From positions 1-64,000 of IMG/VR virus record IMGVR_UViG_3300046804_003617: DNA of 64,000 nt, one strand, 5' to 3'. Below the pieces are notes generated by a model. That model made no database searches and was not told the DNA's origin. It saw only the letters and a program-made list of their open reading frames with translations. Of this stretch, positions 1 to 64,000 are shown piece after piece. The stretch is from a virus. Position 1 is the first letter of the stretch. The number at the start of each line of letters is the position of its first letter. Both the position numbers and the translations under genes were made by a program.

Positions 1-1037
1 AGGTTGGTCTGCTTGAACAGCTTGTTCGTGTAGAGCAACTTTGCATTGAGCAGGTTGATTTCATTGATCTGGTCCCGTAGATAGCTGATAGCGCTACGGT
101 ATTCTTCATTTTCCTTCTTCAACGAAAGATTTTCATTGACGATTGACTCGTTGGTTTCATCCTTCTTGTCATCGTGTTTTTCTTCTTTTTCAGCCTTTTC
201 CTTTTGGTACTTGGCTAGGCCAGGAGGAAGTTTGCCTTCATCGACTTTTTCTTCTTCTTTTTCTTCTTTTTCTTCCTTCTCTTCGCCTTCGGACAGAAGT
301 TCGTCAAGGTTGATTTCTTCGTCAACTTGTTCTGCTGCTGGAGCGGCTGTTTCTTCCATTCCAACTTCATTGACGGAGGCTTCTAGTTCCTTGAGGATCT
401 CGTCGAGGGATGCTTCATCGACTTCTTCGCTTTCTTCGAGAGCAACCTGATCATTGGCTGGACCTTGTGGATCCTGTGTCTTGTGACCGGCTGTTGTCTT
501 CTCGTAATCGTCGGAAGCTTTTTCTGTTCCCTTTGTGGCAGGAATTGAACCGGATGTTGACAACTTGTCGCCGTCAACTACCATCTTCTTGCCTGGATCT
601 TCTGTCTTGTGACCCTTGGTGGTCTTCTTGTAATCAGGAGAAGCTTTGTCTCCTTCTTGAATGTTTGATGTAGCAAGTGTTGGATCGAGTTCAGCACCGA
701 TTGTTCCACGGATTGCTTCTTCGTCCATTGCTTCTTCTTCCATTGCTTCTTCTGCGGCTGGAGCGGCTTCTGGAGCAGGAGCAGCAGCCATAGCGGCATC
801 TTGTGCAGCGTCGGCGTGAACTTCTGGTGCAGGAGCGGCTTCTGGAGCAGGAGCGGCTGGTACTTCATCGGCTACTGGAAGTTCTGCTTCACCTTCAACT
901 TCTTGCTTTAGCTTTTCAGCCAACATGCTTTGAATTTTTGGTGTGAATGCTTCTTCCAAAGCAGCCTTGGCATTAGCGAGGGCGGTAGCACGTACTGCCT
1001 TAGCGTCTGCGATAGCTTGTTTTAGTAGATCTGACAT
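1..1037 (-). CDS. Scaffold/prohead-core-like protein, C-terminus beyond window
   Basis: Open frame from an ATG at 1035-1037 to the left edge, about 345 codons with no stop, so the C-terminus is missing. It begins MSDLLKQAIADAK, continues with an Ala/Pro/Glu-rich low-complexity stretch, two related segments around DYKKTTKGHKTEDP and DYEKTTAGHKTQDP, a very acidic Lys/Glu tract, and then a predicted coiled coil ending near NLLNAKLLYTNKLFKQTN. Acidic, repetitive, coiled-coil proteins just downstream of the gp21-type protease are typical of T4 gp22-like scaffold, so I infer a prohead scaffold. The product is not proven by any catalytic motif. The gene has a long leader (1038-1180) with a late-type element, unlike its neighbours, which fits strong late expression. 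The major capsid gene would be expected next, outside the window. Confidence 0.6.
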   Translation of the reverse strand, partial: MSDLLKQAIADAKAVRATALANAKAALEEAFTPKIQSMLAEKLKQEVEGEAELPVADEVPAAPAPEAAPAPEVHADAAQDAAMAAAPAPEAAPAAEEAMEEEAMDEEAIRGTIGAELDPTLATSNIQEGDKASPDYKKTTKGHKTEDPGKKMVVDGDKLSTSGSIPATKGTEKASDDYEKTTAGHKTQDPQGPANDQVALEESEEVDEASLDEILKELEASVNEVGMEETAAPAAEQVDEEINLDELLSEGEEKEEKEEKEEEKVDEGKLPPGLAKYQKEKAEKEEKHDDKKDETNESIVNENLSLKKENEEYRSAISYLRDQINEINLLNAKLLYTNKLFKQTN

Positions 1038-1129
1038 AATAGTTTTATCTTTGTGTTGATGAAACTATTAAGAGTTTCAAGATGGTTGTTATTTTAGCTT
1101 CGCATCAAAGAATGACGCATTTTATAATA

Positions 1130-1141
1130 AATAAATATATA
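1130..1141 (-). promoter_or_regulatory. Late-type AT element, variant, upstream of scaffold gene
   Basis: Coding-strand TATATATTTATT, 92 bases before the scaffold-like start. It is the only member of the family with a long leader. Confidence 0.45.
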
Positions 1142-1165
1142 CGTATTTACAAAAACGTATATATT
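1134..1165. repeat. 10-bp AT-rich inverted repeat in the scaffold leader
   Basis: AATATATACG at 1134-1143 is exactly complementary to CGTATATATT at 1156-1165, with a 12-base loop. It overlaps the late-type element and lies within the 143-base spacer before the scaffold-like gene. A second short inverted repeat, GAAACT/AGTTTC, sits at 1061-1078 closer to the start codon. They may shape transcript initiation or 5' mRNA stability; no function is shown. Confidence 0.5.
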
Positions 1166-1180
1166 ATTTACTTTTTATAT

Positions 1181-1627
1181 TTATTCTGCCTTCTTAATCT
1201 TTGATACTGCTGGACCCGCACCTTCGTTAAGATCTTTGATTTCGAAATAACGACTTAGTACGTGACCACCATCTTCATAAAGAGCTTCCATACGCTGTTG
1301 CATTGTATGTGCTTCTTTTGCGAGTTTGTTGAACTCTTCTGATACTCTGCGAAGCTGTTTCATGTTTTCAGAAACTGTCTTTTTATCAAACCAGTCTTCT
1401 GTTTCTGTCATTGTGAATTTTTCAGCAGCTTCTGTAATCTTTGCTAGTGTATGAGCAATTTCCATCAAGTTATGTTCACGGCGAAGCTGACCACCATATT
1501 CATTATATTTACCAATGGCTTCGAGTGCCATCTTCTTTTCTTCTACAGACCAACCTTCTTGCTGGACAACTTCTTCCATCTTGGTCTCAAATCCTTCTAG
1601 TAATTTTCTTAGTTTTATTGATTTCAT
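1181..1627 (-). CDS. Putative prohead core protein, unknown function
   Basis: 148 residues, helical and charged, with no recognised domain. It opens with MKSIKLRKLLEGFETKMEE, a basic-amphipathic segment holding a MEE triplet that resembles the N-terminal peptides of other head-module proteins here. The middle (EEFNKLAKEAHTMQQRMEAL) is probably coiled coil. It lies between the protease and the scaffold-like gene with an 11-base gap to the gene upstream, where T4 relatives keep small core genes. I infer a core or internal head protein; a chaperone-like or purely structural role is equally possible. Confidence 0.6.
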   Translation of the reverse strand: MKSIKLRKLLEGFETKMEEVVQQEGWSVEEKKMALEAIGKYNEYGGQLRREHNLMEIAHTLAKITEAAEKFTMTETEDWFDKKTVSENMKQLRRVSEEFNKLAKEAHTMQQRMEALYEDGGHVLSRYFEIKDLNEGAGPAVSKIKKAE

Positions 1628-1638
1628 AATTGTATAAT

Positions 1639-2340
1639 TTATGCGGCTGGTTCTTCTGCTGGAGCTTCCGGCTGCTTTGTAGCAAGAGCTTTCATACTTG
1701 AAAGTAATTCAGGCATACCAGGTATGGTCATATATGTTGCCATATCTTCTGAGAAACTTGACATATCTTCTGGAGTTTGAATCTTCAATTTTTCGACCAT
1801 TTCTCCTGCCAATGCGTCAATGGCATTTGTCTTGAATGCTTGGTCTAGAATTTTTCCAAGAAGAAATTGTGTTCCACCAGAAGAAGCCAGTTTTACATAT
1901 TGATGCTTTTCAATTTCTTTTTCGGCTTGGTCTTTTTCAGCTTTTGCTTTGGCCAACTTTGCCTTTGCTTCAGCAGCATCTGCTTCTGCTTTATCGGCAT
2001 CTTCTTCTCCTCCTGCATCAGGAGCAGCATCTGCTTTTGGAGCGTCTCCACCTTCTGGTGCTTTAGTATCTTTTGGTTTTTCATCTGCTCCTCCTAGTGG
2101 TGGCAAATCTTTACCAGCATCTGCGCCTTTATCTCCGCCAGCATCCAATGGTGGTAAATCTCCACCTTTATCATCTGCTGGTTTTTCGTCCTTTTTTTCG
2201 TCAGCTTCTTTGATTTTTTTCTTTTTCTTAGCTTCGTCAATTAATCCCCAAGAAACACCAGTAATACGACCTTGCGTTGTTTTGCTGGCAATTTCGGATA
2301 TAAGCTGCTTGAGATATGGATTGGAGACTTTGTTGTTCAT
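1639..2340 (-). CDS. Acidic low-complexity head-module protein
   Basis: 233 residues. The N-terminus has a short helical segment (NPYLKQLISEIASK) like the other head proteins of this window. Residues about 55-130 are Asp/Pro/Gly/Ala/Lys low complexity with repeated DLPPL motifs. An Ala/Glu/Lys heptad-like stretch follows, then a more ordered C-terminal region (SGGTQFLLGKILDQAFKT). No enzyme motif is visible. Its place between protease and scaffold and its composition suggest a prohead core component. A late-type element ends only four bases before the ATG and no Shine-Dalgarno sequence is seen. Confidence 0.55.
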   Translation of the reverse strand: MNNKVSNPYLKQLISEIASKTTQGRITGVSWGLIDEAKKKKKIKEADEKKDEKPADDKGGDLPPLDAGGDKGADAGKDLPPLGGADEKPKDTKAPEGGDAPKADAAPDAGGEEDADKAEADAAEAKAKLAKAKAEKDQAEKEIEKHQYVKLASSGGTQFLLGKILDQAFKTNAIDALAGEMVEKLKIQTPEDMSSFSEDMATYMTIPGMPELLSSMKALATKQPEAPAEEPAA

Positions 2341-2344
2341 ATGT

Positions 2345-2356
2345 TATAAATATATA
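2345..2356 (-). promoter_or_regulatory. Late-type AT element TATATATTTATA
   Basis: Exact consensus on the coding strand, four bases before the ATG of the acidic head-module protein. If it acts as a -10 box, the transcript would start at or beside the start codon. Confidence 0.5.
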
Positions 2357-2373
2357 CGTCTTATTATAAAATG

Positions 2374-2556
2374 TTATTTCATGATCTGCTTCACCAGTTC
2401 GCTTAGTTTGATTGGCTGTTCGACTTCTTCATTTTTTGCGTCAGGAACATTTGCGTGTAGTGCGGCTAGATATTTCTTTACTGGTCCTTTAGTGCATCCC
2501 ACCTTTTCACCAGTGTCTGCTTTGTATACGCATTTTCCTTTTGCTTTATATGGCAT
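2374..2556 (-). CDS. Small conserved-looking head-module protein
   Basis: 60 residues. The first part (GKCVYKADTGEKVGCTKG) has two cysteines and basic residues. The C-terminal third (PIKLSELVKQIMK) is an amphipathic helix resembling the N-terminal LIRETIEE-type segments of neighbouring proteins, here at the opposite end. It starts four bases after the protease stop, so it is probably made from the same transcript. Function is unknown; a small internal or core peptide is a reasonable guess from position only. Confidence 0.55.
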   Translation of the reverse strand: MPYKAKGKCVYKADTGEKVGCTKGPVKKYLAALHANVPDAKNEEVEQPIKLSELVKQIMK

Positions 2557-2560
2557 AAGT

Positions 2561-3190
2561 TTATCTTACTTCTGACAAGATATCGCGGATGATATTTTCT
2601 ATCTTCAGATATTTGTTGATGTCATTAGCTCCAACAGACGCAATTACTTGACCACGATTTACACTTTCATTGATTGCGCCAGGTGACATATAAGCGCCAC
2701 GTGTTGATGGAGAACTTACAAGGTCAAAGCAAAGTAGCTCAAAGTCATCTTGAACTTCTACGGTGTTTTCATTCATTTGACGAACACTACCAAGACCACG
2801 GCTGCTGATGCCAAGACGAACATTGTTCTTGATAAGTTCACGAGCAATATTACCCGATGGTGTTGTCAATAGTTCAATCTTACCAACGACTGTATCACCT
2901 TCCCAATGGCATTCTACAACATTGTGCGATACATTCTTTAAATTGATGATGGAACTATCTGGATGGTCAAGTTCTCCAAGAGCACGGCGTTCACTTATGA
3001 TTTGTTGATATTTTTCAACTTCGCGAGCAAGCACTTCTTTTGGATACACACGACCATTGTGGTTCTTTTCTCCTGCCTTCTGCAATGGACCGGACAATAC
3101 GAGTGGTGCATTTGGATTAGCACGTGCTTCTGTGAGCATCTGTGGGGTGATGTCAAATGGTATAAAATCTACTAGTAGTTGCTTGCTCAT
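2561..3190 (-). CDS. 21: Prohead core protease (T4 gp21-like)
   Basis: 209 residues. It matches the gp21-type prohead protease family: NGRVYP at 45-50, the catalytic-His motif ELDHPDS (His76), a downstream Ser in GISSRG (Ser129 or Ser130), and an acidic segment (DDFELLCFDLV) before SPSTRGAYM. In T4 this serine protease cuts scaffold and internal proteins after IxE or LxE, degrading the core and releasing targeting peptides during capsid maturation. Length is typical. The sequence AAGGA stands about seven bases before the ATG, one of the clearer ribosome sites here. Position between portal and scaffold agrees. Several neighbours start with IxE/LxE-rich peptides that could be its substrates. 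Confidence 0.9.
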   Translation of the reverse strand: MSKQLLVDFIPFDITPQMLTEARANPNAPLVLSGPLQKAGEKNHNGRVYPKEVLAREVEKYQQIISERRALGELDHPDSSIINLKNVSHNVVECHWEGDTVVGKIELLTTPSGNIARELIKNNVRLGISSRGLGSVRQMNENTVEVQDDFELLCFDLVSSPSTRGAYMSPGAINESVNRGQVIASVGANDINKYLKIENIIRDILSEVR

Positions 3191-3193
3191 ATT

Positions 3194-3730
3194 TTATCCT
3201 TGTGGAAGTATGTTCTTGGCAACAGGTGCTCCTGCCGGTGTTGGTTTTAGTGGAACAATTCCACCAACATTCTTTAGTCCAGATTGTGGAGCAGAAGAAG
3301 TTGGTGGATTTACCTGTATTTGAGAATCGTCAAGATAATATTCTGATTGTGAGGCATTGCCTTCTTTACCAACAAACACGACATAATACTTGTCTTTCAT
3401 ATAACGAGTTTGTACATCGCTTACGGTGATAGTATATTCTTTTTCTATCTGACCAACCGACCCTTTGGAGGCATTTACGGTAACGGTCTTCTTTAAGAAT
3501 TGTTTCTTGAGTTCTTCACTAAACTTTTTAACAGCAGCGTCTTCTTGCTTTTCAAGATTCAACTTGAAGTTTCTAAATGATTGGGAAATATCTACAACAT
3601 TTCCACTTTGTGATGGTGGCGGTGTGGTAGCGGTAGGAGCACGACCTGGTGACATACCACCGGCAGCAGATGGGTTATTTCCCCAAGTATCTTCGTTCAA
3701 TATCTTTTTGGCTATACTTGTTAGATTCAT
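3194..3730 (-). CDS. Hypothetical head-module protein
   Basis: 178 residues with no recognised domain. The N-terminus MNLTSIAKKILNEDTWG has a short helix and an LNE triplet, then a Pro/Thr/Gly linker. Residues about 55-80 are a charged helix, followed by a beta-rich region (EKEYTITVSDVQTRYMKDKYYVVFVGKEG) and a Pro-rich tail. It lies three bases before the protease gene and is probably translated with it. The layout (targeting-like helix, flexible linker, small beta domain) suits an internal head or core protein. Confidence 0.55.
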   Translation of the reverse strand: MNLTSIAKKILNEDTWGNNPSAAGGMSPGRAPTATTPPPSQSGNVVDISQSFRNFKLNLEKQEDAAVKKFSEELKKQFLKKTVTVNASKGSVGQIEKEYTITVSDVQTRYMKDKYYVVFVGKEGNASQSEYYLDDSQIQVNPPTSSAPQSGLKNVGGIVPLKPTPAGAPVAKNILPQG

Positions 3731-3733
3731 AGT

Positions 3734-4234
3734 TTATTGTTTTCCCATTCTATTGATTCTCTTGGCAATTTCCTTTAAGCGACCGTGAATTTCCTTCATG
3801 TCAGGCTGAGTTCTTGCCCACAGATTATCGTTGCTATATCCACACTCCGACTTTAGTCTTTCGCAGATGCTTACAAGATATTCAACTTCACCGAGCATCT
3901 TCTTGGCTTGATTGATGCCATAAGAAATCTTGGCGTGATTTTTCATCATATCACTTTCCTTGAAATTTCTATAGCGGCTGCGAGCTTCCATTATATTCAA
4001 ATCACGACGTACTGTTGGCAGGTTTTCATTTTCTGATTCGCCTATTGTGGTATCATCCGTGTCTTCCTTACCAACAACCTTGCCACCAGGCATGCTTTTT
4101 GCAGCAACTTTCTTTTTGCTCTTGTGACCACGAAATGCTGCTGGGGTCATATAACCAGCAACAGCACCAGTGCCTGTCATTTCTTCAATGACTTCTTCAA
4201 CAAGTTCGCGGATGATTTGCTTGGCGTCTTTCAT
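3734..4234 (-). CDS. Hypothetical head-module protein with LIRETIEE-type N-terminus
   Basis: 166 residues from the ATG at 4232-4234, which shares one base with the upstream stop (TAATG), favouring this start over an in-frame upstream non-ATG codon. It begins MKDAKQIIRELVEEVIEEM, rich in IxE/VxE triplets and very like the leaders of the next two genes. Basic residues follow (RGHKSKKKVAAKS), then an acidic linker and a helical C-terminal half (GINQAKKMLGEVEYLVSICERLKSECGY). It is probably an internal or core protein; function unknown. Confidence 0.6.
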   Translation of the reverse strand: MKDAKQIIRELVEEVIEEMTGTGAVAGYMTPAAFRGHKSKKKVAAKSMPGGKVVGKEDTDDTTIGESENENLPTVRRDLNIMEARSRYRNFKESDMMKNHAKISYGINQAKKMLGEVEYLVSICERLKSECGYSNDNLWARTQPDMKEIHGRLKEIAKRINRMGKQ

Positions 4235-4518
4235 TACGTGTAAAGTTGGTCGTCGTGGATTTTGCTGTTCACCCACTCATATGCCATATCATTTAGTTGA
4301 TCAACCGCCTTGTCATCCAATGGAGTACCATCGGTATACTGTGCGGCGCTGATATATGCATCTGAAAAATCAGGATAGTCATTGCGGTCGATGCCGTCGA
4401 TTTCAATGCTCGCCACATCAACCTGTTTACCATTTACAACGAAATTTCCAGTATCTTGCTGACCCATAACTTCTTCAATGGTTTCTCTGATAAGCTGTTT
4501 GAGTTCTTTGCGTGTCAT
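4234..4518 (-). CDS. Small protein with capsid-targeting-like N-terminus
   Basis: 94 residues. The first 19 (MTRKELKQLIRETIEEVMG) are nearly identical to the start of the next upstream gene, while the rest is unrelated. After the leader comes a short beta segment and an acidic region with DYPDFSDAYISAAQYTDG, likely a small folded domain of unknown role. Four bases separate it from the upstream gene. A shared leader on unrelated bodies is what a sorting signal looks like, as in T4 internal proteins; this is inference. Confidence 0.65.
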   Translation of the reverse strand: MTRKELKQLIRETIEEVMGQQDTGNFVVNGKQVDVASIEIDGIDRNDYPDFSDAYISAAQYTDGTPLDDKAVDQLNDMAYEWVNSKIHDDQLYT

Positions 4519-4522
4519 ATGT

Positions 4523-4786
4523 TTATTTTTTTAGTAGTTGTGCCGTCACATTTGATACAGAATCAAGAATATCTCGTTCATATCCAATAAGGTCCGCTTC
4601 GTGTGTTGCTACATATCTTTTTCCATTGCTTATGGCGGCTTGCTGATTCGCTCCGCGAACAACTATAGAAAACTCTTCATTTCCCATCCGACCACCAAAA
4701 AATGTAACAACCCATTGTGGAGAAGTTGATACGGCCATTTCTTCGATTGTTTCTCTGATCAGTTGTTTTAGTTCTCCGCGTGTCAT
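4523..4786 (-). CDS. Small protein with capsid-targeting-like N-terminus
   Basis: 87 residues. It opens MTRGELKQLIRETIEEM, then a beta-rich region (PQWVVTFFGGRMGNEEFSIVVRG) and a helical tail. The ATG overlaps the upstream TGA (ATGA), indicating translational coupling. The body is unlike the following gene although the leaders match almost residue for residue. Inferred to enter the prohead core and be trimmed by the gp21-type protease at IRE or IEE. No biochemical function can be assigned. Confidence 0.65.
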   Translation of the reverse strand: MTRGELKQLIRETIEEMAVSTSPQWVVTFFGGRMGNEEFSIVVRGANQQAAISNGKRYVATHEADLIGYERDILDSVSNVTAQLLKK

Positions 4787-5655
4787 ATGTTTTTTAGTTC
4801 CTTTATGAGTTCATAGCTCAACATTAGAGCCATAATTTGGTTTTCCTTAACCAATGTGCCTTTGGTAATCTTATCCAATTGATTGAGTGTTTCATCGATC
4901 TTAATCTTCACAACATCATTGCTGATTTTGGTCTTAAGTTCGCTAATTTGCTTTCTAACTTCAGGAACTTCGGCGTTGATATATTGACGAAGTGAGTTGG
5001 TGTTGCTGATATTGTTGATATATTCGCGGATAAGAACCTTCTGCTTTTCATCGAGGCTCTTGTATTTTTCGTTGAACGAATCGACCAGCAACTTGTAAGC
5101 CAGCAAACGAACATCTTCATTTTGCTGTTGATATACCTTGATAAGATCCTTCTTTTCTTCTTCACTAACAATGCGAGTTGGTGTCTTTGCTGCCGCGATG
5201 CTTTCAACGATGCAGTTTCTTGCCTTGAACATTTCACGAGGATCACTTTGAACTTCATTCACGGCATCATCAAATACTTTGTATATGCTGGCAAGAAGCT
5301 TGTAGTTTGATATGCTTCCCTTCAAAAAGTCTTCAAGTGGATAATACTGCTTAATTTCCTTAATTAGCTCATACTTCTGCAAGTTTAGTGATTTTTCATT
5401 CAACTTTTTACGGCTACGAACGACTGTTTCAAGCAAGCGATCAGCAGAAGCTTGGTCCTTGGTTTTCTCTTCTAATACCACACGATATAATGCATTCTCC
5501 TTACCTAGTTCAGTGGACTCCGAAAAGTACTTACGCAAAATATTATTTGCTTTAGAGTCTTCGTTTCCATTTAGTATGTCGGCGGTGACTTGACGAACGA
5601 GTAGTTCGAATAAAATGCCCGCGTTCTTATACTTGGAGTGTTTAAGCTTCTTCAT
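4783..5655 (-). CDS. Conserved-looking head-module protein next to portal
   Basis: 290 residues, almost entirely helical and charged, beginning MKKLKHSKYKNAGILFELLVRQVT. No catalytic motif is seen. It sits directly downstream of the portal gene and upstream of the small core proteins. A capsid-assembly or core role is inferred from position only. It ends in an ATGA overlap with the following gene and has a late-type element 14 bases before its ATG. Confidence 0.6.
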   Translation of the reverse strand: MKKLKHSKYKNAGILFELLVRQVTADILNGNEDSKANNILRKYFSESTELGKENALYRVVLEEKTKDQASADRLLETVVRSRKKLNEKSLNLQKYELIKEIKQYYPLEDFLKGSISNYKLLASIYKVFDDAVNEVQSDPREMFKARNCIVESIAAAKTPTRIVSEEEKKDLIKVYQQQNEDVRLLAYKLLVDSFNEKYKSLDEKQKVLIREYINNISNTNSLRQYINAEVPEVRKQISELKTKISNDVVKIKIDETLNQLDKITKGTLVKENQIMALMLSYELIKELKNI

Positions 5656-5669
5656 ACAATTTTATTATT

Positions 5670-5678
5670 TATAAATAT
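5670..5678 (-). promoter_or_regulatory. Late-type AT element, short form
   Basis: Coding-strand ATATTTATA continuing into AATAATAAAA, 14 bases before the ATG of the portal-adjacent head protein. Here the coding strand also contains TATAAATA, the T4 late octamer, immediately downstream. Confidence 0.4.
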
Positions 5679-5704
5679 GTTCTTCTATGATAAAAACTCC
5701 ATTT

Positions 5705-7576
5705 TTACTGCTGTTTGTCTTCTTGAATGATGTTTGATTCATCAAGTATAGACTTTTTTTCGGTTATGACCTGCTTGTGCTTATTATTATATTTAGCTTG
5801 CAGTGCCTTTTTTATGCTTTTCAGGTCTTCATCCATCGATAATGGACTTCCCCTGTATATATGGCGAGTTGATCGTTCTGTCTTTGATTTCTCTTTGTTT
5901 TCTTTGTCGCCAAGAACATCTTCGCCAAAGTTCTTTTCGTGGGATGATGTGTATTTTTCCTTGTTTCCTGTTTGATCGCGGTTTCCGCGTTCACGATCTT
6001 TGCGAGTTTCTTCTTCAAGCGGAGGCAATCCTCCTTCACCTTCACCGCCACCAGCTTCACCACCGGTCTCTCCGCCGCCTCCAAGATCCTCTGGTCCACC
6101 AGCGCCCATCTTTTGATTGCTGGTCGCCGGGTCATTTCCTTCATCGGTGATCTGCTGAATTCTCCACATTTCTTTTTTATCTTTTATGACTTGCTGCTTA
6201 AGCTCTTCGGCCTCATCGTCGGACATATTGAATATCTTGTTATACATCCAGTCTCTGCTGAACATATTGCTTTCTGCCATATCCGATGCAAGACTGATCT
6301 TACTCTGCCATATTTCGAGTTTCTCCTGTTCAAAGATTGTAGAAGGATTACTTAGTTCCAGTTCAAAATCAACAAGTGATGCGTCCTGATAGCCTTGGAC
6401 ATACAAGTGAACAATGGCAATCTTGGTTAATTCGGATACGATGATGCGCTGAATACGACCGATTGTGCGAGCAAATCTTACATCTTCGGCGGCGAGTGTT
6501 GCTTTACCAGACAGTCCTTCTTCATATCCAAGAAATGCTTTTGGAATCTTAAGCGCAGACATCATCTTGTTACGGATATATTCAAGGTCATCTATGCCGG
6601 TGAAATCCATACCAGGCAGTGTATCAATCTTTGTACCGCTATCACTGCCACGAACAGGCAGATAGAAATCTTCCACCATATTGTTCAAGTTAAAGCGAAG
6701 ATTATAATCGCCAGTGCGTTCGTCGATATATGGAACCTTTTTGACCTGACTGATGATTTTTTGCATCGCCGCATCAATGTCGGCAGGAGGAATGTTTCCA
6801 ACGTCAACAGAGAAGATACGCTTTTCTGGAGCACGCATGATGCGATGGATTAACATCGCATCTTCCATCAAGCTCAGTTGCTTCCAAACACGGCGTGCCG
6901 GTTCTACCATCGATTTACCATATGGTAGAAAATTACTGTCGCTTAATAGACGGAAGTGTGCGATTTCAAAATTTTCATATTCCATTCCGCCACCCATACC
7001 ATCGTGCTGGTATTTGACATAGTTGATGTTGTTTGGATCGCTTCCTTCTATGCGAGTGATTTCATATGGGCTGATTGGATGAACAAGGAATACTCCATAT
7101 TCCGGAGAAATTTCCATACGCAAAAAGAAATCTCCGTATTTGCACATATTGCGTGTCCAACTCCACATATTGAACTCGACGTTCAAGATGTCATAGAAAA
7201 GGTTTTCAAGTATCTTCTTGATGTTTTCATTGTTGCTGCGGATAGTAAGCACTTTTCCAAATTCACTTGGTACCAGACACTCGTCGCTATAGATATCAAG
7301 GGCGGATGCGATGATAGGATCCATATCCATAACGTCATAATCTCTGAACAATTCAAGACGGCTTGCCTGATAAGCCATACTTAAATCGCGGTTATGAAGG
7401 TTGAATGTGCTGCTTCTTAAACGATTAAAACGATCACGCAAGCTGTTTCTGTCTGTTGCGTATTGTATTTCATCTGTATCAACGATCTTAAGATTTTTGC
7501 CACCCACATTACGAACGATAACGTCCGTGCTGAACATTTTTTTCAGTCTACTGAATAAGTCTTTTGTTTCTGCCAT
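5705..7576 (-). CDS. 20: Portal vertex protein (T4 gp20-like)
   Basis: 623 residues, somewhat longer than T4 gp20. The sequence has the typical order of the gp20 family: an N-terminal region with RDRFNRLRSSTFN, ALDIYSDECLVPSEFG, NMCKYGDFFLRMEIS, HPISPYEITRIEG, RIMRAPEKRIFSVDVGNIPP, and FYLPVRGSDSGTKIDTLPG. The dodecameric portal is the DNA entry channel, terminase docking site and nucleus of prohead assembly. The last 130 residues are Gly/Glu-rich then Lys-rich low complexity, probably a flexible tail. It lies between terminase and the core genes as in T4. No clear Shine-Dalgarno precedes the ATG. Confidence 0.93.
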   Translation of the reverse strand: MAETKDLFSRLKKMFSTDVIVRNVGGKNLKIVDTDEIQYATDRNSLRDRFNRLRSSTFNLHNRDLSMAYQASRLELFRDYDVMDMDPIIASALDIYSDECLVPSEFGKVLTIRSNNENIKKILENLFYDILNVEFNMWSWTRNMCKYGDFFLRMEISPEYGVFLVHPISPYEITRIEGSDPNNINYVKYQHDGMGGGMEYENFEIAHFRLLSDSNFLPYGKSMVEPARRVWKQLSLMEDAMLIHRIMRAPEKRIFSVDVGNIPPADIDAAMQKIISQVKKVPYIDERTGDYNLRFNLNNMVEDFYLPVRGSDSGTKIDTLPGMDFTGIDDLEYIRNKMMSALKIPKAFLGYEEGLSGKATLAAEDVRFARTIGRIQRIIVSELTKIAIVHLYVQGYQDASLVDFELELSNPSTIFEQEKLEIWQSKISLASDMAESNMFSRDWMYNKIFNMSDDEAEELKQQVIKDKKEMWRIQQITDEGNDPATSNQKMGAGGPEDLGGGGETGGEAGGGEGEGGLPPLEEETRKDRERGNRDQTGNKEKYTSSHEKNFGEDVLGDKENKEKSKTERSTRHIYRGSPLSMDEDLKSIKKALQAKYNNKHKQVITEKKSILDESNIIQEDKQQ

Positions 7577-7601
7577 AGTCTATATATATGAGCGGTTACT
7601 A

Positions 7602-7613
7602 TATAAATATATA
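7602..7613 (-). promoter_or_regulatory. Late-type AT element TATATATTTATA
   Basis: Exact consensus on the coding strand, 25 bases before the portal ATG in a 61-base intergenic gap. Confidence 0.5.
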
Positions 7614-7637
7614 CCTCTGTTATTTTTATAAAATATA

Positions 7638-9287
7638 TTAACGTAACAGCCAAGTTAGGTCTTCTGGCTTATTTCCGTGCATACCTGGTCCACCAACATG
7701 CATTTGCCACGGATTATTATGCACGCCGAACGGATTCACTCCTTTACCCTGACTGAGCAAATTTATATTGTGTTGTATTTGTTGGGCGGATGTTGACCCT
7801 ATTCTGTCTATTATCGTGCGTGTAACGCTGTCTGATTCTTTTCTAAGACGCAACGCGACATCTCTGATCCATAATCCTATTCCCATCGCCAGCACAAGGT
7901 CATCGTTATATCCTTCCATAGCTTCTGCTTTTGCGGATACTGCCCCGCTTTTCCATATAAAAACTTGTAGTTCTTCCAATAACCGCTTGCTATGAACTAT
8001 AACTTCTTTGTTTCTGAAATAACTTTCCAATTTTGATATGACCAGTGGACGAGTTTTGCTTGATGTTGTAAATCCCGGCGTCATCTTCTTTTCTTCTCTA
8101 TTCAACTTGTTGGTCATTTGATTTTCCACATCAACATACTGAAGATCGGCTGAACTATAAAATAGATTATCGTAGTTGCTATCCAACACTTCCTGTATTA
8201 CTGCCCAACCAACATTAGCGTTTTCTATAACAAGCAATGCCTTGTTGTATTCTGTTGCCATCGTCATAAGTGCTCGCGCATATTCTTTTGTTGGCAGCTT
8301 GCCTTTATATTCTGCAACTTGTTCCATCGTTTCTATTTCAAGTATCTGAGCGGCACTGAAATCTGACGCATCTCCACGAGCAACGTCGGCGGTGACCATA
8401 TATGATTTACCAGGTTCGGGATATTTGAATATCCAATATCCTTTGTCTATTCCTCGTTTTTCTATTGGTTCACAGGCGTGAGTCTTAGTATACCATTCCA
8501 GTATCGGAATATCGATGACGGTATTACCGGATGTGCTAAATTCACAATCACATTCCTGCGCTGCTCCTCTTTCACCGGACAACTTGGTTTGCTCGTCGCG
8601 CCACTTCTGGTCACGTTCTGGGTGAAGATGCCAAGGCAAACTGATACGGTTCATACCGTTCAAACCTTCTTCGGACTCTGTCCACATTTTATGAAACCAG
8701 TTACCAACACCGTTTGGCGTGGATAGAATGATCGCTTTACCACCTGTTGACAATGTGTATTGTGCCGACAGCCAGATTTCCTCGATGTTGTCAATGAATG
8801 CCGCTTCGTCAACCACCAGCAACGAAAGTGCGCTTGAACGACCAGATGTGCCAGCACTGCTTGCGGCTTTGATTTCAGAACCATTCTTCAGTTTCAGTGA
8901 TAGTCTATTGTCTTCCACGGCTGGAACCTTTAGCCAACTTGGTAGATTGTCATTTGCAAACCGAACCTTGGTAACAATAGCCTTGGATGTTTCCTGCGTG
9001 ATACTTAAGCACAAGATTTGCTTGTCCGTAAAGAATGTCATTAGCCATATGGCATATCCGGATACAAGCGTTGTAATACCCATCTGGCGACTCTTTAGAA
9101 TGATATTCTGGTCGTTCTTTACAAAATCTTCAAGCGCCTTGTCTTGGAATGGGTATGTGAGAAATGGCAGTGTGCCTTTTGTTGGGTGCTGAATCTTGAC
9201 ATACTTCTTCATAAAGTATATCGGGTCTTTGGCACACTTGGCGTATTCCAACTTTATAACATCTTTTAGATTTTGCGTGCTTGCCAT
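7638..9287 (-). CDS. 17: Terminase large subunit (T4 gp17-like)
   Basis: 549 residues. The N-terminal ATPase has a Walker A-like SRQMGITT (66-73) and Walker B LLVVDEAAF (Asp160-Glu161). The C-terminal RNase H-like nuclease shows MVTADVARGDASDF (near residue 300), LVIENANVGWAV and GYNDDLVLAMGIGLWI, supplying the metal-binding acidic residues. It drives ATP-dependent packaging through the portal and cuts concatemers. Length is close to that of gp17. No small subunit is recognisable nearby; it may lie elsewhere. The gene follows the accessory block with three bases between stop and start. Confidence 0.93.
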   Translation of the reverse strand: MASTQNLKDVIKLEYAKCAKDPIYFMKKYVKIQHPTKGTLPFLTYPFQDKALEDFVKNDQNIILKSRQMGITTLVSGYAIWLMTFFTDKQILCLSITQETSKAIVTKVRFANDNLPSWLKVPAVEDNRLSLKLKNGSEIKAASSAGTSGRSSALSLLVVDEAAFIDNIEEIWLSAQYTLSTGGKAIILSTPNGVGNWFHKMWTESEEGLNGMNRISLPWHLHPERDQKWRDEQTKLSGERGAAQECDCEFSTSGNTVIDIPILEWYTKTHACEPIEKRGIDKGYWIFKYPEPGKSYMVTADVARGDASDFSAAQILEIETMEQVAEYKGKLPTKEYARALMTMATEYNKALLVIENANVGWAVIQEVLDSNYDNLFYSSADLQYVDVENQMTNKLNREEKKMTPGFTTSSKTRPLVISKLESYFRNKEVIVHSKRLLEELQVFIWKSGAVSAKAEAMEGYNDDLVLAMGIGLWIRDVALRLRKESDSVTRTIIDRIGSTSAQQIQHNINLLSQGKGVNPFGVHNNPWQMHVGGPGMHGNKPEDLTWLLR

Positions 9288-9290
9288 AAC

Positions 9291-9662
9291 TTAAACGTGT
9301 TTGTATCTGCTGTATAACGGAGATGTATGATTGATATGCACAATGTCTGGTACATTGTCACCAACATATTTGCGAAACATCTTGGCTGAAATGTCAAGTA
9401 TCTTACCCTCGTGCTCCAACCAGTCGTGCGGAACTTCATATTCATCGTCATATTGCGTGATGAACTTTCCCGCATATGGACCGTCCAATACAAACAATCC
9501 CTCGACCTTTCTGGTTTTTATGCCATATTTTTCAAGTTCCTTTTTAAGTTCATTGGTCATAGCGGCGCAATGTCCCTGCGGATTGCTTGGATATTTTCCT
9601 TGTATTCTTTGACATAACGCAAGTAACAAGTCTGGCTGTGATATGGCAGTGCGTAGTTCCAT
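9291..9662 (-). CDS. Small transglutaminase-like/papain-fold protein
   Basis: 123 residues using the ATG at 9660-9662; longer non-ATG versions would run into the upstream gene. Three segments fit the Cys-His-Asp order of the transglutaminase-like fold: GHCAAM (Cys32), PHDWLE (His79) and KILDIS (Asp90). The assignment is motif-level only. Possible roles are isopeptide bond formation, deamidation or peptidase activity, or a role with the adjacent glycosyltransferases. It is wedged between the heptosyltransferase-like gene and terminase. The start codon lies in a short hairpin (CCATA/TATGG). Confidence 0.5.
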   Translation of the reverse strand: MELRTAISQPDLLLALCQRIQGKYPSNPQGHCAAMTNELKKELEKYGIKTRKVEGLFVLDGPYAGKFITQYDDEYEVPHDWLEHEGKILDISAKMFRKYVGDNVPDIVHINHTSPLYSRYKHV

Positions 9663-9679
9663 AGTAATATATATGGACT

Positions 9680-11797
9680 TTATACTATTTTGTCTATCAT
9701 TTTTATAACGTCGCCCGAACTTATCTGCTTGGTGCACTCGAAATCTTTGCCTCTGGGACACCAGTTCCAGTTTCCTTTGTCAAATGTGTGACTGACATCG
9801 TTCCAACATCCGTGGCATACATTCTTGTTTATTACTCTGTAGTCTGTATTGAATTCGGCAAACTCTTCGCTGAAGCCGCTGATAAGTATTACCTTTTGTC
9901 CAGCAGCCCAAGATAGCCAACTTAGTCCAGAACCAAGTCCAATGAAAAACTCAGCACCTTTTATCTGCGAAAGCCTTTCTTCCAGATGTAGATCTCCGGT
10001 TTTATCGATGGCTCCTTCTGGAATATAGTTCATCTTGTCCTTGCCTCCATATGAACTATGTCTGTCTATGCACCATACTTCATATCCTTTTTTGTTTAGA
10101 TAGTTTATGACTTCTTTCCATCCATCTGGGTTATTCCAATATTTTGCCTGCGCTGTGCTTTGGGTTGCTATGCAAACATATTTCTTGTCGTGCTTGACCG
10201 GAACAATTTCCAATTTTGGCTTATATTCAACAAGTGGCAGTCCAAGTATGTTTGGTGCAATCAATGCGAGAGAAGTTTTCTTTGGATCAACCGGTATGTT
10301 TCCGTTCCAATTGTTCTGGTCGAAATATCCGATGGAATATGCGGCATAATAGTTGTCATCGCTGTCGTTTGTTCTGGAGAATTTTATATCTTTGTAGTTC
10401 TTGGAGAATATTTCCAGAAATTGATCGTTGTATACCACGCAAGTGAGATCGCAGCCGTGAATTTGCCTGAACTTTTCAGCGGAACCAATATACGCCAATA
10501 TGTCTCCCATACTGTTGGTGTCAAATATCAGTTTTACCTTTTTGTTTTTTAGGTCAAAAGTGTGTGACTCCACCAAAATTTCCTCATTATCATTCATCTC
10601 ATATACCTCAACCACCCAATTTCTGAAATATCTTGGGATAGAAGAACTCCACATATTGTTTGTTATTGTGGTTTCATATGTGACGGTATTAACATCCGTG
10701 TCTGTGAATTTTATTTTGTATTTTTTGCTCACTGGACCAAGTATTTCAACCTTGGGTCCGGATGGAAACCATATCTTGATGTTGTTTTTTACTTCTTTGT
10801 GCGTCTTTTCGCAATTGATATAGTGGTTTATGATTCTGTTGGCAAATATGGTTTCACGATATTCGCTGTATATCTTCACCAAATCGTATACTCGTGAATC
10901 ATATGAGTTCTCGGCGGCGTTTTCCAACGCATCCTTTCTGAATTGATCGTAGTTTTGATCCACCAAACTGATAGCCGCTTCTGCTTCGGTGATGTCTCGT
11001 TTGCAAACAGCCATCCCCTTATATGAGGATTCTTCAAATGTTCCAATGACCGGCAGTCCGCAAGCCATAGCTTCCAGCAATGTAAGATTTGGGTGACCGG
11101 CTTCAAGTTCCGACAAATGAACAAATGCGTCGTGCTCATTATACAGATGGACCAGCCACTTTTCATCCAAATCATACAGCTTGGTCAGATTGGAATAGTT
11201 GTTCAATTTTGGATCAAGCGTCTTGAAGAAATTATTGTTGTTGCTTGGTCCGGCGATTGTGATCTGCATATCAAGATTCATCGCCGCTTGTATCGCAAGA
11301 CCAAATCCTTTTCTGTCAACGCTCTGGTTGTATGCATAACCATTGTTGGCCACACACAACAGTTTCAATTTTTTGTGTCTTACACGTTCGTTACATTTAA
11401 ATACGCTCGTGTTGACCGCGTGGCTGAAATAACGAAGTTTCTTGCTGCCGAAATATGGAATAAGATATTTGCACGGAGAAAGAGAAATTACGCTATTTTC
11501 AATCGCTTGTAGATTTTGCTTGAATAAATCAGAGTCTTTTCCATACAAATAGGCATGATGATCGTGAATGGTGAATATATAAGGTATTCCTCGTTCGTGA
11601 CACATATTCGCCAAATTGGCAACGTGAACGTGAACGATCATACTATCATCATACTTTATATCATTAAGATACAATATCTCGTTGTTGACCCCGATATTTT
11701 CCAGCGACAAATGATAATCCCAGATGATTTTTTCAACGGCACCCCATCCATTCGGTGGAATGGCGATTAGACCTGGAGTTACATTGATTACTTTCAT
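9680..11797 (-). CDS. Bifunctional glycosyltransferase: GT4 plus autotransporter heptosyltransferase-like domain
   Basis: 705 residues. Residues about 1-310 form a GT-B glycosyltransferase of GT4 type (ISLSPCKYLIPYFG, then LLEAMACGLPVIGTFEES for nucleotide-sugar binding). Residues about 345-705 match the autotransporter strand-loop-strand heptosyltransferase family (TibC/Aah type): GPKVEILGP and FDTNSMGDILAY early, STAQAKYWNNPDGW and IGLGSGLSWLSWAAGQ in the donor domain, and a four-Cys motif CHGCWND, WCPR, FECT (Cys661, 664, 680, 688). TibC uses ADP-heptose and an iron ion held by such cysteines to modify Ser on autotransporter repeats. The ATG overlaps the upstream stop (ATGA). Acceptor here is unknown; the nearby Ser-rich fibre is my candidate. 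Confidence 0.8.
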   Translation of the reverse strand: MKVINVTPGLIAIPPNGWGAVEKIIWDYHLSLENIGVNNEILYLNDIKYDDSMIVHVHVANLANMCHERGIPYIFTIHDHHAYLYGKDSDLFKQNLQAIENSVISLSPCKYLIPYFGSKKLRYFSHAVNTSVFKCNERVRHKKLKLLCVANNGYAYNQSVDRKGFGLAIQAAMNLDMQITIAGPSNNNNFFKTLDPKLNNYSNLTKLYDLDEKWLVHLYNEHDAFVHLSELEAGHPNLTLLEAMACGLPVIGTFEESSYKGMAVCKRDITEAEAAISLVDQNYDQFRKDALENAAENSYDSRVYDLVKIYSEYRETIFANRIINHYINCEKTHKEVKNNIKIWFPSGPKVEILGPVSKKYKIKFTDTDVNTVTYETTITNNMWSSSIPRYFRNWVVEVYEMNDNEEILVESHTFDLKNKKVKLIFDTNSMGDILAYIGSAEKFRQIHGCDLTCVVYNDQFLEIFSKNYKDIKFSRTNDSDDNYYAAYSIGYFDQNNWNGNIPVDPKKTSLALIAPNILGLPLVEYKPKLEIVPVKHDKKYVCIATQSTAQAKYWNNPDGWKEVINYLNKKGYEVWCIDRHSSYGGKDKMNYIPEGAIDKTGDLHLEERLSQIKGAEFFIGLGSGLSWLSWAAGQKVILISGFSEEFAEFNTDYRVINKNVCHGCWNDVSHTFDKGNWNWCPRGKDFECTKQISSGDVIKMIDKIV

Positions 11798-12630
11798 GCC
11801 TTGCCTCCGACATCCAACAAATAATTCATTGTCTGATATGCCAGCTTTCTGTCCTTGAAGCCGTGATACATTATTATTTGTGTAGAGTCATATACATATT
11901 CCCAGTCCGCGCCTAACGAATCTATATTCATTCCGATGCGCTGATCCTTGATGACTTCTGTTTCCACCTTCTTGACCAGTTCCGGGTTGTGAGTATTCAG
12001 GAATGCATATCCAAGATTCTGCGTGGCGTTTCTCTTGAACAAGCATACATTGAACCCTGTTTCATCTTGGAATGGAAAATATACCTTCTTTCTTGGTATG
12101 AGGTATTCGTTCTTGCACATCGAAGTATATTCTTCGAAGAAGTCTCTGCAATTGCGATTGAATGAATATATACAAGACCATACATATCTCATGGTGCGTT
12201 GTGGCACACCAAAGTATTTCATCAATGCGCTTTCGTCGTATACGATTCTATTGCCATCTATGACTTCATAAATAAAAGGATATTCGTGTGGTCCCATACT
12301 CGCCAACGGATATGAATGTGTATGCTCTATGGCGGCAGGATTGAACCGACGAGAATACAGCACATCCGTGTCAGTGAACATAAAATGCTGTTCGTCTGGG
12401 AACATATCCATAGTAAGAAGCGATAGTTCCGCCTTATAGAAATGAAAACTGGGATAAGACGGAATAGGTGCCAAGCGCACTTTCTTTACCTTGTTAAACT
12501 CATATACCGAATCAAACCCGATGGTATAGTATACTATGCGGTCATTTTCGCGCAGCCTTGGCAACAAGGTCTGTATGCAGGAAAACGCCTGATATTCGCA
12601 GTTCTTGTCTGTGTATAAAAATATGATCAT
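11794..12630 (-). CDS. GT-A-like glycosyltransferase
   Basis: 278 residues. It has a Rossmann-like start (MIIFLYTDKN) and a metal/nucleotide-sugar DxD-type motif in HFMFTDTDVLYSRRF, with FPFQDETGFNV further on, as expected for a GT-A sugar transferase. Family membership is uncertain. It overlaps both neighbours by four bases (ATGA at each end), so three glycosyl-active genes are translationally coupled: GT4-FkbM, this gene, then GT4-heptosyltransferase. Donor and acceptor are unknown. Confidence 0.65.
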   Translation of the reverse strand: MIIFLYTDKNCEYQAFSCIQTLLPRLRENDRIVYYTIGFDSVYEFNKVKKVRLAPIPSYPSFHFYKAELSLLTMDMFPDEQHFMFTDTDVLYSRRFNPAAIEHTHSYPLASMGPHEYPFIYEVIDGNRIVYDESALMKYFGVPQRTMRYVWSCIYSFNRNCRDFFEEYTSMCKNEYLIPRKKVYFPFQDETGFNVCLFKRNATQNLGYAFLNTHNPELVKKVETEVIKDQRIGMNIDSLGADWEYVYDSTQIIMYHGFKDRKLAYQTMNYLLDVGGKA

Positions 12631-14612
12631 AACTTTGTGGCAAATATTGATTCGCTGGATCCGGCATATTCTTCCACCGGCTTGTTGATAGCTTCTTCCA
12701 CCTTGTATCCCATAGACTCGACACGTTCGATGAGCTTGCGATACTTTTCCTTATAATCTTTTTCAAAGAAATGGCATTCTATGAACATGGTGTCTATATG
12801 CTCCGCCAATGCGGGGTCCATATTCTCGATGACATTATATTCCGATCCTTCAACGTCTATTTTAAGCAGATTGATGTGCTTCAGTCTATCAACCAGATCC
12901 TTTATGGTGATGGTTTCCACGATTGTCTTTTGACTTGGAAGCAATCCAGCACGATGCTGTGCTATATTTTCTGGTGGTATGGCGCTGCTGATGATTGAAT
13001 TCTCTGGGCAATTATAAAACGTGATTGGCTCATTATTATGACTCAGCGCCTTGTCTATCACTGTCACATTGTCGTTGAATTCATAATTGCGTCTTAAATC
13101 GGCCACGGCTTCGGCGTTGCATTCCACGGAAGTGATCTTTCTTGAAATCTTGCTGCGAATCAAGAATTCTGTGAATACTCCGATATTTGCACCAATATCC
13201 ACGGCAACCGGATATTTGGTATTTTTATTCAGCCATTTGGCGTATTTTCCAAGCACAAAATATTCCGAATAATTATACCAGTAAGGTGCACGATTGCTCA
13301 GTGATATGGTCGGAACATTCACAAATTTTCTGAAGAATGGTTCCTCATACAATTGTTCTTGTGTATCTTTTTTATACACGCAAAACTTTATACCGGCAAC
13401 GTGCTCATCTTTTTCATAGTCTCTGGTCTGCTTTGCGATTGGGATCATCCAATAATAGCAGTTGGCTGGAAAAGATGGATATTCCGTTGACCATAGTATG
13501 GCGTCGGACTTGTATTCTCGCAATGCCACGATGATAGGGAAATCAACCCCACGACCAGAACTATATGTCATTTTTTGCTCGTTGATGTCCCAAGTCGCCT
13601 GAAACAGATAATCGTTGTGCAATATGGTATGAGGTGTAGAAGATTTTGTTTCCATTTGTTTTATTCCTAATTTATTTAAAATTTTGTTTATATTGGCATC
13701 TTTTGATCCGAAATCAAGATATTCTATGTTTTCGTATTTGTCATACATTCCGAGATATACTGGAAGGTTGTATATCAATGATGGTATATTATATGATATG
13801 GCTTCTCGGATTACAAGCGGACTTGTTTCCTTGTCGTGCACGGTTCCACGCGATGTGAAAAGGAATAGATCCGCTGCTTGATAAAAATTCTCGACATCTT
13901 TTCTTTCATCCCACCATTTACAATTGCTTGGGAAGTTTTTCATTATAGGTTGCCAATAATCCCTGAAATTGTCCGCTTGGTTTCCCACGAAATGAAATTG
14001 TATCGGCTGTCCAAGCAAGCTTCTGGCATATTCCACTATTTCCAATTGGTTCTTGCGTGGAGTAAATAGCCCGACGTTAATCACGTGCTTCAGCTTTGGA
14101 TCCAATCCCAACACCTTCAACGCCTCTTCACGTGGCTTGCGTGGATTTATCACGATTGGATATTCATATACATCCATCGGAATATCCAAAGATTTCAACG
14201 ACTCCAATTGATATCTGCTTACGAACAGTATCTTGTCGGGAAAGAACACTTTGTTTTTTGGATCAAAGCTGCTGTCGTGGGATGTTTCGATGAGTTTGTA
14301 TGGACGATCCTTGCGATATAGTTTCTTGGCAATTTCGCCGTCCATAAAATATTCCGGCATTTCTTCAAGATGCACCACTTCCGGATTTATCTTTTCTATA
14401 TGGTCGAGTAGCTTTGGTCTGTCGTAATTCACAGATATGAATCTGTCTTTCAACAGTTCAATTATCTGGTTCTTTTGGATGGTGAATCTGCCGTGGTCTG
14501 CGTATTCTATGCAATATACTTCGTGTTCTTTGTTCAACACTTGTATCTTCTTCAATAGAAACTGTGGACACCCACCTGTAGAAAGATGGGGAGCAATATA
14601 AAGAATACGCAT
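12627..14612 (-). CDS. Fusion of GT4 glycosyltransferase and FkbM-type methyltransferase
   Basis: 661 residues. Residues 1 to about 310 are a GT-B glycosyltransferase (MRILYIAPHLSTGGCPQFLL, the VGLFTPRKNQ strand, ETSPLVIREAISYNIPSLIY in the donor site). Residues about 330-440 form a beta-rich connector with many aromatic residues. Residues about 445-661 are an FkbM-family SAM methyltransferase: AVDIGANIGVF (near 470) binds SAM, followed by TSVECN and LLKIDVEGSEY (near 584). FkbM enzymes O-methylate sugars, so this protein may add and then cap a sugar. A TTGACG/TAATAT promoter-like pair sits upstream. Confidence 0.82.
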   Translation of the reverse strand: MRILYIAPHLSTGGCPQFLLKKIQVLNKEHEVYCIEYADHGRFTIQKNQIIELLKDRFISVNYDRPKLLDHIEKINPEVVHLEEMPEYFMDGEIAKKLYRKDRPYKLIETSHDSSFDPKNKVFFPDKILFVSRYQLESLKSLDIPMDVYEYPIVINPRKPREEALKVLGLDPKLKHVINVGLFTPRKNQLEIVEYARSLLGQPIQFHFVGNQADNFRDYWQPIMKNFPSNCKWWDERKDVENFYQAADLFLFTSRGTVHDKETSPLVIREAISYNIPSLIYNLPVYLGMYDKYENIEYLDFGSKDANINKILNKLGIKQMETKSSTPHTILHNDYLFQATWDINEQKMTYSSGRGVDFPIIVALREYKSDAILWSTEYPSFPANCYYWMIPIAKQTRDYEKDEHVAGIKFCVYKKDTQEQLYEEPFFRKFVNVPTISLSNRAPYWYNYSEYFVLGKYAKWLNKNTKYPVAVDIGANIGVFTEFLIRSKISRKITSVECNAEAVADLRRNYEFNDNVTVIDKALSHNNEPITFYNCPENSIISSAIPPENIAQHRAGLLPSQKTIVETITIKDLVDRLKHINLLKIDVEGSEYNVIENMDPALAEHIDTMFIECHFFEKDYKEKYRKLIERVESMGYKVEEAINKPVEEYAGSSESIFATKL

Positions 14613-14618
14613 AACCTT

Positions 14619-14646
14619 ATATTAAAACATTTACGCCACTCGTCAA
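14619..14646 (-). promoter_or_regulatory. Weak sigma70-like promoter before GT4-FkbM gene
   Basis: Coding-strand TTGACG (14641-14646), 16-base spacer, TAATAT (14619-14624). The -35 overlaps the stop of the zinc-ribbon gene. The -10 matches TATAAT at four of six positions. Confidence 0.35.
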
Positions 14647-15284
14647 TCTTTTTTATTCAATACTTTGCTGATTTCCGCGTTGACTTTCTTTAATTCTTTT
14701 TCAGCTGCCTTGATTTTCTTCAAGCAAGTTACCCAGTCCTTCTGAACATGTTCTTTCAATTCTCCGCGAGCTTCATTGCTCCATTCTTCGACCATACCGG
14801 TTGAATTTGCCCAAGTCATCGTCTTTGATTCTTCGCTTTCCAGATAGTCTTTGCTTTCTCTGAGCTTTTGCTTGATATCGCCCAGATATGCTAATTCGTT
14901 TTCAAGAAGCTTCTTTGTTTCATACAGCTTGAATTGACCCTTGGCTCTCAGATCAGTCTCTTCATTTGAAATGCAATCCAAGCATTTCTTGGTACGATAA
15001 AACATCTTGCGGTCCTGCTTTGTTCCCCAACGTATTTCTCTACCGCAGCACTCACACTTATCGTTGACTTCTTCACGTATGATATCCATAACACGAGTGA
15101 CTGCTTGTGGACCACTCGCGGTCTGCACCCAATTCTTTCCGCTGGCATCTGTCCAAGTTTCGCCTTCTTTGCGAATAATATACTTGTCCTTGTCCCCAGT
15201 ATATCCCACTTGGATGAATGGCCGTTCTCCAGCCAGATAACCTTTTACAATATCAATGTTGCTTTTACCTTGTGCTCTCTTCAT
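14643..15284 (-). CDS. Zinc-ribbon and coiled-coil protein, unknown function
   Basis: 213 residues. Cysteines at 77, 79, 80, 101 and 104 (CECCG and KKCLDC) make a likely zinc ribbon. Residues about 115-213 are a Lys/Glu-rich helical region, probably coiled coil (ENELAYLGDIKQKLRESKD). The N-terminal part is rich in Gly, Asp and Thr with no recognised fold. It lies inside the accessory block downstream of the tri-domain enzyme. A nucleic-acid-binding or scaffold role is possible; nothing specific supports a function. Confidence 0.6.
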   Translation of the reverse strand: MKRAQGKSNIDIVKGYLAGERPFIQVGYTGDKDKYIIRKEGETWTDASGKNWVQTASGPQAVTRVMDIIREEVNDKCECCGREIRWGTKQDRKMFYRTKKCLDCISNEETDLRAKGQFKLYETKKLLENELAYLGDIKQKLRESKDYLESEESKTMTWANSTGMVEEWSNEARGELKEHVQKDWVTCLKKIKAAEKELKKVNAEISKVLNKKD

Positions 15285-15316
15285 AGTGTATAACCTTTGT
15301 TGGTTATATATATGAC

Positions 15317-18211
15317 TCAGTCGGCAGTTTCTGCTCCGGACTTTATTCTTTTATCTATAAAAAGACGCAAAAGATACACGATATATGCCTCACCGGCATA
15401 TTTGTTGGTAAGAACAGCCTGAGTGACATTATTCAGCTTTTGCTGCAAGAAAGCCAGCTGACTCTCCGTCTTTGCTGTGCTGTCTGGATCAACTTCTCCG
15501 CTGGCTTTGATCTCGTTCCACTTTGCCTGTATTTCCTTAAGTTCCTTTTGTGCGGATGCCAATACTTCATTTGCGCGAGTTCTTACTGCTTCGGGTGAAG
15601 CATCAATTCCTTGTGCTTTCAATGAATTATATACTTCGAGTGTAACTTTGTTTGCGGAAGCATCGTCTGTGACATCTCCCACCTTTGCTTTTGCGGCGGC
15701 GATGGTTTTATTAAGTGTGGCGGCGTGAGCGGTTGTCATACCAAGAACCTTGGTAAGAAATGCACCATCAAGAACCTTTTCAGCATTTCCAACTGCCTTA
15801 CGAGTTCCCCAAGTCTTTTCAGCAATCTTGTGAAATATTTCAGAAGTGCCCTTGATAAAAACAGGCTCATCGGGAAGATTGATTTTCAACACAACGCCTT
15901 CAACTGGATATTTACGAGAAGCGTCTGAACTTAGGAACGTATTGATGCGTTCGGCATACTTGTTGAGCACTCCTTGCATCTGATCCTTGACCTTGCGGAT
16001 GATCTTTTTTAAAGCGTCCTTCTCGGGACTTTCTTTGCGAGTTTTCAACAATGCTGCTGCTTGTGATAGTTTGGCTGGGTCGCCAACGAGCTTTTGAATT
16101 CCGGAAAGATTAAATACCAATCCTTCTCTGCTCAGTGATCCGTGCTTGCTGATATTGTACACTTTCCATTCTGGATCACTTGTGCTTTCAACCATATCCA
16201 ATATTTCTTCGGACGATTCTTCTCCGTGCTTTTCACAGGTTGCTCCAAAGCACACAAACGCTCCCCTGTTTCCAAGTTTGGATTTGTTGTATTTGGTGGA
16301 AGCAAACACGATATCACCAAGCTCATCGCCCTTATGGGTCAATACAGGAAACATTTCAGATGTGATCTTGAATGCGCCGTGTTTCTTTTTTATTGCCTGC
16401 AACTTTGTTTGCAATGGCTTGTATCCGTTCAGGAACTTCAGTGCCTCATAGAAATGAACGGTGAATGGATTATTCAGCTTTTCCGCGTTGGATATGGTTA
16501 CTTCTCCGCTGTTGGCGGATTCTACAAAGAATTGACCAGACGCATTCAATCCCCATTTGCAGGGAGAGCCATCAAGTTTTTCAGTGACTGATGCATTATT
16601 GGCTACGCTCAGATCCATTTTACCCTGTTTTACCAGTGGCTGGATACGGCGTAGAAAGTCCAAGAATTCAGCGTCGGTCATTTCATTTGCACCTGAGAAA
16701 CGCTGGATGGAAAGTTTGTTTGCTTCTTCAAGCCTTGGATGTAGCAGATCCGGCTCCGCCGCTTGGCTCTTTGCCATATTTTCCTTATATGCGTCGATGA
16801 TCTCTTTTCTGAATTGCGGGAACTTGAAATCCTTGGACTTGAACAAAGCATACACTTTTTCAAATGTATCAATGTCCGCGAATGTCTTGTCTTCACCAAA
16901 CAGGAACTTTGCCACAAAATCCATATCCGTGGACTTTAGCTCTCTGCTAACTTCCTTGCGCTTGCCCTTGGCATCAACCGTGAACTTTTGCAGGAAGAAT
17001 CCTTCTGCCGGTGAAAGCATATATTTCTGCTTCAAACCATTTGGTCCAGCGTCTTCAATGATCTTGGAAAGTATTTCAGATATCAGCAGGTTTCTGAATT
17101 TTGCCTTGTATTGACTTTCGGGGGCACCGGAATAAAACTTTTCTCTCCAGCTTCTCACACCAAGCATAACATCAACCTGCACATATGGCTCTTTGTTTGG
17201 ATCTTCACTGCCGTCCTTGTTTACAAATGGCTGGTTGACAGCCTTTCCAAGCAAATGAAACTGAAACAGTCCTTTTGCCGGTTTTCCTGCCGGAAACTTC
17301 TTTGATAATGCATCAAACAGAGCATCCTTGTCAGCCGTAGGAGGCAGCTTCAAGAACTTAAGCATATCTTTTGTATCAACTGCGATGTCTATATCTCCCA
17401 GCAATGGCTTGCTGAAGTTTCCTATTTTGGAGTATTGGATCTTGCCGAGACCATTGTCTTTCAGTACTTGTGTTATTGTTGGGTCAAGGTTTTCACGCCT
17501 CACCGCAGAGACTTCGACATCAAACATTTCTCCACCTTCTTTGAGCTTCTTCTTGGCTGGTTTTTCCGGTGGAACATATCCGGCGGCTTCCTTGAATTTA
17601 TCAGAGAGCAGCTTTGCTATCTTAGGATCATACCAACCGAAGATCTTATCAAATGTTTCCTTGCTTGGATTTGACGCGATCATACCACGGATTTCGGTTC
17701 CGCTAAGTTCCTTGCCGTCAACTTTAAGGGAAAAATGTGGAATAACAATCAGATATCCGTGCTTTGTGAAATCTTCAAGGTTGTTCTTGTTCTTTTCATA
17801 AAACTGTAAGTATGCTGGAGAACCATCTTTCTTTACGCCGCCAACGTTGAATCTTTCAGCGTCTTTCTTTCCGAATCCAAATACTATGGCGGAGTTTTCG
17901 GGAAGCATATCCAATACTTCCGTTGCAATATATGGGTTCTTCACTTGAACAATCTTGTCAGCGGGAACTCCATACTTTACCCACACTGCTTTCTTTTCAG
18001 CAAAGCTTAATGGGCTATCTGGCAATTCTACCTTATCGGATGTGACAACGAAAGTTTTATCTACACCAAACTTGTCGGCCAAATACTTGTATGCCTGATA
18101 ATGGTGCGGTCCTGCTGGATGGAAACGGCCAGGATAGATGGCGTATACTTGATTGCTGTTTACGATTTCGTTATATAACTGTTCAATGATTTGCTCGGTA
18201 AGTTTGTCCAT
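15317..18211 (-). CDS. Tri-domain enzyme: NMNAT-like, Pol-beta nucleotidyltransferase, nucleic-acid-ligase-like
   Basis: 964 residues with three nucleotidyl-transfer modules. (1) Residues about 20-210: HIGH-superfamily adenylyl/cytidylyltransferase, GRFHPAGPHH at 28-37 and SGTEIR at 170-175; the first His of the usual HxGH is replaced by Gly, so activity is uncertain. (2) Residues about 235-400: Pol-beta superfamily, LLGDIDIAVD (Asp273, Asp275) and a third acid in YVQVDVML (Asp347). (3) Residues about 495-790: ATP-grasp-like polynucleotide ligase/capping fold, motif I EKLDGSP (Lys545), SEMFP, motif IV EGVVLKI and FIKG. The rest is helical. A late-type element lies five bases before the ATG and a terminator separates it from the glycosyltransferases. 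Its weak N-terminal match (MDKLTEQIIEQLYNEIV) suggests packaging. RNA repair or nucleotide tagging are guesses. Confidence 0.75.
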   Translation of the reverse strand: MDKLTEQIIEQLYNEIVNSNQVYAIYPGRFHPAGPHHYQAYKYLADKFGVDKTFVVTSDKVELPDSPLSFAEKKAVWVKYGVPADKIVQVKNPYIATEVLDMLPENSAIVFGFGKKDAERFNVGGVKKDGSPAYLQFYEKNKNNLEDFTKHGYLIVIPHFSLKVDGKELSGTEIRGMIASNPSKETFDKIFGWYDPKIAKLLSDKFKEAAGYVPPEKPAKKKLKEGGEMFDVEVSAVRRENLDPTITQVLKDNGLGKIQYSKIGNFSKPLLGDIDIAVDTKDMLKFLKLPPTADKDALFDALSKKFPAGKPAKGLFQFHLLGKAVNQPFVNKDGSEDPNKEPYVQVDVMLGVRSWREKFYSGAPESQYKAKFRNLLISEILSKIIEDAGPNGLKQKYMLSPAEGFFLQKFTVDAKGKRKEVSRELKSTDMDFVAKFLFGEDKTFADIDTFEKVYALFKSKDFKFPQFRKEIIDAYKENMAKSQAAEPDLLHPRLEEANKLSIQRFSGANEMTDAEFLDFLRRIQPLVKQGKMDLSVANNASVTEKLDGSPCKWGLNASGQFFVESANSGEVTISNAEKLNNPFTVHFYEALKFLNGYKPLQTKLQAIKKKHGAFKITSEMFPVLTHKGDELGDIVFASTKYNKSKLGNRGAFVCFGATCEKHGEESSEEILDMVESTSDPEWKVYNISKHGSLSREGLVFNLSGIQKLVGDPAKLSQAAALLKTRKESPEKDALKKIIRKVKDQMQGVLNKYAERINTFLSSDASRKYPVEGVVLKINLPDEPVFIKGTSEIFHKIAEKTWGTRKAVGNAEKVLDGAFLTKVLGMTTAHAATLNKTIAAAKAKVGDVTDDASANKVTLEVYNSLKAQGIDASPEAVRTRANEVLASAQKELKEIQAKWNEIKASGEVDPDSTAKTESQLAFLQQKLNNVTQAVLTNKYAGEAYIVYLLRLFIDKRIKSGAETAD

Positions 18212-18216
18212 ATTCT

Positions 18217-18228
18217 TATAAATATATA
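18217..18228 (-). promoter_or_regulatory. Late-type AT element TATATATTTATA
   Basis: Exact consensus on the coding strand, five bases before the tri-domain enzyme start and immediately after a terminator hairpin, which supports initiation here. Confidence 0.55.
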
Positions 18229-18229
18229 C

Positions 18230-18254
18230 AAAACTCGCATTATAGACGAGTTTT
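18230..18254 (-). terminator. Rho-independent terminator after the GT-A gene
   Basis: AAAACTCG/CGAGTTTT 8-bp stem around a nine-base loop, directly after the stop of the upstream glycosyltransferase and followed by GTATATATT on the coding strand. The sequence is nearly symmetric, so it could act in both directions. Confidence 0.65.
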
Positions 18255-19138
18255 TATAGAGCAAGATTCAATTGTCTAAGCTTTTTATAATATGGTATAG
18301 ACCAAGCAAATTCCGCAGGAAAATTTTCTATATTGGCTTCAAAGTCGTAGGTATATTCCTTGATTGCGGAAAGATAATGGTCTTTGATTGTTATCTTATC
18401 CGATTTAAGAGTGTTATATAGAGTTATATTGGCGGCGTGCTTTACATATATACCAAAAAATTTCTTGGTTATTGTTTCTCCGTCTTGGAATAAATCCTTA
18501 TATTCTTTTTTTCTTGCCAATATTCGTGGCATAGTATGTCTTAGCAAAAACATATCCGCATCTTCCTCGTTTCGTCGAAGCATTTCTTTGATGATTTTTG
18601 CTCGGAATCCGTAGCAATTCGAAAGCAGCCCTCTTGCAACTCTTTCGCTATACATATCCAACTTTGCTGGCAACTGCGGATGCCTGTAACAATAGCAGGT
18701 TCTGGTAGAATCCACACCTATAGAAACCGCATCCCAAAGAATAAGACTGTTTTTTGGAAAATCCAATTCTGATATTTCTGGAGACAACCAATCGTCATCA
18801 TCCAATGGTATGATAATATCGTCATCGCGCAATGCCATCAATTCCTCTCTGGCAGAATCTTGGATATGAACATATGGCAGCTTCCACGTGCTTTTTATTT
18901 TTTTGTCCACGTGGTTATAAATGATACGATCAGATATGTTTTTGATGCAGCTTAGTTGTATTTGATGAACCTTTTTCCGGTAATCGTGTATAGAAATCTT
19001 GAATAATTTATCGAATTCTTCCGCACATTGTCTGGCATCCACTGCCATACTTCCGTGACCAACTTCCGGCATCATACTTTCTTTGAATAGTGCTCGTATA
19101 AAAAATACAATTTTGTGGTTCTTTTTATTTTCGGTCAT
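18254..19138 (-). CDS. GT-A glycosyltransferase (DDDD motif)
   Basis: 294 residues from the ATG at 19136-19138, which overlaps the upstream stop as ATGA; a longer non-ATG start would bury deep in that gene. The key motif IIPLDDDDWLSPEI supplies the metal and nucleotide-sugar-binding aspartates, preceded by SAREELMALRDDD. Surrounding segments (ILWDAVSIGVD, LLSNCYGFRAKIIKEML) fit a small GT-A fold. Distant similarity to rhamnosyl- or galactosyl-transferase types is possible but not decidable by eye. It forms a coupled pair with the GT8-like gene. Confidence 0.65.
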   Translation of the reverse strand: MTENKKNHKIVFFIRALFKESMMPEVGHGSMAVDARQCAEEFDKLFKISIHDYRKKVHQIQLSCIKNISDRIIYNHVDKKIKSTWKLPYVHIQDSAREELMALRDDDIIIPLDDDDWLSPEISELDFPKNSLILWDAVSIGVDSTRTCYCYRHPQLPAKLDMYSERVARGLLSNCYGFRAKIIKEMLRRNEEDADMFLLRHTMPRILARKKEYKDLFQDGETITKKFFGIYVKHAANITLYNTLKSDKITIKDHYLSAIKEYTYDFEANIENFPAEFAWSIPYYKKLRQLNLAL

Positions 19139-20307
19139 GGCAACAGATATTTGTAATACTTTTTGATATGACCAAGCTTTCCTCCAGTATTCGCTATACT
19201 TCCCATATAATGAACGGTTACAGAATCCGGATTGGTAACTGTGCGAGTTTCTTCGGTATTTACCGGTATAAAACAAAATTGGTCTTTAAATTTAAATATA
19301 TTAGATATCATTAATATGTTAAAGTACGTATTCATGAAACTTTGTTCGAAAAAGTATTGACCCGGCCACTTCTGGGCAAATTCGTAAATGTTTTTGAAAT
19401 GTTTGATCATGGTCGAAGTATTCATAAAGAAAAACTGACCAGCATTGAACGCAAATATACATTTGAAATCTAGCACTGCTATATGAACATCCGAGTATTG
19501 TTGTATCGTGTGATATACGGACCTGTGCAATGTCTTGTCAATTCTGTGAGATGCGCTGTAAAATACGTTTGGTCTGACTCTTTCTTCAAAAATTTTGGAA
19601 AGATCTCCCACGATCAATATGTCCAAATCCAAAAACAATATTTTCTTATAATCGTTTATTTTCTCAAACTCATAGATTTTTAGCTTCTGCATAGATGCTT
19701 CAACTGTATCCACAATCTTGTGCATTATGAGATAATGAACGTTGAAATGCTTGATGAGGGGCATTTTTTCTATTAATTTTTTGGTACGCTTGTCTGTTAT
19801 GAACAACAGATCAAAGTTCTGATAGGGCTGTTTCTTGAGACCCTTAAGCAAGTATTTCAATAATTCTATATACCCAGAATCTCCGAAAGCTGAAAAATAT
19901 ATCAAATTCTTTTCGCCTTTAATGTTGTCATCTATCTTTATATCTACGCCTCGTTTTATCCACTTCTTCAGCATTTTTAGCGATTTTTCATCGCCAAGTT
20001 TATCTGGATTTTTGATGAATTCTAGACCTCCATTAATAACGGAAAATTCTTTGTCTTTTTTTCTAAGCGCTATTCTTCGTCTCCAAGTTTTGTCTCTTGA
20101 AAATGGACAAAATTCAACAGAATCGCAAGATTCATATACATCATCGGGTATGATAATAAATTCCTGTGCATTGTGATTAAGCACCATCATTTCCTGCTTT
20201 GATATTTCACGTGTATAAATTGCCTTGTTATTTTTAACGGCAACAACCAATACGTGCAATATTTCGTTGAGATTTCCTATATGCGTATAGGGTATTTTTA
20301 TATTCAT
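19135..20307 (-). CDS. GT8-like glycosyltransferase
   Basis: 390 residues. The hallmark of GT8 (glycogenin/LPS galactosyltransferase) is present: KILFLDLDILIVGDLSKIF near residue 226 with the DxD metal site, and FNAGQFFFMNTS downstream, plus a late HYMG...KLGHIKKYY segment. The N-terminal 110 residues form a separate region of unknown role. It probably transfers a hexose from a nucleotide sugar while retaining configuration. It is the first gene of the glycosyltransferase group, with a strong sigma70-like promoter before it, and AAAAAGG is seen before the ATG. Confidence 0.75.
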   Translation of the reverse strand: MNIKIPYTHIGNLNEILHVLVVAVKNNKAIYTREISKQEMMVLNHNAQEFIIIPDDVYESCDSVEFCPFSRDKTWRRRIALRKKDKEFSVINGGLEFIKNPDKLGDEKSLKMLKKWIKRGVDIKIDDNIKGEKNLIYFSAFGDSGYIELLKYLLKGLKKQPYQNFDLLFITDKRTKKLIEKMPLIKHFNVHYLIMHKIVDTVEASMQKLKIYEFEKINDYKKILFLDLDILIVGDLSKIFEERVRPNVFYSASHRIDKTLHRSVYHTIQQYSDVHIAVLDFKCIFAFNAGQFFFMNTSTMIKHFKNIYEFAQKWPGQYFFEQSFMNTYFNILMISNIFKFKDQFCFIPVNTEETRTVTNPDSVTVHYMGSIANTGGKLGHIKKYYKYLLP

Positions 20308-20318
20308 ATAACCTTTTT

Positions 20319-20347
20319 ATTAGATACTAAATCGATTGTTTTGTCAA
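20319..20347 (-). promoter_or_regulatory. Strong sigma70-like promoter before glycosyltransferase genes
   Basis: Coding-strand TTGACA (20342-20347), 17-base spacer, TCTAAT (20319-20324): a perfect -35 and a -10 with one mismatch. It fills the gap between the small paralogous proteins and the GT8-like gene and suggests early transcription by host polymerase. Confidence 0.7.
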
Positions 20348-20356
20348 ATTAAAACT

Positions 20357-20611
20357 TTAAGCGTAGTTGATATTCACAAATATATACCTCAAGTCGGTAT
20401 TTCCACCACCATTCCAGCTACCAGCAATGAGCTTTGTGTCAAAACTTATTTCCTGCGCTGGAGAATATTGAATTTTTTCATATAGCTGCGCCAAGTCTGT
20501 ACCATTGCTCTTAAAGCCAGTGTTTGCCGTAGCAGAGGACGTTCTCGGCTTAAATATACTATCCAAATCTGTGTCTACTCCACTTATTCTAACTTTGAAT
20601 CCGGATGCCAT
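20357..20611 (-). CDS. Small fibre-associated protein, paralogue B
   Basis: 84 residues. It is a clear paralogue of the gene just upstream: both start MAS, share DLDS.FK.RTS.A.AN.G, SNGTDLAQLYEKIQYSPAQE and TDLRYIFVNINYA. The differences lie at the centre and in an insertion of about six residues (LIAGSWNGGGN). It follows the giant fibre gene, so a role as fibre tip, adhesin or assembly helper is plausible. No enzyme motif is seen. An inverted repeat, GTTTAA/TTAAAC, lies just before its start. Confidence 0.65.
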   Translation of the reverse strand: MASGFKVRISGVDTDLDSIFKPRTSSATANTGFKSNGTDLAQLYEKIQYSPAQEISFDTKLIAGSWNGGGNTDLRYIFVNINYA

Positions 20612-20642
20612 ATATGTTTAAATATTAAACCATTATTAGTTT

Positions 20643-20879
20643 TTAAGCGTAGTTGATATTTACGAATATATATCTGAGATCCACGCCTCCGGTTTTGAAC
20701 CCCGTATTGAAATTTATCTCTTGTGCTGGAGAATATTGAATTTTTTCATATAACTGTGCCAAGTCTGTGCCATTGCTTTTTATTCCGACATTTGCTCGCG
20801 CCGCACTGGTTCTTGCTTTAAACACGCTGTCCAAGTCGGTGGGCGTTCCGTTTATTTTTACTGTATAATTGGAAGCCAT
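20643..20879 (-). CDS. Small fibre-associated protein, paralogue A
   Basis: 78 residues, starting four bases after the giant fibre stop. It shares most of its sequence with the next gene, notably SNGTDLAQLYEKIQYSPAQE and the C-terminal LRYIFVNINYA, showing a tandem duplication followed by divergence. Beta-rich composition and its place at the end of the fibre cistron suggest an adhesin-like or fibre-tip protein. No Shine-Dalgarno is visible, so it may depend on coupling to fibre translation. Confidence 0.65.
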   Translation of the reverse strand: MASNYTVKINGTPTDLDSVFKARTSAARANVGIKSNGTDLAQLYEKIQYSPAQEINFNTGFKTGGVDLRYIFVNINYA

Positions 20880-20882
20880 ACA

Positions 20883-23800
20883 TTATTTATTCTTCAGCTC
20901 CAATAATTGCGATTTGACTTCTTTTAATTCTGCTGATAGTTCTTTTACTGCGGCAATAAGTGCGGCGGTTAATTTACCATATTCCAATCCAGAAATATTA
21001 CCATCTTTGTCTTTGTTGACGATTGTTGGTATCAGTTCATTTACTTCTTCTGCGATCATGCCTATGTCGTTGGTTACATCCTTATTTTTCCAATCGAATG
21101 TGACTGGACGCAACTTTTGTATCATATCCATACCATTTGTCAAATCTTTAATATTTGTCTTGAATCTTCTGGATGATGTGCTGTTAAATGATACTGCGGT
21201 AACTGCTCCGCTTGAATCAAGAACAATGTTTCCTCCACCAACTCCCACTGTTCCGCTGAATGATCCTCCACCGGTACAATCAAATCCTCCGGTTCCTACT
21301 TCCGCTCTTCCGCAAACAATAGTGGAGGCTCCTCCACCAAACTGGAATTTGCTACTTGCATATTTGAATTCTGCACCAGCAAGTGTAAGTACTCCTAGAT
21401 CATTTAGTTTTGTAGAATACCCAGATCCAAGTTGAATAGAGGCGGCGGCACCTCCTCCGGTCAATAGAAGAGGATACGAACCGGTCAATCCAATCGTTGC
21501 TTGGTTTGTTGATGCATCGATACTCAACCCATTTCCTGTTATCTTTGCTGCGGAATTTGTTGCGCTCGATAATCCCCCCGCTCCTATGTTCCATCCGGCA
21601 ATAGTTCCTGAATTTGTCGCGGTCAACGACGTTGCCGTGACAGTTCCCGATATTGTTGCTGATGTGGCGGTCAATGCGCCTCCAGAAGTGACTTGGAATG
21701 TTCCGCTGTTTATATTCAATGTTCCACCAGTTATGGAAACATCCGCACAGCTTATGTTTCCGTTACTATTCAACGTCGTAGAACCGGCAGTCAATGTTGT
21801 GGACCCAATGGTCCATCCACCAATACTGCCGCCGCTATTGGCGTTTAAGGTAGAAACCGTCAGAGTACCATTACTGTTTAGTGTGGTAGAGCCGCCGGTC
21901 AAGCTGCTTGCGCCTATGGTCCATCCACCAATACTACCACCACTGCTTGCGTTTAATGTTGAAACTGTAAGCGTTCCGTTGCTATTTAGAGTCGTGGAAC
22001 CGCCCGTCAACGTACTTGCACCAATAGTCCACCCACCGATACTACCAGCACCGGCGGTAACGGTGCCACTTACAGTAGCAGATGACAAATTCGCCGAAGT
22101 CGCAGTCAATATTCCAGACGGACTTACACTGAAATTCGTAGAACCTGTGATAGAACCATTACTATTTAATGTCAATGCGCCTCCAGTTATGGTACTACTT
22201 CCAATAGTCCATCCACCAATAGTACCGCTTGTTGAAGTTATCTTTCCGGAAATATCCGCCGCACTCGCGGTTACACGGCCATTTGAATCAACTCTAAACG
22301 CCCCGCTTCCTATATTTAATGTACCACCAGTGATAGTACCTCCGCTTATGGTTGGAGAATTTATTGTGAGTGCAGCGTTTATTGTTCCGGCATTGATCTT
22401 GTTTGCATCCAAATTGCGAATATATGCCTGATCCATATACACTCCACTAATGTCAACGAGGAATGGAGTAATAACACTTCCTTCATCTCCCAGAGTATTC
22501 ACAACCTTAAACGTATCCGCTTGTATTATAAATGAAGAGGACGCGACGCTCGATGCTATTTTATATCCAGCAACTCTGTTTCCGGCTGTGACTGCCAGTA
22601 CATACTGGGCTTTCAAACTTACTACAGAACCGGATACCGCCGCTGATGTGGTCTGTGTCGTTGATATACTTGCGCTTAAATTTGATCCACTTATATTAAG
22701 TGCGCTTGTCAAGTTGTTGATGCTAGTTGCGGCTGACGAACTGTTGTTCGTGACTGTGTTGCTGAGACTATTAATGTTTGATTGTAAAGTAGAGCCGCTC
22801 GTATTAAGAGCGCTCGTCAAGTTGTTGATGCTGGTCGCGGCTGAAGCACTATTTGTGGTAAGAGTACTGTTTGTCGTGGTAATGCTCGAAGCCAGAGACG
22901 AACTGTTTGTGGTGATCGAACTACCCAGGCTGTCCATGCGGGTCGCCGCAGACGAACTGTTCGTGGTGACCGTGGTGCTCAGGCTATTGATGTTCCCCTG
23001 CAAGGTCGAACCGCTTGTGTTGAGGGCGCTCGTCAAGTTGTTGATGCTGGTCGCGGCTGAAGCACTATTTGTTGTGATAGTACTGTTTGTCGTGGTGATA
23101 CTTGATGCCAACGACGAGCTATTTGTCGTGATTGAACTACTTAAACTGTCCATTCTAGTAGCCGCAGACGAACTGTTATTTGTGACAGTGTTATTAACAG
23201 TGTTTATATTGGACTGCAACGTTGACCCGCTGGTATTAAGAGCACTGGTCAAGTTATTGATGCTGGTCGCCGCTGAGGCACTATTCGTGGTAACGGTGCT
23301 ATTCGTTGTTGTTATGCTGGAGGCTAGAGAAGAACTGTTTGTTGTAATTGAACTACTCAGACTATCCATACGAGTAGCAGCCGAAGAACTGTTGTTTGTG
23401 ACAGTTGTGCTCAGACTATTGATGTTCGATTGTAATGTCGAACCACTTGTATTCAACGCGCTTGTTAAATTATTTATGCTGGTCGCAGCAGATGCGCTGT
23501 TTGTCGTGAGAGTGCTATTAGTTGTTGTGATACTGGATGCCAACGAAGAACTGTTTGTGGTGATCGAACTGCTCAGAGTATCCATCCGAGTAGCTGCGCT
23601 TGAACTGTTATTCGTGACCGTGGTACTTAGACTATTAATATTCGATTGCAATGTCGAACCACTGGTATTCAACGCACTCGTCAGATTATTGATACTGGTT
23701 GCTGCGGACGAACTGTTCGTCGTCACGGTACTATTTGTCGTTGTGATGCTGGATGCGAGTGAAGCGCTATTTGTAGTAATAGAACTATTCAAGCTGTCCA

Positions 23801-26800
23801 TTCTTGTGGCTGCTGAAGAGCTATTATTCGTGACGGTTGTACTTAAGCTGTTAATATTTGACTGAAGAGTCGAACCACTGGTATTCAGCGCACTTGTTAG
23901 ATTATTCAAGCTCGTAGCAGCAGATGCGCTATTTGTGGTAACAGTACTATTCGTCGTTGTTATGCTGCTTGCCAAAGAAGCGCTGTTGTTTGTAATTGAA
24001 CTGCTTAAGCTATCTATACGAGTTGCCGCTGAGGCGCTATTGTTTGTAACTGTAGTACTGAGAGTATTGATGTTGGACTGCAACGTAGAGCCGCTTGTGT
24101 TCAATGCGCTCGTAAGATTGGTTATACTGGTTGCGGCAGAAGCACTGTTGGTTGTAACCGTGCTGTTTGTTGTCGTGATACTAGAAGCCAGCGAAGCACT
24201 GTTGGTTGTGATGGAACTTCCGAGGCTATCCATACGTGTGGCGGCGGATGAACTGTTTGTCGTGACCGTTGTGCTTAACGTATTAATATTCGACTGAAGA
24301 GTTGAACCACTAGTATTTAGAGCACTGGTTAGGTTATTGATGCTTGTTGCTGCCGATGAGCTATTTGTTGTAACCGTGCTGTTTGTTGTCGTGATGCTGG
24401 ACGCAAGAGAAGCACTATTGTTGGTAATAGAGCTGTTCAACGTGTCCATCCTTGTAGCCGCAGACGAACTGTTATTTGTGACGGTCGTGCTAAGAGTATT
24501 AATATTTGACTGTAAACTTGAACCACTTGTATTCAACGCACTGGTTAGGTTATTAATACTTGTTGCTGCCGATGAACTATTGGTCGTTATTGTGCTGTTT
24601 GTGGTGGTAATACTACTTGCCAAGGATGCACTGTTCGTTGTAATCGAACTGCTGAGACTATCCATTCTGGTCGCAGCAGATGAACTGTTATTAGTTACAG
24701 TGTTGCTCAGTGAAGTGATGTTTGATTGCAACGTAGACCCGCTGGTATTCAAAGCACTTGTGAGATTGTTTATACTTGTTGCAGCAGATGAACTGTTTGT
24801 TGTAACCGTACTGTTTGTTGTTGTGATGCTTGACGCCAGCGATGAACTATTGGTTGTGATTGCGCTGTTCAAACTGTCCATACGAGTTGCGGCGGAAGAA
24901 CTGTTTGATGTGACCGTGTTGCTTAACGATGTAATATTTGACTGCAACGTTGAACCGCTTGTGTTTAAAGCGCTTGTGAGATTGTTGATACTTGTGGCAG
25001 CGGACGAACTGTTTGTCGTTACCGTGTTCTGAACCGATGTGATATTCGACTGTAATGTGGAGCCACTGGTATTAAGAGCACTCGTTAGATTATTTATTGA
25101 TGTTGCCGCTGATGAGCTATTCGTTGTAACTGTATTGTTTACTGTTGTGATACTTGAAGCCAGCGACGAACTGTTATTGGTGATTGAACTATTTAAAGTG
25201 TCCATCCGCGTTGCTGCCGATGAACTGTTGCTGGTTACCGTATTGCTTAGTGAGGTGATATTTGATTGTAATGTGGATCCACTTGTATTCAACGCACTTG
25301 TCAGATTATTGATGCTGGTCGCGGCGGATGAGCTATTTGTGGTAACCGTGCTATTTGTGCTGGTAATGCTGCTTGCCAACGACGCGCTATTGTTAGTAAT
25401 AGAACTTGATAGAGTATCAATCTTTGTTGCCGCAGATGAACTGTTTGTAGTTACAGTGTTACTTAAAGATGTTATGTTTGACTGTAGTGTAGATCCACTT
25501 TGATTCAGTGCGCTGGTCAAGTTGTTTATACTTGTGGCTGCGGATGAACTGTTTGTCGTGATGGTGCTATTTGTGCTGGTAATACTCGATGCCAAAGAAG
25601 AACTGTTGTTCGTGATGGAACTATTAAGCGTATCCATACGTGTTGCAGCAGATGAACTGTTTGTGGTAACAGTATTGCTCAACGATGTAATATTGCTTTG
25701 TAGAGTAGATCCACTGGTATTTAGTGCAGCCGTTAAATTATTAATGCTTGTTGCCGCCGAAGCACTGTTTGTTGTTATCGTGCTCTGGGTTGATGTGATC
25801 GAAGCATTTAGCGAGGCGGAGGCGTTGGTATAAGAAGAACTCAGAGTCGTCAACTGTAGTGCGAGGGACGAGCTTGCGGTTGTCAACGAACTTCTCACAT
25901 CGGTGATAGATGCCGCCAATGATGCGCTGTCCAATGAACTGGATTGACCAGCCGATATAGAATCAATTCTTCCGGCAAATGACGAGGATGTATTGGTAAA
26001 TGTGGTATTCGCCGTTGTTATAGATGCCGCCAATGAAGCACTGTTGTTTGTTATAGAACTGGACAGCGTGTCGATCTTTGTTGCGGCAGACGAACTGTTG
26101 TTGGTGACAGTTGTGCTCAGAGTATTGATGTTGGACTGCAACGTAGATCCACTGGTGTTCAGCGCCGATGTCAAATTATTGATACTCACCGCAGCAGAAG
26201 AACTATTCGTTGTTATGGTTGACTGCGTGCTTGTGATAGAAGAGGCGAGAGAAGCACTTGCGTTAGTAATGTTGGTGGATACAGTGTCAACTCTACCGGC
26301 CAGAGATGAACTGGCTGTGGTCAAGGTATTGTTTGTTGTTGTAATGCTTGCCGCAAGAGAAGAACTGTTGGTTGTTATAGAACTGCTGAGTCCATCCATT
26401 CTCGTTGCTGCGGATGAGCTATTGGTTGTCACCGTTCCTTGCAACGTCGTCAGTGAACTTGCGAGAGAAGAACTGTTTGTTGTAACATTTGAAGAAATGG
26501 TATCAACTTTGGAAGCGAGTGATGAACTTGCATTTGTCAATGTTGTATTTACTGACGAAATTGATGAAGCAAGTGAAGCGCTGTTACTGGTAACTGTACT
26601 TGACAGGTTGTTTACTGCCGTGGCAGCAGATGCGCTGTTTGTAGTAACGGTGGATTGTGTGCTGGTGATGGAAGCGGCAAGAGAAGAACTTGCATCAGTA
26701 AATCCGGATGATATACTATCAACCTTAGCAGCAAGAGAAGAACTTGTATTGGTTAAAGTAGTGCTTGTGCTAGTTATTGATGCGGCAAGTGACGAGCTAT

Positions 26801-28556
26801 TAGTATTAATGCTGCTTTGCAATCCATCCATTCTCAATGCTGCGGATGAACTATTTGTAGTAACTGTTGTGCTTAACGATCCTATATTTGATGAAAGCGA
26901 AGAAGATGCGTCTAAGTAAGACGAACTTAATGTAGTCAGCTTTGCCGCTAAAGATGAGCTTGTGGTTGCCAGCGTGTTGTTTACTTGGGTTATGGAAGCA
27001 GCGAGAGAAGCACTGTCCAGTGATCCTGTTCCACCAGCCATTGCAGCAATAACATCTATTCTATTGGCAAATGACGAGGATGTATTGGTAAATGTCGTGT
27101 TTGTGGTGGTGATACTTGCAGCCAATGATGCGCTGTTGTTTGTGATCGCACTTGACAGTGTATCTATTTTTTGTGCGGCGCTGGAACTGTTTGTTGTTAT
27201 TGTTCCCTGAACAGAAGTTATTGTGGACGCAAGAGATGAGCTATTAGTTGTGACCGTACTGGACAGAGTATCCATTCTTGTAGCCGCCGACGAACTGTTT
27301 GTTGTCACAGTGCTACTTAACGTATTGATATTTGACTGTAAACTTGAACCACTTGTATTTAAAGCACTTGTCAAATTGTTTATACTTACTGCTGCCGAAG
27401 AACTGTTGGTGGTGATTGTTCCGTTGGTGGTGGTGATGCTGGAAGCCAATGATGCACTGTTTGTGGTTACTGTGCTGCTAACCGTATCTATTTTGGCAGC
27501 AAACGAGGAAGAGTCGGTGGTCACTGTTGCATATACACTTTGTATGGATGATGCCAGTGAAGCGGAATCTTGGGTGACTCTGTTGCTCACGCTGCTTAAG
27601 CTTGAAGAAAATGATGCCGAATTTAAAGTTATTGCCGAAGCAAGAGAAGCGGAAGCATCGGTAACAGAAGAACGTATTGAAGTAGAAACAGATGCGGCGG
27701 ACGCAGAGTTTGCGTTTATGCTTGCATACGCAGCGGAAATATTGCTATTGATGGACTGCGATACAATATACAAAGAAGAAGAAACCGTCTGTATGCTGGC
27801 GGATATTGCAGCTATGCTGCTGGAAGTTGATGATACAAGAGAAGAGGAAACTGAATTTATTGTGCTATACAAAGATGCGGTGGCAGAATTCAAGTTTTCA
27901 AATACCTGAGAAACGGATGCCGAGTTCTGAGTCACCGCCGATGCCAAAGATGAAGATGCGGTGTTTATTGCCGAATAAACTGCTACCAAACTTTGGGTTA
28001 TTGATTGATCTATGGAAGCGGACGTAGATGCTAAAATTTGCGGGACTATATCTTGAATACTCTGGGATACTATACTTGAAATTGAAGAAGAGATTACAGT
28101 GTTTACATCTCCCAGACTTTGTGATATTTGATTATTAAGGGATTGTGATACTGCATTTAATTGTGAAATACTAACCGAAGATGTTGGTAGTCCAATAACG
28201 GCCCCAGCACCATATTGTATACTTAATGTGCCGTCATCTTGGTCGGTGAGTCTTATATTTCCAACGTAAATACTACCAGAACTTACATACAAGTCTTTCC
28301 ATCTGTTTGAGGGACTGCCCAGATCATATATAGCATCTGTTATAGGAACCAAACTTTGGGATATTTGAGACCCATCAAATGTTCCTCCCGTGGTATATGC
28401 CAAACTGTTCCAAGCAGTAGCTCCATTGCCTATCTTCAATTTTCCAGTATCGGTCTCGAATCCAGCTTCACCACTCGAAAGTGTCGGGTTTACAAACGAC
28501 CAGTTTGCTGCCGTGTCTCTTCTTAGCTGTATTTTTTGGATTGCGATGGTTGACAT
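20883..28556 (-). CDS. Giant Ser/Thr/Asn/Ala repeat tail fibre with S74 chaperone
   Basis: 2557 residues, among the largest fibres expected for a phage. The first 60 residues (IQLRRDTAANWSFVNPTL, FETDTGKLKIGNG) are a fibre attachment domain of the major-tropism-determinant N-terminal type. A long helical/repeat region follows, with about 18 copies of NLTSALN, mostly in 72-residue units (216 bp). Next are five copies of a GGWTIG motif, and finally a C-terminal peptidase S74 intramolecular chaperone: SSRRFKTNIKDL starts it, IGMIAEEVNELIP and LIAAVKELSAELKEV end it. S74 domains fold trimeric fibres and then cut themselves off. Repeats may act as a long rod. Ser/Thr density makes it a possible glycosylation target; that is inference. 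Confidence 0.88.
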   Translation of the reverse strand: MSTIAIQKIQLRRDTAANWSFVNPTLSSGEAGFETDTGKLKIGNGATAWNSLAYTTGGTFDGSQISQSLVPITDAIYDLGSPSNRWKDLYVSSGSIYVGNIRLTDQDDGTLSIQYGAGAVIGLPTSSVSISQLNAVSQSLNNQISQSLGDVNTVISSSISSIVSQSIQDIVPQILASTSASIDQSITQSLVAVYSAINTASSSLASAVTQNSASVSQVFENLNSATASLYSTINSVSSSLVSSTSSSIAAISASIQTVSSSLYIVSQSINSNISAAYASINANSASAASVSTSIRSSVTDASASLASAITLNSASFSSSLSSVSNRVTQDSASLASSIQSVYATVTTDSSSFAAKIDTVSSTVTTNSASLASSITTTNGTITTNSSSAAVSINNLTSALNTSGSSLQSNINTLSSTVTTNSSSAATRMDTLSSTVTTNSSSLASTITSVQGTITTNSSSAAQKIDTLSSAITNNSASLAASITTTNTTFTNTSSSFANRIDVIAAMAGGTGSLDSASLAASITQVNNTLATTSSSLAAKLTTLSSSYLDASSSLSSNIGSLSTTVTTNSSSAALRMDGLQSSINTNSSSLAASITSTSTTLTNTSSSLAAKVDSISSGFTDASSSLAASITSTQSTVTTNSASAATAVNNLSSTVTSNSASLASSISSVNTTLTNASSSLASKVDTISSNVTTNSSSLASSLTTLQGTVTTNSSSAATRMDGLSSSITTNSSSLAASITTTNNTLTTASSSLAGRVDTVSTNITNASASLASSITSTQSTITTNSSSAAVSINNLTSALNTSGSTLQSNINTLSTTVTNNSSSAATKIDTLSSSITNNSASLAASITTANTTFTNTSSSFAGRIDSISAGQSSSLDSASLAASITDVRSSLTTASSSLALQLTTLSSSYTNASASLNASITSTQSTITTNSASAATSINNLTAALNTSGSTLQSNITSLSNTVTTNSSSAATRMDTLNSSITNNSSSLASSITSTNSTITTNSSSAATSINNLTSALNQSGSTLQSNITSLSNTVTTNSSSAATKIDTLSSSITNNSASLASSITSTNSTVTTNSSSAATSINNLTSALNTSGSTLQSNITSLSNTVTSNSSSAATRMDTLNSSITNNSSSLASSITTVNNTVTTNSSSAATSINNLTSALNTSGSTLQSNITSVQNTVTTNSSSAATSINNLTSALNTSGSTLQSNITSLSNTVTSNSSSAATRMDSLNSAITTNSSSLASSITTTNSTVTTNSSSAATSINNLTSALNTSGSTLQSNITSLSNTVTNNSSSAATRMDSLSSSITTNSASLASSITTTNSTITTNSSSAATSINNLTSALNTSGSSLQSNINTLSTTVTNNSSSAATRMDTLNSSITNNSASLASSITTTNSTVTTNSSSAATSINNLTSALNTSGSTLQSNINTLSTTVTTNSSSAATRMDSLGSSITTNSASLASSITTTNSTVTTNSASAATSITNLTSALNTSGSTLQSNINTLSTTVTNNSASAATRIDSLSSSITNNSASLASSITTTNSTVTTNSASAATSLNNLTSALNTSGSTLQSNINSLSTTVTNNSSSAATRMDSLNSSITTNSASLASSITTTNSTVTTNSSSAATSINNLTSALNTSGSTLQSNINSLSTTVTNNSSSAATRMDTLSSSITTNSSSLASSITTTNSTLTTNSASAATSINNLTSALNTSGSTLQSNINSLSTTVTNNSSSAATRMDSLSSSITTNSSSLASSITTTNSTVTTNSASAATSINNLTSALNTSGSTLQSNINTVNNTVTNNSSSAATRMDSLSSSITTNSSSLASSITTTNSTITTNSASAATSINNLTSALNTSGSTLQGNINSLSTTVTTNSSSAATRMDSLGSSITTNSSSLASSITTTNSTLTTNSASAATSINNLTSALNTSGSTLQSNINSLSNTVTNNSSSAATSINNLTSALNISGSNLSASISTTQTTSAAVSGSVVSLKAQYVLAVTAGNRVAGYKIASSVASSSFIIQADTFKVVNTLGDEGSVITPFLVDISGVYMDQAYIRNLDANKINAGTINAALTINSPTISGGTITGGTLNIGSGAFRVDSNGRVTASAADISGKITSTSGTIGGWTIGSSTITGGALTLNSNGSITGSTNFSVSPSGILTATSANLSSATVSGTVTAGAGSIGGWTIGASTLTGGSTTLNSNGTLTVSTLNASSGGSIGGWTIGASSLTGGSTTLNSNGTLTVSTLNANSGGSIGGWTIGSTTLTAGSTTLNSNGNISCADVSITGGTLNINSGTFQVTSGGALTATSATISGTVTATSLTATNSGTIAGWNIGAGGLSSATNSAAKITGNGLSIDASTNQATIGLTGSYPLLLTGGGAAASIQLGSGYSTKLNDLGVLTLAGAEFKYASSKFQFGGGASTIVCGRAEVGTGGFDCTGGGSFSGTVGVGGGNIVLDSSGAVTAVSFNSTSSRRFKTNIKDLTNGMDMIQKLRPVTFDWKNKDVTNDIGMIAEEVNELIPTIVNKDKDGNISGLEYGKLTAALIAAVKELSAELKEVKSQLLELKNK
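21575..22235 (-). repeat. GGWTIG-type repeats of the fibre C-terminal part
   Basis: Five copies of a motif related to GGWTIGASTLTGGSTTL, about 36 residues apart where regular, located between the Ser-rich rod and the S74 domain. They probably form a beta-structured receptor-binding or connector region. Confidence 0.7.
22690..27400 (-). repeat. Protein-level tandem repeats of the giant fibre
   Basis: About 18 copies of a unit marked by NLTSALN...SGSTLQSNI, then SSSAATRMDSL and SSITTTNS; spacing is about 216 bp with some half-units near 108 bp. Copies keep amino acids but differ widely at third positions, so DNA copies are old or selected against identity. Confidence 0.85.
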
Positions 28557-28586
28557 GATGTGTTATATGTGAATGCCTACCTATAA

Positions 28587-30674
28587 TTAGTAGTTTGCGC
28601 CAATTGGATCTATAAATATTCTAGATTTTAATGGAAAAAGCTGCTTATTATATGTAAAAGTATATGAATTGGTGCCATATGCCAGCTTCTGGGAACTGTC
28701 GTACAATTCTACCTCTATTTCATAATGTTCGTTGGGAATATGCGCAAAAATGGGGATTTTCACCAAAAAGCTGTCTATGGAATAATCCAAATCCTGATAT
28801 GGAGTTATTGATACAGATGATATATACCAAAATCCACTCATCGGAACAAACATTATGGTTCCATATTTTTCATCTTGGTTAAAAAATGTATTCTCGTATA
28901 ATTCATTTGCCCCATAGTTGTATGCGCTGTCTATATAGCCTATCATGGTTTTGATACCATTGCTTATTCCGTATATATACAATTTTGCATCTGCTGAGTT
29001 CCCGGCCGCCGCCTTTACTCTCATACTAAACTTATATAAAGTATTTTGGCGATACTTAATGGGATTACTGTCATGAATAGTTCCAGAAAGAACATTTTCT
29101 TGTGAAGTAGCATACGAAGATATACTTGGTATGTTTGTCAGTCCTATATATGAAGCGGTGGGATATATTGCACTGTTTAAAAATGCCTGTGTGTTGGCAT
29201 ACCAGTAGGATTTTGACCCAAATGAGTATGAAACATATTGAGCATTCTGAGAAGCCGCGTCTGTATTGTCTTTGTATATCACATAATCCGTTTCATTATA
29301 GTTTCCGGTGTGACCAATATATGCGCCGTCTATGAGAACAGAATTATCGTGAGAAAAAGTGCAGCTTCCATTCACAAACCAATGTGATGACATATGCTGC
29401 TGAGAATAAAAGTAACTTGGATTGTTATATACTCCACTGTCAAATTTTGTGGTGATTATGGCTTCGTCCGGACGAATATAACCCTGAGTAAGCAATGTTC
29501 TGTCGGCTGGAGTGTTCAGGCTGCGAGCATATATCTTATAAGATTCCAAATTACCACATAATGTTCTTATATTGTTGCATTCCACTCCCACAACTGAACG
29601 ATATTTTGTTGACGCGGATGTTGTGGCTCTTGGTAAATTTTGAGGTATTTCCCTATAGAATATTTCAAATTGACCATCTGATATGCTTAATATGTAGAAA
29701 TTTTTCTTGTGAAAAACGACTTGCTTGTCCGGATCGTCCTCTATTCTTACGTCCTTAAGTCTGACAAGATTGTTTTTTGAATATGGAGAATCCTCGTTTG
29801 ATCTGCTAATAAGCTCATATACAGTGGAAAATGGTATATCCAATAGCAATGATGTTTCATTTACAACCTTGCTTATTTTTGCAACAAAATCCGTGTTAAG
29901 AGTTCCCTGAAAAACTTCCTGATAATCGTTATAGCGAAATTGCGATACGGTTGGGTTTTTCAAACGAACATATTCGCCTTCCATCGAAGAACTAAATCTG
30001 GTTCCCGATTTAAGATGCAATTGATAAATTGCTGTATCAAACTGATAATCATAATCTCCATTTGTGTTATTTTTTGGACTTACCGCCGTAGCCGAGAAGC
30101 TTCCGGAAGCCAATCTGTATGAACCTGTTGGATATACCGGAGACTGATATATCTCCGCACGAGTTTTGATATATGGAGTATCAAAAAATCTTATTTCAGA
30201 ATCTGTTGGTTTAGTTGTATCTATGAGAACATTTCTCGTCCATATTACTTCCACACTTTGCAATTTGTTGCTTGCTGGAGGTTCTGTCGTAAGAGGTAAG
30301 CGTTCATCGTCCTTTATCTTGTATCCAGTGCCCTTATAAAAGGCAACGCTGCCACTATAATCCTCCACATTCAACCCGATTCCACGAACCTGTAATTTTC
30401 CAACGCCGTTGGTGGTGTCAATTGGAACAGTAACGTGATATAAATGACCAGTATTCGTTTCTTCGGCAAATCTGGCGTTATCTGGCATCACCTTATCACA
30501 CGCCAATTCATTGTTCAACACATCATAAACTTTGACAAATATTGGCTGACCGGGTACCAAATATGGTGACGGGTTTATCGTGAACGAGTTTTTTCCGGCA
30601 TAAAACCTATCACTATAGCCGGTGAGGAAAAAGTAAGTATTGGAGTTATAATCCGAATCGAATAGTTTAGCCAT
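28587..30674 (-). CDS. Putative tail/fibre-connector protein
   Basis: 695 residues, beta-rich, no recognised catalytic motif. N-terminal part: PYLVPGQPIFVKVYDVLNN and VGKLQVRGIGLNVEDYSG. Centre: YQLHLKSGTRFSSSMEG and the segment around SYRLASGSFSATAV. C-terminal: FMVPMSGFWYISSVSITPYQ followed by a beta strand-rich end. It precedes the giant fibre in transcription, so a baseplate or fibre-linking structural protein fits. The start codon lies within a hairpin and a late-type element is upstream. Function otherwise unknown. Confidence 0.6.
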   Translation of the reverse strand: MAKLFDSDYNSNTYFFLTGYSDRFYAGKNSFTINPSPYLVPGQPIFVKVYDVLNNELACDKVMPDNARFAEETNTGHLYHVTVPIDTTNGVGKLQVRGIGLNVEDYSGSVAFYKGTGYKIKDDERLPLTTEPPASNKLQSVEVIWTRNVLIDTTKPTDSEIRFFDTPYIKTRAEIYQSPVYPTGSYRLASGSFSATAVSPKNNTNGDYDYQFDTAIYQLHLKSGTRFSSSMEGEYVRLKNPTVSQFRYNDYQEVFQGTLNTDFVAKISKVVNETSLLLDIPFSTVYELISRSNEDSPYSKNNLVRLKDVRIEDDPDKQVVFHKKNFYILSISDGQFEIFYREIPQNLPRATTSASTKYRSVVGVECNNIRTLCGNLESYKIYARSLNTPADRTLLTQGYIRPDEAIITTKFDSGVYNNPSYFYSQQHMSSHWFVNGSCTFSHDNSVLIDGAYIGHTGNYNETDYVIYKDNTDAASQNAQYVSYSFGSKSYWYANTQAFLNSAIYPTASYIGLTNIPSISSYATSQENVLSGTIHDSNPIKYRQNTLYKFSMRVKAAAGNSADAKLYIYGISNGIKTMIGYIDSAYNYGANELYENTFFNQDEKYGTIMFVPMSGFWYISSVSITPYQDLDYSIDSFLVKIPIFAHIPNEHYEIEVELYDSSQKLAYGTNSYTFTYNKQLFPLKSRIFIDPIGANY

Positions 30675-30693
30675 AGGTTTTTATATTCCTATG
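30672..30693. other. Hairpin enclosing a start codon
   Basis: CATAGG and CCTATG pair around a ten-base AT-rich loop; the second arm contains the ATG of the tail/fibre-connector gene. It could limit ribosome access. A similar but shorter arrangement (CCATA/TATGG) occurs at the transglutaminase-like gene. Confidence 0.4.
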
Positions 30694-30695
30694 AC

Positions 30696-30707
30696 TATAA
30701 ATATATA
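30696..30707 (-). promoter_or_regulatory. Late-type AT element TATATATTTATA
   Basis: Exact consensus on the coding strand, abutting the stop of the Mre11-Rad50 fusion and 21 bases before the start of the tail/fibre-connector gene. Confidence 0.5.
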
Positions 30708-33700
30708 TCAGACGCTATTATCTATCTTGCTGAACCCGTTTTCCTTCTTGACTTCAAGCTGCTTGTCTACCATATCACGCATAGCATCAAGATGGCTTAT
30801 TATAATGATAAACTCGAAATTGCGCTTCAAATAATCGAACAAAGCGTGCAACATAGGTATATTGCTACCGTCCAATGCACTGAAACCTTCATCTACCACA
30901 AGGAAGTTAGGTCTTGGGAGGTTACTTACGTTAATGAGTGCAACACGAAGTGCCAACCCAGATATAAACTTTTCCATACCAGAGCATAGTTCCAATGGCC
31001 ATTTGCGGTCTTCGTATTTGATATATACGTTGACGTTCTTGCCATCAGTTTCAATACCCATACTAAATTCAACGATATGAGATAGGATGTTGTTCACTTC
31101 CTGTTCAATCTTTGGGATGGCATCTGAGATGATCTGATATGGCACACCATCTTTGCCCACCGCTGATGTATAATATTGATATGCTCCAAGATCATCCTCA
31201 TATTGTTCAATTGTGGATAGTTGTTTTTCTGTTTCTTTCAGTTGATCGCCAAAGGATACCTTCTTGCTATATGCATCCATATACTCTTTTTCTATGTTCT
31301 TGAGTTTGGATGATACGTTTGACACCTTGATCTTCAGGTCCGTGACAATATCTTCAATGGCTTTGTTGCTTTCCACGATTTCCTTAGACTTTTCGTACAG
31401 TTCGATCTGATCCTGTAGTTCTTTGATGCGAACCGCGTTCTTTTCAACACCGGATTTAAGATTCGACTTTTCCAGTTCTTTCTTTGAAATGAACGCGGTA
31501 AGAGAATTTACGCGATCTTTCAATTCGACACTTTGTTCGTATTTAGACACATATTCGGCATATGTTTCCATCTCTGCTTTTACTTTGGATAATGCGTCCG
31601 AGAGATCCTTTGCTTCGGCTTTATCCGCCGCAAGACTTTCGCGTGTGGATATGGCATCCTTGACGAAGATATTATCACAGCAGTATTTGCAGTTGGGATC
31701 ATACTCGTGCTTGTCCAGATGAGCCAGCTTCTTCAGCTTCTCGCTCACAATGGCTTTCAGCTTATCCATTTCATTTTCTATGCGTTGCTTGCTTCTTGCC
31801 AGCGATTGATACTTGTCGTTCTTTTCCTTAAGATCGTCTGGAAATTCTTTCAATTTATTGGCGGCTTCGACATACTCGGGCTTTTTGGAAGACACATCAG
31901 CGTCGATCTTTTCAATGGTTTCCATCGCTTGCTTGTTTTTTAACACAAGACCATCACGCTCGCGCACGATGGGCATTATGTTGGTTGGAACATTTTCCAG
32001 TTTTACGATGTTGGCTTTTTGTGCATCGATCTGAGTATCCAATTCGTTCTTTTTTGTTGTATTTTCTTCCTTCTGAAAGTTCAGGTCCAGTAGCTTGGAT
32101 TCAAGCAATTCAACGTCGTTTTTGATCTGAGATATTTTCTTGAGGCCATTTTCTTTATTGAACAACTTTACCGCGCCAGATAGTTCTTTTGTCTTGTCGG
32201 CGGATAAGGAAGCAAGCTTATCGAACAAATTAAGACCGATGAATTGACTCAGTAGTTCTTTGCGTTCTGTCTGACCCATATCAATGAATGAGCCTTGATT
32301 GCCTTGTAGAGCGAGAGTGGTAAGAACAAAATCATCATAGTCGCCAAGATAATCGCGGATGATTTCATTAGTGCTGCGACGAGCCTCGCTATTTAGGCTT
32401 ACCTTGTTGTCTTTTTCGATTTTATAGAAATTAACATCAACCTTGACGTTGTTTTTCTTGTCACGCTTGCCTTCGCGTTCGATGACATATTGAATGTTAT
32501 TGATTTCAAACGTGAACTTGCCGCTAAACGACATTTTTTGAGAATTCATCACGTGAGTTGCCTTGAATGCTCTGGCGCTCTTGTCAAAAACAGTAAAGCA
32601 TAGCGCATCCATAAGCGAACTTTTGCCGCTGGCATTTGCCGCAAACAATCCATATACATCTTCAAGCTTGGTGAAATCAAGCACGTTCTTTTCACCATAG
32701 CTGAACATATTGCTGAATTCAAACTTGATCGGCTTCCATCGGATATTCCGCGATGTATCTTCTTTGGTCAACGACGCATTAAGTTCCTTGTTGATCTTGC
32801 AAACCGTCTCCACAGTTTCGTCGTCCATCACATCCACAAATTTCTTCTTCAGATACTCCGAGATGATCTTGTTCTGATAATCAATGTTGCCGATTTGATT
32901 CAGATTGGAAATATTCTGTGCTTGAGCAACCTTGGTGGCACCATCCGTGTCTACTCTAACATAAATAAGATCGCTGATTTCATACTTCTTGCGCAGTTCA
33001 TTGATGACTTTCTTTACCTCTGTTGCGACACTCTCTTTGCACCGAACTCGCAACTTTGGTTTCTTTGGCATATCAGTTATGTCAGTAATCAACTTGCCGT
33101 CATCAATCTCTATTGTAAAATATCCATAGTCATTCGGTATTTCAACGTGAGAATATGTTCTTTGCTTAATGTCCCATAGCGAGAATCCGTGACCAAGCAA
33201 TGCTTCGCCGTGGTTCTGCTGAATAAGTGAACCCGCATATCGTATGATTGGCTTTTCATTGGTCTTGTCATATGCTTGCAAGTCCTGAATCATATGAATA
33301 TCGCCAAGCATAGCCATATCGTGACCATCAAACAGTTCGTTTGTGATAGTCTTATCGGTAACAGCGTATCCTACATCGGTCTGAGCGTTAAGCACTCCAC
33401 CGTGGAATAATGCAATCTTATCATCAAAAGTCATCTTAATCTTTTTGGATACATTCTTCATACGAATGTATTTGGTAGGATCATCGAACACGCTCATATT
33501 GTTAATGAGCAAATTGGCCACACCATACAATCCTGTATTCTTCAAATAAAACAAACGCTTGTGCTTCAGGTTGTCAACGATAGGAGAAATACTGTCAAGT
33601 CGAGTGACGTTGGTGAGCAAGCAGTCGTGATTACCCGCAATAACAATTGTTGGACGAAGTTCCGCCAGTCGATGAAAGAATTCACTGGCAAGTTGAACTG

Positions 33701-33914
33701 CTTCCGGAGACAAATCTACCTTGCTATGCAACGTATCTCCGGTATTTATGATGACGGTATTCTCGGGAGTATTTAAAATTTCAGCATACAGCGTCTCGAA
33801 CGCCTCTCTATATTCCTCGTGGCGCTTTGTGAGACGAATATGAATGTCGGATATGTGCACAACATAATCAATTCTATCCAAGCCTATATCCAGTTTTTCA
33901 AATGTATCTACCAT
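30708..33914 (-). CDS. Fused Mre11-Rad50 (gp47-gp46/SbcD-SbcC type) recombination nuclease
   Basis: 1068 residues containing both halves of a complex that is normally two proteins. Residues about 1-350 are the Mre11/SbcD phosphoesterase: HISDIHIR, NTGDTLHSK, IAGNHDC, LFHGG and GDIHMIQ supply metal ligands. Residues about 395-1068 are the Rad50/SbcC ATPase: Walker A GLFAANASGKSS (near 425), a coiled coil with zinc hook CKYC (near 741), signature ELCSGMEKFISGL (near 975) and Walker B FLVVDEGFSALD (near 1003). In T4, gp46/47 resect DNA ends for recombination-dependent replication. Fusion enforces one-to-one stoichiometry. It lies four bases after the primase stop. No frameshift is visible. Confidence 0.9.
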   Translation of the reverse strand: MVDTFEKLDIGLDRIDYVVHISDIHIRLTKRHEEYREAFETLYAEILNTPENTVIINTGDTLHSKVDLSPEAVQLASEFFHRLAELRPTIVIAGNHDCLLTNVTRLDSISPIVDNLKHKRLFYLKNTGLYGVANLLINNMSVFDDPTKYIRMKNVSKKIKMTFDDKIALFHGGVLNAQTDVGYAVTDKTITNELFDGHDMAMLGDIHMIQDLQAYDKTNEKPIIRYAGSLIQQNHGEALLGHGFSLWDIKQRTYSHVEIPNDYGYFTIEIDDGKLITDITDMPKKPKLRVRCKESVATEVKKVINELRKKYEISDLIYVRVDTDGATKVAQAQNISNLNQIGNIDYQNKIISEYLKKKFVDVMDDETVETVCKINKELNASLTKEDTSRNIRWKPIKFEFSNMFSYGEKNVLDFTKLEDVYGLFAANASGKSSLMDALCFTVFDKSARAFKATHVMNSQKMSFSGKFTFEINNIQYVIEREGKRDKKNNVKVDVNFYKIEKDNKVSLNSEARRSTNEIIRDYLGDYDDFVLTTLALQGNQGSFIDMGQTERKELLSQFIGLNLFDKLASLSADKTKELSGAVKLFNKENGLKKISQIKNDVELLESKLLDLNFQKEENTTKKNELDTQIDAQKANIVKLENVPTNIMPIVRERDGLVLKNKQAMETIEKIDADVSSKKPEYVEAANKLKEFPDDLKEKNDKYQSLARSKQRIENEMDKLKAIVSEKLKKLAHLDKHEYDPNCKYCCDNIFVKDAISTRESLAADKAEAKDLSDALSKVKAEMETYAEYVSKYEQSVELKDRVNSLTAFISKKELEKSNLKSGVEKNAVRIKELQDQIELYEKSKEIVESNKAIEDIVTDLKIKVSNVSSKLKNIEKEYMDAYSKKVSFGDQLKETEKQLSTIEQYEDDLGAYQYYTSAVGKDGVPYQIISDAIPKIEQEVNNILSHIVEFSMGIETDGKNVNVYIKYEDRKWPLELCSGMEKFISGLALRVALINVSNLPRPNFLVVDEGFSALDGSNIPMLHALFDYLKRNFEFIIIISHLDAMRDMVDKQLEVKKENGFSKIDNSV

Positions 33915-33917
33915 AAA

Positions 33918-34889
33918 TTATTTCCCCAATCTTAACCGAGTTAATGCCTTGAAGTCAAGCATATCCGTTTCTTTAACCTGCTCCAATGTTTTTTCAAAGC
34001 CAAGCACGTTCGGATCCTTGCCTTCCAGTTTTACGAGCTTTGCAACCTTTCCGAGAGATTGAACAAACTGTGCTATTTTAACTGCACTAAACATAGCATC
34101 ATCGTCCAATACAATGTTTACTTCGGGGCATTTGCTGTTGGCAATCGCCGTTTTAAGTTTCTTGCTCATCGTCTTGCCAAATAATGGGATGGCGTTGCGT
34201 CTTAGTGAAATAGCATCAAGTGCTCCTTCGCACAAGTAAATGGGGAAGTCAAAGTCTACGAGGTTCTCGAATCCGATTATATCCTTCGACGCTTCGCTAT
34301 TCTTATACTTGTAGCCATCGTCATAATAGCTGCGGCAACTATAGAAGTTAAGATTATTGTCTTTGTCGTATGATGGAAATACAAGTCGGTTGGCGAACGG
34401 ACCCTTTACACAATATCCAATGTTGTATTTCACGATATCACAAAGAGTAAGTTTGCGCTTCTTGGCATAGTTCTTGGCAATTTTGTAATCTCGCGTTCCA
34501 TCGTCATAAGCGAGGCTGCGAAAATCATACGGCAACTCTATCACGATATGATCATCTGTCTCTTTCTCTCCAAGAGCATTAAGCAACTTGCTTTCAAAAA
34601 GTGAACTTAAACTTCTGCGTGGCTTTGACCCGCCAATCTTTTCAAGCGTAGCAAACATCTCCGGACCTGCCTTGACACGCTTGAACAATGAAAATATTCC
34701 ACGCCCCTTTGTTCCACACACCCAGCAGTTCCAAGGCTGTGGCTCATCAAGACATACTTCAAGTTTCCGCTTTCTGTGATGACAGAACGGACAATGATAT
34801 GTAAGATTATTGCCTTTGCGAAGCCTACCGTCTTCTTTCAACACTCTGTTGATAAGAGCAGTAAGTTCCGAAGTTTTGAGAGTAGACAT
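33918..34889 (-). CDS. DNA primase (DnaG/gp61-type)
   Basis: 323 residues. A zinc-ribbon opens the protein: Cys33, Cys36, Cys55 and Cys58 in YHCPFCHH and NCWVCGTKG. The TOPRIM core carries LCEGALDAISL near 221 and VLDDDAMF near 258, the usual metal-binding acidic motifs, with a preceding core around RLVFPSYDKDNNLNFYSCR. It would make RNA primers for lagging-strand replication with a helicase not present in this window. Short for DnaG, near the length of T4 gp61. A sigma70-like promoter precedes it, suggesting expression before structural genes. Confidence 0.88.
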   Translation of the reverse strand: MSTLKTSELTALINRVLKEDGRLRKGNNLTYHCPFCHHRKRKLEVCLDEPQPWNCWVCGTKGRGIFSLFKRVKAGPEMFATLEKIGGSKPRRSLSSLFESKLLNALGEKETDDHIVIELPYDFRSLAYDDGTRDYKIAKNYAKKRKLTLCDIVKYNIGYCVKGPFANRLVFPSYDKDNNLNFYSCRSYYDDGYKYKNSEASKDIIGFENLVDFDFPIYLCEGALDAISLRRNAIPLFGKTMSKKLKTAIANSKCPEVNIVLDDDAMFSAVKIAQFVQSLGKVAKLVKLEGKDPNVLGFEKTLEQVKETDMLDFKALTRLRLGK

Positions 34890-34899
34890 TTACCCCATT

Positions 34900-34927
34900 A
34901 CTATAAGGATAACTTGCTATTAGTCAA
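34900..34927 (-). promoter_or_regulatory. Sigma70-like promoter before primase
   Basis: Coding-strand TTGACT (34922-34927), 16-base spacer, TATAGT (34900-34905). One mismatch in each hexamer, ten bases before the primase start. Confidence 0.65.
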
Positions 34928-34936
34928 ACTATAAAA

Positions 34937-35428
34937 TCAACCCGCCAAACTGAGCACGATAGCATCTCTTACATCTTCCATTCGTTTTTCCTCATTGCCC
35001 TTTTTATTGAGAACTGTCCATTTGGTCATATCATACATTCTATCAATGCTTTCTTTAACAAATACTTTGGGTTTTACACCTTTGATTCTGGCGGCTCCAA
35101 GTGCCTTTTTACGAGCAGTTTGTGCGTGAATGCTCTCGACGGTCACACCATAATGATTTTCAAGTATAAAACCAACTACAGCCTTGTTTTTGACCAGTTT
35201 TATAATGACTTGTTGAGAAGTGCCGCCGCCAGCAAAGCCAAATAAACTTTCTTCTATCATTATTTTATCAAAACTATGACCAACCAGAGTTTTTATAATA
35301 AGGTCGGCTTTGTCTTTATACTTTTCAGCGTCTGAAATATCAATATAGCCGCAAGCTAATATTAGCTTATCTTCTGTTATCGCCCATCCACACGTAGTTG
35401 TGGATAAATCCAATCCCAACACTTTCAT
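34937..35428 (-). CDS. RuvC-like Holliday junction resolvase
   Basis: 163 residues, RNase H-like fold. The first catalytic Asp is in LGLDLSTTTCGW (Asp7), a Glu in IMIEESLFGF (59/60), and the last acids in MEDVRDAIVLSL near 152-155. The middle holds AQTARKKALGAARIKG, the usual basic substrate-facing part. It would cut branched DNA made during recombination-dependent replication and ready it for packaging, in place of T4 endonuclease VII. It sits upstream of primase and the Mre11-Rad50 fusion. AAAAAGG precedes the ATG. Confidence 0.85.
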   Translation of the reverse strand: MKVLGLDLSTTTCGWAITEDKLILACGYIDISDAEKYKDKADLIIKTLVGHSFDKIMIEESLFGFAGGGTSQQVIIKLVKNKAVVGFILENHYGVTVESIHAQTARKKALGAARIKGVKPKVFVKESIDRMYDMTKWTVLNKKGNEEKRMEDVRDAIVLSLAG

Positions 35429-35447
35429 ATAACCTTTTTATAATAAA

Positions 35448-35717
35448 TCAACCGTAATATTGGGTGTTGTTGTGTTTCAATACGTCTTTGGCGTAATTTT
35501 TTCCAGCGGAAGTAAAACCACCACGACCAAATTCGGCTGAATGCACATCGTTTCCGGTTATTCCACGCGCAGTGCCATTGATCATATCTGTTACGGCTCT
35601 ATCTGTTCCAACAAATTTGGCAGTTCCAATATCTCCACCCAATCTTGACGAAGATTCATATCTCGCTTGTAGATTGGTGGTCAGTGATGTTCTATTGATA
35701 GAAGGTAGTTGTGGCAT
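35448..35717 (-). CDS. Small virion-type protein, unknown function
   Basis: 89 residues, Gly/Thr/Asn-rich, beginning MPQLPSINRTSLTTNLQARY, with the C-terminal segment SAGKNYAKDVLKHNNTQYYG. No motif is recognised. It has the best Shine-Dalgarno of the tail block (AGGAG, about ten bases before the ATG) and a late-type element upstream, so strong late expression is likely. A small structural or decoration role is inferred from context. Confidence 0.55.
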   Translation of the reverse strand: MPQLPSINRTSLTTNLQARYESSSRLGGDIGTAKFVGTDRAVTDMINGTARGITGNDVHSAEFGRGGFTSAGKNYAKDVLKHNNTQYYG

Positions 35718-35739
35718 ATATATTTCTCCTGTTATTTAT

Positions 35740-35750
35740 TATAAATATAT
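35740..35750 (-). promoter_or_regulatory. Late-type AT element, near-consensus
   Basis: Coding-strand ATATATTTATA just after the stop of the FG-GAP/dockerin protein and 22 bases before the next start, with AGGAG between. Confidence 0.5.
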
Positions 35751-35752
35751 TG

Positions 35753-38700
35753 TTAGGTGTCGAAACGAACGACAATATTGAGCGGCCAATCGATCAAATT
35801 CTTGACCGGTCTACCCATTTTACCAACGGCCACCAGTTCATTTCCCTGATATAGTCCAATCGTCGTTATGAATGGAGCCAGATATGAACCGGTTGGATCA
35901 TATGATGAACTATACTGGTATTCATTAAAGTATGGAAGTATCTTGTTGTAATCTGTGCGGCAGTATGGATTCAGATATTCGTTTATATCTTTGACATAAA
36001 TTCTGGTGGATGAAATAGACAGCAGGGGTTCCAATTTCTGCGGAATAAGTCTTTCTAGATAATACAGTGACAGTATGTTTCCGTCATTCATATTTATTTT
36101 TCCGTCACCATCTATGTCAAGAATTCCGGTGTCCACCAATTTTGTTTGGATATAATCAAATGCTTCTCTGGTAAAAGAATTAAATGAAGAACTTGCCAAA
36201 TATGCGGCTTCGAAGCTTTCTTGCAACAGCACATCCTCGGATTCCAATTGAAGTATGTCGTTATTCCACCAGCTATAGTCTGCTCTTGAATCTTGTTCGA
36301 GGACTATGCCGTTGTCGTCAAATACGAATTCTTCGAAGAATTTTTTCTTTTGAAGATATCGCATTATCAAATCCACATCCAAAAAGTCAAAAACTCCGTC
36401 TTGGTTTACGTCGAACAATAATTCAGTTTTTACCAATGTTGTTGGGTTTGTGCTATAATTGAATTCACCGGGACGGATTGAACACAGATATTCATGTTCG
36501 AATATCGTATGTCTTCCTTGATAGGTCATATCAAATCCAGATGATCCTGTACCGGTGAATATACTGGAATAATTTGATGCGGTAGTGGTTAGAACAAAAT
36601 AACCATTCTTATAAAATGAATTTCCAATCAACGGACTTTCTTCATAATCGGCAAGATGATACACGAAAACGGAACCAGAATAATTGGATGGAAAATCGAC
36701 AAGATTGTTTGGATCATACACGGACGCTGTAGCTTCCGGTGTAACTAGATTTACCACGGGAGAACCAACCACCAGAAAATCAGAACATACACACGTGGAA
36801 TAACCAAATAAATACGCAGGTTTGTTGGATTCTTTATTTCTCTTGACCATGCCAGTCAACTTCCAGTTTTCAGACACATCGTCGTATTTGTAAACATGAA
36901 CTCTTCCAAGAACCGCCCTTGGATCTTCTGAAGACGTTGTTTGATAGCTATAATCTTCTAGAATATATTGTCCATCATAATAGTCCACAGATCTTCCTAC
37001 TTTATCCGGCCAAGAAGTTACTGCCGCATATATTCCTCCAATCGACACCGCTTTTCCAAAATTGTTATTGTATGTATATTGTCTGTCTCCGAACGTCTTC
37101 AATACTTTGAAGTAGCCCAGTTCATTACACAAATATATATTTTTGTAAAGATATGCGGCACCAAGTATGTTGGCGGAGCCAGTATATGAAGAATATGGTA
37201 TGAATGCCTTGTCTCGTGGGCAGGAAATTATGGCATTGTCTCCGCTGATTGACACGGAGTTTCCAAATCCATCCTTTGTAACGGTGGCATTTGTTACATC
37301 TATCGCATACAAATTCGAAGACATATCCAAGTCTCCATATGTGGCGTCGCGAGTAACAATTCTATACTCGGACCAAGAAGCTGTGGGACATTCTCCATAT
37401 GACGCGGAGTAGTATGAACAAGTAAAGAATGCGGCATATCCATTTCCATTTTTGTTGGTTCCTACAAGCAGGCTGCTGGAATCCAATGACACCGACCATC
37501 CAAAATTGTCTCCGGTCGATAAAACGCTTGGAACTATGGTTGCTTCATATACCCAAGTGTAACTTGCCGACCAAGCGGCTGGAGGAAGTTCCGCCTCACC
37601 GTATAAATAATATGAGCCAGATTCAGATATAATATCTTCACAGAAGCTGTTCTGCGTCACCACACTCTGCCAGAAAGAACTGGTTTCTATGTTGTCGCAA
37701 CCGGTACTGAAATACTGTTTTCTTCTGTAAATGTATACTGCGCCAGACCCACTTACTTGTGGTGCTCCCACCGCCAGCAGATCTTTGTCGAGAGATACTG
37801 AATATCCGAATTTGTCTCCGTCACTGCCTCCCTGCAATATATTGATTAATCCCCAGTTGTCTGTTCCGCCCTTATATTTGTCATATACGAACACATAACC
37901 AGAGTATGAACTAGTGGTGAAGCAAAAAGAACCGGACGGTGATCCCACTGCCAAGAAATTATCCCTTACACATACTGAGTGACCAAATGTATCCGTGAAA
38001 TATGACGCACTAGCTTGTAAATCGTGTATTGTATACGGAAAAGTGTCATCTATATCAAGTCCATTAAGAACATCTTCTTGGTTTAAAGGACAATCAAACT
38101 TTTTCACCAACCTGTGACCATCAGTGTCGTCGTCATATTTGAATATAGCCGCATATCCTCTTCCGTGAGAAATCAAATTGGTGGAATCTATCGTAGATCC
38201 AACCGCGATATATTTGTACCATGAATTTACAGATTCACCAAAGTGTTCATTCTCCGGTTGGAATATTTCCACGACGGAACTTGTATCATACAAATATGCA
38301 GCCGAACCAGAATAAATAACATCCATTCCCAACGCATAATATTCTTTGGCCGTTGGTACGTTTATTTCAGTCAAACTTCCGTCAAGATTTCTGAGATAAT
38401 ACTGTACGCTGCCTGTATCCCAAAATGGTCTAGGATATACATTCCTTGGTGCACCCAGCATGACTTGATTTGAAAAATGAGACCCAGAAATGTAAAGATT
38501 GGTATATCCGTCGTCTTTTATTCTGTATTGTTCATGTATGTTAGAATTATCGACGATGTCTATCGTAAGCGGTCTAACTTTTTCTCCAAACGAATTATGA
38601 TTCAACGCCAAAGTCACCACTTTATCGTGTATATTTCTTATTTCTTTTTTACCAGAAACAGCACCGATGCCAGGATTTTCAACACCAAACAGTTCGGAAA

Positions 38701-38986
38701 AATTTGTGCTATTGCGATAAAACATCGCATCCGTCAAGCTGTATATGTTTCTATAATACTTTCCAGAAGAATTGATTGGTTCATATGAAGCCGAATAATA
38801 CGGACTCCCAGATGGATAGAAAATGGAAGTCAGTTTCTTGCCGTGGTTTATTTCGCACAGGTCTGAATAATAGGTATTATATCCATACAAATCGACCGAT
38901 CCAGAACTTATGCTCTGAACTCGCCAACTCTTGTAGGCATTAAACGGTCTTATTGTGATATCCCCTGCGGAGAACTGCTTTATCAT
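35753..38986 (-). CDS. Tail protein with seven-bladed FG-GAP propeller and dockerin-like repeats
   Basis: 1077 residues. N-terminus MIKQFSAGDITIRPFNAY and C-terminus TTIGLYQGNELVAVGK match the shorter next gene, so this is an expanded paralogue. Between them are seven FG-GAP-type units, each with FGxSV and a following AVGxP-like strand and VYxY: FGESVNSW, FGHSVCV, FGYSVSL, FGWSVSL, FGNSVSI, FGKAVSI and FGYSTCV (residues about 245-760). This is the integrin-alpha-like count. Two dockerin-type calcium loops follow, DVNQDGVFDFLD near 858 and DIDGDGKINMND near 960. These suggest adhesion to proteins or glycans and calcium-dependent assembly. A late-type element lies five bases before the ATG. Confidence 0.8.
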   Translation of the reverse strand: MIKQFSAGDITIRPFNAYKSWRVQSISSGSVDLYGYNTYYSDLCEINHGKKLTSIFYPSGSPYYSASYEPINSSGKYYRNIYSLTDAMFYRNSTNFSELFGVENPGIGAVSGKKEIRNIHDKVVTLALNHNSFGEKVRPLTIDIVDNSNIHEQYRIKDDGYTNLYISGSHFSNQVMLGAPRNVYPRPFWDTGSVQYYLRNLDGSLTEINVPTAKEYYALGMDVIYSGSAAYLYDTSSVVEIFQPENEHFGESVNSWYKYIAVGSTIDSTNLISHGRGYAAIFKYDDDTDGHRLVKKFDCPLNQEDVLNGLDIDDTFPYTIHDLQASASYFTDTFGHSVCVRDNFLAVGSPSGSFCFTTSSYSGYVFVYDKYKGGTDNWGLINILQGGSDGDKFGYSVSLDKDLLAVGAPQVSGSGAVYIYRRKQYFSTGCDNIETSSFWQSVVTQNSFCEDIISESGSYYLYGEAELPPAAWSASYTWVYEATIVPSVLSTGDNFGWSVSLDSSSLLVGTNKNGNGYAAFFTCSYYSASYGECPTASWSEYRIVTRDATYGDLDMSSNLYAIDVTNATVTKDGFGNSVSISGDNAIISCPRDKAFIPYSSYTGSANILGAAYLYKNIYLCNELGYFKVLKTFGDRQYTYNNNFGKAVSIGGIYAAVTSWPDKVGRSVDYYDGQYILEDYSYQTTSSEDPRAVLGRVHVYKYDDVSENWKLTGMVKRNKESNKPAYLFGYSTCVCSDFLVVGSPVVNLVTPEATASVYDPNNLVDFPSNYSGSVFVYHLADYEESPLIGNSFYKNGYFVLTTTASNYSSIFTGTGSSGFDMTYQGRHTIFEHEYLCSIRPGEFNYSTNPTTLVKTELLFDVNQDGVFDFLDVDLIMRYLQKKKFFEEFVFDDNGIVLEQDSRADYSWWNNDILQLESEDVLLQESFEAAYLASSSFNSFTREAFDYIQTKLVDTGILDIDGDGKINMNDGNILSLYYLERLIPQKLEPLLSISSTRIYVKDINEYLNPYCRTDYNKILPYFNEYQYSSSYDPTGSYLAPFITTIGLYQGNELVAVGKMGRPVKNLIDWPLNIVVRFDT

Positions 38987-38991
38987 ATAAG

Positions 38992-39002
38992 TATAAATAT
39001 AT
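38992..39002 (-). promoter_or_regulatory. Late-type AT element, near-consensus
   Basis: Coding-strand ATATATTTATA, five bases before the ATG of the FG-GAP/dockerin protein. Confidence 0.5.
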
Positions 39003-39028
39003 TAACTGGGGGATATTCCACCACCAGC

Positions 39029-40123
39029 TTATATATCTATCTTAATTTTTATAAGGCACTCGTTCGTGAAGTCTTTGAGCAATGGTTGGCTGAGTTTGGC
39101 GACTGCTACAAGGTCGTTGCTTTCATTATACAAGCCAACCGTGGTAATATACACCTTTGGATCGGTATAAAAGTCGCTAAATCTCAATTTGCCATAATCG
39201 GCACTGGTAGTATCGGAAACAACGAATGTAGGATTATTGCTATAGTTGTATTCTTGATTCTTAACGCGAACGAAAAAGTGTCTTGCGGCAACATACTCAG
39301 TGGATCTCGCTTTGAACGATCTGTATTGTGCGCCGACCTTGATTGATCTGAATAATACATTTTGCATTCTTGCGAATTGACCACCCAATCCATTTACTGG
39401 ATCGTATAACGATCTTCCGTCAACGGTTCCTACCAAAGTATTCAATGCGGTGGGATTTAATACAACGATTCCCAAGTCAGGATACATTGATCCGATTGCT
39501 TCATAATTTTTTGTCTGCACTGCACCGTCCGCAACGGTTCCTCTTATGATGTTATATCGCTTTCCACCTGTCTGGGTTCCGGTGTCCGGATTGTCTTTGG
39601 AGTCATCTATCAAAGTGATATATCCTTTGGATCCACTAAGGGTCATTTCAAATTGGCCTGGATCCAATCTGTCCTTGTATTTTGTGCTTCTGAAAGATAT
39701 AGTATAAACTGAATCTGAATCTACATATGTTTGATTTCCGTTGGAATCAGATTGCACAAAAGAAAACTTCGAATCACCGGGAGCCAACAACAGGTTTCGA
39801 TATTGGTTATAGATAGCCTTGGTCGGATATATCAAACTTCCCTGAGAAGTATTGGTGTCAAATGTTGACGATCCAGAACCGGCATAATGTCCGAACGTCA
39901 ATGAGAAATAAATGTCCGCGCTGGCAGAAGCGATTGGATAATCATATACATTTGTATAGTACAATCCATTCAATGGTTCAAACAATGAAGATGATGGGAC
40001 GGTTTGAACACTGCTTGTGTAAAACTGAGACCATCCAATTTCGCCGTCACTCCACAACCCAGTGGATACTGGCTGAGATCTTCCTGCTACAATGTCCGTG
40101 GAGTCGAATTGCTTAAAAATCAT
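39029..40123 (-). CDS. Tail/baseplate structural protein, shorter paralogue
   Basis: 364 residues, beta-rich. The start MIFKQFDSTDIVAGRSQPV and the end (YNYSNNPTFV, then VYITTVGLYNESNDLVAVAK) resemble the ends of the 1077-residue protein next to it, showing duplication. The centre includes RFNIIRG-like and LNTLVGTVDGRSLYD segments. It lacks the propeller and dockerin insert, so it may be closer to the ancestral form. No enzyme motif. It ends in a 42-base gap holding a weak GC hairpin and a late element. Confidence 0.65.
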   Translation of the reverse strand: MIFKQFDSTDIVAGRSQPVSTGLWSDGEIGWSQFYTSSVQTVPSSSLFEPLNGLYYTNVYDYPIASASADIYFSLTFGHYAGSGSSTFDTNTSQGSLIYPTKAIYNQYRNLLLAPGDSKFSFVQSDSNGNQTYVDSDSVYTISFRSTKYKDRLDPGQFEMTLSGSKGYITLIDDSKDNPDTGTQTGGKRYNIIRGTVADGAVQTKNYEAIGSMYPDLGIVVLNPTALNTLVGTVDGRSLYDPVNGLGGQFARMQNVLFRSIKVGAQYRSFKARSTEYVAARHFFVRVKNQEYNYSNNPTFVVSDTTSADYGKLRFSDFYTDPKVYITTVGLYNESNDLVAVAKLSQPLLKDFTNECLIKIKIDI

Positions 40124-40134
40124 ATGCGTAAGTA

Positions 40135-40764
40135 TTAAGATCTGACATTAACAACTACTGGGATGGAAACAGATCCTCCGCTTTCATTACCAACCACGGT
40201 CAATGTTGTGCTGGTTGTAGTTGTCAAAGAAGCGTTTGGTACAAATCTAAATCTGATACCAAGAGCGACTTGAGCGGTTGTGGAAGAAACGTCGCCAATA
40301 AATGTTGGGATAGTTGCCGTAGTTGCGGATTGTAGCTGTTCGCCAATGATTGTTCCTACGTCCTTGTTGGTCAATATTGCGGTATATCCCAATGTGGTGT
40401 TATATACTGGGTTTGTGCTTGGGACAATAACGATTTCTCCCTTATAATCCTTGTCAACATAAATGGAAGTCTGACCAAGTGAAATGACAGGGATAGATGT
40501 TTGACCGGATGGCAATGTGACGAGCTTGTATTTTAACACTTGTGTTTCATCCGTGAACGCTTCGAACACTGGTGTGTTTCTAATTGCCAAATCATAGTAT
40601 GCCGACCCCTGTGGGTGGTTTGGCTGATACAGGCTATAATCAATTTCGTCGTCGGCCAGCGCATACGAGGTTATGTTCAGGCCACCCTTGGCAGCAAGTA
40701 GTTCTCTTCCCTTCTTTGTAAGAACCGCATCTACGGTAATTGTTTCGTTATTGATGTATGCCAT
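40135..40764 (-). CDS. Virion structural protein
   Basis: 209 residues, beta-rich. It opens MAYINNETITVDAVLTKKGRELLA, a start common in structural proteins of large myoviruses, and ends in a Thr/Val-rich beta region (TTTTSTTLTVVGNESGGSVS). The centre has repeated beta segments such as GQTSIYVDKDYKGEIVIVPS. It lies within the baseplate cluster, 11 bases from the next start. A baseplate or tail completion role is inferred from position only. Confidence 0.6.
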   Translation of the reverse strand: MAYINNETITVDAVLTKKGRELLAAKGGLNITSYALADDEIDYSLYQPNHPQGSAYYDLAIRNTPVFEAFTDETQVLKYKLVTLPSGQTSIPVISLGQTSIYVDKDYKGEIVIVPSTNPVYNTTLGYTAILTNKDVGTIIGEQLQSATTATIPTFIGDVSSTTAQVALGIRFRFVPNASLTTTTSTTLTVVGNESGGSVSIPVVVNVRS

Positions 40765-40779
40765 ATAGGTATCTTTCTA

Positions 40780-40791
40780 AATAAATATATA
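40780..40791 (-). promoter_or_regulatory. Late-type AT element, variant
   Basis: Coding-strand TATATATTTATT, 15 bases before the 209-residue structural protein and after the 1559-residue gene. Confidence 0.45.
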
Positions 40792-40816
40792 TGTTAAAGT
40801 CTTTTTTTCGTATTTT

Positions 40817-43800
40817 TTATATCGTTTTTACTATAACCGCTTCACTGTTATCCAATAGGCCGGTTTTGGGGTCTACGGTAGTTTTTTTGTTCTGACTACT
40901 CTTTTTCCACTTATAATTAATCTGAGAGTTGGTAGCCAGATTTTGCTGATATCCGTTCAATTCCTTTTGGGAAAACTGCTTTTTACTGAATCTGTAATGA
41001 TTATATCTATATCCTTGTAGCAACGTTGATGTTGATGGATAATTTTCCATAGAATATATCTTTCTGTAGGCCAAGCTTTGCGCCAATGGACCAAACAGTT
41101 CTTTGGATGTATAACTCACAAATTCGTTAAGCAATGAACCTGTTGGATTATCCGCCAAGAAATATAGGTTATATGCCGTCTTATCGTTTGCGGTGTTTCC
41201 TGTGCTTTCTCCGTATATAGTTCCTTCGAATAACTGTCTTCCGTCGTTGGTGGTATCAAACAACCCGGAATATACCACATATTTTCCATTCTGAATCAGA
41301 CTGCCGGAAATCATTATACCAGGACTGAAAATATTTCCTTGAATGAACGAAGTTGCACCAGGATTCTGAATAGTATCCAAACCGGCTATTGCACCGGATA
41401 CTACACCAACAACATTATGAGCAAAAGACATTGTATAGTCATTCCAGCCACGAAGATTTGCATCAAAGTATAAGCTTCCGCTAAAATACGTTCCACCCAA
41501 ACTTGTATAAAATGATGCGGTCATCGGATACTTGTTTGGTTCTACCAACTTTGCCAAATTCAATTTCGTATATGTTCTTTCAATCGTTTGGGTTTTTCCT
41601 CTATTGTCATTTATAATTTGATCTTCGGTCAATTGGGAATTTGGAGAAACATATCTGGAATAAACTTGATATTTTTTCTTGTATTTTACCACATCTGCTC
41701 TATAGAATTGGTCGTTGTAGTATGTTATTCCATCGTCAGAATATACAGAGAATCCATATTTGTCATCTTCTATAGGAAAACATACCTGATTTACATCGGA
41801 ATATAGGGAAGATCCTCTGTATTCCGTTTTCATTGTTCCGATCTTTTTCGGATCTTGCACGGCTGTTATATTCTTGGTTCCATCCGCAACGCCAGTTTTC
41901 TGAGCGATGTTCTCCTTTGTCAAGGGACGCATCTGCAATTTTGGTCTTTCTAGAATATTTGGTTCAATCAACATACCATCAACCAATTTTGCTCTGGCTG
42001 GTACCACGCTTTTGATATACTTGAACATCGACTTGTCAAAATAGAAGCGAATGATGTTCATGAAAAATGTGAAGTCTATACTTCCAAATCCTTGATCATA
42101 ATATATCTTCTTGAATGTTTCAAATTTGCTATATGTTCGTTGATATACGTCGGCGGGATTTCCGATTAAATCGTTCAAAGGAAACTCACCGAAGAATTTT
42201 ATGATTTCGGTATTTTGTATTTCGGCAGGGGAAAAGAATATTCCCAACTTATTTGCGTCCACGGTCAATAGCTCACTGGTCTTATATGAAGCGCGAGTCT
42301 CGGACGACAGATTGGACAATAACTCCTGTTCTACATAATTTATTTTATTGTTTCTGAATTTATTTGATCCATAGTCCGGCAAATTCATGGTAAACCGCAC
42401 ATCATATCTTGAAAATTGATATGGGAACATCGATTCCGCAGATGGTTCGCAATAATTCTCTCTTTCAGCCACCGACAAAGATTGTGGAAAATTGACGACT
42501 TCGAATGTCGGGAAATCGGAACGAAACGCTAAATTGTTTAATTCTATTTTTCCAGAAGAGTCGTACAGGTCAAGAGGACGTTCAAACGATACTCTATACA
42601 AATTTTTCTCCACCATTTCTTGGGGAGTTTCCAAATCATAAGAATTTCTGCTCAATGTGTGTTTAGAAAATCTTTCATTCGATAATGGATTTTCCCATAT
42701 ACGTATGTCATCTATATTTCCAAAAAATGCTTCGGGATCCATACTCAGTGAAGCAGTTGATTGGTTATAATTTCCTATATAAAGATACTGACCAGACTCA
42801 AAAGAATTGTTGTAGCTTCCGCTTAAGAACACACTCGAAGTTGCCGAATATGTCACTCTGTCATCTTCAGATTTCTGGAGAATTAAATCGTACCTGGTAG
42901 GATACTCATTGATAGAGGCGGTTGCTAAAAATTGTTCCACGACGTAATTTCTCCGTATCATTGCGTGATAGGAATTTCCATCAAACATTGGTATTCTGTT
43001 TGTGGTGGAAGTTTTTACATTTCCAAAACCATCATCGATGCTAAAGAACAATCTTCCCCAATCGTTTCCTTTTTCTCTTACTGCACCCACCACCCAATAG
43101 TCTGAACAATTTACCAATCTGAAAACATTTCCTTGCGCGTGGGTTTTATTTGGGTCGAATCTGAAATTAAATTCAATAGTCTTGGCGCTTCCTGTCCAGT
43201 TAAACTTGAAATATTCCCCACTTCCGCTGAAGTATGGTTCATACTTGACATCCTCAATTATATAGAGAGATTTGTCTACCAAATCGCTGGTGCTTTGTAT
43301 TCCTCCGTATTCCTTGATCTTTATGATATTCTTTGGAATTCCAAAACAAGATATAAGCGCATTCAATGCGGCTTCGGTTCCTTTGGTCTTGTATATGAAA
43401 GGAAGAGTATTCAAAATACGCTTCCAGATTATCTGATTTCGTTCTTCTTCGGACAACGATCTGGATTGTGAATATAGAACGGAATCTCGATCAAAGTCTT
43501 TGTTTGCAAATGAAGATAGCAACAACGGAAGATTTTCTTTGGATATCTCGGCATCCCAACCAAGTGAACGTAACATATCTCCAACTATTTGCATAGATAT
43601 TCCAGAATTTGGAGAACTTGAATATTGATTTTTTGCCGTGTATTGCTTTGCCGCCAATGAAACATTGTCGAAGAAGTGACCAACCATTCCCACAAACTTG
43701 ATATAATCCGCGTTGTTCTCCGCATCTTCTATCATAAACTGCGGTAAATTGTTTATCAATGATCCAAGATTGTTCTTATCATACAGTGACGCGGATGTAT

Positions 43801-45496
43801 AACCATCATAGATCGCCGCATGTTCTTCATACCAAGCTGGATTTTTGTAAAGAAATTTCTCATATCCATCCATACTAGCTTCCAACTGGTCTATCTGTTC
43901 GTTGGCGTCGGATTTCTCTTTTAAATAAAACGTATCGTTTGGATTCAACGTCAATCCGGCGTTAATAGTTTGTATTTCAGAATAAAGAGCCTCTATTTGA
44001 TTTTTCTTACTGGCAAATGCCTTGACTCGTAAGTCCGCCGAAGAGAAATTTACGAAGTTCTCAAAACTTCTATAATCTGTTGTATCTATGAATCCAGAAT
44101 TTTTTGCTTCTATTTTGTATTCTAGTTCCGTTTGCAAACTTCCAGTTTGACCTAAAAGCTGTTCCATTGAAAGCGTTTCGGTGGAGTTACCTTCGTTTTC
44201 TACCTTGATGAGAAAGTTTGGTCCGCGCAGAGGAATAGTGTTTACAGAAAACGCGGAGAAATAATATACATTTTGTATCAGTGGCAAGAATCCAAAATCG
44301 CAAGTGATCCAAACATCAGTTCCCAACCCTATGTTTGTAGGTAATGCACCTATCAACTTAAGAGCTAAACTATCATAAAATTTAGGATCAGCTGACGGCA
44401 ACACTTTTCTATTTGTTATTGATATCTTGGTTCCATCCGAAAAATTCAGATAATACTTGAAGTACCCCGAAAGATCTATGTTATGTTTTTCTTCTATTCT
44501 CGAAATTGCGGGATAAAATACAGCATTATAAAATATTGTTTGAAGAAACTCTATTATTCTTGAATATGACTGTGGTTTGGTATTTACTAAGCGATTTAGT
44601 TCATGATCGATCACGAACGAGAAAAGGCTATAATAGTAATCTTTTATTTCTTGAAATGTCGTGCCGGTGTTATATCTGGTGTATAGCCAGTTTTTGAACT
44701 GGTCATATATTCCAAGAATATCATTTGTAGCGATTTGTCCATTGGTGCGATAATTTCCTTTTTTGACTCCGTAATATACATCAGTCAAAAAACAAATAGC
44801 ATCTATATCTTTCTTGAAACTATAATTAAACTTGAAATCAGCAGACCCAGTTTTATTCTGAGCGTCCGCTGCTTCATATATTTTGAACAATTCCGGTTTC
44901 GATATTCTGTATATCAAATCGTCGATAACTTCTTTTACAAAAACTTTACCATTGGAAAATACTGAGAAATCGAGATTGATCTGATCCTTCGATCCTTTCG
45001 TGGCTTTTGGAATTATTGTTATCTCGGAACGATTGCTTGAAATTGTATTGATAATAAGTTTGTTTTGTGAGTCTCTTTCGTTTCCAACAATGTTTCTTCC
45101 AAGTTCGGCGTAAATTTTGTAATTGCCGCCCTGTATCCCAAGTTTATCAAATTCTTTTCTTACATCAAAAAACAAAGACTGAGTCACTGTACCAGTTATC
45201 ACATAATCGCTGGTATATTCCAAGTAGTCATATTCTATATATTGATTGAACGCATCATAGAATGATTTTGTATATGGAGTATATGTTCCATTTGAATATA
45301 TCATCGACGACGTTATTGGAGTGCCATCAAGATTATATACTTCAAACTTTACATAGTCTTCCTTGGATTTTCCAAACGGAAAGTCCAAAGAAGTAATTCC
45401 TTCTGTATAAAATTGCAGATCTTCCTGATTCAAAAATGAACCATATCCCAACGAAGCCGTTGGCAAGTTGATGTACTGCATCTTATCAAGATTCAT
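40817..45496 (-). CDS. Giant baseplate wedge-like protein with gpI-like and LamG-like domains
   Basis: 1559 residues. Around 680-730 it has IIWKRILNTLPFIYKTKGTE and ALNALISCFGIPKN, which resembles the P2 gpI/tail-protein-I fold, the piece shared with T4 gp7 wedge. At about 775-955 a concanavalin A-like domain appears (RLFFSIDDGFGNV, YLYIGNYNQ, GNIDDIRIWENPL). The C-terminal part is beta-rich (SFYTSLGGTYFSGSLYFDAN). I infer a gp7-like wedge protein that also binds carbohydrate. It follows the small 73-residue gene with an ATGA overlap. A tape-measure role is unlikely, because it is beta-rich and lies with gp25/gp6. Confidence 0.6.
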   Translation of the reverse strand: MNLDKMQYINLPTASLGYGSFLNQEDLQFYTEGITSLDFPFGKSKEDYVKFEVYNLDGTPITSSMIYSNGTYTPYTKSFYDAFNQYIEYDYLEYTSDYVITGTVTQSLFFDVRKEFDKLGIQGGNYKIYAELGRNIVGNERDSQNKLIINTISSNRSEITIIPKATKGSKDQINLDFSVFSNGKVFVKEVIDDLIYRISKPELFKIYEAADAQNKTGSADFKFNYSFKKDIDAICFLTDVYYGVKKGNYRTNGQIATNDILGIYDQFKNWLYTRYNTGTTFQEIKDYYYSLFSFVIDHELNRLVNTKPQSYSRIIEFLQTIFYNAVFYPAISRIEEKHNIDLSGYFKYYLNFSDGTKISITNRKVLPSADPKFYDSLALKLIGALPTNIGLGTDVWITCDFGFLPLIQNVYYFSAFSVNTIPLRGPNFLIKVENEGNSTETLSMEQLLGQTGSLQTELEYKIEAKNSGFIDTTDYRSFENFVNFSSADLRVKAFASKKNQIEALYSEIQTINAGLTLNPNDTFYLKEKSDANEQIDQLEASMDGYEKFLYKNPAWYEEHAAIYDGYTSASLYDKNNLGSLINNLPQFMIEDAENNADYIKFVGMVGHFFDNVSLAAKQYTAKNQYSSSPNSGISMQIVGDMLRSLGWDAEISKENLPLLLSSFANKDFDRDSVLYSQSRSLSEEERNQIIWKRILNTLPFIYKTKGTEAALNALISCFGIPKNIIKIKEYGGIQSTSDLVDKSLYIIEDVKYEPYFSGSGEYFKFNWTGSAKTIEFNFRFDPNKTHAQGNVFRLVNCSDYWVVGAVREKGNDWGRLFFSIDDGFGNVKTSTTNRIPMFDGNSYHAMIRRNYVVEQFLATASINEYPTRYDLILQKSEDDRVTYSATSSVFLSGSYNNSFESGQYLYIGNYNQSTASLSMDPEAFFGNIDDIRIWENPLSNERFSKHTLSRNSYDLETPQEMVEKNLYRVSFERPLDLYDSSGKIELNNLAFRSDFPTFEVVNFPQSLSVAERENYCEPSAESMFPYQFSRYDVRFTMNLPDYGSNKFRNNKINYVEQELLSNLSSETRASYKTSELLTVDANKLGIFFSPAEIQNTEIIKFFGEFPLNDLIGNPADVYQRTYSKFETFKKIYYDQGFGSIDFTFFMNIIRFYFDKSMFKYIKSVVPARAKLVDGMLIEPNILERPKLQMRPLTKENIAQKTGVADGTKNITAVQDPKKIGTMKTEYRGSSLYSDVNQVCFPIEDDKYGFSVYSDDGITYYNDQFYRADVVKYKKKYQVYSRYVSPNSQLTEDQIINDNRGKTQTIERTYTKLNLAKLVEPNKYPMTASFYTSLGGTYFSGSLYFDANLRGWNDYTMSFAHNVVGVVSGAIAGLDTIQNPGATSFIQGNIFSPGIMISGSLIQNGKYVVYSGLFDTTNDGRQLFEGTIYGESTGNTANDKTAYNLYFLADNPTGSLLNEFVSYTSKELFGPLAQSLAYRKIYSMENYPSTSTLLQGYRYNHYRFSKKQFSQKELNGYQQNLATNSQINYKWKKSSQNKKTTVDPKTGLLDNSEAVIVKTI

Positions 45497-45714
45497 AATT
45501 CATAAAATGTTGGGTCAATTTTTGTTTCCACTTTTGTGGAAATATAGACCATATTTTTCAATTGAATTGTTATTGCCGATTTGAAAAGTTTATCCTTACT
45601 GTTTTGTATAAACAAGTTTCCATTGTCATCTATGTTGGGAACAATCGACCCGCTGCTCAATAAAGCCAATATGTCAGATTGATCGTATCCACTTAGATTT
45701 GGGTTTGGTTTCAT
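45493..45714 (-). CDS. Small protein between baseplate genes
   Basis: 73 residues: MKPNPNLSGYDQSDILALLS, then beta-type segments ending KVETKIDPTFYEL. ATGA overlaps at both ends couple it to the DNRLRE-like gene before it and the giant wedge gene after it. The position in a baseplate cluster suggests a wedge accessory or assembly factor. No motif identifies it. Confidence 0.6.
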   Translation of the reverse strand: MKPNPNLSGYDQSDILALLSSGSIVPNIDDNGNLFIQNSKDKLFKSAITIQLKNMVYISTKVETKIDPTFYEL

Positions 45715-47054
45715 CTCGAAATCTTGAATGCTGTTGGAATTGTGAACGTGTTTATCGATCCGCTTTGTTCGGATCTGATTTCGACCTTGTAGTATCTTTC
45801 TGAAGGAAGGCCGCTTGTGTCCAGCATAAAATAATTTCCATATGAATCATAACTTAATCTTGTATAATCGTCGTATGGAAGAATTGTTTCTTCGCTTTCT
45901 GCGTCCTTGATCTGATAAAAGCTGGACGATGGTAGGTAATATGGAGATAGATAATCCGATACCTTATTGGTGAATGTCTTGATAGGATAACGTTTTCTTG
46001 CAGAAACATCCATTCTTACGATTGAACCAAACTTGTATTCCTGTGCCATATTCTTCATATTGACCACGGCGTCTCTTAGTATGATTGCATCAGATCCGCT
46101 GGTATTTATTATGGCATCGTGCCAGCATACATCCAAGTATGGGGAATATATTGTATTGGTTTCTTTGCTGAAGAATTTTAGTGTACCATAATCGACGGAA
46201 CTTGACTCATCACTATGCATTATGATAAATCCTTCATTCACGATTTCTCCATTGATCCAAGCATTTACTATCGGAGTAACGTTCATTCTTACATCGGACG
46301 TTTGATAATTGAAATATTGATAGCAGGCGTATGTTGGGAATGAACCACTCAATGACGCGGACGATGGAACTTCGTAATCACAATATTCGCAATTTGGAAA
46401 TTCGTTGTATTTGCTTATGTTTGCATACTCGGCATAACCAGATCCGGAGGCTTTTGATCCGCTGTTTATCCACCATACACCACCTCCGGTGCAATCTAAT
46501 AGTGAACCTGTATCCCACCATTTTTGAAGCTGATCTGCGGTATTGAATTTCCAGTTTGCTCCATCGGATATAGAATATCCATCATACTTGTATCCAGTGC
46601 CCATCGCCCAAGATTGTGATACTGGATACGCCGCAAGAGAATAACGAACGGGAACTTCCTGAGACTCACATACTTTCAGGTTAAGATAAAATTGTGGATC
46701 TGAAATTTGTCCGCTGGAAATTGACTGCGATATAGTTGTTAGATCAAAGTGCAATAGTGCGCGAGATAAAACTGCACCCATAGTGGTAGGTCCACTTACA
46801 TCCATTATGGCACTGGACACTGGTCTTGGATCGACGGATCCAGAATCAAAAGAAGAAGAAAATGGACCATCCAATAGTTCCAAACTGGAACTTGTATAGT
46901 ATACAACTACAGGAATTGTGGTAGTACTTGAACAACTATATCCAGAAACACGCTTCTCTACTTCAATCAGTTCATCCAACCCCATATTCTTGTACATATA
47001 CGGCGGATAATTTGTTATGAAAGTATCTTTAGTTGGATATAAAAAGTAGTGCAT
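45711..47054 (-). CDS. DNRLRE-domain-like tail protein
   Basis: 447 residues. MHYFLYPTKDTFITN at the start and SRALLHFDLTTI later are typical of the DNRLRE domain, a beta-sandwich used in adhesion and cell-wall proteins. Further beta segments (VRYSLAAYPVSQSWAMGTGY, DVRMNVTPIVNAWINGE) suit this fold, which often ends with W-rich loops as seen here. It overlaps the next gene. I infer a baseplate or short-fibre protein that contacts the surface or links other tail parts. It follows the gp6-like gene. Confidence 0.6.
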   Translation of the reverse strand: MHYFLYPTKDTFITNYPPYMYKNMGLDELIEVEKRVSGYSCSSTTTIPVVVYYTSSSLELLDGPFSSSFDSGSVDPRPVSSAIMDVSGPTTMGAVLSRALLHFDLTTISQSISSGQISDPQFYLNLKVCESQEVPVRYSLAAYPVSQSWAMGTGYKYDGYSISDGANWKFNTADQLQKWWDTGSLLDCTGGGVWWINSGSKASGSGYAEYANISKYNEFPNCEYCDYEVPSSASLSGSFPTYACYQYFNYQTSDVRMNVTPIVNAWINGEIVNEGFIIMHSDESSSVDYGTLKFFSKETNTIYSPYLDVCWHDAIINTSGSDAIILRDAVVNMKNMAQEYKFGSIVRMDVSARKRYPIKTFTNKVSDYLSPYYLPSSSFYQIKDAESEETILPYDDYTRLSYDSYGNYFMLDTSGLPSERYYKVEIRSEQSGSINTFTIPTAFKISR

Positions 47055-47072
47055 TTGCTATATTCTTTACAT

Positions 47073-47082
47073 TATAAATATA
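47073..47082 (-). promoter_or_regulatory. Late-type AT element, short form
   Basis: Coding-strand TATATTTATA, 18 bases before the DNRLRE-like gene. Confidence 0.45.
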
Positions 47083-47110
47083 GTTCCCAACCAATAAATG
47101 GAGGCTATAT

Positions 47111-49066
47111 TTATGCTACTCTACCTACTATGTCTTTAGTCGGAAATCTTACTTCAAATACACTTGGGTCTATGGATGGATATACAACGTTATCTATTGT
47201 AGCTTTGTCAATATCATACTCGTATTGGGAGTAATCGCCGTCTTTCAGAGTTAGGTTCTTGATTTTCAATGAAGTCACGGACTGCACTCCATCAACTTTG
47301 GCAATTTCCAGCTGAAGTCTGCTTAGATTGATTGGTTGGCAGAACTGAGCATTATTGATGTCAAAATACTGTTGGACCAACTTTAGGCAATTTGCCAATA
47401 CTTCGCGCTTATTATAGTTTTTATAAGTTATGATGCTAAACTCTACGCCGATATTGATGATATATCCATCCATCAAATTGACGCTATCAGTCAGAATTCT
47501 ATACTGATTTAGGTAATTTTTTAGATTCTGGCGAATTGCCTCGTTTGAAATAATAAGGCGTTGATTATTGTCGTAACACAGAAGGTATAGATTGATGGCA
47601 AATGGATTGTTTTTGTCCGGATTCACGCGGTTGATGGTACCAGGAGAAAGGCTACCAGTTTGAATAGAATATGGGCTTGCTTGTATGTTTGCCAAATCCA
47701 ATTGTGTATCTGTTACCGCGTATGCCTTTGCAATAGAACCATATTTTGATGGCATAGCATATGCGCGCACGGTATAATCCTTTTGGGTGACTGCGCGATT
47801 TTGTGCGGCGAAGTTTGCAAGAGCATTATTTCTTATCTCATCGTTTGTTTCTGCCCCTTTTCCTCCACTTGCCGGTATAGGATTGTTTACCCTCACGGAT
47901 CTGCGGACAAGATTTGTAAGATTTAATTCCAAATCGCTCAATTCGGTCAAATCTCCAAAAAATTCAACGCTGCTTACGTTTTTTATGCTATTAGCGTTGA
48001 CGTTGCTTGTTATTCCTCCGCCGACGACATAACGAATAGTCAATGTTGTGTTTGCTGGCGCTTGTCCAAATGCCTTTGACGAAAGAAAGTTCGATGGGTC
48101 GTATGAAATATTTTCCGCTCTGAATGTCGTTGGCTTGTTTACCGTGAACGCATTGGGCACTACCAACTCATCATCCTTGATGCCAACGCCAGATCCAAAT
48201 TCCAAGAATGCGGTATTATCGGCGTCAACTCCGGTCACAAATCTTTTTGATGTGCGAAGATATCTAAGCAAGAACGGAGTGGTATCTCTGTATGCCGACA
48301 TAGTTACATCGTTTTTGTATATGTTTTCGTAATCCACTGGCACAAGATCTTGGGCAAGATACTCTGTTTCGTGCCAGCGATTGCCATCCGAATCATATAC
48401 ATCCAATACTTCTATTACATTTGTGTCGTCCAAGTATACCTTGAAAAATGGTATAGGATCTGTGATAGAAACCGTCTTGGATACGATTTTTCCAGAAAAC
48501 GCATCCACGCTTTTCTTCAACACAAAAAATTCCGGCTGTCCTGCCGTATTACGTTGAAAAACCGAAACTTCCAGTGGATCGTTTTTTGTATCCACCGTGA
48601 AATCCACCGGAGAATTCGTAATAAAAGATATGTTAGAATCACTCGTGGTTACCATACCAGGCTTCAAAATCTGAGAATAGCTCAAGTCGGGAATCATTTC
48701 ACCGTTTGTATCAGTTTTTGATGGAACTAGCTGGTATACATCCAATTTTGTGACCGATGGCGTTGTGGTCTTTGCTTTATATCCCATCGACTTTGCTGCA
48801 TCTATGATATTCTTACGCTCTTCGGAGTTTACCAGCATAGATTCCTTGAACTGATAATCTATGTAATACGAAAGAACATCGCCAACATACGCCGCCATTT
48901 CTATGAACATCATACCAGGTGAAGCATCGCTGAAATCCTTATATGTGTTTGGGTAATACGTCTTGGCAAAATCCATCAACGATTGTTTAAGTTGGGAAAA
49001 ATCCTTGTTAAGATACTTAATATCTTTTTTGTCGGGTTGAAATGATTTTGGAGTATCAAGTATCAT
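47111..49066 (-). CDS. 6: Baseplate wedge protein (T4 gp6-like)
   Basis: 651 residues, close to gp6. Motifs of the gp6/baseplate J family are seen: PGMMFIEMAAYVGDVLSYYI near the start, KSMGYKAKTTTPSVTKLDVY, LEFGSGVGIKDDELVVPN, the central ASGGKGAETNDEIRNNALANF and RAVTQKDYTVRAYAMPSKYG, and a C-terminal VDGVQSVTSLKIKN. gp6 forms the ring of the wedge around the hub and triggers sheath contraction with gp25 and gp7. The ATG overlaps the gp25-like stop (ATGA). It is one of the most secure calls here. Confidence 0.92.
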   Translation of the reverse strand: MILDTPKSFQPDKKDIKYLNKDFSQLKQSLMDFAKTYYPNTYKDFSDASPGMMFIEMAAYVGDVLSYYIDYQFKESMLVNSEERKNIIDAAKSMGYKAKTTTPSVTKLDVYQLVPSKTDTNGEMIPDLSYSQILKPGMVTTSDSNISFITNSPVDFTVDTKNDPLEVSVFQRNTAGQPEFFVLKKSVDAFSGKIVSKTVSITDPIPFFKVYLDDTNVIEVLDVYDSDGNRWHETEYLAQDLVPVDYENIYKNDVTMSAYRDTTPFLLRYLRTSKRFVTGVDADNTAFLEFGSGVGIKDDELVVPNAFTVNKPTTFRAENISYDPSNFLSSKAFGQAPANTTLTIRYVVGGGITSNVNANSIKNVSSVEFFGDLTELSDLELNLTNLVRRSVRVNNPIPASGGKGAETNDEIRNNALANFAAQNRAVTQKDYTVRAYAMPSKYGSIAKAYAVTDTQLDLANIQASPYSIQTGSLSPGTINRVNPDKNNPFAINLYLLCYDNNQRLIISNEAIRQNLKNYLNQYRILTDSVNLMDGYIINIGVEFSIITYKNYNKREVLANCLKLVQQYFDINNAQFCQPINLSRLQLEIAKVDGVQSVTSLKIKNLTLKDGDYSQYEYDIDKATIDNVVYPSIDPSVFEVRFPTKDIVGRVA

Positions 49067-49473
49067 ATATTACCAGTGTTTATCGCTGTTTCCAGTGTTT
49101 GGGTTTGTGTTATTCCAGCACTAGGAACTGTAAATAGTATTTTAACGCCAACCTTATACTTGTTTCTGTATTCCGTATCGTCCGTATTCACTTGAATTTG
49201 GCTGATATTGACATAACTCATCCAGCGATTTATGTCTTTTCGTATAGTATTCTCAATCAATGGAGTTATATCGTCTGTGTAATTTTCAAACAATATACTC
49301 CACAATCCTGAACCAAATTCTGGGTTCATTCTACGTTCACCTTTTCTGGTTCTCAGTAGAACATTCATATTTGACTTCACCTGATCCACCACAGTGTAGC
49401 TTTGGTTGAAAAATCCTTGTGGCCCATGTGCTATGGGAAGAACTATACCATATGTTTGTGTAGGTGTTGCCAT
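49063..49473 (-). CDS. 25: Baseplate wedge protein (T4 gp25-like)
   Basis: 136 residues, as expected for the gp25/W family. The characteristic segment GERRMNPEFGSGLWSILFEN is present, with ITPLIENTIRKDINRWMSYV, then a beta end KVGVKILFTVP. In T4, gp25 joins baseplate to the sheath and starts sheath assembly. It is coupled to gp6 through an ATGA overlap, the usual order in this family. Confidence 0.92.
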   Translation of the reverse strand: MATPTQTYGIVLPIAHGPQGFFNQSYTVVDQVKSNMNVLLRTRKGERRMNPEFGSGLWSILFENYTDDITPLIENTIRKDINRWMSYVNISQIQVNTDDTEYRNKYKVGVKILFTVPSAGITQTQTLETAINTGNI

Positions 49474-49479
49474 CTATTT

Positions 49480-49929
49480 TTATGCAGGGCGTTTTGCTTT
49501 TGCCTTGGCGTCCACTGCCTTCAAAAGTTTGCTATAATCTTTTGTAAGAGCATTTGCTACTGCCGCAACTTCTTTATTTTCGTTTAAAACTTCTTTCGGA
49601 AGATTTTGTATTGTATCTATAGCAGATGGAGTTGGTTCCTCTAATGGAACTCCCCCCACGGTTTCATTCAATACTTGGTTTAGCAGTGGATTCTTTGTGA
49701 ACATCTTTGGAGCAGGTGCTGGCTGCTTCTTGACCGGTTCATCCAATCCGACATTGAAATTAGGCTTTCTGACTTGAGCTTGTTCTGGCTGCTTTCTAGA
49801 TTCCAGAATCGCTGCCGAATTCTCTGTCATTTTTTCTGCTAGAACTTCCATCAATATTTGTGGAAGAGCGTTATGAACTTCTTCTTTTACAAGAGTTCTT
49901 ATAATATCTACTAGTTCGTTCTTTTTCAT
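49480..49929 (-). CDS. Unknown protein with helical leader near gp25
   Basis: 149 residues. It starts MKKNELVDIIRTLVKEEVHN, a basic-acidic amphipathic helix like the head-module leaders, followed by VLAEK (LxE). The middle is Pro/Gln-rich linker and the C-terminus is Lys/Ala-rich helical (DYSKLLKAVDAKAKAKRP). It could be an internal protein misplaced in the tail block, or a tail protein that happens to share the helix. A late-type element lies 17 bases before the ATG. Confidence 0.5.
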   Translation of the reverse strand: MKKNELVDIIRTLVKEEVHNALPQILMEVLAEKMTENSAAILESRKQPEQAQVRKPNFNVGLDEPVKKQPAPAPKMFTKNPLLNQVLNETVGGVPLEEPTPSAIDTIQNLPKEVLNENKEVAAVANALTKDYSKLLKAVDAKAKAKRPA

Positions 49930-49946
49930 ATATATATGATGCTTTA

Positions 49947-49958
49947 TATAAATATATA
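49947..49958 (-). promoter_or_regulatory. Late-type AT element TATATATTTATA
   Basis: Exact consensus on the coding strand, 17 bases before the ATG of the helical-leader protein. Confidence 0.5.
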
Positions 49959-49971
49959 GTATTTTTGATAA

Positions 49972-50925
49972 TTAGCTGTTTGGAGGAAAGGTAAATGCCT
50001 TCAGATTCGATCCCACATTACTAACAGATTGGTTTACATTGCTGCTTGCGCTCTGTAGTATGCCCTGACCTTGATCGGATGATACTTTGATATCCGGAAA
50101 TCCGGACAAATCCGGTTTTGGTGCCGGTATTTCTATTGTGTTACCGTCCGGATCAGTTGTTGTTTGGGGAGGATTTGCTCGGTTGAACTGATCCACAAAA
50201 GAATCTTTTGCACTATCCACTACTCCACTCAATTGACCTTCCACACCCCCGACTTGGGATTTCAGATTATTGGCCCCCGTAGAATCCAATGCTCCTTTCA
50301 ATTGATCTCCGACCTGACTTTTTAGGTCATCGACCACGCCACTAAGTAGATGTTTTACCAATTCGCTTGGGTTTGCAGACATCGCTGCCTTCAGCACGGA
50401 AATAGCCGCTGCCGCCATTCCCATATTTATTTTCAATCCTGGTGCAAATGGCGGAACGATTGTTTTGTATTTTGCAATCTGTTCTCCTATGAATTTTGGT
50501 CCTGCCCCAAGATTTATTCCCGCCATATCTATACCAGGAAATTCTGGAAGTTTTGGGAATTGCAATCCTTGCAAATTGACATTCATTTGTGGAAGTGCTG
50601 CATTGAACGAGGGCAATGACGATGGAACCCCCAACGTATTTAGTGCTTGCCCCACCGGAGGCAATGAAGTTGGCATACCTATACCGGATGCAACCTGCCC
50701 AATGCTCGTAGGTGTTCCCAACTGCTGTCCAATTCCACTCAAATTCAAATTTGCTGCACTTGATACTGTTCCAGTGATATTGACCGTCGGAGAACTTATA
50801 GATTGTAGTGACAAATTTGGAGCAGAAACGGGATTTAAGAAACTTGGTCCAGATGTTCCTACACTTACGGATGGCGAGGATATGGATGGTGCTTGCGGAG
50901 CTTGTATTAATGGTATATCAGGCAT
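49972..50925 (-). CDS. Low-complexity tail or hub-associated protein
   Basis: 317 residues, mainly Ser/Pro/Gly/Asn with repeated short motifs such as APSISSPSVSVGTSGPS and LNLSGIGQQLGTPTS. A more ordered segment lies at about 145-205 (FIGEQIAKYKTIVPPF, GMAAAAISVLKAAM). No enzyme motif. The Shine-Dalgarno GGAGG is formed by the end of the upstream hub gene. By position it is likely a hub or spike-associated protein. Confidence 0.5.
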   Translation of the reverse strand: MPDIPLIQAPQAPSISSPSVSVGTSGPSFLNPVSAPNLSLQSISSPTVNITGTVSSAANLNLSGIGQQLGTPTSIGQVASGIGMPTSLPPVGQALNTLGVPSSLPSFNAALPQMNVNLQGLQFPKLPEFPGIDMAGINLGAGPKFIGEQIAKYKTIVPPFAPGLKINMGMAAAAISVLKAAMSANPSELVKHLLSGVVDDLKSQVGDQLKGALDSTGANNLKSQVGGVEGQLSGVVDSAKDSFVDQFNRANPPQTTTDPDGNTIEIPAPKPDLSGFPDIKVSSDQGQGILQSASSNVNQSVSNVGSNLKAFTFPPNS

Positions 50926-50928
50926 ATA

Positions 50929-52353
50929 TCATCCTCCCAAAAATACTCTACTGCTCATCAGTGAACTAAGCTGTGATCTCAAAGCGGTCAAACTCATCTG
51001 AGACGCATATAGAGATTGCATCTGTTCTCCCCACGCAATGATAGAGGGCGGCATTGTCGGCGTAGTTGGACCAAGCTTTGTGAAGTGGAAGTGTGCAATA
51101 AGTGCTGTCAGCATCTGTATTTGCGTGTTTACATTCAATAACATCCAATCGCACAATGCATACAACCACAATACCGTGGTTCTTCCAAGCAATGCCGGTT
51201 GATCATTCGCGCCTTCAGTGTTAAAATTCAGATATATCTTTGAAGCATTAAGGGTCATTATGCCCTTGTTTGATGTGATTGTTGTATTTCCATAAGAATT
51301 CAGGCTTAACACCTGATCCGTGGCGATTGTAAGCATTTTCTTGGAAAAGAACATCATTTCGTTTGCTCTGGATGAAAAGACAATTCTATCACTATTGATT
51401 ACAACCTGATCTCCATCAAATTTTGGCATAGGAATGCCTTTGGTGACATTCACCAAACCGGTAGTGGTAGTTGGAACAAACGATGATATAGTTTTTCCTG
51501 ATGTAATATGAATAGATGAGCCATCCTTGTTTATGTCTTCAAGCGTGTATCCTTTTCCAGTTTTTCCCTGAGATAATTTTACAGGAGCTTGGCGATTTCT
51601 TATCAAGATCATCGGATTTCCACCGTGGTCGGAATATTCTCCCAAGCCACTGTCATTTCCACGATTGTTATCGTATGCACCAAACCTTATGGAAGATCCA
51701 AATCTCGATTGCAGGATGGTATCTCCTTCATATGCCTTTAGTGAGCGAATCTTTGGATTAAACTTGAAATAGCTTCCAAGCACTCCGGTATAATCTTCTC
51801 CTCCCCCAAAGTTCATCTGAGATTTTGGTCCAGTATATGGTTGACCGGTATATTCATTTATGTTTTCATCGACGAATCCAGAGTTTCTTTCTGCGGAAAA
51901 ATCCGCGTTGGCGTTTATGGTGGAGTTTACATTAAGCTTTCTGGTATAAAAATACTTATCCATGTATTGACCAACCACTACTATTTCATTCATCAATGGA
52001 TATTCAACCACTCCGGTATTTTCCAATGGATAAGCCCAATATAACACTTCCTTCTCTGTATTTTTCTGGCTGTTCAGAAATCTGAATTTTATTCTGCCTA
52101 TCCAAGAAAAATTCTTGTCGTTTCCATCCGGTTTGCTGCCGTCTATGTTTGGGGGCCAAGTTTCACCATCCAATGTTGCATCTCTCATTATTGGATGATT
52201 TTCATCCATCACCACATCCAACACAACAGCTTCTTCCAATTCATAGAAAAACACGGAGTCCGGTTTTCTTTCAATCACAAAACGTTTTGACGCAAGCATA
52301 TCATCTTGCTTTGTGCTTTGCTCTCCGCGTTTCTCTACGATTTCGTAAGCCAT
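50929..52353 (-). CDS. Baseplate hub/spike protein (gp5-like, without lysozyme)
   Basis: 474 residues. The N-terminal part has an OB-like barrel (EAVVLDVVMDENHPIM, GRIKFRFL, YPLMNEIVVVGQ). The middle is charged, and residues about 300-400 have the regular short beta pattern of a spike (GDQVVINSDRIVFSSRAN, then NSYGNTTITSNKGIMTLNAS), suggesting a triple-stranded beta helix. T4 gp5 carries such a helix plus a lysozyme domain; no lysozyme motif is visible here, so cell-wall lysis must lie elsewhere. The order OB fold then helix fits a central spike. Confidence 0.6.
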   Translation of the reverse strand: MAYEIVEKRGEQSTKQDDMLASKRFVIERKPDSVFFYELEEAVVLDVVMDENHPIMRDATLDGETWPPNIDGSKPDGNDKNFSWIGRIKFRFLNSQKNTEKEVLYWAYPLENTGVVEYPLMNEIVVVGQYMDKYFYTRKLNVNSTINANADFSAERNSGFVDENINEYTGQPYTGPKSQMNFGGGEDYTGVLGSYFKFNPKIRSLKAYEGDTILQSRFGSSIRFGAYDNNRGNDSGLGEYSDHGGNPMILIRNRQAPVKLSQGKTGKGYTLEDINKDGSSIHITSGKTISSFVPTTTTGLVNVTKGIPMPKFDGDQVVINSDRIVFSSRANEMMFFSKKMLTIATDQVLSLNSYGNTTITSNKGIMTLNASKIYLNFNTEGANDQPALLGRTTVLWLYALCDWMLLNVNTQIQMLTALIAHFHFTKLGPTTPTMPPSIIAWGEQMQSLYASQMSLTALRSQLSSLMSSRVFLGG

Positions 52354-52356
52354 AAA

Positions 52357-52734
52357 TCACTTCTGTTTCTTGTCAGGAGCTTCCAATTTTGCCACTTGTT
52401 TGGCGGTTTCTTCAACGGTGGCCATGAGTTGCTTGCGTTCTTCTTCTGTAAGAAGCATGGATCCACCCTCTCCATCAGCACCCCCCTTACCGCTTATCAT
52501 TCTTTGAATAATAGCGGCAAGTTTCACCAACTGTTCATCGTTACGGATACCGACATCGAAATACTCCTTCAACAGCGGAACAATCATAGTGGCATCGTTG
52601 ACCGTTTTGATCATATCACGGAGATCTGTGATCAAAATATCAATCTGCTGCTTCTTCTCTTCACTGTTTTTCACTATGTCTTTGCATAGATCAGAGAAAT
52701 TCTTGCCCTTGAATATTTCGATGTCGTTATCCAT
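52357..52734 (-). CDS. Hypothetical protein between sigma factor and hub genes
   Basis: 125 residues, mainly helical: FKGKNFSDLCKDIVKNSEEK and ILITDLRDMIKTVNDATMIV, then VGIRNDEQLVKLAAIIQRMI, a Gly-rich loop and a helical end. No recognised domain. It begins 28 bases after the sigma factor stop, with a small perfect palindrome GACTATAAATAGTC in the leader. A chaperone or assembly role for baseplate is possible. Confidence 0.5.
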   Translation of the reverse strand: MDNDIEIFKGKNFSDLCKDIVKNSEEKKQQIDILITDLRDMIKTVNDATMIVPLLKEYFDVGIRNDEQLVKLAAIIQRMISGKGGADGEGGSMLLTEEERKQLMATVEETAKQVAKLEAPDKKQK

Positions 52735-52737
52735 GAC

Positions 52738-52745
52738 TATAAATA
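52738..52745. promoter_or_regulatory. TATAAATA/TATTTATA palindrome before the 125-residue gene
   Basis: Lies in GACTATAAATAGTC (52735-52748), which is a perfect palindrome. It offers a late-like octamer in both orientations, three bases before the start codon. Confidence 0.35.
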
Positions 52746-52762
52746 GTCTTTATAATATATAT

Positions 52763-53677
52763 TTAGACTCTTGCCCCGCTGATTGTGCCACGGTTAAGAT
52801 ATTCTTCTGCGATGTTTTTCTGGGTAGACTTCATCTTGTTGATTACCTTGGTTATCTTCTGGGTCTGACAGTCTGCGATTTCTCGTATATACAGATACAA
52901 TGCTTTCTTATTATAAACATCAATTCTGTCGGCATTTCTGAAGATTTCGATTACGGCGTGGGCAATCTTAAGGTCTTTTTCCTTGGTAAACATCTTATGA
53001 ACATTTCTATCCCAGTATTCTACCATAAGTTCTATGAATTCACGAGTTTCGCTTTCCTGTTTCTCGTGTTCCGGTTCAATCACAAACTCGCCGGATTCGC
53101 CTGTTTGTTCGCATATTTCAACGTGCTTCTTGAAACGCTTGTATGTGGTGTTGTTGTCTAAAATAAACCAATTCTTGGCAACAATGCTGAAGTAGCTGAA
53201 TGCCTTACCTTTGCCTGGCTCATACTTGTCTATATTAGCCACCATATGTGATATAGCTTGCTTTTGAATTTCAAGGGGACTTACGTCAGCATAACTGAAT
53301 TTGAACGTGTTATAAACGTTTTCTGCTATCTTGAAAAAGGCTTGCTGAATATGCGCATTATAGATTTTGTCCTTTTCTCGCGGATCTTCGGACTTGTTGT
53401 ATGCGATGATGGCAGCTTCTGTTTCTGGAGTAAAATAAACATTTGAACCTCTTGATGGAGATCCTTCAGTTTTCTTGTTTTTTGCTCCCTTTGGTCTGCC
53501 TCTTGGTCTTTTTATTACGTCGTGAACTACTTCGGCTTGGTGTTGTAGCACCACTTTTTTTATCTTTTTATTGACCTTGTTCTTTTTCTTGGTCTTGATT
53601 ATCTTTTTGATTTTCTTGACTTTTTTGACTTTGGCTTGTTTTTTGATCTTTTTAAGAATTTTCTTCTTTTTCTTCAT
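52763..53677 (-). CDS. 55: Late sigma factor (T4 gp55-like) with AT-hook extension
   Basis: 304 residues. Residues 1-45 are almost all Lys/Ile/Val. Residues 56-66 (KRPRGRPKGAK) contain a canonical AT-hook core RGRP, which binds the minor groove of AT-rich DNA. From about 85 the gp55/sigma70-like core appears: IAENVYNTFKFSYADVSPLE and KYEPGKGKAFSYFSIVAKNW (sigma region 2-like), then a helical C-terminal part. In T4, gp55 directs RNA polymerase to TATAAATA late promoters together with gp33 and gp45. The AT-hook extension is unusual and fits the AT-rich elements seen before late genes. It is followed by a small membrane protein. Confidence 0.8.
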   Translation of the reverse strand: MKKKKKILKKIKKQAKVKKVKKIKKIIKTKKKNKVNKKIKKVVLQHQAEVVHDVIKRPRGRPKGAKNKKTEGSPSRGSNVYFTPETEAAIIAYNKSEDPREKDKIYNAHIQQAFFKIAENVYNTFKFSYADVSPLEIQKQAISHMVANIDKYEPGKGKAFSYFSIVAKNWFILDNNTTYKRFKKHVEICEQTGESGEFVIEPEHEKQESETREFIELMVEYWDRNVHKMFTKEKDLKIAHAVIEIFRNADRIDVYNKKALYLYIREIADCQTQKITKVINKMKSTQKNIAEEYLNRGTISGARV

Positions 53678-53680
53678 ATT

Positions 53681-53935
53681 TTATTTGATTTTCTCGTCAA
53701 ACTCTTTGGTGATTCTTACGATTTCGGTGAATATAAATCCAACATCATCGTCCTTCTCGAACAGATTTCTGTCATCCACTGCCTTTATTCTTGTATACAC
53801 CTGATCTATTTCATTGCGAAACATATCAAGCCAATCCTCATATACTTCAATCTTTTTGACGAGATTGTAGCACGCATATCCCAGCGCGCAAGTCGCCAAG
53901 AAAAATATAACCATTAACGTCCATAGTATCCACAT
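53681..53935 (-). CDS. Small single-pass membrane protein
   Basis: 84 residues. One N-terminal membrane segment (MWILWTLMVIFFLATCALGYACY) followed by a charged helical cytoplasmic-type tail (KKIEVYEDWLDMFRNEIDQV). Four bases precede the sigma factor ATG on the transcript. Proteins of this type occur near late sigma genes in T4-like phages but the function is unknown. It could tether a partner to the membrane. Confidence 0.6.
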   Translation of the reverse strand: MWILWTLMVIFFLATCALGYACYNLVKKIEVYEDWLDMFRNEIDQVYTRIKAVDDRNLFEKDDDVGFIFTEIVRITKEFDEKIK

Positions 53936-53940
53936 AAATT

Positions 53941-54096
53941 TTATTCTTCGTCTTCTTCGTCGTCTTCCTCGACTTCATAACCAAGCTCCTCCTTGATTAT
54001 GTATAATGCTTCTTCGACGGATGGCCAACTGCGGCTATCAAGAGCATATTCCAATAGTTCTTTGACTTCTTCGATGTTATCTGGATCAATTTTCAT
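53941..54096 (-). CDS. Small acidic protein overlapping deformylase stop
   Basis: 51 residues: MKIDPDNIEEVKELLEYALD, then SRSWPSVEEALYIIKEELGY and a run of Asp/Glu. The ATG overlaps the deformylase stop as ATGA, the same coupling used by other pairs here, which supports it as a real gene. An acidic tail can bind basic proteins or nucleic-acid-binding enzymes. Function unknown. Confidence 0.6.
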   Translation of the reverse strand: MKIDPDNIEEVKELLEYALDSRSWPSVEEALYIIKEELGYEVEEDDEEDEE

Positions 54097-54710
54097 ACGA
54101 TTTTCCATCCTTGTTCTACGAGTTCAAGGGCTTTCTTGTATTTTATATATTGGGTCTCTCCGTTTTTTTCCACAATTACCTTATCATTTCTGCCGTGTTT
54201 GACCTTTTTTTCGACTTGCTTGATAAATTTGGTTCCTTCGTCGATCATAAGTTTCCCATTCAAGTGGTCTATTTCGTGCTGCACACAGATGGATTCCAGT
54301 ATTCCTACATCGTCATACACGCTTTCTTTTGTAGGAGGATTTGTGTCCGGACCAAATGGAATTGGATTGGCGTGATTAAGAGTGGATACTGTGACTCTCA
54401 TTCTACGCAATGTATTGCAGCTTTTACCGGGCAAGCTCAAGCAGCCCTCCAGATAAACAATCTTGTCTTCACTTGTCTCGGTTATGACGGGATTCATCAA
54501 AATAACAGGTGCTTGGCCTTTTCTGGCTCTGATCACAGAAACGCTTTTGGATATTCCAATTTGGTTGGCGGATAGTCCAACTCCGCCAAACGGCAAAGAA
54601 TCCAATGTTTCTATCAGCTTGTTTGCTATTTCTTGACCTTCTTCTATTGATGCAACCGGACTTGTCGGCTTGCGTAGATAATCCTTATCTTTGACTATTT
54701 TGTAACTCAT
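54093..54710 (-). CDS. def: Peptide deformylase
   Basis: 205 residues from the ATG at 54708-54710; a longer in-frame GTG start exists but lies inside the -10 region. All three PDF motifs are present: GVGLSANQIG (43-52), EGCLSLPG (Cys90) and QHEIDHLNG (His145, His149) for the metal site and catalytic Glu146. It removes formyl groups from nascent proteins. The residues between motif 1 and motif 2 and the C-terminal extension are longer than in short phage PDFs. Sigma70-like promoter upstream. Confidence 0.92.
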   Translation of the reverse strand: MSYKIVKDKDYLRKPTSPVASIEEGQEIANKLIETLDSLPFGGVGLSANQIGISKSVSVIRARKGQAPVILMNPVITETSEDKIVYLEGCLSLPGKSCNTLRRMRVTVSTLNHANPIPFGPDTNPPTKESVYDDVGILESICVQHEIDHLNGKLMIDEGTKFIKQVEKKVKHGRNDKVIVEKNGETQYIKYKKALELVEQGWKIV

Positions 54711-54739
54711 GTATGTGAATGATTTATAGATACAATTCA

Positions 54740-54769
54740 CATATATATCTATTTGTTTTACTTTGTCAA
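54740..54769 (-). promoter_or_regulatory. Sigma70-like promoter before deformylase
   Basis: Coding-strand TTGACA (54764-54769), 16-18 base spacer, TATATA or TATATG (54740-54747). The upstream sequence TTATAATTTGACA is shared with the promoter at 62992-63020. Confidence 0.6.
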
Positions 54770-54785
54770 ATTATAATAAAACAAA

Positions 54786-56327
54786 TTATGGCTGAGGACG
54801 GTTGAAATGTTCCTGTTCTCTAAGAATGGGGGATGGTGCTGGTGGTGGTTCTGGTATTGGTTCCATACGTTCTCTCAGTTCCGCATCATAGTCATCCTGT
54901 ATTTCGGGCTCTGAACTTGGTTGTGGAGTTTCTGATGGTATAGGAGTTGGTTCCGGAGTCGGGGTTGGTGTAAAAGTAGGTGTGGAAGTTGGAGTAGGAG
55001 TTGGTTCCGGAGTGGACGTTGGTGTGGGACTTGGAGTCAATGTTGGTGTTGGTGTCGGGGTAGGAGACGGAGCAGGTTCATCTTTCTTCTTTTTCTCCGC
55101 CAAAACATTATACGCGAGAATCAGACACACTGCGAGCGGATCAAATACCGCCATAATAGACCATATGAAATAGTTCACCGCTTTGTCCAAGGGAATACCA
55201 AGACTGTTTGCTATGAACTTGAATGTGCCTACATCGGTATGCACGATCTTCTCTTTCAGTCCAGTATTTTCATTTCTTAAGTTCTGTATATTGGTCTGGT
55301 ATTCTGTTATCTTCTTTTTTCCAGCCTCTTCCATATCTCCCTTTTTGCCGTTCAGAGAAGTAACTTTGTTGTCAGATTCTTTGTTGTATGCGTCTATGGA
55401 TGCTGTGATTTCCTGCACTTCGCTTTCCAGCTTCTTTACATTTGCTTCTATGTCTCCTCGCTGGCTTTTGCTTCTGTTTTCGATGGCGGAAACACGATCA
55501 TTATATTCCTTTACCTGTGTCGCGTATTGTCCACGCAGCTTTTCTATTCTGTCCTGAACAGCCTTGATCTGAGCATCGATGTCGCCGCGTTCTTTTGCCT
55601 GACCTTCCTTGACCGCTCTTGCTTTATCTAATCCATTTTTCTTAAACAGTCCGCCGGAACCTTCTTCCATCCATTTCTGAACTTCCTTGTCTAATATTTC
55701 CAAACGAGAGTTGTATAGCTTGATCTGTTCAAGCTCGCGTGCTATGTCGGTGTCAGTAGATGTTTTTGACAATTCGAGTGCTTGCTTTGCCGCCGCAATA
55801 TCCGTCGAAGCATCTTGATTTGTATTAGCAGATTTGCGGACGTTTTCTATTTGCCTGTTCTTCTGTTCTATCAGTTGAAGCTTTTGTTCTATGAACTTTT
55901 TTCTGTTTACATCCACCGCCGCTATTTCTTCTACGTTATAGTCCGATTTCTTTATCGTTTCTATTTCTTTCTCATACTCTTTTATCTTAACATTGTTGGC
56001 TTCTATATTCTGCTCATACCCTTGAACTGTTATGGATGTTGCATTGTATCCTGCACTTAAATACCCGTATATTCCAATGGATGTAATACCCATAAGGAAC
56101 AGTGTGGCAATCAACATATATGACTTCATCCACCATCCTATATCTTTCCACTTCTGCTTCAAAAATGTCGCGGTTATCAGTTTGCCTACTTCCAGTGCAG
56201 TTCCCATCACAACGATACTTATGCCTCCACCAACAAACAAAAGCTTAAGTCCTATAATGCTGAAATACGCACCGCATATCGATATTGCGATACCGCTTAA
56301 CAGCACTAAAATTGCCAATATATTCAT
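54786..56327 (-). CDS. Membrane protein with long coiled coil and Pro-Thr tail
   Basis: 513 residues from the ATG at 56325-56327. Three N-terminal membrane helices (NILAILVLLSGIAISICG, LKLLFVGGGISIVVMG, SYMLIATLFLMGITSIGIYG), a coiled-coil region at about 100-375 (KIKEYEKEIETIKK, EQKLQLIEQKNRQIENVRK), a fourth membrane helix (YFIWSIMAVFDPLAVCLILA near 390-410), then a Pro/Thr-rich tail of PTPTPT type and an acidic end. It is unlike known T4 proteins. It could be a membrane anchor for phage components or a signalling device; evidence for either is nil. Confidence 0.65.
   Translation of the reverse strand: MNILAILVLLSGIAISICGAYFSIIGLKLLFVGGGISIVVMGTALEVGKLITATFLKQKWKDIGWWMKSYMLIATLFLMGITSIGIYGYLSAGYNATSITVQGYEQNIEANNVKIKEYEKEIETIKKSDYNVEEIAAVDVNRKKFIEQKLQLIEQKNRQIENVRKSANTNQDASTDIAAAKQALELSKTSTDTDIARELEQIKLYNSRLEILDKEVQKWMEEGSGGLFKKNGLDKARAVKEGQAKERGDIDAQIKAVQDRIEKLRGQYATQVKEYNDRVSAIENRSKSQRGDIEANVKKLESEVQEITASIDAYNKESDNKVTSLNGKKGDMEEAGKKKITEYQTNIQNLRNENTGLKEKIVHTDVGTFKFIANSLGIPLDKAVNYFIWSIMAVFDPLAVCLILAYNVLAEKKKKDEPAPSPTPTPTPTLTPSPTPTSTPEPTPTPTSTPTFTPTPTPEPTPIPSETPQPSSEPEIQDDYDAELRERMEPIPEPPPAPSPILREQEHFNRPQP
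54955..55080 (-). repeat. Pro-Thr low-complexity repeat
   Basis: Alternating Pro-Thr codons (PTPTPT, PSPTPTSTP) in the C-terminal tail of the membrane protein. It is likely a flexible stalk. DNA runs are GTTGG-like imperfect repeats. Confidence 0.6.
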
Positions 56328-56351
56328 ATTAAAATAAATATCGTATATACC

Positions 56352-56382
56352 AAAAAACAAAACCCCGAAACTTTGTCTTCGG
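56352..56382 (-). terminator. Weak terminator-like hairpin
   Basis: CCGAA/TTCGG stem with an eight-base loop and a T-rich tail on the coding strand (GGTTTTGTTTTTT). Only five base pairs, so marginal. Confidence 0.35.
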
Positions 56383-56409
56383 ATATCTTTTGTTCGTGCC
56401 GACTAAACA

Positions 56410-57231
56410 TCACGCGGTCGCAACGTCCAACAATTTTGCTTTTGATTTTATCAAATTAAACAGTTGTTGCGGATCTATTTCATCCGCAACTTTTAACTTT
56501 TCCAAATCAACTTCTTCGGCTACTTTTTGTGCGGAAACAAGCTCATCTACGCTAATTATACCGGCTCTCGCCAACAAATGTGCAACAAACTCCGAACAAA
56601 AAAACTGGTCTTGACCCGTCTCTTCGGCGTTTATTTTTGATTTTTTGAATCTATTGACCAAATTCCACATTTTCGGAAATTTTTCCTTAATCTGTCTGAT
56701 TATTCCCTTGCTATCATATCCCTCTTCACCGGCCTTTAGCATCGACTTCAATTGTTCATATGCTTTGATTATTTTTGACTCGTCGCCGCCGAGGTTGAAA
56801 ATTATATAATTTTGCGGGTTGTCTTTTATTTCACTTCCGTCTCTGAAACCAACTCCCGATGTTACCGCATCCAGTATTCTACCATCGCTCATAACAAATC
56901 CGGCGTGATTCACTCCTTGCAAATCGCCGTGGATAATTTTATTCACGATTTGTATACCGGATCCAAAACTGGTCTGTTTATCCGGATTTAATTTTTCCTG
57001 ACCCTTTTTAATTGCCCTCGCAACAATCGGAATATTTCCTCCCAATTTTGCAGCCAAATCCAAAAATATTACAGGCAGATTGAATTTTGTTATATCAAAA
57101 AATACTTTTATACCAGGAACTTCGGTCTTCCATTGCCCAGACTTGGCATCTTTAACGACGGGATCAATTTCTTGAAGATTTATTTCTTCGATAGCTTCTC
57201 GGATCAATGCTCTGAGTTCGGACTTCTTCAT
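56410..57231 (-). CDS. Permuted papain-like (YiiX/NlpC-type) cysteine peptidase with targeting-like leader
   Basis: 273 residues. The leader MKKSELRALIREAIEEINLQ is almost the same as those of two head-module proteins. Residues about 90-225 fit the YiiX/NlpC-P60 superfamily with permuted order: His109 in QGVNHAGFVMSDG and, later, Cys212 in FFCSEFVAHLLARAG. Such enzymes cut peptides or acyl groups in cell wall or other substrates. The helix-rich end repeats Val/Glu/Leu residues. If packaged, it could be injected with DNA. It has a late-type element 22 bases before the ATG, and its gene is followed by a membrane protein. Confidence 0.7.
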   Translation of the reverse strand: MKKSELRALIREAIEEINLQEIDPVVKDAKSGQWKTEVPGIKVFFDITKFNLPVIFLDLAAKLGGNIPIVARAIKKGQEKLNPDKQTSFGSGIQIVNKIIHGDLQGVNHAGFVMSDGRILDAVTSGVGFRDGSEIKDNPQNYIIFNLGGDESKIIKAYEQLKSMLKAGEEGYDSKGIIRQIKEKFPKMWNLVNRFKKSKINAEETGQDQFFCSEFVAHLLARAGIISVDELVSAQKVAEEVDLEKLKVADEIDPQQLFNLIKSKAKLLDVATA

Positions 57232-57253
57232 ATTATAATAAATGAGGTATACT

Positions 57254-57265
57254 CATAAATATATA
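57254..57265 (-). promoter_or_regulatory. Late-type AT element, variant
   Basis: Coding-strand TATATATTTATG, 22 bases before the papain-like peptidase, next to a terminator. Confidence 0.45.
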
Positions 57266-57275
57266 TAAAAAACAA

Positions 57276-57301
57276 AAAACCCAGATTTTGCTCTGGGTTT
57301 T
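57276..57301 (-). terminator. Rho-independent terminator after methyltransferase
   Basis: AAAACCCAGA/TCTGGGTTTT stem of 10 bp, loop of six, then TTGTTTTTTATA on the coding strand. Located directly after the methyltransferase stop. Confidence 0.8.
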
Positions 57302-57304
57302 ATA

Positions 57305-58090
57305 TCAAGCTGTTACGTCAAAGAATTCCGTCTTTTCTTTGACAACCTTGTTGTCTTCGTGCCATTTGATTCTAGTTTGGCACTTCTCATAATACTCTGG
57401 ACTAATTTCCGAGCTATAGCAATTGCGGTTCAAGTGCTGACACGCGATGTATGTTGTAGCAGAGCCGCCAAATGGATCAACCACAACGTCGCCTTCGTTA
57501 GTATGCTTATTGATAAGCTCTTGGAACAGTTCGAGTGACTTCTGAGTGGGATGAATGCGATCAATTTCGCGCTTACCTTGATAAATAGGATATTCATAGA
57601 TACCATTGTCATACTCAGAATTGAATGTAGCCTTTCCTCCCTTTACACAAGATATGGCAATCTCACGAGCATTGCTAAGATATGTTGCCTTGGAATTGAT
57701 CGGCACAGGATTGGTCTTTACCCATTCGATGAAACGCAACTTGCCAAACTTGTGCTTTTCAAGCAGCTTGCTTAGTGTTTCAATCTTCCAAAGATCAAAG
57801 AAGATGATGCAAGATCCGCCATTCTTCAAGATGCGGCTGAACTCCTTGATAAACTCTTCAAGATTATCCAAAGTAAAGTTATTGTCCCAATCACCATAGT
57901 TTGTCTGGATGGCATACTTGGTTCCATACTTCGCCTTTGATTTCTCATCATCGCTGGCATTGAACAAAGCATCCATACCAGTCTTTTTGGAGATGATGTA
58001 TGGAGGATCAGTAAGCACAAGATCAACGGTCTTGCTCTTGATCTTTTTAAGCATTTCCAACCCGTCCATATGATGATATCCGTAATTCAT
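57305..58090 (-). CDS. Site-specific DNA methyltransferase (N6-adenine or N4-cytosine)
   Basis: 261 residues. Catalytic motif IV is DPPY at 28-31 (LVLTDPPYIISKK) and the SAM motif I follows later as VVDPFGGSATTYIA near 205, the order of beta-class N6A/N4C methyltransferases. ESLPT target-recognition segments cannot be read by eye. No cognate restriction enzyme is visible, so it probably protects phage DNA from host restriction or marks DNA for other uses. It has a strong promoter and a terminator after it, making it a single-gene unit. Confidence 0.9.
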   Translation of the reverse strand: MNYGYHHMDGLEMLKKIKSKTVDLVLTDPPYIISKKTGMDALFNASDDEKSKAKYGTKYAIQTNYGDWDNNFTLDNLEEFIKEFSRILKNGGSCIIFFDLWKIETLSKLLEKHKFGKLRFIEWVKTNPVPINSKATYLSNAREIAISCVKGGKATFNSEYDNGIYEYPIYQGKREIDRIHPTQKSLELFQELINKHTNEGDVVVDPFGGSATTYIACQHLNRNCYSSEISPEYYEKCQTRIKWHEDNKVVKEKTEFFDVTA

Positions 58091-58099
58091 ATGGATACA

Positions 58100-58127
58100 A
58101 CTATATGGTTATAGTATAAAATGTCAA
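58100..58127 (-). promoter_or_regulatory. Strong sigma70-like promoter before methyltransferase
   Basis: Coding-strand TTGACA (58122-58127), 16-base spacer, TATAGT (58100-58105): a perfect -35 and one mismatch in the -10, beginning immediately after the stop of the 509-residue gene. Confidence 0.7.
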
Positions 58128-59653
58128 GCAGTTTTATTAATCTTTTTCTTGGTAGATATGAATCCTATTGGTCTATTCGAAGGATCGTTTGATAGTCCGT
58201 TCCAAGAAAATCTAAAACTCATATTTTGAAAATTTTCAGTTTTAATTTCTAAATTATTATTTTTTTGATCCATATCGATGGTAACTTGATATGCAAAGGA
58301 TCCATAATTTAATATACCGTTTAACAATTCCACTGCTTTGGCGTTTTTATTTAAAACTTTTACTATATATGATCCCATCGGATAGTAGATATATCCATTT
58401 AATTTTGAGTTTTTCTGGTCATACATCAAGCCCAGTGTTTTGTCTGACGTTTTTGACCCACCCAAAATTTGATATACAGAATTTAGCCCGGAAATAAAAG
58501 CATTCTTGTCAAGGTTGGCGACAACGAAGTTAAACCATTCGTTTAAATCATCCTGAGACAAAGATTTTAAAGTTGGTCCATTATTTGGAACTGACATATT
58601 ATTTAATAACCGTATAATCTCCGCTTTCTTATCTTGTAAACGAGTATTATAAAATTCTTCTATGTTTGATACAGTTGTTCTTATTTTGGATACATTCATC
58701 AAAGATTTAATAATTCTATATTCATCTATATTACGTTGTATTAATAGATTATTTGGCTCTCCGCTCACGTTGATGAATTTATCCAAAATAAAGTTTAAAT
58801 TCGCCATACCGGTGGAACTTCCTTCTTTGGATTTTACGCTAAAAAATGTTTCTGGAACAGTATCTATTTTATAATCCCAGAAAGGGGAATTTGATTCTGG
58901 AGAAAATGATATTTTCTTTGCCTTTTTATTAGTGGATAAACTATGCAATCCCGCTAAAACTTCTCCAAAATTTTTACTTAATATCGAGATGTCTTTAGAA
59001 TTAATTTTAAAATCTCCTTGAATTGAATAATTTTTACTATATTCTTGAAGAGGCTCTTCTAGAGGAACGTCAATCGTAATTCCTGATACCGCTTCTATAC
59101 ATTTGTGCAGATACTTTTTTATTTCGTTATATTCTGGCTCTGGATATACCGTCTTAATATTGTTGAACACAAAATATGCTAATTTTTCTTTACTATCAAA
59201 GCTTTGTCCTACCAGATCTAAACTGCTCGGTGCAAATTCTTTGGAATTTGTCCCGCCCGGAATCACTGCTCCTATTATCTCCGAAGAATCTTTTGGAGTT
59301 TCCGCGTCTGTCGGTTTTCTTATAGCATTTAAATTTAAAAGACCCTCCAATCCAGAATCTAACATTTTTACTTTGGCATATTTTCCACTTTTTATTGTTC
59401 CTTTCCTTTCCGTTCCAGAAGATTTTATTTCTATAAAATCGGGGTCAAGTATGTTCAATTCTTGCCGCATTGTCACAGAATCGATTGGATTATAATCTGT
59501 TCCAAATAATTGCGAATCTTTTTCTACTTTATATATTTTTTGGGGGTCATACACTCTCTTAACATACCAGTCCCAAGTAACGCCCTTAGAGCAATTTCCC
59601 ATCAAATTAACCTCGTTTTGGATACTTTCCAATATACTTTTCAGCTTTATCAT
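58124..59653 (-). CDS. Unknown protein with targeting-like leader
   Basis: 509 residues. It opens MIKLKSILESIQNEVNLMGN, similar in pattern to the head-module leaders (ILE/QNE). The body has no recognised domain. Notable segments are FIEIKSSGTERKG, EIIGAVIPGGTNSKEFAPS, ETFFSVKSKEGSSTGMANL and WFNFVVANLDKNAFISG. The segments with SVKSKEG and EIKSSG resemble nuclease-like ExK clusters, but that is weak. A late-type element lies five bases before the ATG and a terminator precedes it, so it is likely a late, perhaps packaged, protein. Confidence 0.5.
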   Translation of the reverse strand: MIKLKSILESIQNEVNLMGNCSKGVTWDWYVKRVYDPQKIYKVEKDSQLFGTDYNPIDSVTMRQELNILDPDFIEIKSSGTERKGTIKSGKYAKVKMLDSGLEGLLNLNAIRKPTDAETPKDSSEIIGAVIPGGTNSKEFAPSSLDLVGQSFDSKEKLAYFVFNNIKTVYPEPEYNEIKKYLHKCIEAVSGITIDVPLEEPLQEYSKNYSIQGDFKINSKDISILSKNFGEVLAGLHSLSTNKKAKKISFSPESNSPFWDYKIDTVPETFFSVKSKEGSSTGMANLNFILDKFINVSGEPNNLLIQRNIDEYRIIKSLMNVSKIRTTVSNIEEFYNTRLQDKKAEIIRLLNNMSVPNNGPTLKSLSQDDLNEWFNFVVANLDKNAFISGLNSVYQILGGSKTSDKTLGLMYDQKNSKLNGYIYYPMGSYIVKVLNKNAKAVELLNGILNYGSFAYQVTIDMDQKNNNLEIKTENFQNMSFRFSWNGLSNDPSNRPIGFISTKKKINKTA

Positions 59654-59658
59654 ATTAC

Positions 59659-59672
59659 TATAAATATATATA
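59659..59672 (-). promoter_or_regulatory. Late-type AT element, extended form
   Basis: Coding-strand TATATATATTTATA, five bases before the 509-residue gene and just past a strong terminator. Confidence 0.5.
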
Positions 59673-59682
59673 AACTATAAAA

Positions 59683-59710
59683 AACAACCCCACATTTCTG
59701 TGGGGTTGTT
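59683..59710 (-). terminator. Strong rho-independent terminator after dnaK
   Basis: Perfect 12-bp stem AACAACCCCACA/TGTGGGGTTGTT, four-base loop and a T-rich run on the coding strand. It ends the hsp20-dnaK unit. Between the stop and this hairpin, at 59711-59760, are weaker stem-loops (AGGGGTGA/TCACCCT and GTCAGC/GCTGAC). Confidence 0.9.
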
Positions 59711-59772
59711 AGGGGTGACTGAACTCATATCACCCTCCACCAGTCAGCATAATGGCTGACACATATAACCTT

Positions 59773-61629
59773 TTAGTTTACTACCTCTGCATCTACCGTT
59801 TCGCCGTCCTTAGCTGGCTTTGGTCCCTTGTCTTTATATACAAGTTCGCCAAGCTTGCTAAGTTCGGAAATAGCATCTTTCATCTTTGACACATCATCGC
59901 TTTCAAGGGATTTCTTAGCATTTGATATACCTTCGTTGACCTTGGTCACGATGCTGTCTTCATACTTGTTGTCTTTTAGCTGCTTCTCCCAGCCATAGAT
60001 CATATTATCAAGACTGTTCTTGGTTTCAAACTTTTCCTTTGTAACCTTGTCTTTGTCGGCATTGGCTTCAGCATCGGCTTTCATCTTTTCAATTTCATCC
60101 TTGGATAGACCAGAGGAATTCTGAATTGTGATGTTCTGCACCTTGCCTGTGCCAAGATCTTTGGCGGACACGTGCAGAATGCCGTTGGCATCAATATCAA
60201 ATGTGACTTCGATCTGAGGAGTGCCACGAGGGGCAGGCGGAATGCCGTCCAGCTTGAAGTTGCCAAGACGCTTGTTGTCGTTGGACATAGGACGCTCTCC
60301 CTGCAACACAACAATGTCAACGGACGGCTGATTATCGCTGTATGTCGAGAATACTTGTGATTTCTTGGCGGGGATGGTCGTGTTTCTTGGGATCATTGGT
60401 GTCGCCACGTTACCAGCAGTTTCAATTGCAAGTGTGAGTGGAGTAACGTCGAGCAATAATACATTATTGACTTCACCCTTCAACACGCCACCTTGCACGG
60501 CGGCTCCAACTGCCACAACTTCGTCTGGATTTACACCTTGATTTGGAACCTTGCCACCAAACTTCTTGGCATAATCAACAACCTTTGGCATTCTGGTCAT
60601 ACCACCAACAAGAACAAGCTCGTTCAGTTCTGAATTGGACATACCGGCGTCTTTAAGACAGTTCTTGTATGGAGCATCCATACGTTCAAATAACTTTTCA
60701 CAGATCTGCTCCATCTTTGAACGAGAAATGTTCAAGTTCATATGTTTTGGACCAGATGCGTCGGCTGTTATGAACGGAAGGTTGACATCGTATGATGTAG
60801 CTGATGACAATGCTATCTTTGTCTTTTCTGCTTCTTCACGCAAACGCTGAATAGCCATATTGTCCTTGGACAAATCAACGCCGCTGTCCTTCTTGAACTC
60901 GGCAATCATATAATCCATGATAGCCTTGTCCCAATCATCGCCACCAAGGTGTGTATCACCGTTGGTTGCCTTCACCTCAAATACACCGTCCCCGATTTCG
61001 AGGACGGTAACGTCAAACGTACCACCGCCAAGGTCGAATACGGCAATCTTTTCGTCCTTCTTTTTGTCCAGACCATAGGCTAAGGATGCTGCGGTGGGTT
61101 CGTTGATGATACGCAGAACTTCCAAACCAGCAATAGTGCCAGCATCCTTGGTAGCTTGACGTTGAGAATCATTGAAATATGCGGGAACGGTGATGACAGC
61201 CTTCTTTACAGGCTGACCAAGATATGCTTCGGCATCCGCCTTGATCTTACCAAGCACAAACGCGCCAATCTGCTGTGGAGAGTATTTCTTTGCTTCGCCA
61301 TTCTCTGTAACTTCAATCCAAGCATCTCCATTCGGACCTTCCACAACCTTGTATGGAAGGTTTTTGATTTCTTCCTGAACTTCGCTGAACTTTCTGCCAA
61401 TAAGTCTCTTGGCAGAGAAAATAGTATTTTTAGGATTAGTAACAGCCTGTCTTTTAGCAGCCTGACCAACCAATCTTTCTCCAGTCTTTGTGAAAGCAAC
61501 AACCGATGGAGTCGTGCGAGCACCTTCGGAGTTGGTGATTACTGTGGCTTCACCTGCTTGCCAGACCGCCACGCACGAATTCGTCGTGCCAAGGTCAATA
61601 CCAATAACAATGTCATTTGATTTACTCAT
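59773..61629 (-). CDS. dnaK: DnaK (Hsp70) chaperone
   Basis: 618 residues from the ATG at 61627-61629, the start that puts the family's [12 protein letters not shown] at the N-terminus; a longer non-ATG start would add about 17 residues and overlap a hairpin. Motifs: DLGTTNS (ATP phosphate), [33 protein letters not shown], and the substrate-binding region with [13 protein letters not shown] and [10 protein letters not shown]. The C-terminus ends TVDAEVVN, close to the EEVK-type end of bacterial DnaK. Full-length Hsp70 is rare in phages. No DnaJ or GrpE gene is visible, so host partners are expected. It follows the small heat-shock gene. Confidence 0.93.
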
Positions 61630-61640
61630 AAATTTGGTTG

Positions 61641-61670
61641 TTGAGCCATATACATTGGCATATGGCCCAA
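61641..61670 (-). promoter_or_regulatory. Inverted repeat/hairpin upstream of dnaK
   Basis: On the coding strand TTGGGCCATAT and ATATGGCTCAA pair around eight bases (11 bp with one G-U), ending 11 bases before the ATG. A TTGACA at 61674-61679 lies just upstream. The arrangement recalls CIRCE-type operators or an RNA thermosensor, but the bases do not match CIRCE. Confidence 0.5.
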
Positions 61671-61690
61671 CATTTGTCAACTTTTATTTT

Positions 61691-62143
61691 TTATAGGAGT
61701 TTTATTTTTTGTGCCTTCTTTTCTTCAACGGTGACACGCGGAAGTGTGACCTTCAGTGTGCCGTTTGTAAAGTCGGCTTTGATTTTATTCTTATCAATTC
61801 CTTCACCGACAGTGAAAGAACGTGTGAAGCTGGAACGCTTGATTTCCTTGTAGATATAGCGACCTCTGCTGCCATTCACAGACTCGGGAGCCTGCTTTTT
61901 GCCGCCACGAATAACAAGTGTATCTCCTTCCAGTTCAACTGAAACATCATTCTTGTCAAGACCGGCAAGATCGGCTTCAAGTTCATATTTGTCGTCATAT
62001 TCAACAACATCAACTTTTGGATAGCTGACCTTGTTATAAGACCCGGCGAACGGTGTTACGCCGAAGTTATTGAAAACATCGTCAAATAGACGATCAAATG
62101 GGGTGAGAAACTCATCCCGTGTGTATTTTGTTAGTGTACTCAT
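61691..62143 (-). CDS. Small heat-shock protein (Hsp20/alpha-crystallin)
   Basis: 150 residues. The alpha-crystallin domain is intact: PKVDVVEYDDKYELEADLAG, VSVELEGDTLVIRGG, ERS-like RSSFTRSFTVGEGID and the C-terminal FTNGTLKVTLPRVTVEE, ending in a short IKLL tail (IxI/L type). It binds unfolding proteins without ATP. T4-like cyanophages also carry hsp20. It lies 61 bases upstream of dnaK and is probably co-transcribed, giving a holder plus refolder pair. AAAGGA precedes the ATG. Confidence 0.92.
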   Translation of the reverse strand: MSTLTKYTRDEFLTPFDRLFDDVFNNFGVTPFAGSYNKVSYPKVDVVEYDDKYELEADLAGLDKNDVSVELEGDTLVIRGGKKQAPESVNGSRGRYIYKEIKRSSFTRSFTVGEGIDKNKIKADFTNGTLKVTLPRVTVEEKKAQKIKLL

Positions 62144-62165
62144 ATTTTATATCCTTTTGTTTATA

Positions 62166-62187
62166 TCGGCTCCATTATGGACACCGA
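62166..62187 (-). promoter_or_regulatory. Stem-loop in hsp20 leader
   Basis: TCGG(C)TCCAT/ATGGA(CA)CCGA, a nine-pair stem interrupted by small bulges, in the leader RNA of the hsp20 gene. It is just upstream of the ribosome site. It may be a thermosensing or stabilising element; not proved. Confidence 0.4.
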
Positions 62188-62201
62188 CATATACACTATA
62201 T

Positions 62202-62212
62202 CACGTTTCGTG
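62202..62212. promoter_or_regulatory. CACGTTTCGTG palindrome upstream of hsp20
   Basis: CACG and CGTG arms around three bases. It sits just beyond the stem-loop in the hsp20 upstream region. A possible binding site for a repressor. A weak CTGGCA/TATATG pair with a 17-base spacer spans it. Confidence 0.35.
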
Positions 62213-62249
62213 CCAGAGGTTTTGACACACCTCTTCCCTCTAAAGACAC

Positions 62250-62275
62250 AAAAAAGGGCACCATTTTGGTGCCCC
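62250..62275 (-). terminator. Rho-independent terminator after HD hydrolase
   Basis: GGGCACC/GGTGCCC 7-bp stem, five-base loop, then TTTTTT on the coding strand. A second hairpin CTGAGAC/GTCTCAG (62290-62308) overlaps the HD gene stop. Confidence 0.85.
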
Positions 62276-62304
62276 ATTTTGTCACACGCCTGAGACGCCT
62301 TGTC

Positions 62305-62982
62305 TCAGCCTTCTCGCTTCGCAACATCGTGTTCAGCATTGCAAGACAGATAGTCCGCAACGTGAATAAGACGAGCAAGATTATTTCTCAGACCCTTTTC
62401 AGGATCGTAAGTCTTTAGATAAGAAGCAGATGCTTCGTCATACATTCCATCCGACAGCTTGATGGCAAGAGTTTCTTTCCAAGTTAGAGCAATACCAAAA
62501 CGCTGTAGATTATACAATGCTCTGTCTGTAACTTTCCAAAATTGGTTCTTGGTGTTATGCTTAAACAACAACCCTTGCTTGTTCATAGACCATTCATCTG
62601 TATTTGGAAGATAATATGGTCCGGTTTCGTCACCAAGCTTGCCAAGATCGTGGTGAATAGCAGCCATAATGCGCTCTTCATCGGTATAATCAATCTCTCC
62701 ACCAATGGTCTCGTATAGCTTCTGTACACCTCTACTGGTCTTTTCTACATCCAATACGTGCTGTAGATATCCACCAGTATGAGCGTTATGATAATGCTTC
62801 TTTCCAGAAGCAGGAGCAGTGGCAAGCTGCAATCCAAGATTATCCTCGGAATACATCACCAACAATCTTTCCAATCTTTCGCCGCTGAACTTTTCTTTCA
62901 AGAAATCGATGAAATAATCATAGTTTTCTTGGATCTGACTTTCGTTTAAATCTGAACCGTGTCTAAATGTTTTATCACTCAT
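62305..62982 (-). CDS. HD-domain metal-dependent phosphohydrolase
   Basis: 225 residues. HD superfamily motifs: HNAHTGGYLQHVLDV (His68, His75), the HD pair in AAIHHDLGKLGD (His111, Asp112) and a later Asp in HVADYLSC. HD proteins cleave phosphate esters of nucleotides or RNA. In phages they are thought to act on nucleotide signalling molecules or deoxynucleotides; substrate here is unknown. The domain is ordinary in length and no other fused domain is seen. A sigma70-like promoter precedes it and a strong terminator follows, so it is a separate unit. Confidence 0.85.
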   Translation of the reverse strand: MSDKTFRHGSDLNESQIQENYDYFIDFLKEKFSGERLERLLVMYSEDNLGLQLATAPASGKKHYHNAHTGGYLQHVLDVEKTSRGVQKLYETIGGEIDYTDEERIMAAIHHDLGKLGDETGPYYLPNTDEWSMNKQGLLFKHNTKNQFWKVTDRALYNLQRFGIALTWKETLAIKLSDGMYDEASASYLKTYDPEKGLRNNLARLIHVADYLSCNAEHDVAKREG

Positions 62983-62991
62983 AATGACGAC

Positions 62992-63020
62992 ACTTTATCA
63001 AAGATATATGTGCCAGTCAA
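62992..63020 (-). promoter_or_regulatory. Sigma70-like promoter before HD hydrolase
   Basis: Coding-strand TTGACT (63015-63020), 17-base spacer, TAAAGT (62992-62997). The preceding TTATAATTTGAC matches the deformylase promoter. Confidence 0.55.
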
Positions 63021-63030
63021 ATTATAAGAA

Positions 63031-64000
63031 TCAACATTCTTTTCTTATTTCTTTAGCGTAATGATGTACTCGGTTGTGATTGACAAGCGATGCCATAAGC
63101 ACGGCGCTGCGCAATCTTCCTTTTTTCATCGTCTGGTATGCCTGACTCATTATGGTCTGCTCGAAAGGTGCGGCGAAAATGGTTTCAAGGAATATCTTGT
63201 AGTTTCCTGCCTTGGTCATAACGCTTGGCCAATTGCTGTAATATACATCTCCGACCAAATAACTGAGACCATCAATGCAACCGGATTCTTTCCAACGCAT
63301 ACGATGCTTACCATCTGGGAAATATTTGTTCTTCACAGTTTGCGGAACATTGTGCCAAGCCCATTGCTTATGATGATCACCAAAGAACTCGCTGAATGAG
63401 ATCTTGATGAAATCCAGTTTTTCCTCCTCGACTATCTTGATGCATTTTTCCAGCCAGTTATCACAATGCATATTAAGTCCATTCTTGCACAATATGTTCT
63501 TATCCTGCATAAGCATATCGTCTTCAAACCACACGATATATTTGGCTCCACTGTCGTGGAAATGCTTTGCTGCCCATTGACGAGCACCACATACTCCCAT
63601 ATTACCCTTGCGTATGACTTCAAATCCATACTTCTTGGCAATCTCATCAAATTTAATCATCGCGTTCTCGTCTATGCTGTTGTCGATGAGATATTTGTTT
63701 GTTCCGTTAAGCAGTTCCGGATTATATTTCTCCATACTGTCAATAAGCAGCATAAGCTGGTCCGGAATGTTGAAACAAGTGATATACAAATTTACTCCCT
63801 TGCCGGATTTGTTCAATGCAACCTCTTCCTCGCTTTGAAAATATTCGACATCGTCTGGTATATTCGTCTTTGATATGCTTATTTCCTGCTTTGGCAAAGG
63901 CATTTGCTTTACTCTTTCGAAAAATGTGGATACCAATCCATCGCTGTTGATCATCTCGACATTTGTAAGCTCCGGATGCAAATACGTAATCAGTGTGAAT
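63031..64000 (-). CDS. Glycosyltransferase (GT-A), N-terminus beyond window
   Basis: At least 316 residues from an internal TTG. The frame stays open to the right edge (upstream codons read FTLITY before LHPELTN), so the true start probably lies outside. A GT-A core is seen: VNLYITCFNIPDQLMLLIDS, NMGVCGARQWAAKHF, and the metal-binding motif YIVWFEDDMLMQDK with EDD, then WKESGCIDGLSYLVG. It resembles family-2 type enzymes. It is not clustered with the main glycosyltransferase block but has a similar character. The C-terminus is complete. Confidence 0.7.
   Translation of the reverse strand, partial: FTLITYLHPELTNVEMINSDGLVSTFFERVKQMPLPKQEISISKTNIPDDVEYFQSEEEVALNKSGKGVNLYITCFNIPDQLMLLIDSMEKYNPELLNGTNKYLIDNSIDENAMIKFDEIAKKYGFEVIRKGNMGVCGARQWAAKHFHDSGAKYIVWFEDDMLMQDKNILCKNGLNMHCDNWLEKCIKIVEEEKLDFIKISFSEFFGDHHKQWAWHNVPQTVKNKYFPDGKHRMRWKESGCIDGLSYLVGDVYYSNWPSVMTKAGNYKIFLETIFAAPFEQTIMSQAYQTMKKGRLRSAVLMASLVNHNRVHHYAKEIRKEC

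What the first reader, a model, noticed from the sequence alone, without database searches (positions are those of the whole stretch)
9680..11797. Phage-encoded autotransporter-heptosyltransferase-like domain fused to a GT4 domain
Sequence shows a GT4 domain followed by a complete TibC/Aah-like module, including the four-Cys motif CHGC...WCPR...FEC at 661-688. Known TibC enzymes heptosylate Ser on autotransporter repeats with ADP-heptose and iron. Such a module on a phage is unexpected. I infer protein O-glycosylation, most likely of the Ser-rich fibre 10-19 kb away or of host surface autotransporters.
Basis: partly seen in the sequence, partly recalled or inferred. Interest (0 to 1): 0.85.

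Follow-up and report, generated by a model that had tools for sequence, protein, structure and literature searches.

The report
Phage enzymes that may sugar-coat fibres
This virus of bacteria carries an enzyme closely related to ones that bacteria use to attach heptose sugars to serines of their own adhesins, and relatives of it are widespread in viruses, usually beside other sugar-adding genes and often near serine-packed tail-fibre genes, so many phages may sugar-coat their own fibres, which has not been tested.

Summary
ORF 9680-11797(-), 705 aa, is a GT4 domain joined to a complete TibC-type module: NCBIfam TIGR04414 358 bits (cut-off 200), TibC E=7e-74, predicted fold TM 0.88 to TibC. The catalytic Asp, donor-site Thr/Lys/Arg/Trp and all four iron-finger Cys are present. 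It is not a rarity. At least 579 IMG/VR stretches encode the module, and the sampled viral copies form a clade apart from bacterial ones. In most viral representatives it sits with one or both of two specific GT4 enzymes, as separate genes or in varied fusions; 0 of 80 bacterial loci have them. Bacterial-type targets (TIGR04415 repeats) occur in 7 of 8 bacterial genomes with the enzyme but in 1 of 45 virus records, and that one carries a bacterial-type enzyme. Among S74-chaperone fibres, those near the module are Ser-rich (10/13 versus 4/82 without it; not corrected for relatedness, about 4-5 independent pairs agree against 0-1), and Thr shows no such block enrichment. Best reading: a phage protein-Ser glycosylation cassette acting on the phage's own Ser-rich fibre. 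The ADP-heptose donor must come from the host if it is the donor. Donor, acceptor and activity are untested.

The parts
9680..11797 (-). P0001, 705 aa: GT4 (GT4B) domain, about residues 1-330, fused to TibC-like module, residues 334-704 (AHT)
9683..10798 (-). AHT module: beta-barrel about 339-413, catalytic D432, donor-site T548/K552/R608/W627, iron finger C661/C664/C680/C688
   Evidence: residue roles from PMC4358343
11794..12630 (-). P0002, 278 aa: predicted GT-A-fold glycosyltransferase, GT6-like, DTD motif; overlaps the P0001 start by 4 bases
   Evidence: pTM 0.85; best hit alpha-1,3-galactosyltransferase, E 3.8e-8, TM 0.56; no sequence family hit
12627..14612 (-). P0003, 661 aa: GT4 (GT4A) domain plus FkbM-type methyltransferase; overlaps P0002 start by 4 bases
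19135..20307 (-). GT8-like glycosyltransferase beside the fibre gene
   Evidence: PF01501 1.3e-5, 25.4 bits, cut-off 24.3
20883..28556 (-). Proposed acceptor: 2557-aa fibre, Mtd_N head, 18-residue-based Ser/Thr/Asn-rich repeats, C-terminal Peptidase_S74 chaperone; 42.5% Ser+Thr against 8-22% in the other proteins measured

Best explanation
P0001 is part of a phage-encoded cassette that glycosylates serines of the phage's own repetitive fibre. The AHT module transfers one sugar, probably heptose from ADP-heptose made by the host, onto Ser side chains, as TibC does on TibA. The GT4 domains (GT4B fused to it, GT4A in P0003) and perhaps P0002 and the GT8-like enzyme extend that sugar, and the FkbM domain may methylate the glycan. 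Shown here: sequence, predicted fold, conserved catalytic and iron-finger residues, cassette conservation in phages, absence of the bacterial-type target. Supported by association only: the Ser-rich fibre as acceptor. Inferred: donor sugar, order of steps, extension and methylation, any benefit such as shielding or stiffening of the fibre.
For: Family match and fold. Catalytic Asp, Trp and all four Cys conserved in 60 of 60 dereplicated viral modules, Lys in 58. N-terminal beta-barrel and iron finger, which serve TibC activity or TibA recognition (PMC4358343), are retained. Sampled viral modules form one side of a 100%-supported branch, 59 of 60 rows. GT4A and/or GT4B lies beside or in the same protein in most viral representatives, with different fusions, and in 0 of 80 bacterial loci. 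Four-base gene overlaps P0003/P0002/P0001. Fibre: Ser at least 30% in a 200-aa block in 17/33 S74 fibres with the module in the same locus versus 5/83 without (Fisher 1.3e-7); S74-anchored set only, 10/13 versus 4/82 (2.5e-8; Thr block p=0.32); in collagen-like fibres, Ser at X/Y positions median 0.425 versus 0.03 (p=0.003; Thr p=0.27). TibC modifies Ser, with Thr not found (PMC4358343). L255 and L242 have 88%-identical S74 domains: L255 is Thr-type without the module, L242 Ser-type with it.
Against: No biochemical or mass-spectrometric evidence exists here. The Fisher tests ignore relatedness; paired on the S74 tree only about 4-5 independent pairs agree and 0-1 disagree, p 0.06-0.625, median 0.125. 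The Ser threshold was chosen after seeing the first fibres, and the AHT+ set contains loci fetched with the module itself. Exceptions: Ser-rich without module (L361/L376/L413, L245, L266) and module with Ser-poor fibres (L028-L031, L170, L173, L378/L394). Closeness of S74 fibre and module is only slightly above random placement (12 of 20 records within 10 kb, 7.7 expected, p=0.025), and 25 of 45 records show no S74 gene at all, many being fragments. The window's fibre repeats are probably coiled-coil, not the beta-helix that TibC acts on. The residue at TibC P300 is Gly here; R286 is lost in 19 of 60 viral modules, so other viral members may use another donor.
Confidence: 0.55

Rival explanations
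1. The cassette modifies the host cell surface (LPS or O-chain) to stop superinfection, as proposed for glycosyltransferases in the fibre region of pelagimyophages.
For: This is the published reading for such genes (PMC7029224). GT4, GT8 and heptosyltransferase-like domains are typical of LPS synthesis, and the module hits Glyco_transf_9.
Against: The module is TibC-type, with beta-barrel and iron finger, not WaaC-type (TIGR02193 only 18.5 bits). Association with Ser-rich fibres is not expected if the target is LPS.
Confidence: 0.2
2. The module modifies host autotransporters or other host surface proteins.
For: All characterised TibC/AAH enzymes do this (PMC4358343).
Against: The target repeat is missing from 44 of 45 virus records and the one exception has a bacterial-type enzyme; phage cassettes carry extra GTs that the bacterial loci lack. 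The host is unknown, so host targets could not be searched.
Confidence: 0.08
3. The module glycosylates another virion protein (capsid, tail tube, another fibre), and the Ser-rich fibre association is a lineage effect.
For: Capsid and tail-tube glycosylation is known in mycobacteriophages (cited in PMC12619734). Exceptions to the fibre association exist.
Against: In the window only the fibre has extreme Ser content. Near-identical S74 pairs split by Ser type.
Confidence: 0.12
4. The GTs hypermodify phage DNA.
For: Virus-encoded GTs are known to do so (cited in PMC12619734). A DNA methylase gene is in the window.
Against: The TibC family acts on protein Ser, and its protein-contacting parts are conserved; no base-hydroxymethylation gene was seen, but not all genes were scanned and the record is a 76-kb fragment.
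Confidence: 0.05

Closest known systems
TibC (ETEC) and AAH: bacterial autotransporter heptosyltransferases, BAHT, TIGR04414
   Same: Fold (TM 0.88), about 37% identity, catalytic Asp, donor-site residues, four-Cys iron finger, N-terminal beta-barrel
   Different: Viral clade separate from bacterial ones; fused to GT4 and set among GT4/FkbM genes; no TIGR04415 target; thumb-tip residues F265/V266 are D/K, though these vary in bacteria too
UniProt A0A6J5SVC1 'Glycosyltransferase Aah/TibC' [uncultured Caudovirales phage] and A0A7S9XE01 [Virus NIOZ-UU157]
   Same: Viral proteins with the same module; A0A7S9XE01 aligns over nearly the whole length
   Different: Database entries only; no description of a cassette or target was found in the papers searched
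Mycobacteriophage virion glycosylation (Freeman et al. 2023, as cited in PMC12619734 and PMC11256854)
   Same: Phage-encoded glycosyltransferases acting on virion proteins
   Different: No TibC-type module is mentioned in the passages read; targets there are capsid and tail tube

Membership tests
BAHT (TibC/AAH), TIGR04414 | Score above the family's curated cut-off | tested here: met
   358 against 200 bits
BAHT (TibC/AAH), TIGR04414 | Catalytic Asp and donor-binding Thr, Lys, Arg, Trp | tested here: met
   D432, T548, K552, R608, W627
BAHT (TibC/AAH), TIGR04414 | Four-Cys iron finger | tested here: met
   C661, C664, C680, C688; iron binding itself not tested
BAHT (TibC/AAH), TIGR04414 | N-terminal beta-barrel and GT-B catalytic fold | tested here: met
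   Strands 339-413 and TibC match over 372-379 columns
BAHT (TibC/AAH), TIGR04414 | Autotransporter partner with strand-loop-strand repeats encoded nearby | tested here: not met
   No TIGR04415 in G000 nor in 44 of 45 virus records; 7 of 8 bacterial genomes have it. The paper says BAHT genes are often, not always, followed by an autotransporter; the claim made here is 'viral branch of the TibC-type family', not 'autotransporter heptosyltransferase'
BAHT (TibC/AAH), TIGR04414 | Hydrophobic beta-hairpin thumb tip for dodecamer formation | tested here: inconclusive
   F265/V266 replaced by D587/K588; also variable in bacterial members
BAHT (TibC/AAH), TIGR04414 | Heptosylation of protein Ser with ADP-heptose | not testable with these tools
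   Needs enzyme assay or mass spectrometry

The most novel reading that the evidence does not exclude
An old, diversified and widespread viral branch of TibC-type protein O-glycosyltransferases works in cassettes with two GT4 enzymes to build glycans on extremely Ser-rich collagen-like or coiled-coil phage fibres, the fibre sequence and the enzyme being selected together.
Probability: 0.45. Interest if true: 0.82.

Novelty: new variant of a known kind. Interest (0 to 1): 0.68.

Why it matters
Phage glycosyltransferases near tail-fibre genes are usually explained as LPS or DNA modifiers (PMC7029224, PMC10202952). A TibC-type module tied to Ser-rich fibres gives a different and directly testable answer: some phages may glycosylate their own receptor-binding fibres. 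It would also show that a protein glycosylation system known from bacterial adhesins has a large viral branch.

Tried and rejected
Thumb-tip loss as proof of a different oligomer: rejected, because the residues vary in bacterial members too. Physical closeness of fibre and module as main evidence: only p=0.025. psbA as host marker: none in 34 records. ADP-heptose genes: gmhA only in the 636-kb phage LR756504; hldE domain II only a sub-cut-off match at a contig end in G041. Mtd_N fibre heads: only 4 of 45 records. S74 search with the window fibre found only its near twin. Paper searches found no description of phage TibC-type cassettes.

Full report
Observation. The ORF at 9680-11797(-) is intact, 705 aa. 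It has a GT4 domain and a full TibC-type module: TIGR04414 358 bits against a cut-off of 200, TibC 4rb4/4rap at 7e-74 to 2e-73. Mapping on TibC gives D110=D432, T226=T548, K230=K552, R286=R608, W305=W627, P300=G622, and the four Cys at 661, 664, 680, 688 (residue roles from PMC4358343). The AlphaFold2 model (pLDDT 91.7, pTM 0.57, the low pTM fitting two domains whose relative placement is uncertain) finds TibC first in the PDB, TM 0.88 normalised to TibC.

Surroundings. The window is most of a 76,167-base virus record with T4-like terminase and portal genes. The closest annotated terminases are from Microcystis phage Mel-JY01 (54%) and Flavobacterium phages (51%); the host is not known. P0003 (GT4A plus FkbM), P0002 (GT6-like GT-A fold) and P0001 overlap by four bases each, which suggests one operon. 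A GT8-like gene lies next to the 2557-aa fibre, whose repeats are extremely rich in Ser, Thr and Asn.

Distribution. A scan with the full-length protein returned 72 IMG/VR loci, many aligning over residues 1-705. In a 90-row tree, 59 of 60 viral rows lie on one side of a branch with 100% SH-aLRT support; the exception, L212, is grouped with bacteria, and the similar L210 record is the only virus record with TIGR04415. Caveat: bacterial rows are the 80 best matches to a viral query and were thinned for the tree, so closer bacterial sequences could exist.

Cassette. In most viral representatives the module sits with GT4A and/or GT4B: A | B+AHT (as here), A | B | AHT, A | AHT, A+AHT, AHT+FkbM, or several in one protein (L204, 1891 aa). 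No bacterial locus of 80 had GT4A or GT4B in the held flanks; 8 had weak FkbM matches. Exceptions among viral rows include L055, L058, L074, L076, L202 and L218, where GT4A/B was not detected.

Target. TIGR04415 repeats are in 7 of 8 bacterial genomes with the enzyme and in 1 of 45 virus records. Fibres fetched by their S74 domain alone split by Ser content: Ser-rich ones mostly had the module in the locus, Ser-poor ones mostly did not. With more loci: 17/33 with module versus 5/83 without have a 200-aa block of at least 30% Ser, Fisher 1.3e-7. One of the five, L260, lies in a record that does hold the module. In the S74-anchored set alone: 10/13 versus 4/82, p=2.5e-8; Thr blocks do not differ (p=0.32), while overall Thr fraction differs slightly (p=0.034). 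Among collagen-like fibres, Ser at X/Y positions is 0.425 versus 0.03, p=0.003, Thr p=0.27. These tests ignore relatedness. On the S74 tree about 4-5 independent pairs agree and 0-1 disagree (median p 0.125), so the link is suggestive. The threshold was set after the first look. Whole-record search of 48 records labelled module-negative found the module in only two, L260 and L394; records are fragments.

Donor. The donor-site residues are conserved in the window's protein. No gmhA or hldE match over cut-off was found in the 34 virus records searched, except gmhA in LR756504. If ADP-heptose is the donor, it must come from the host. Nineteen of 60 viral modules lack the adenine-contacting Arg, so the donor may differ across the viral family.

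Conclusion. The enzyme class is well supported (protein Ser O-glycosyltransferase of TibC type, my estimate 0.8). That the phage's own Ser-rich fibre is the acceptor is the best reading (0.55). The heptose donor is likely (0.6) but untested. Interest is raised by the breadth of the viral family and the Ser association, and lowered because the module was already annotated in single database entries and the target is not shown.

Noticed in passing
L177:11106-11951, L190:7426-8283, L192:6273-7136: A second, short (about 285 aa) TibC-type paralog lies beside the main one; it lacks the beta-barrel but keeps D, T, K, R, W and all four Cys.
   Followed up: partly
L065:5737-6693: A 318-aa GT9-like relative beside the cassette keeps D110 and T226 but has lost K230, R286, W305 and Cys339/342.
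   Followed up: partly
LR756504.1 430182-430640 (636-kb phage): gmhA, first step of ADP-heptose synthesis, 251.5 bits, about 27 kb from a TibC-type module.
   Followed up: no
window 15317-18211 (-): 964-aa protein with a nucleotidyltransferase-like start (PGRFHP) and a KLDG motif reminiscent of ligases; the Mel-JY01 homologue is annotated cytidylyltransferase-like.
   Followed up: no
window 59773-61680 (-): A full-length HSP70/DnaK gene on a phage (PF00012, 1.1e-259).
   Followed up: no
window 30708-33914 (-): SbcD-like and SbcC-like parts in one 1068-aa protein.
   Followed up: no
L210, L212: IMG/VR contigs with bacterial-type enzymes; L210's record also has TIGR04415 repeats. Probably prophage or host DNA.
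   Followed up: partly
L361, L376, L413, L373, L386: Ser-rich collagen-like fibres without a TibC-type module in the record: the main counter-examples, perhaps with another glycosylation route.
   Followed up: no
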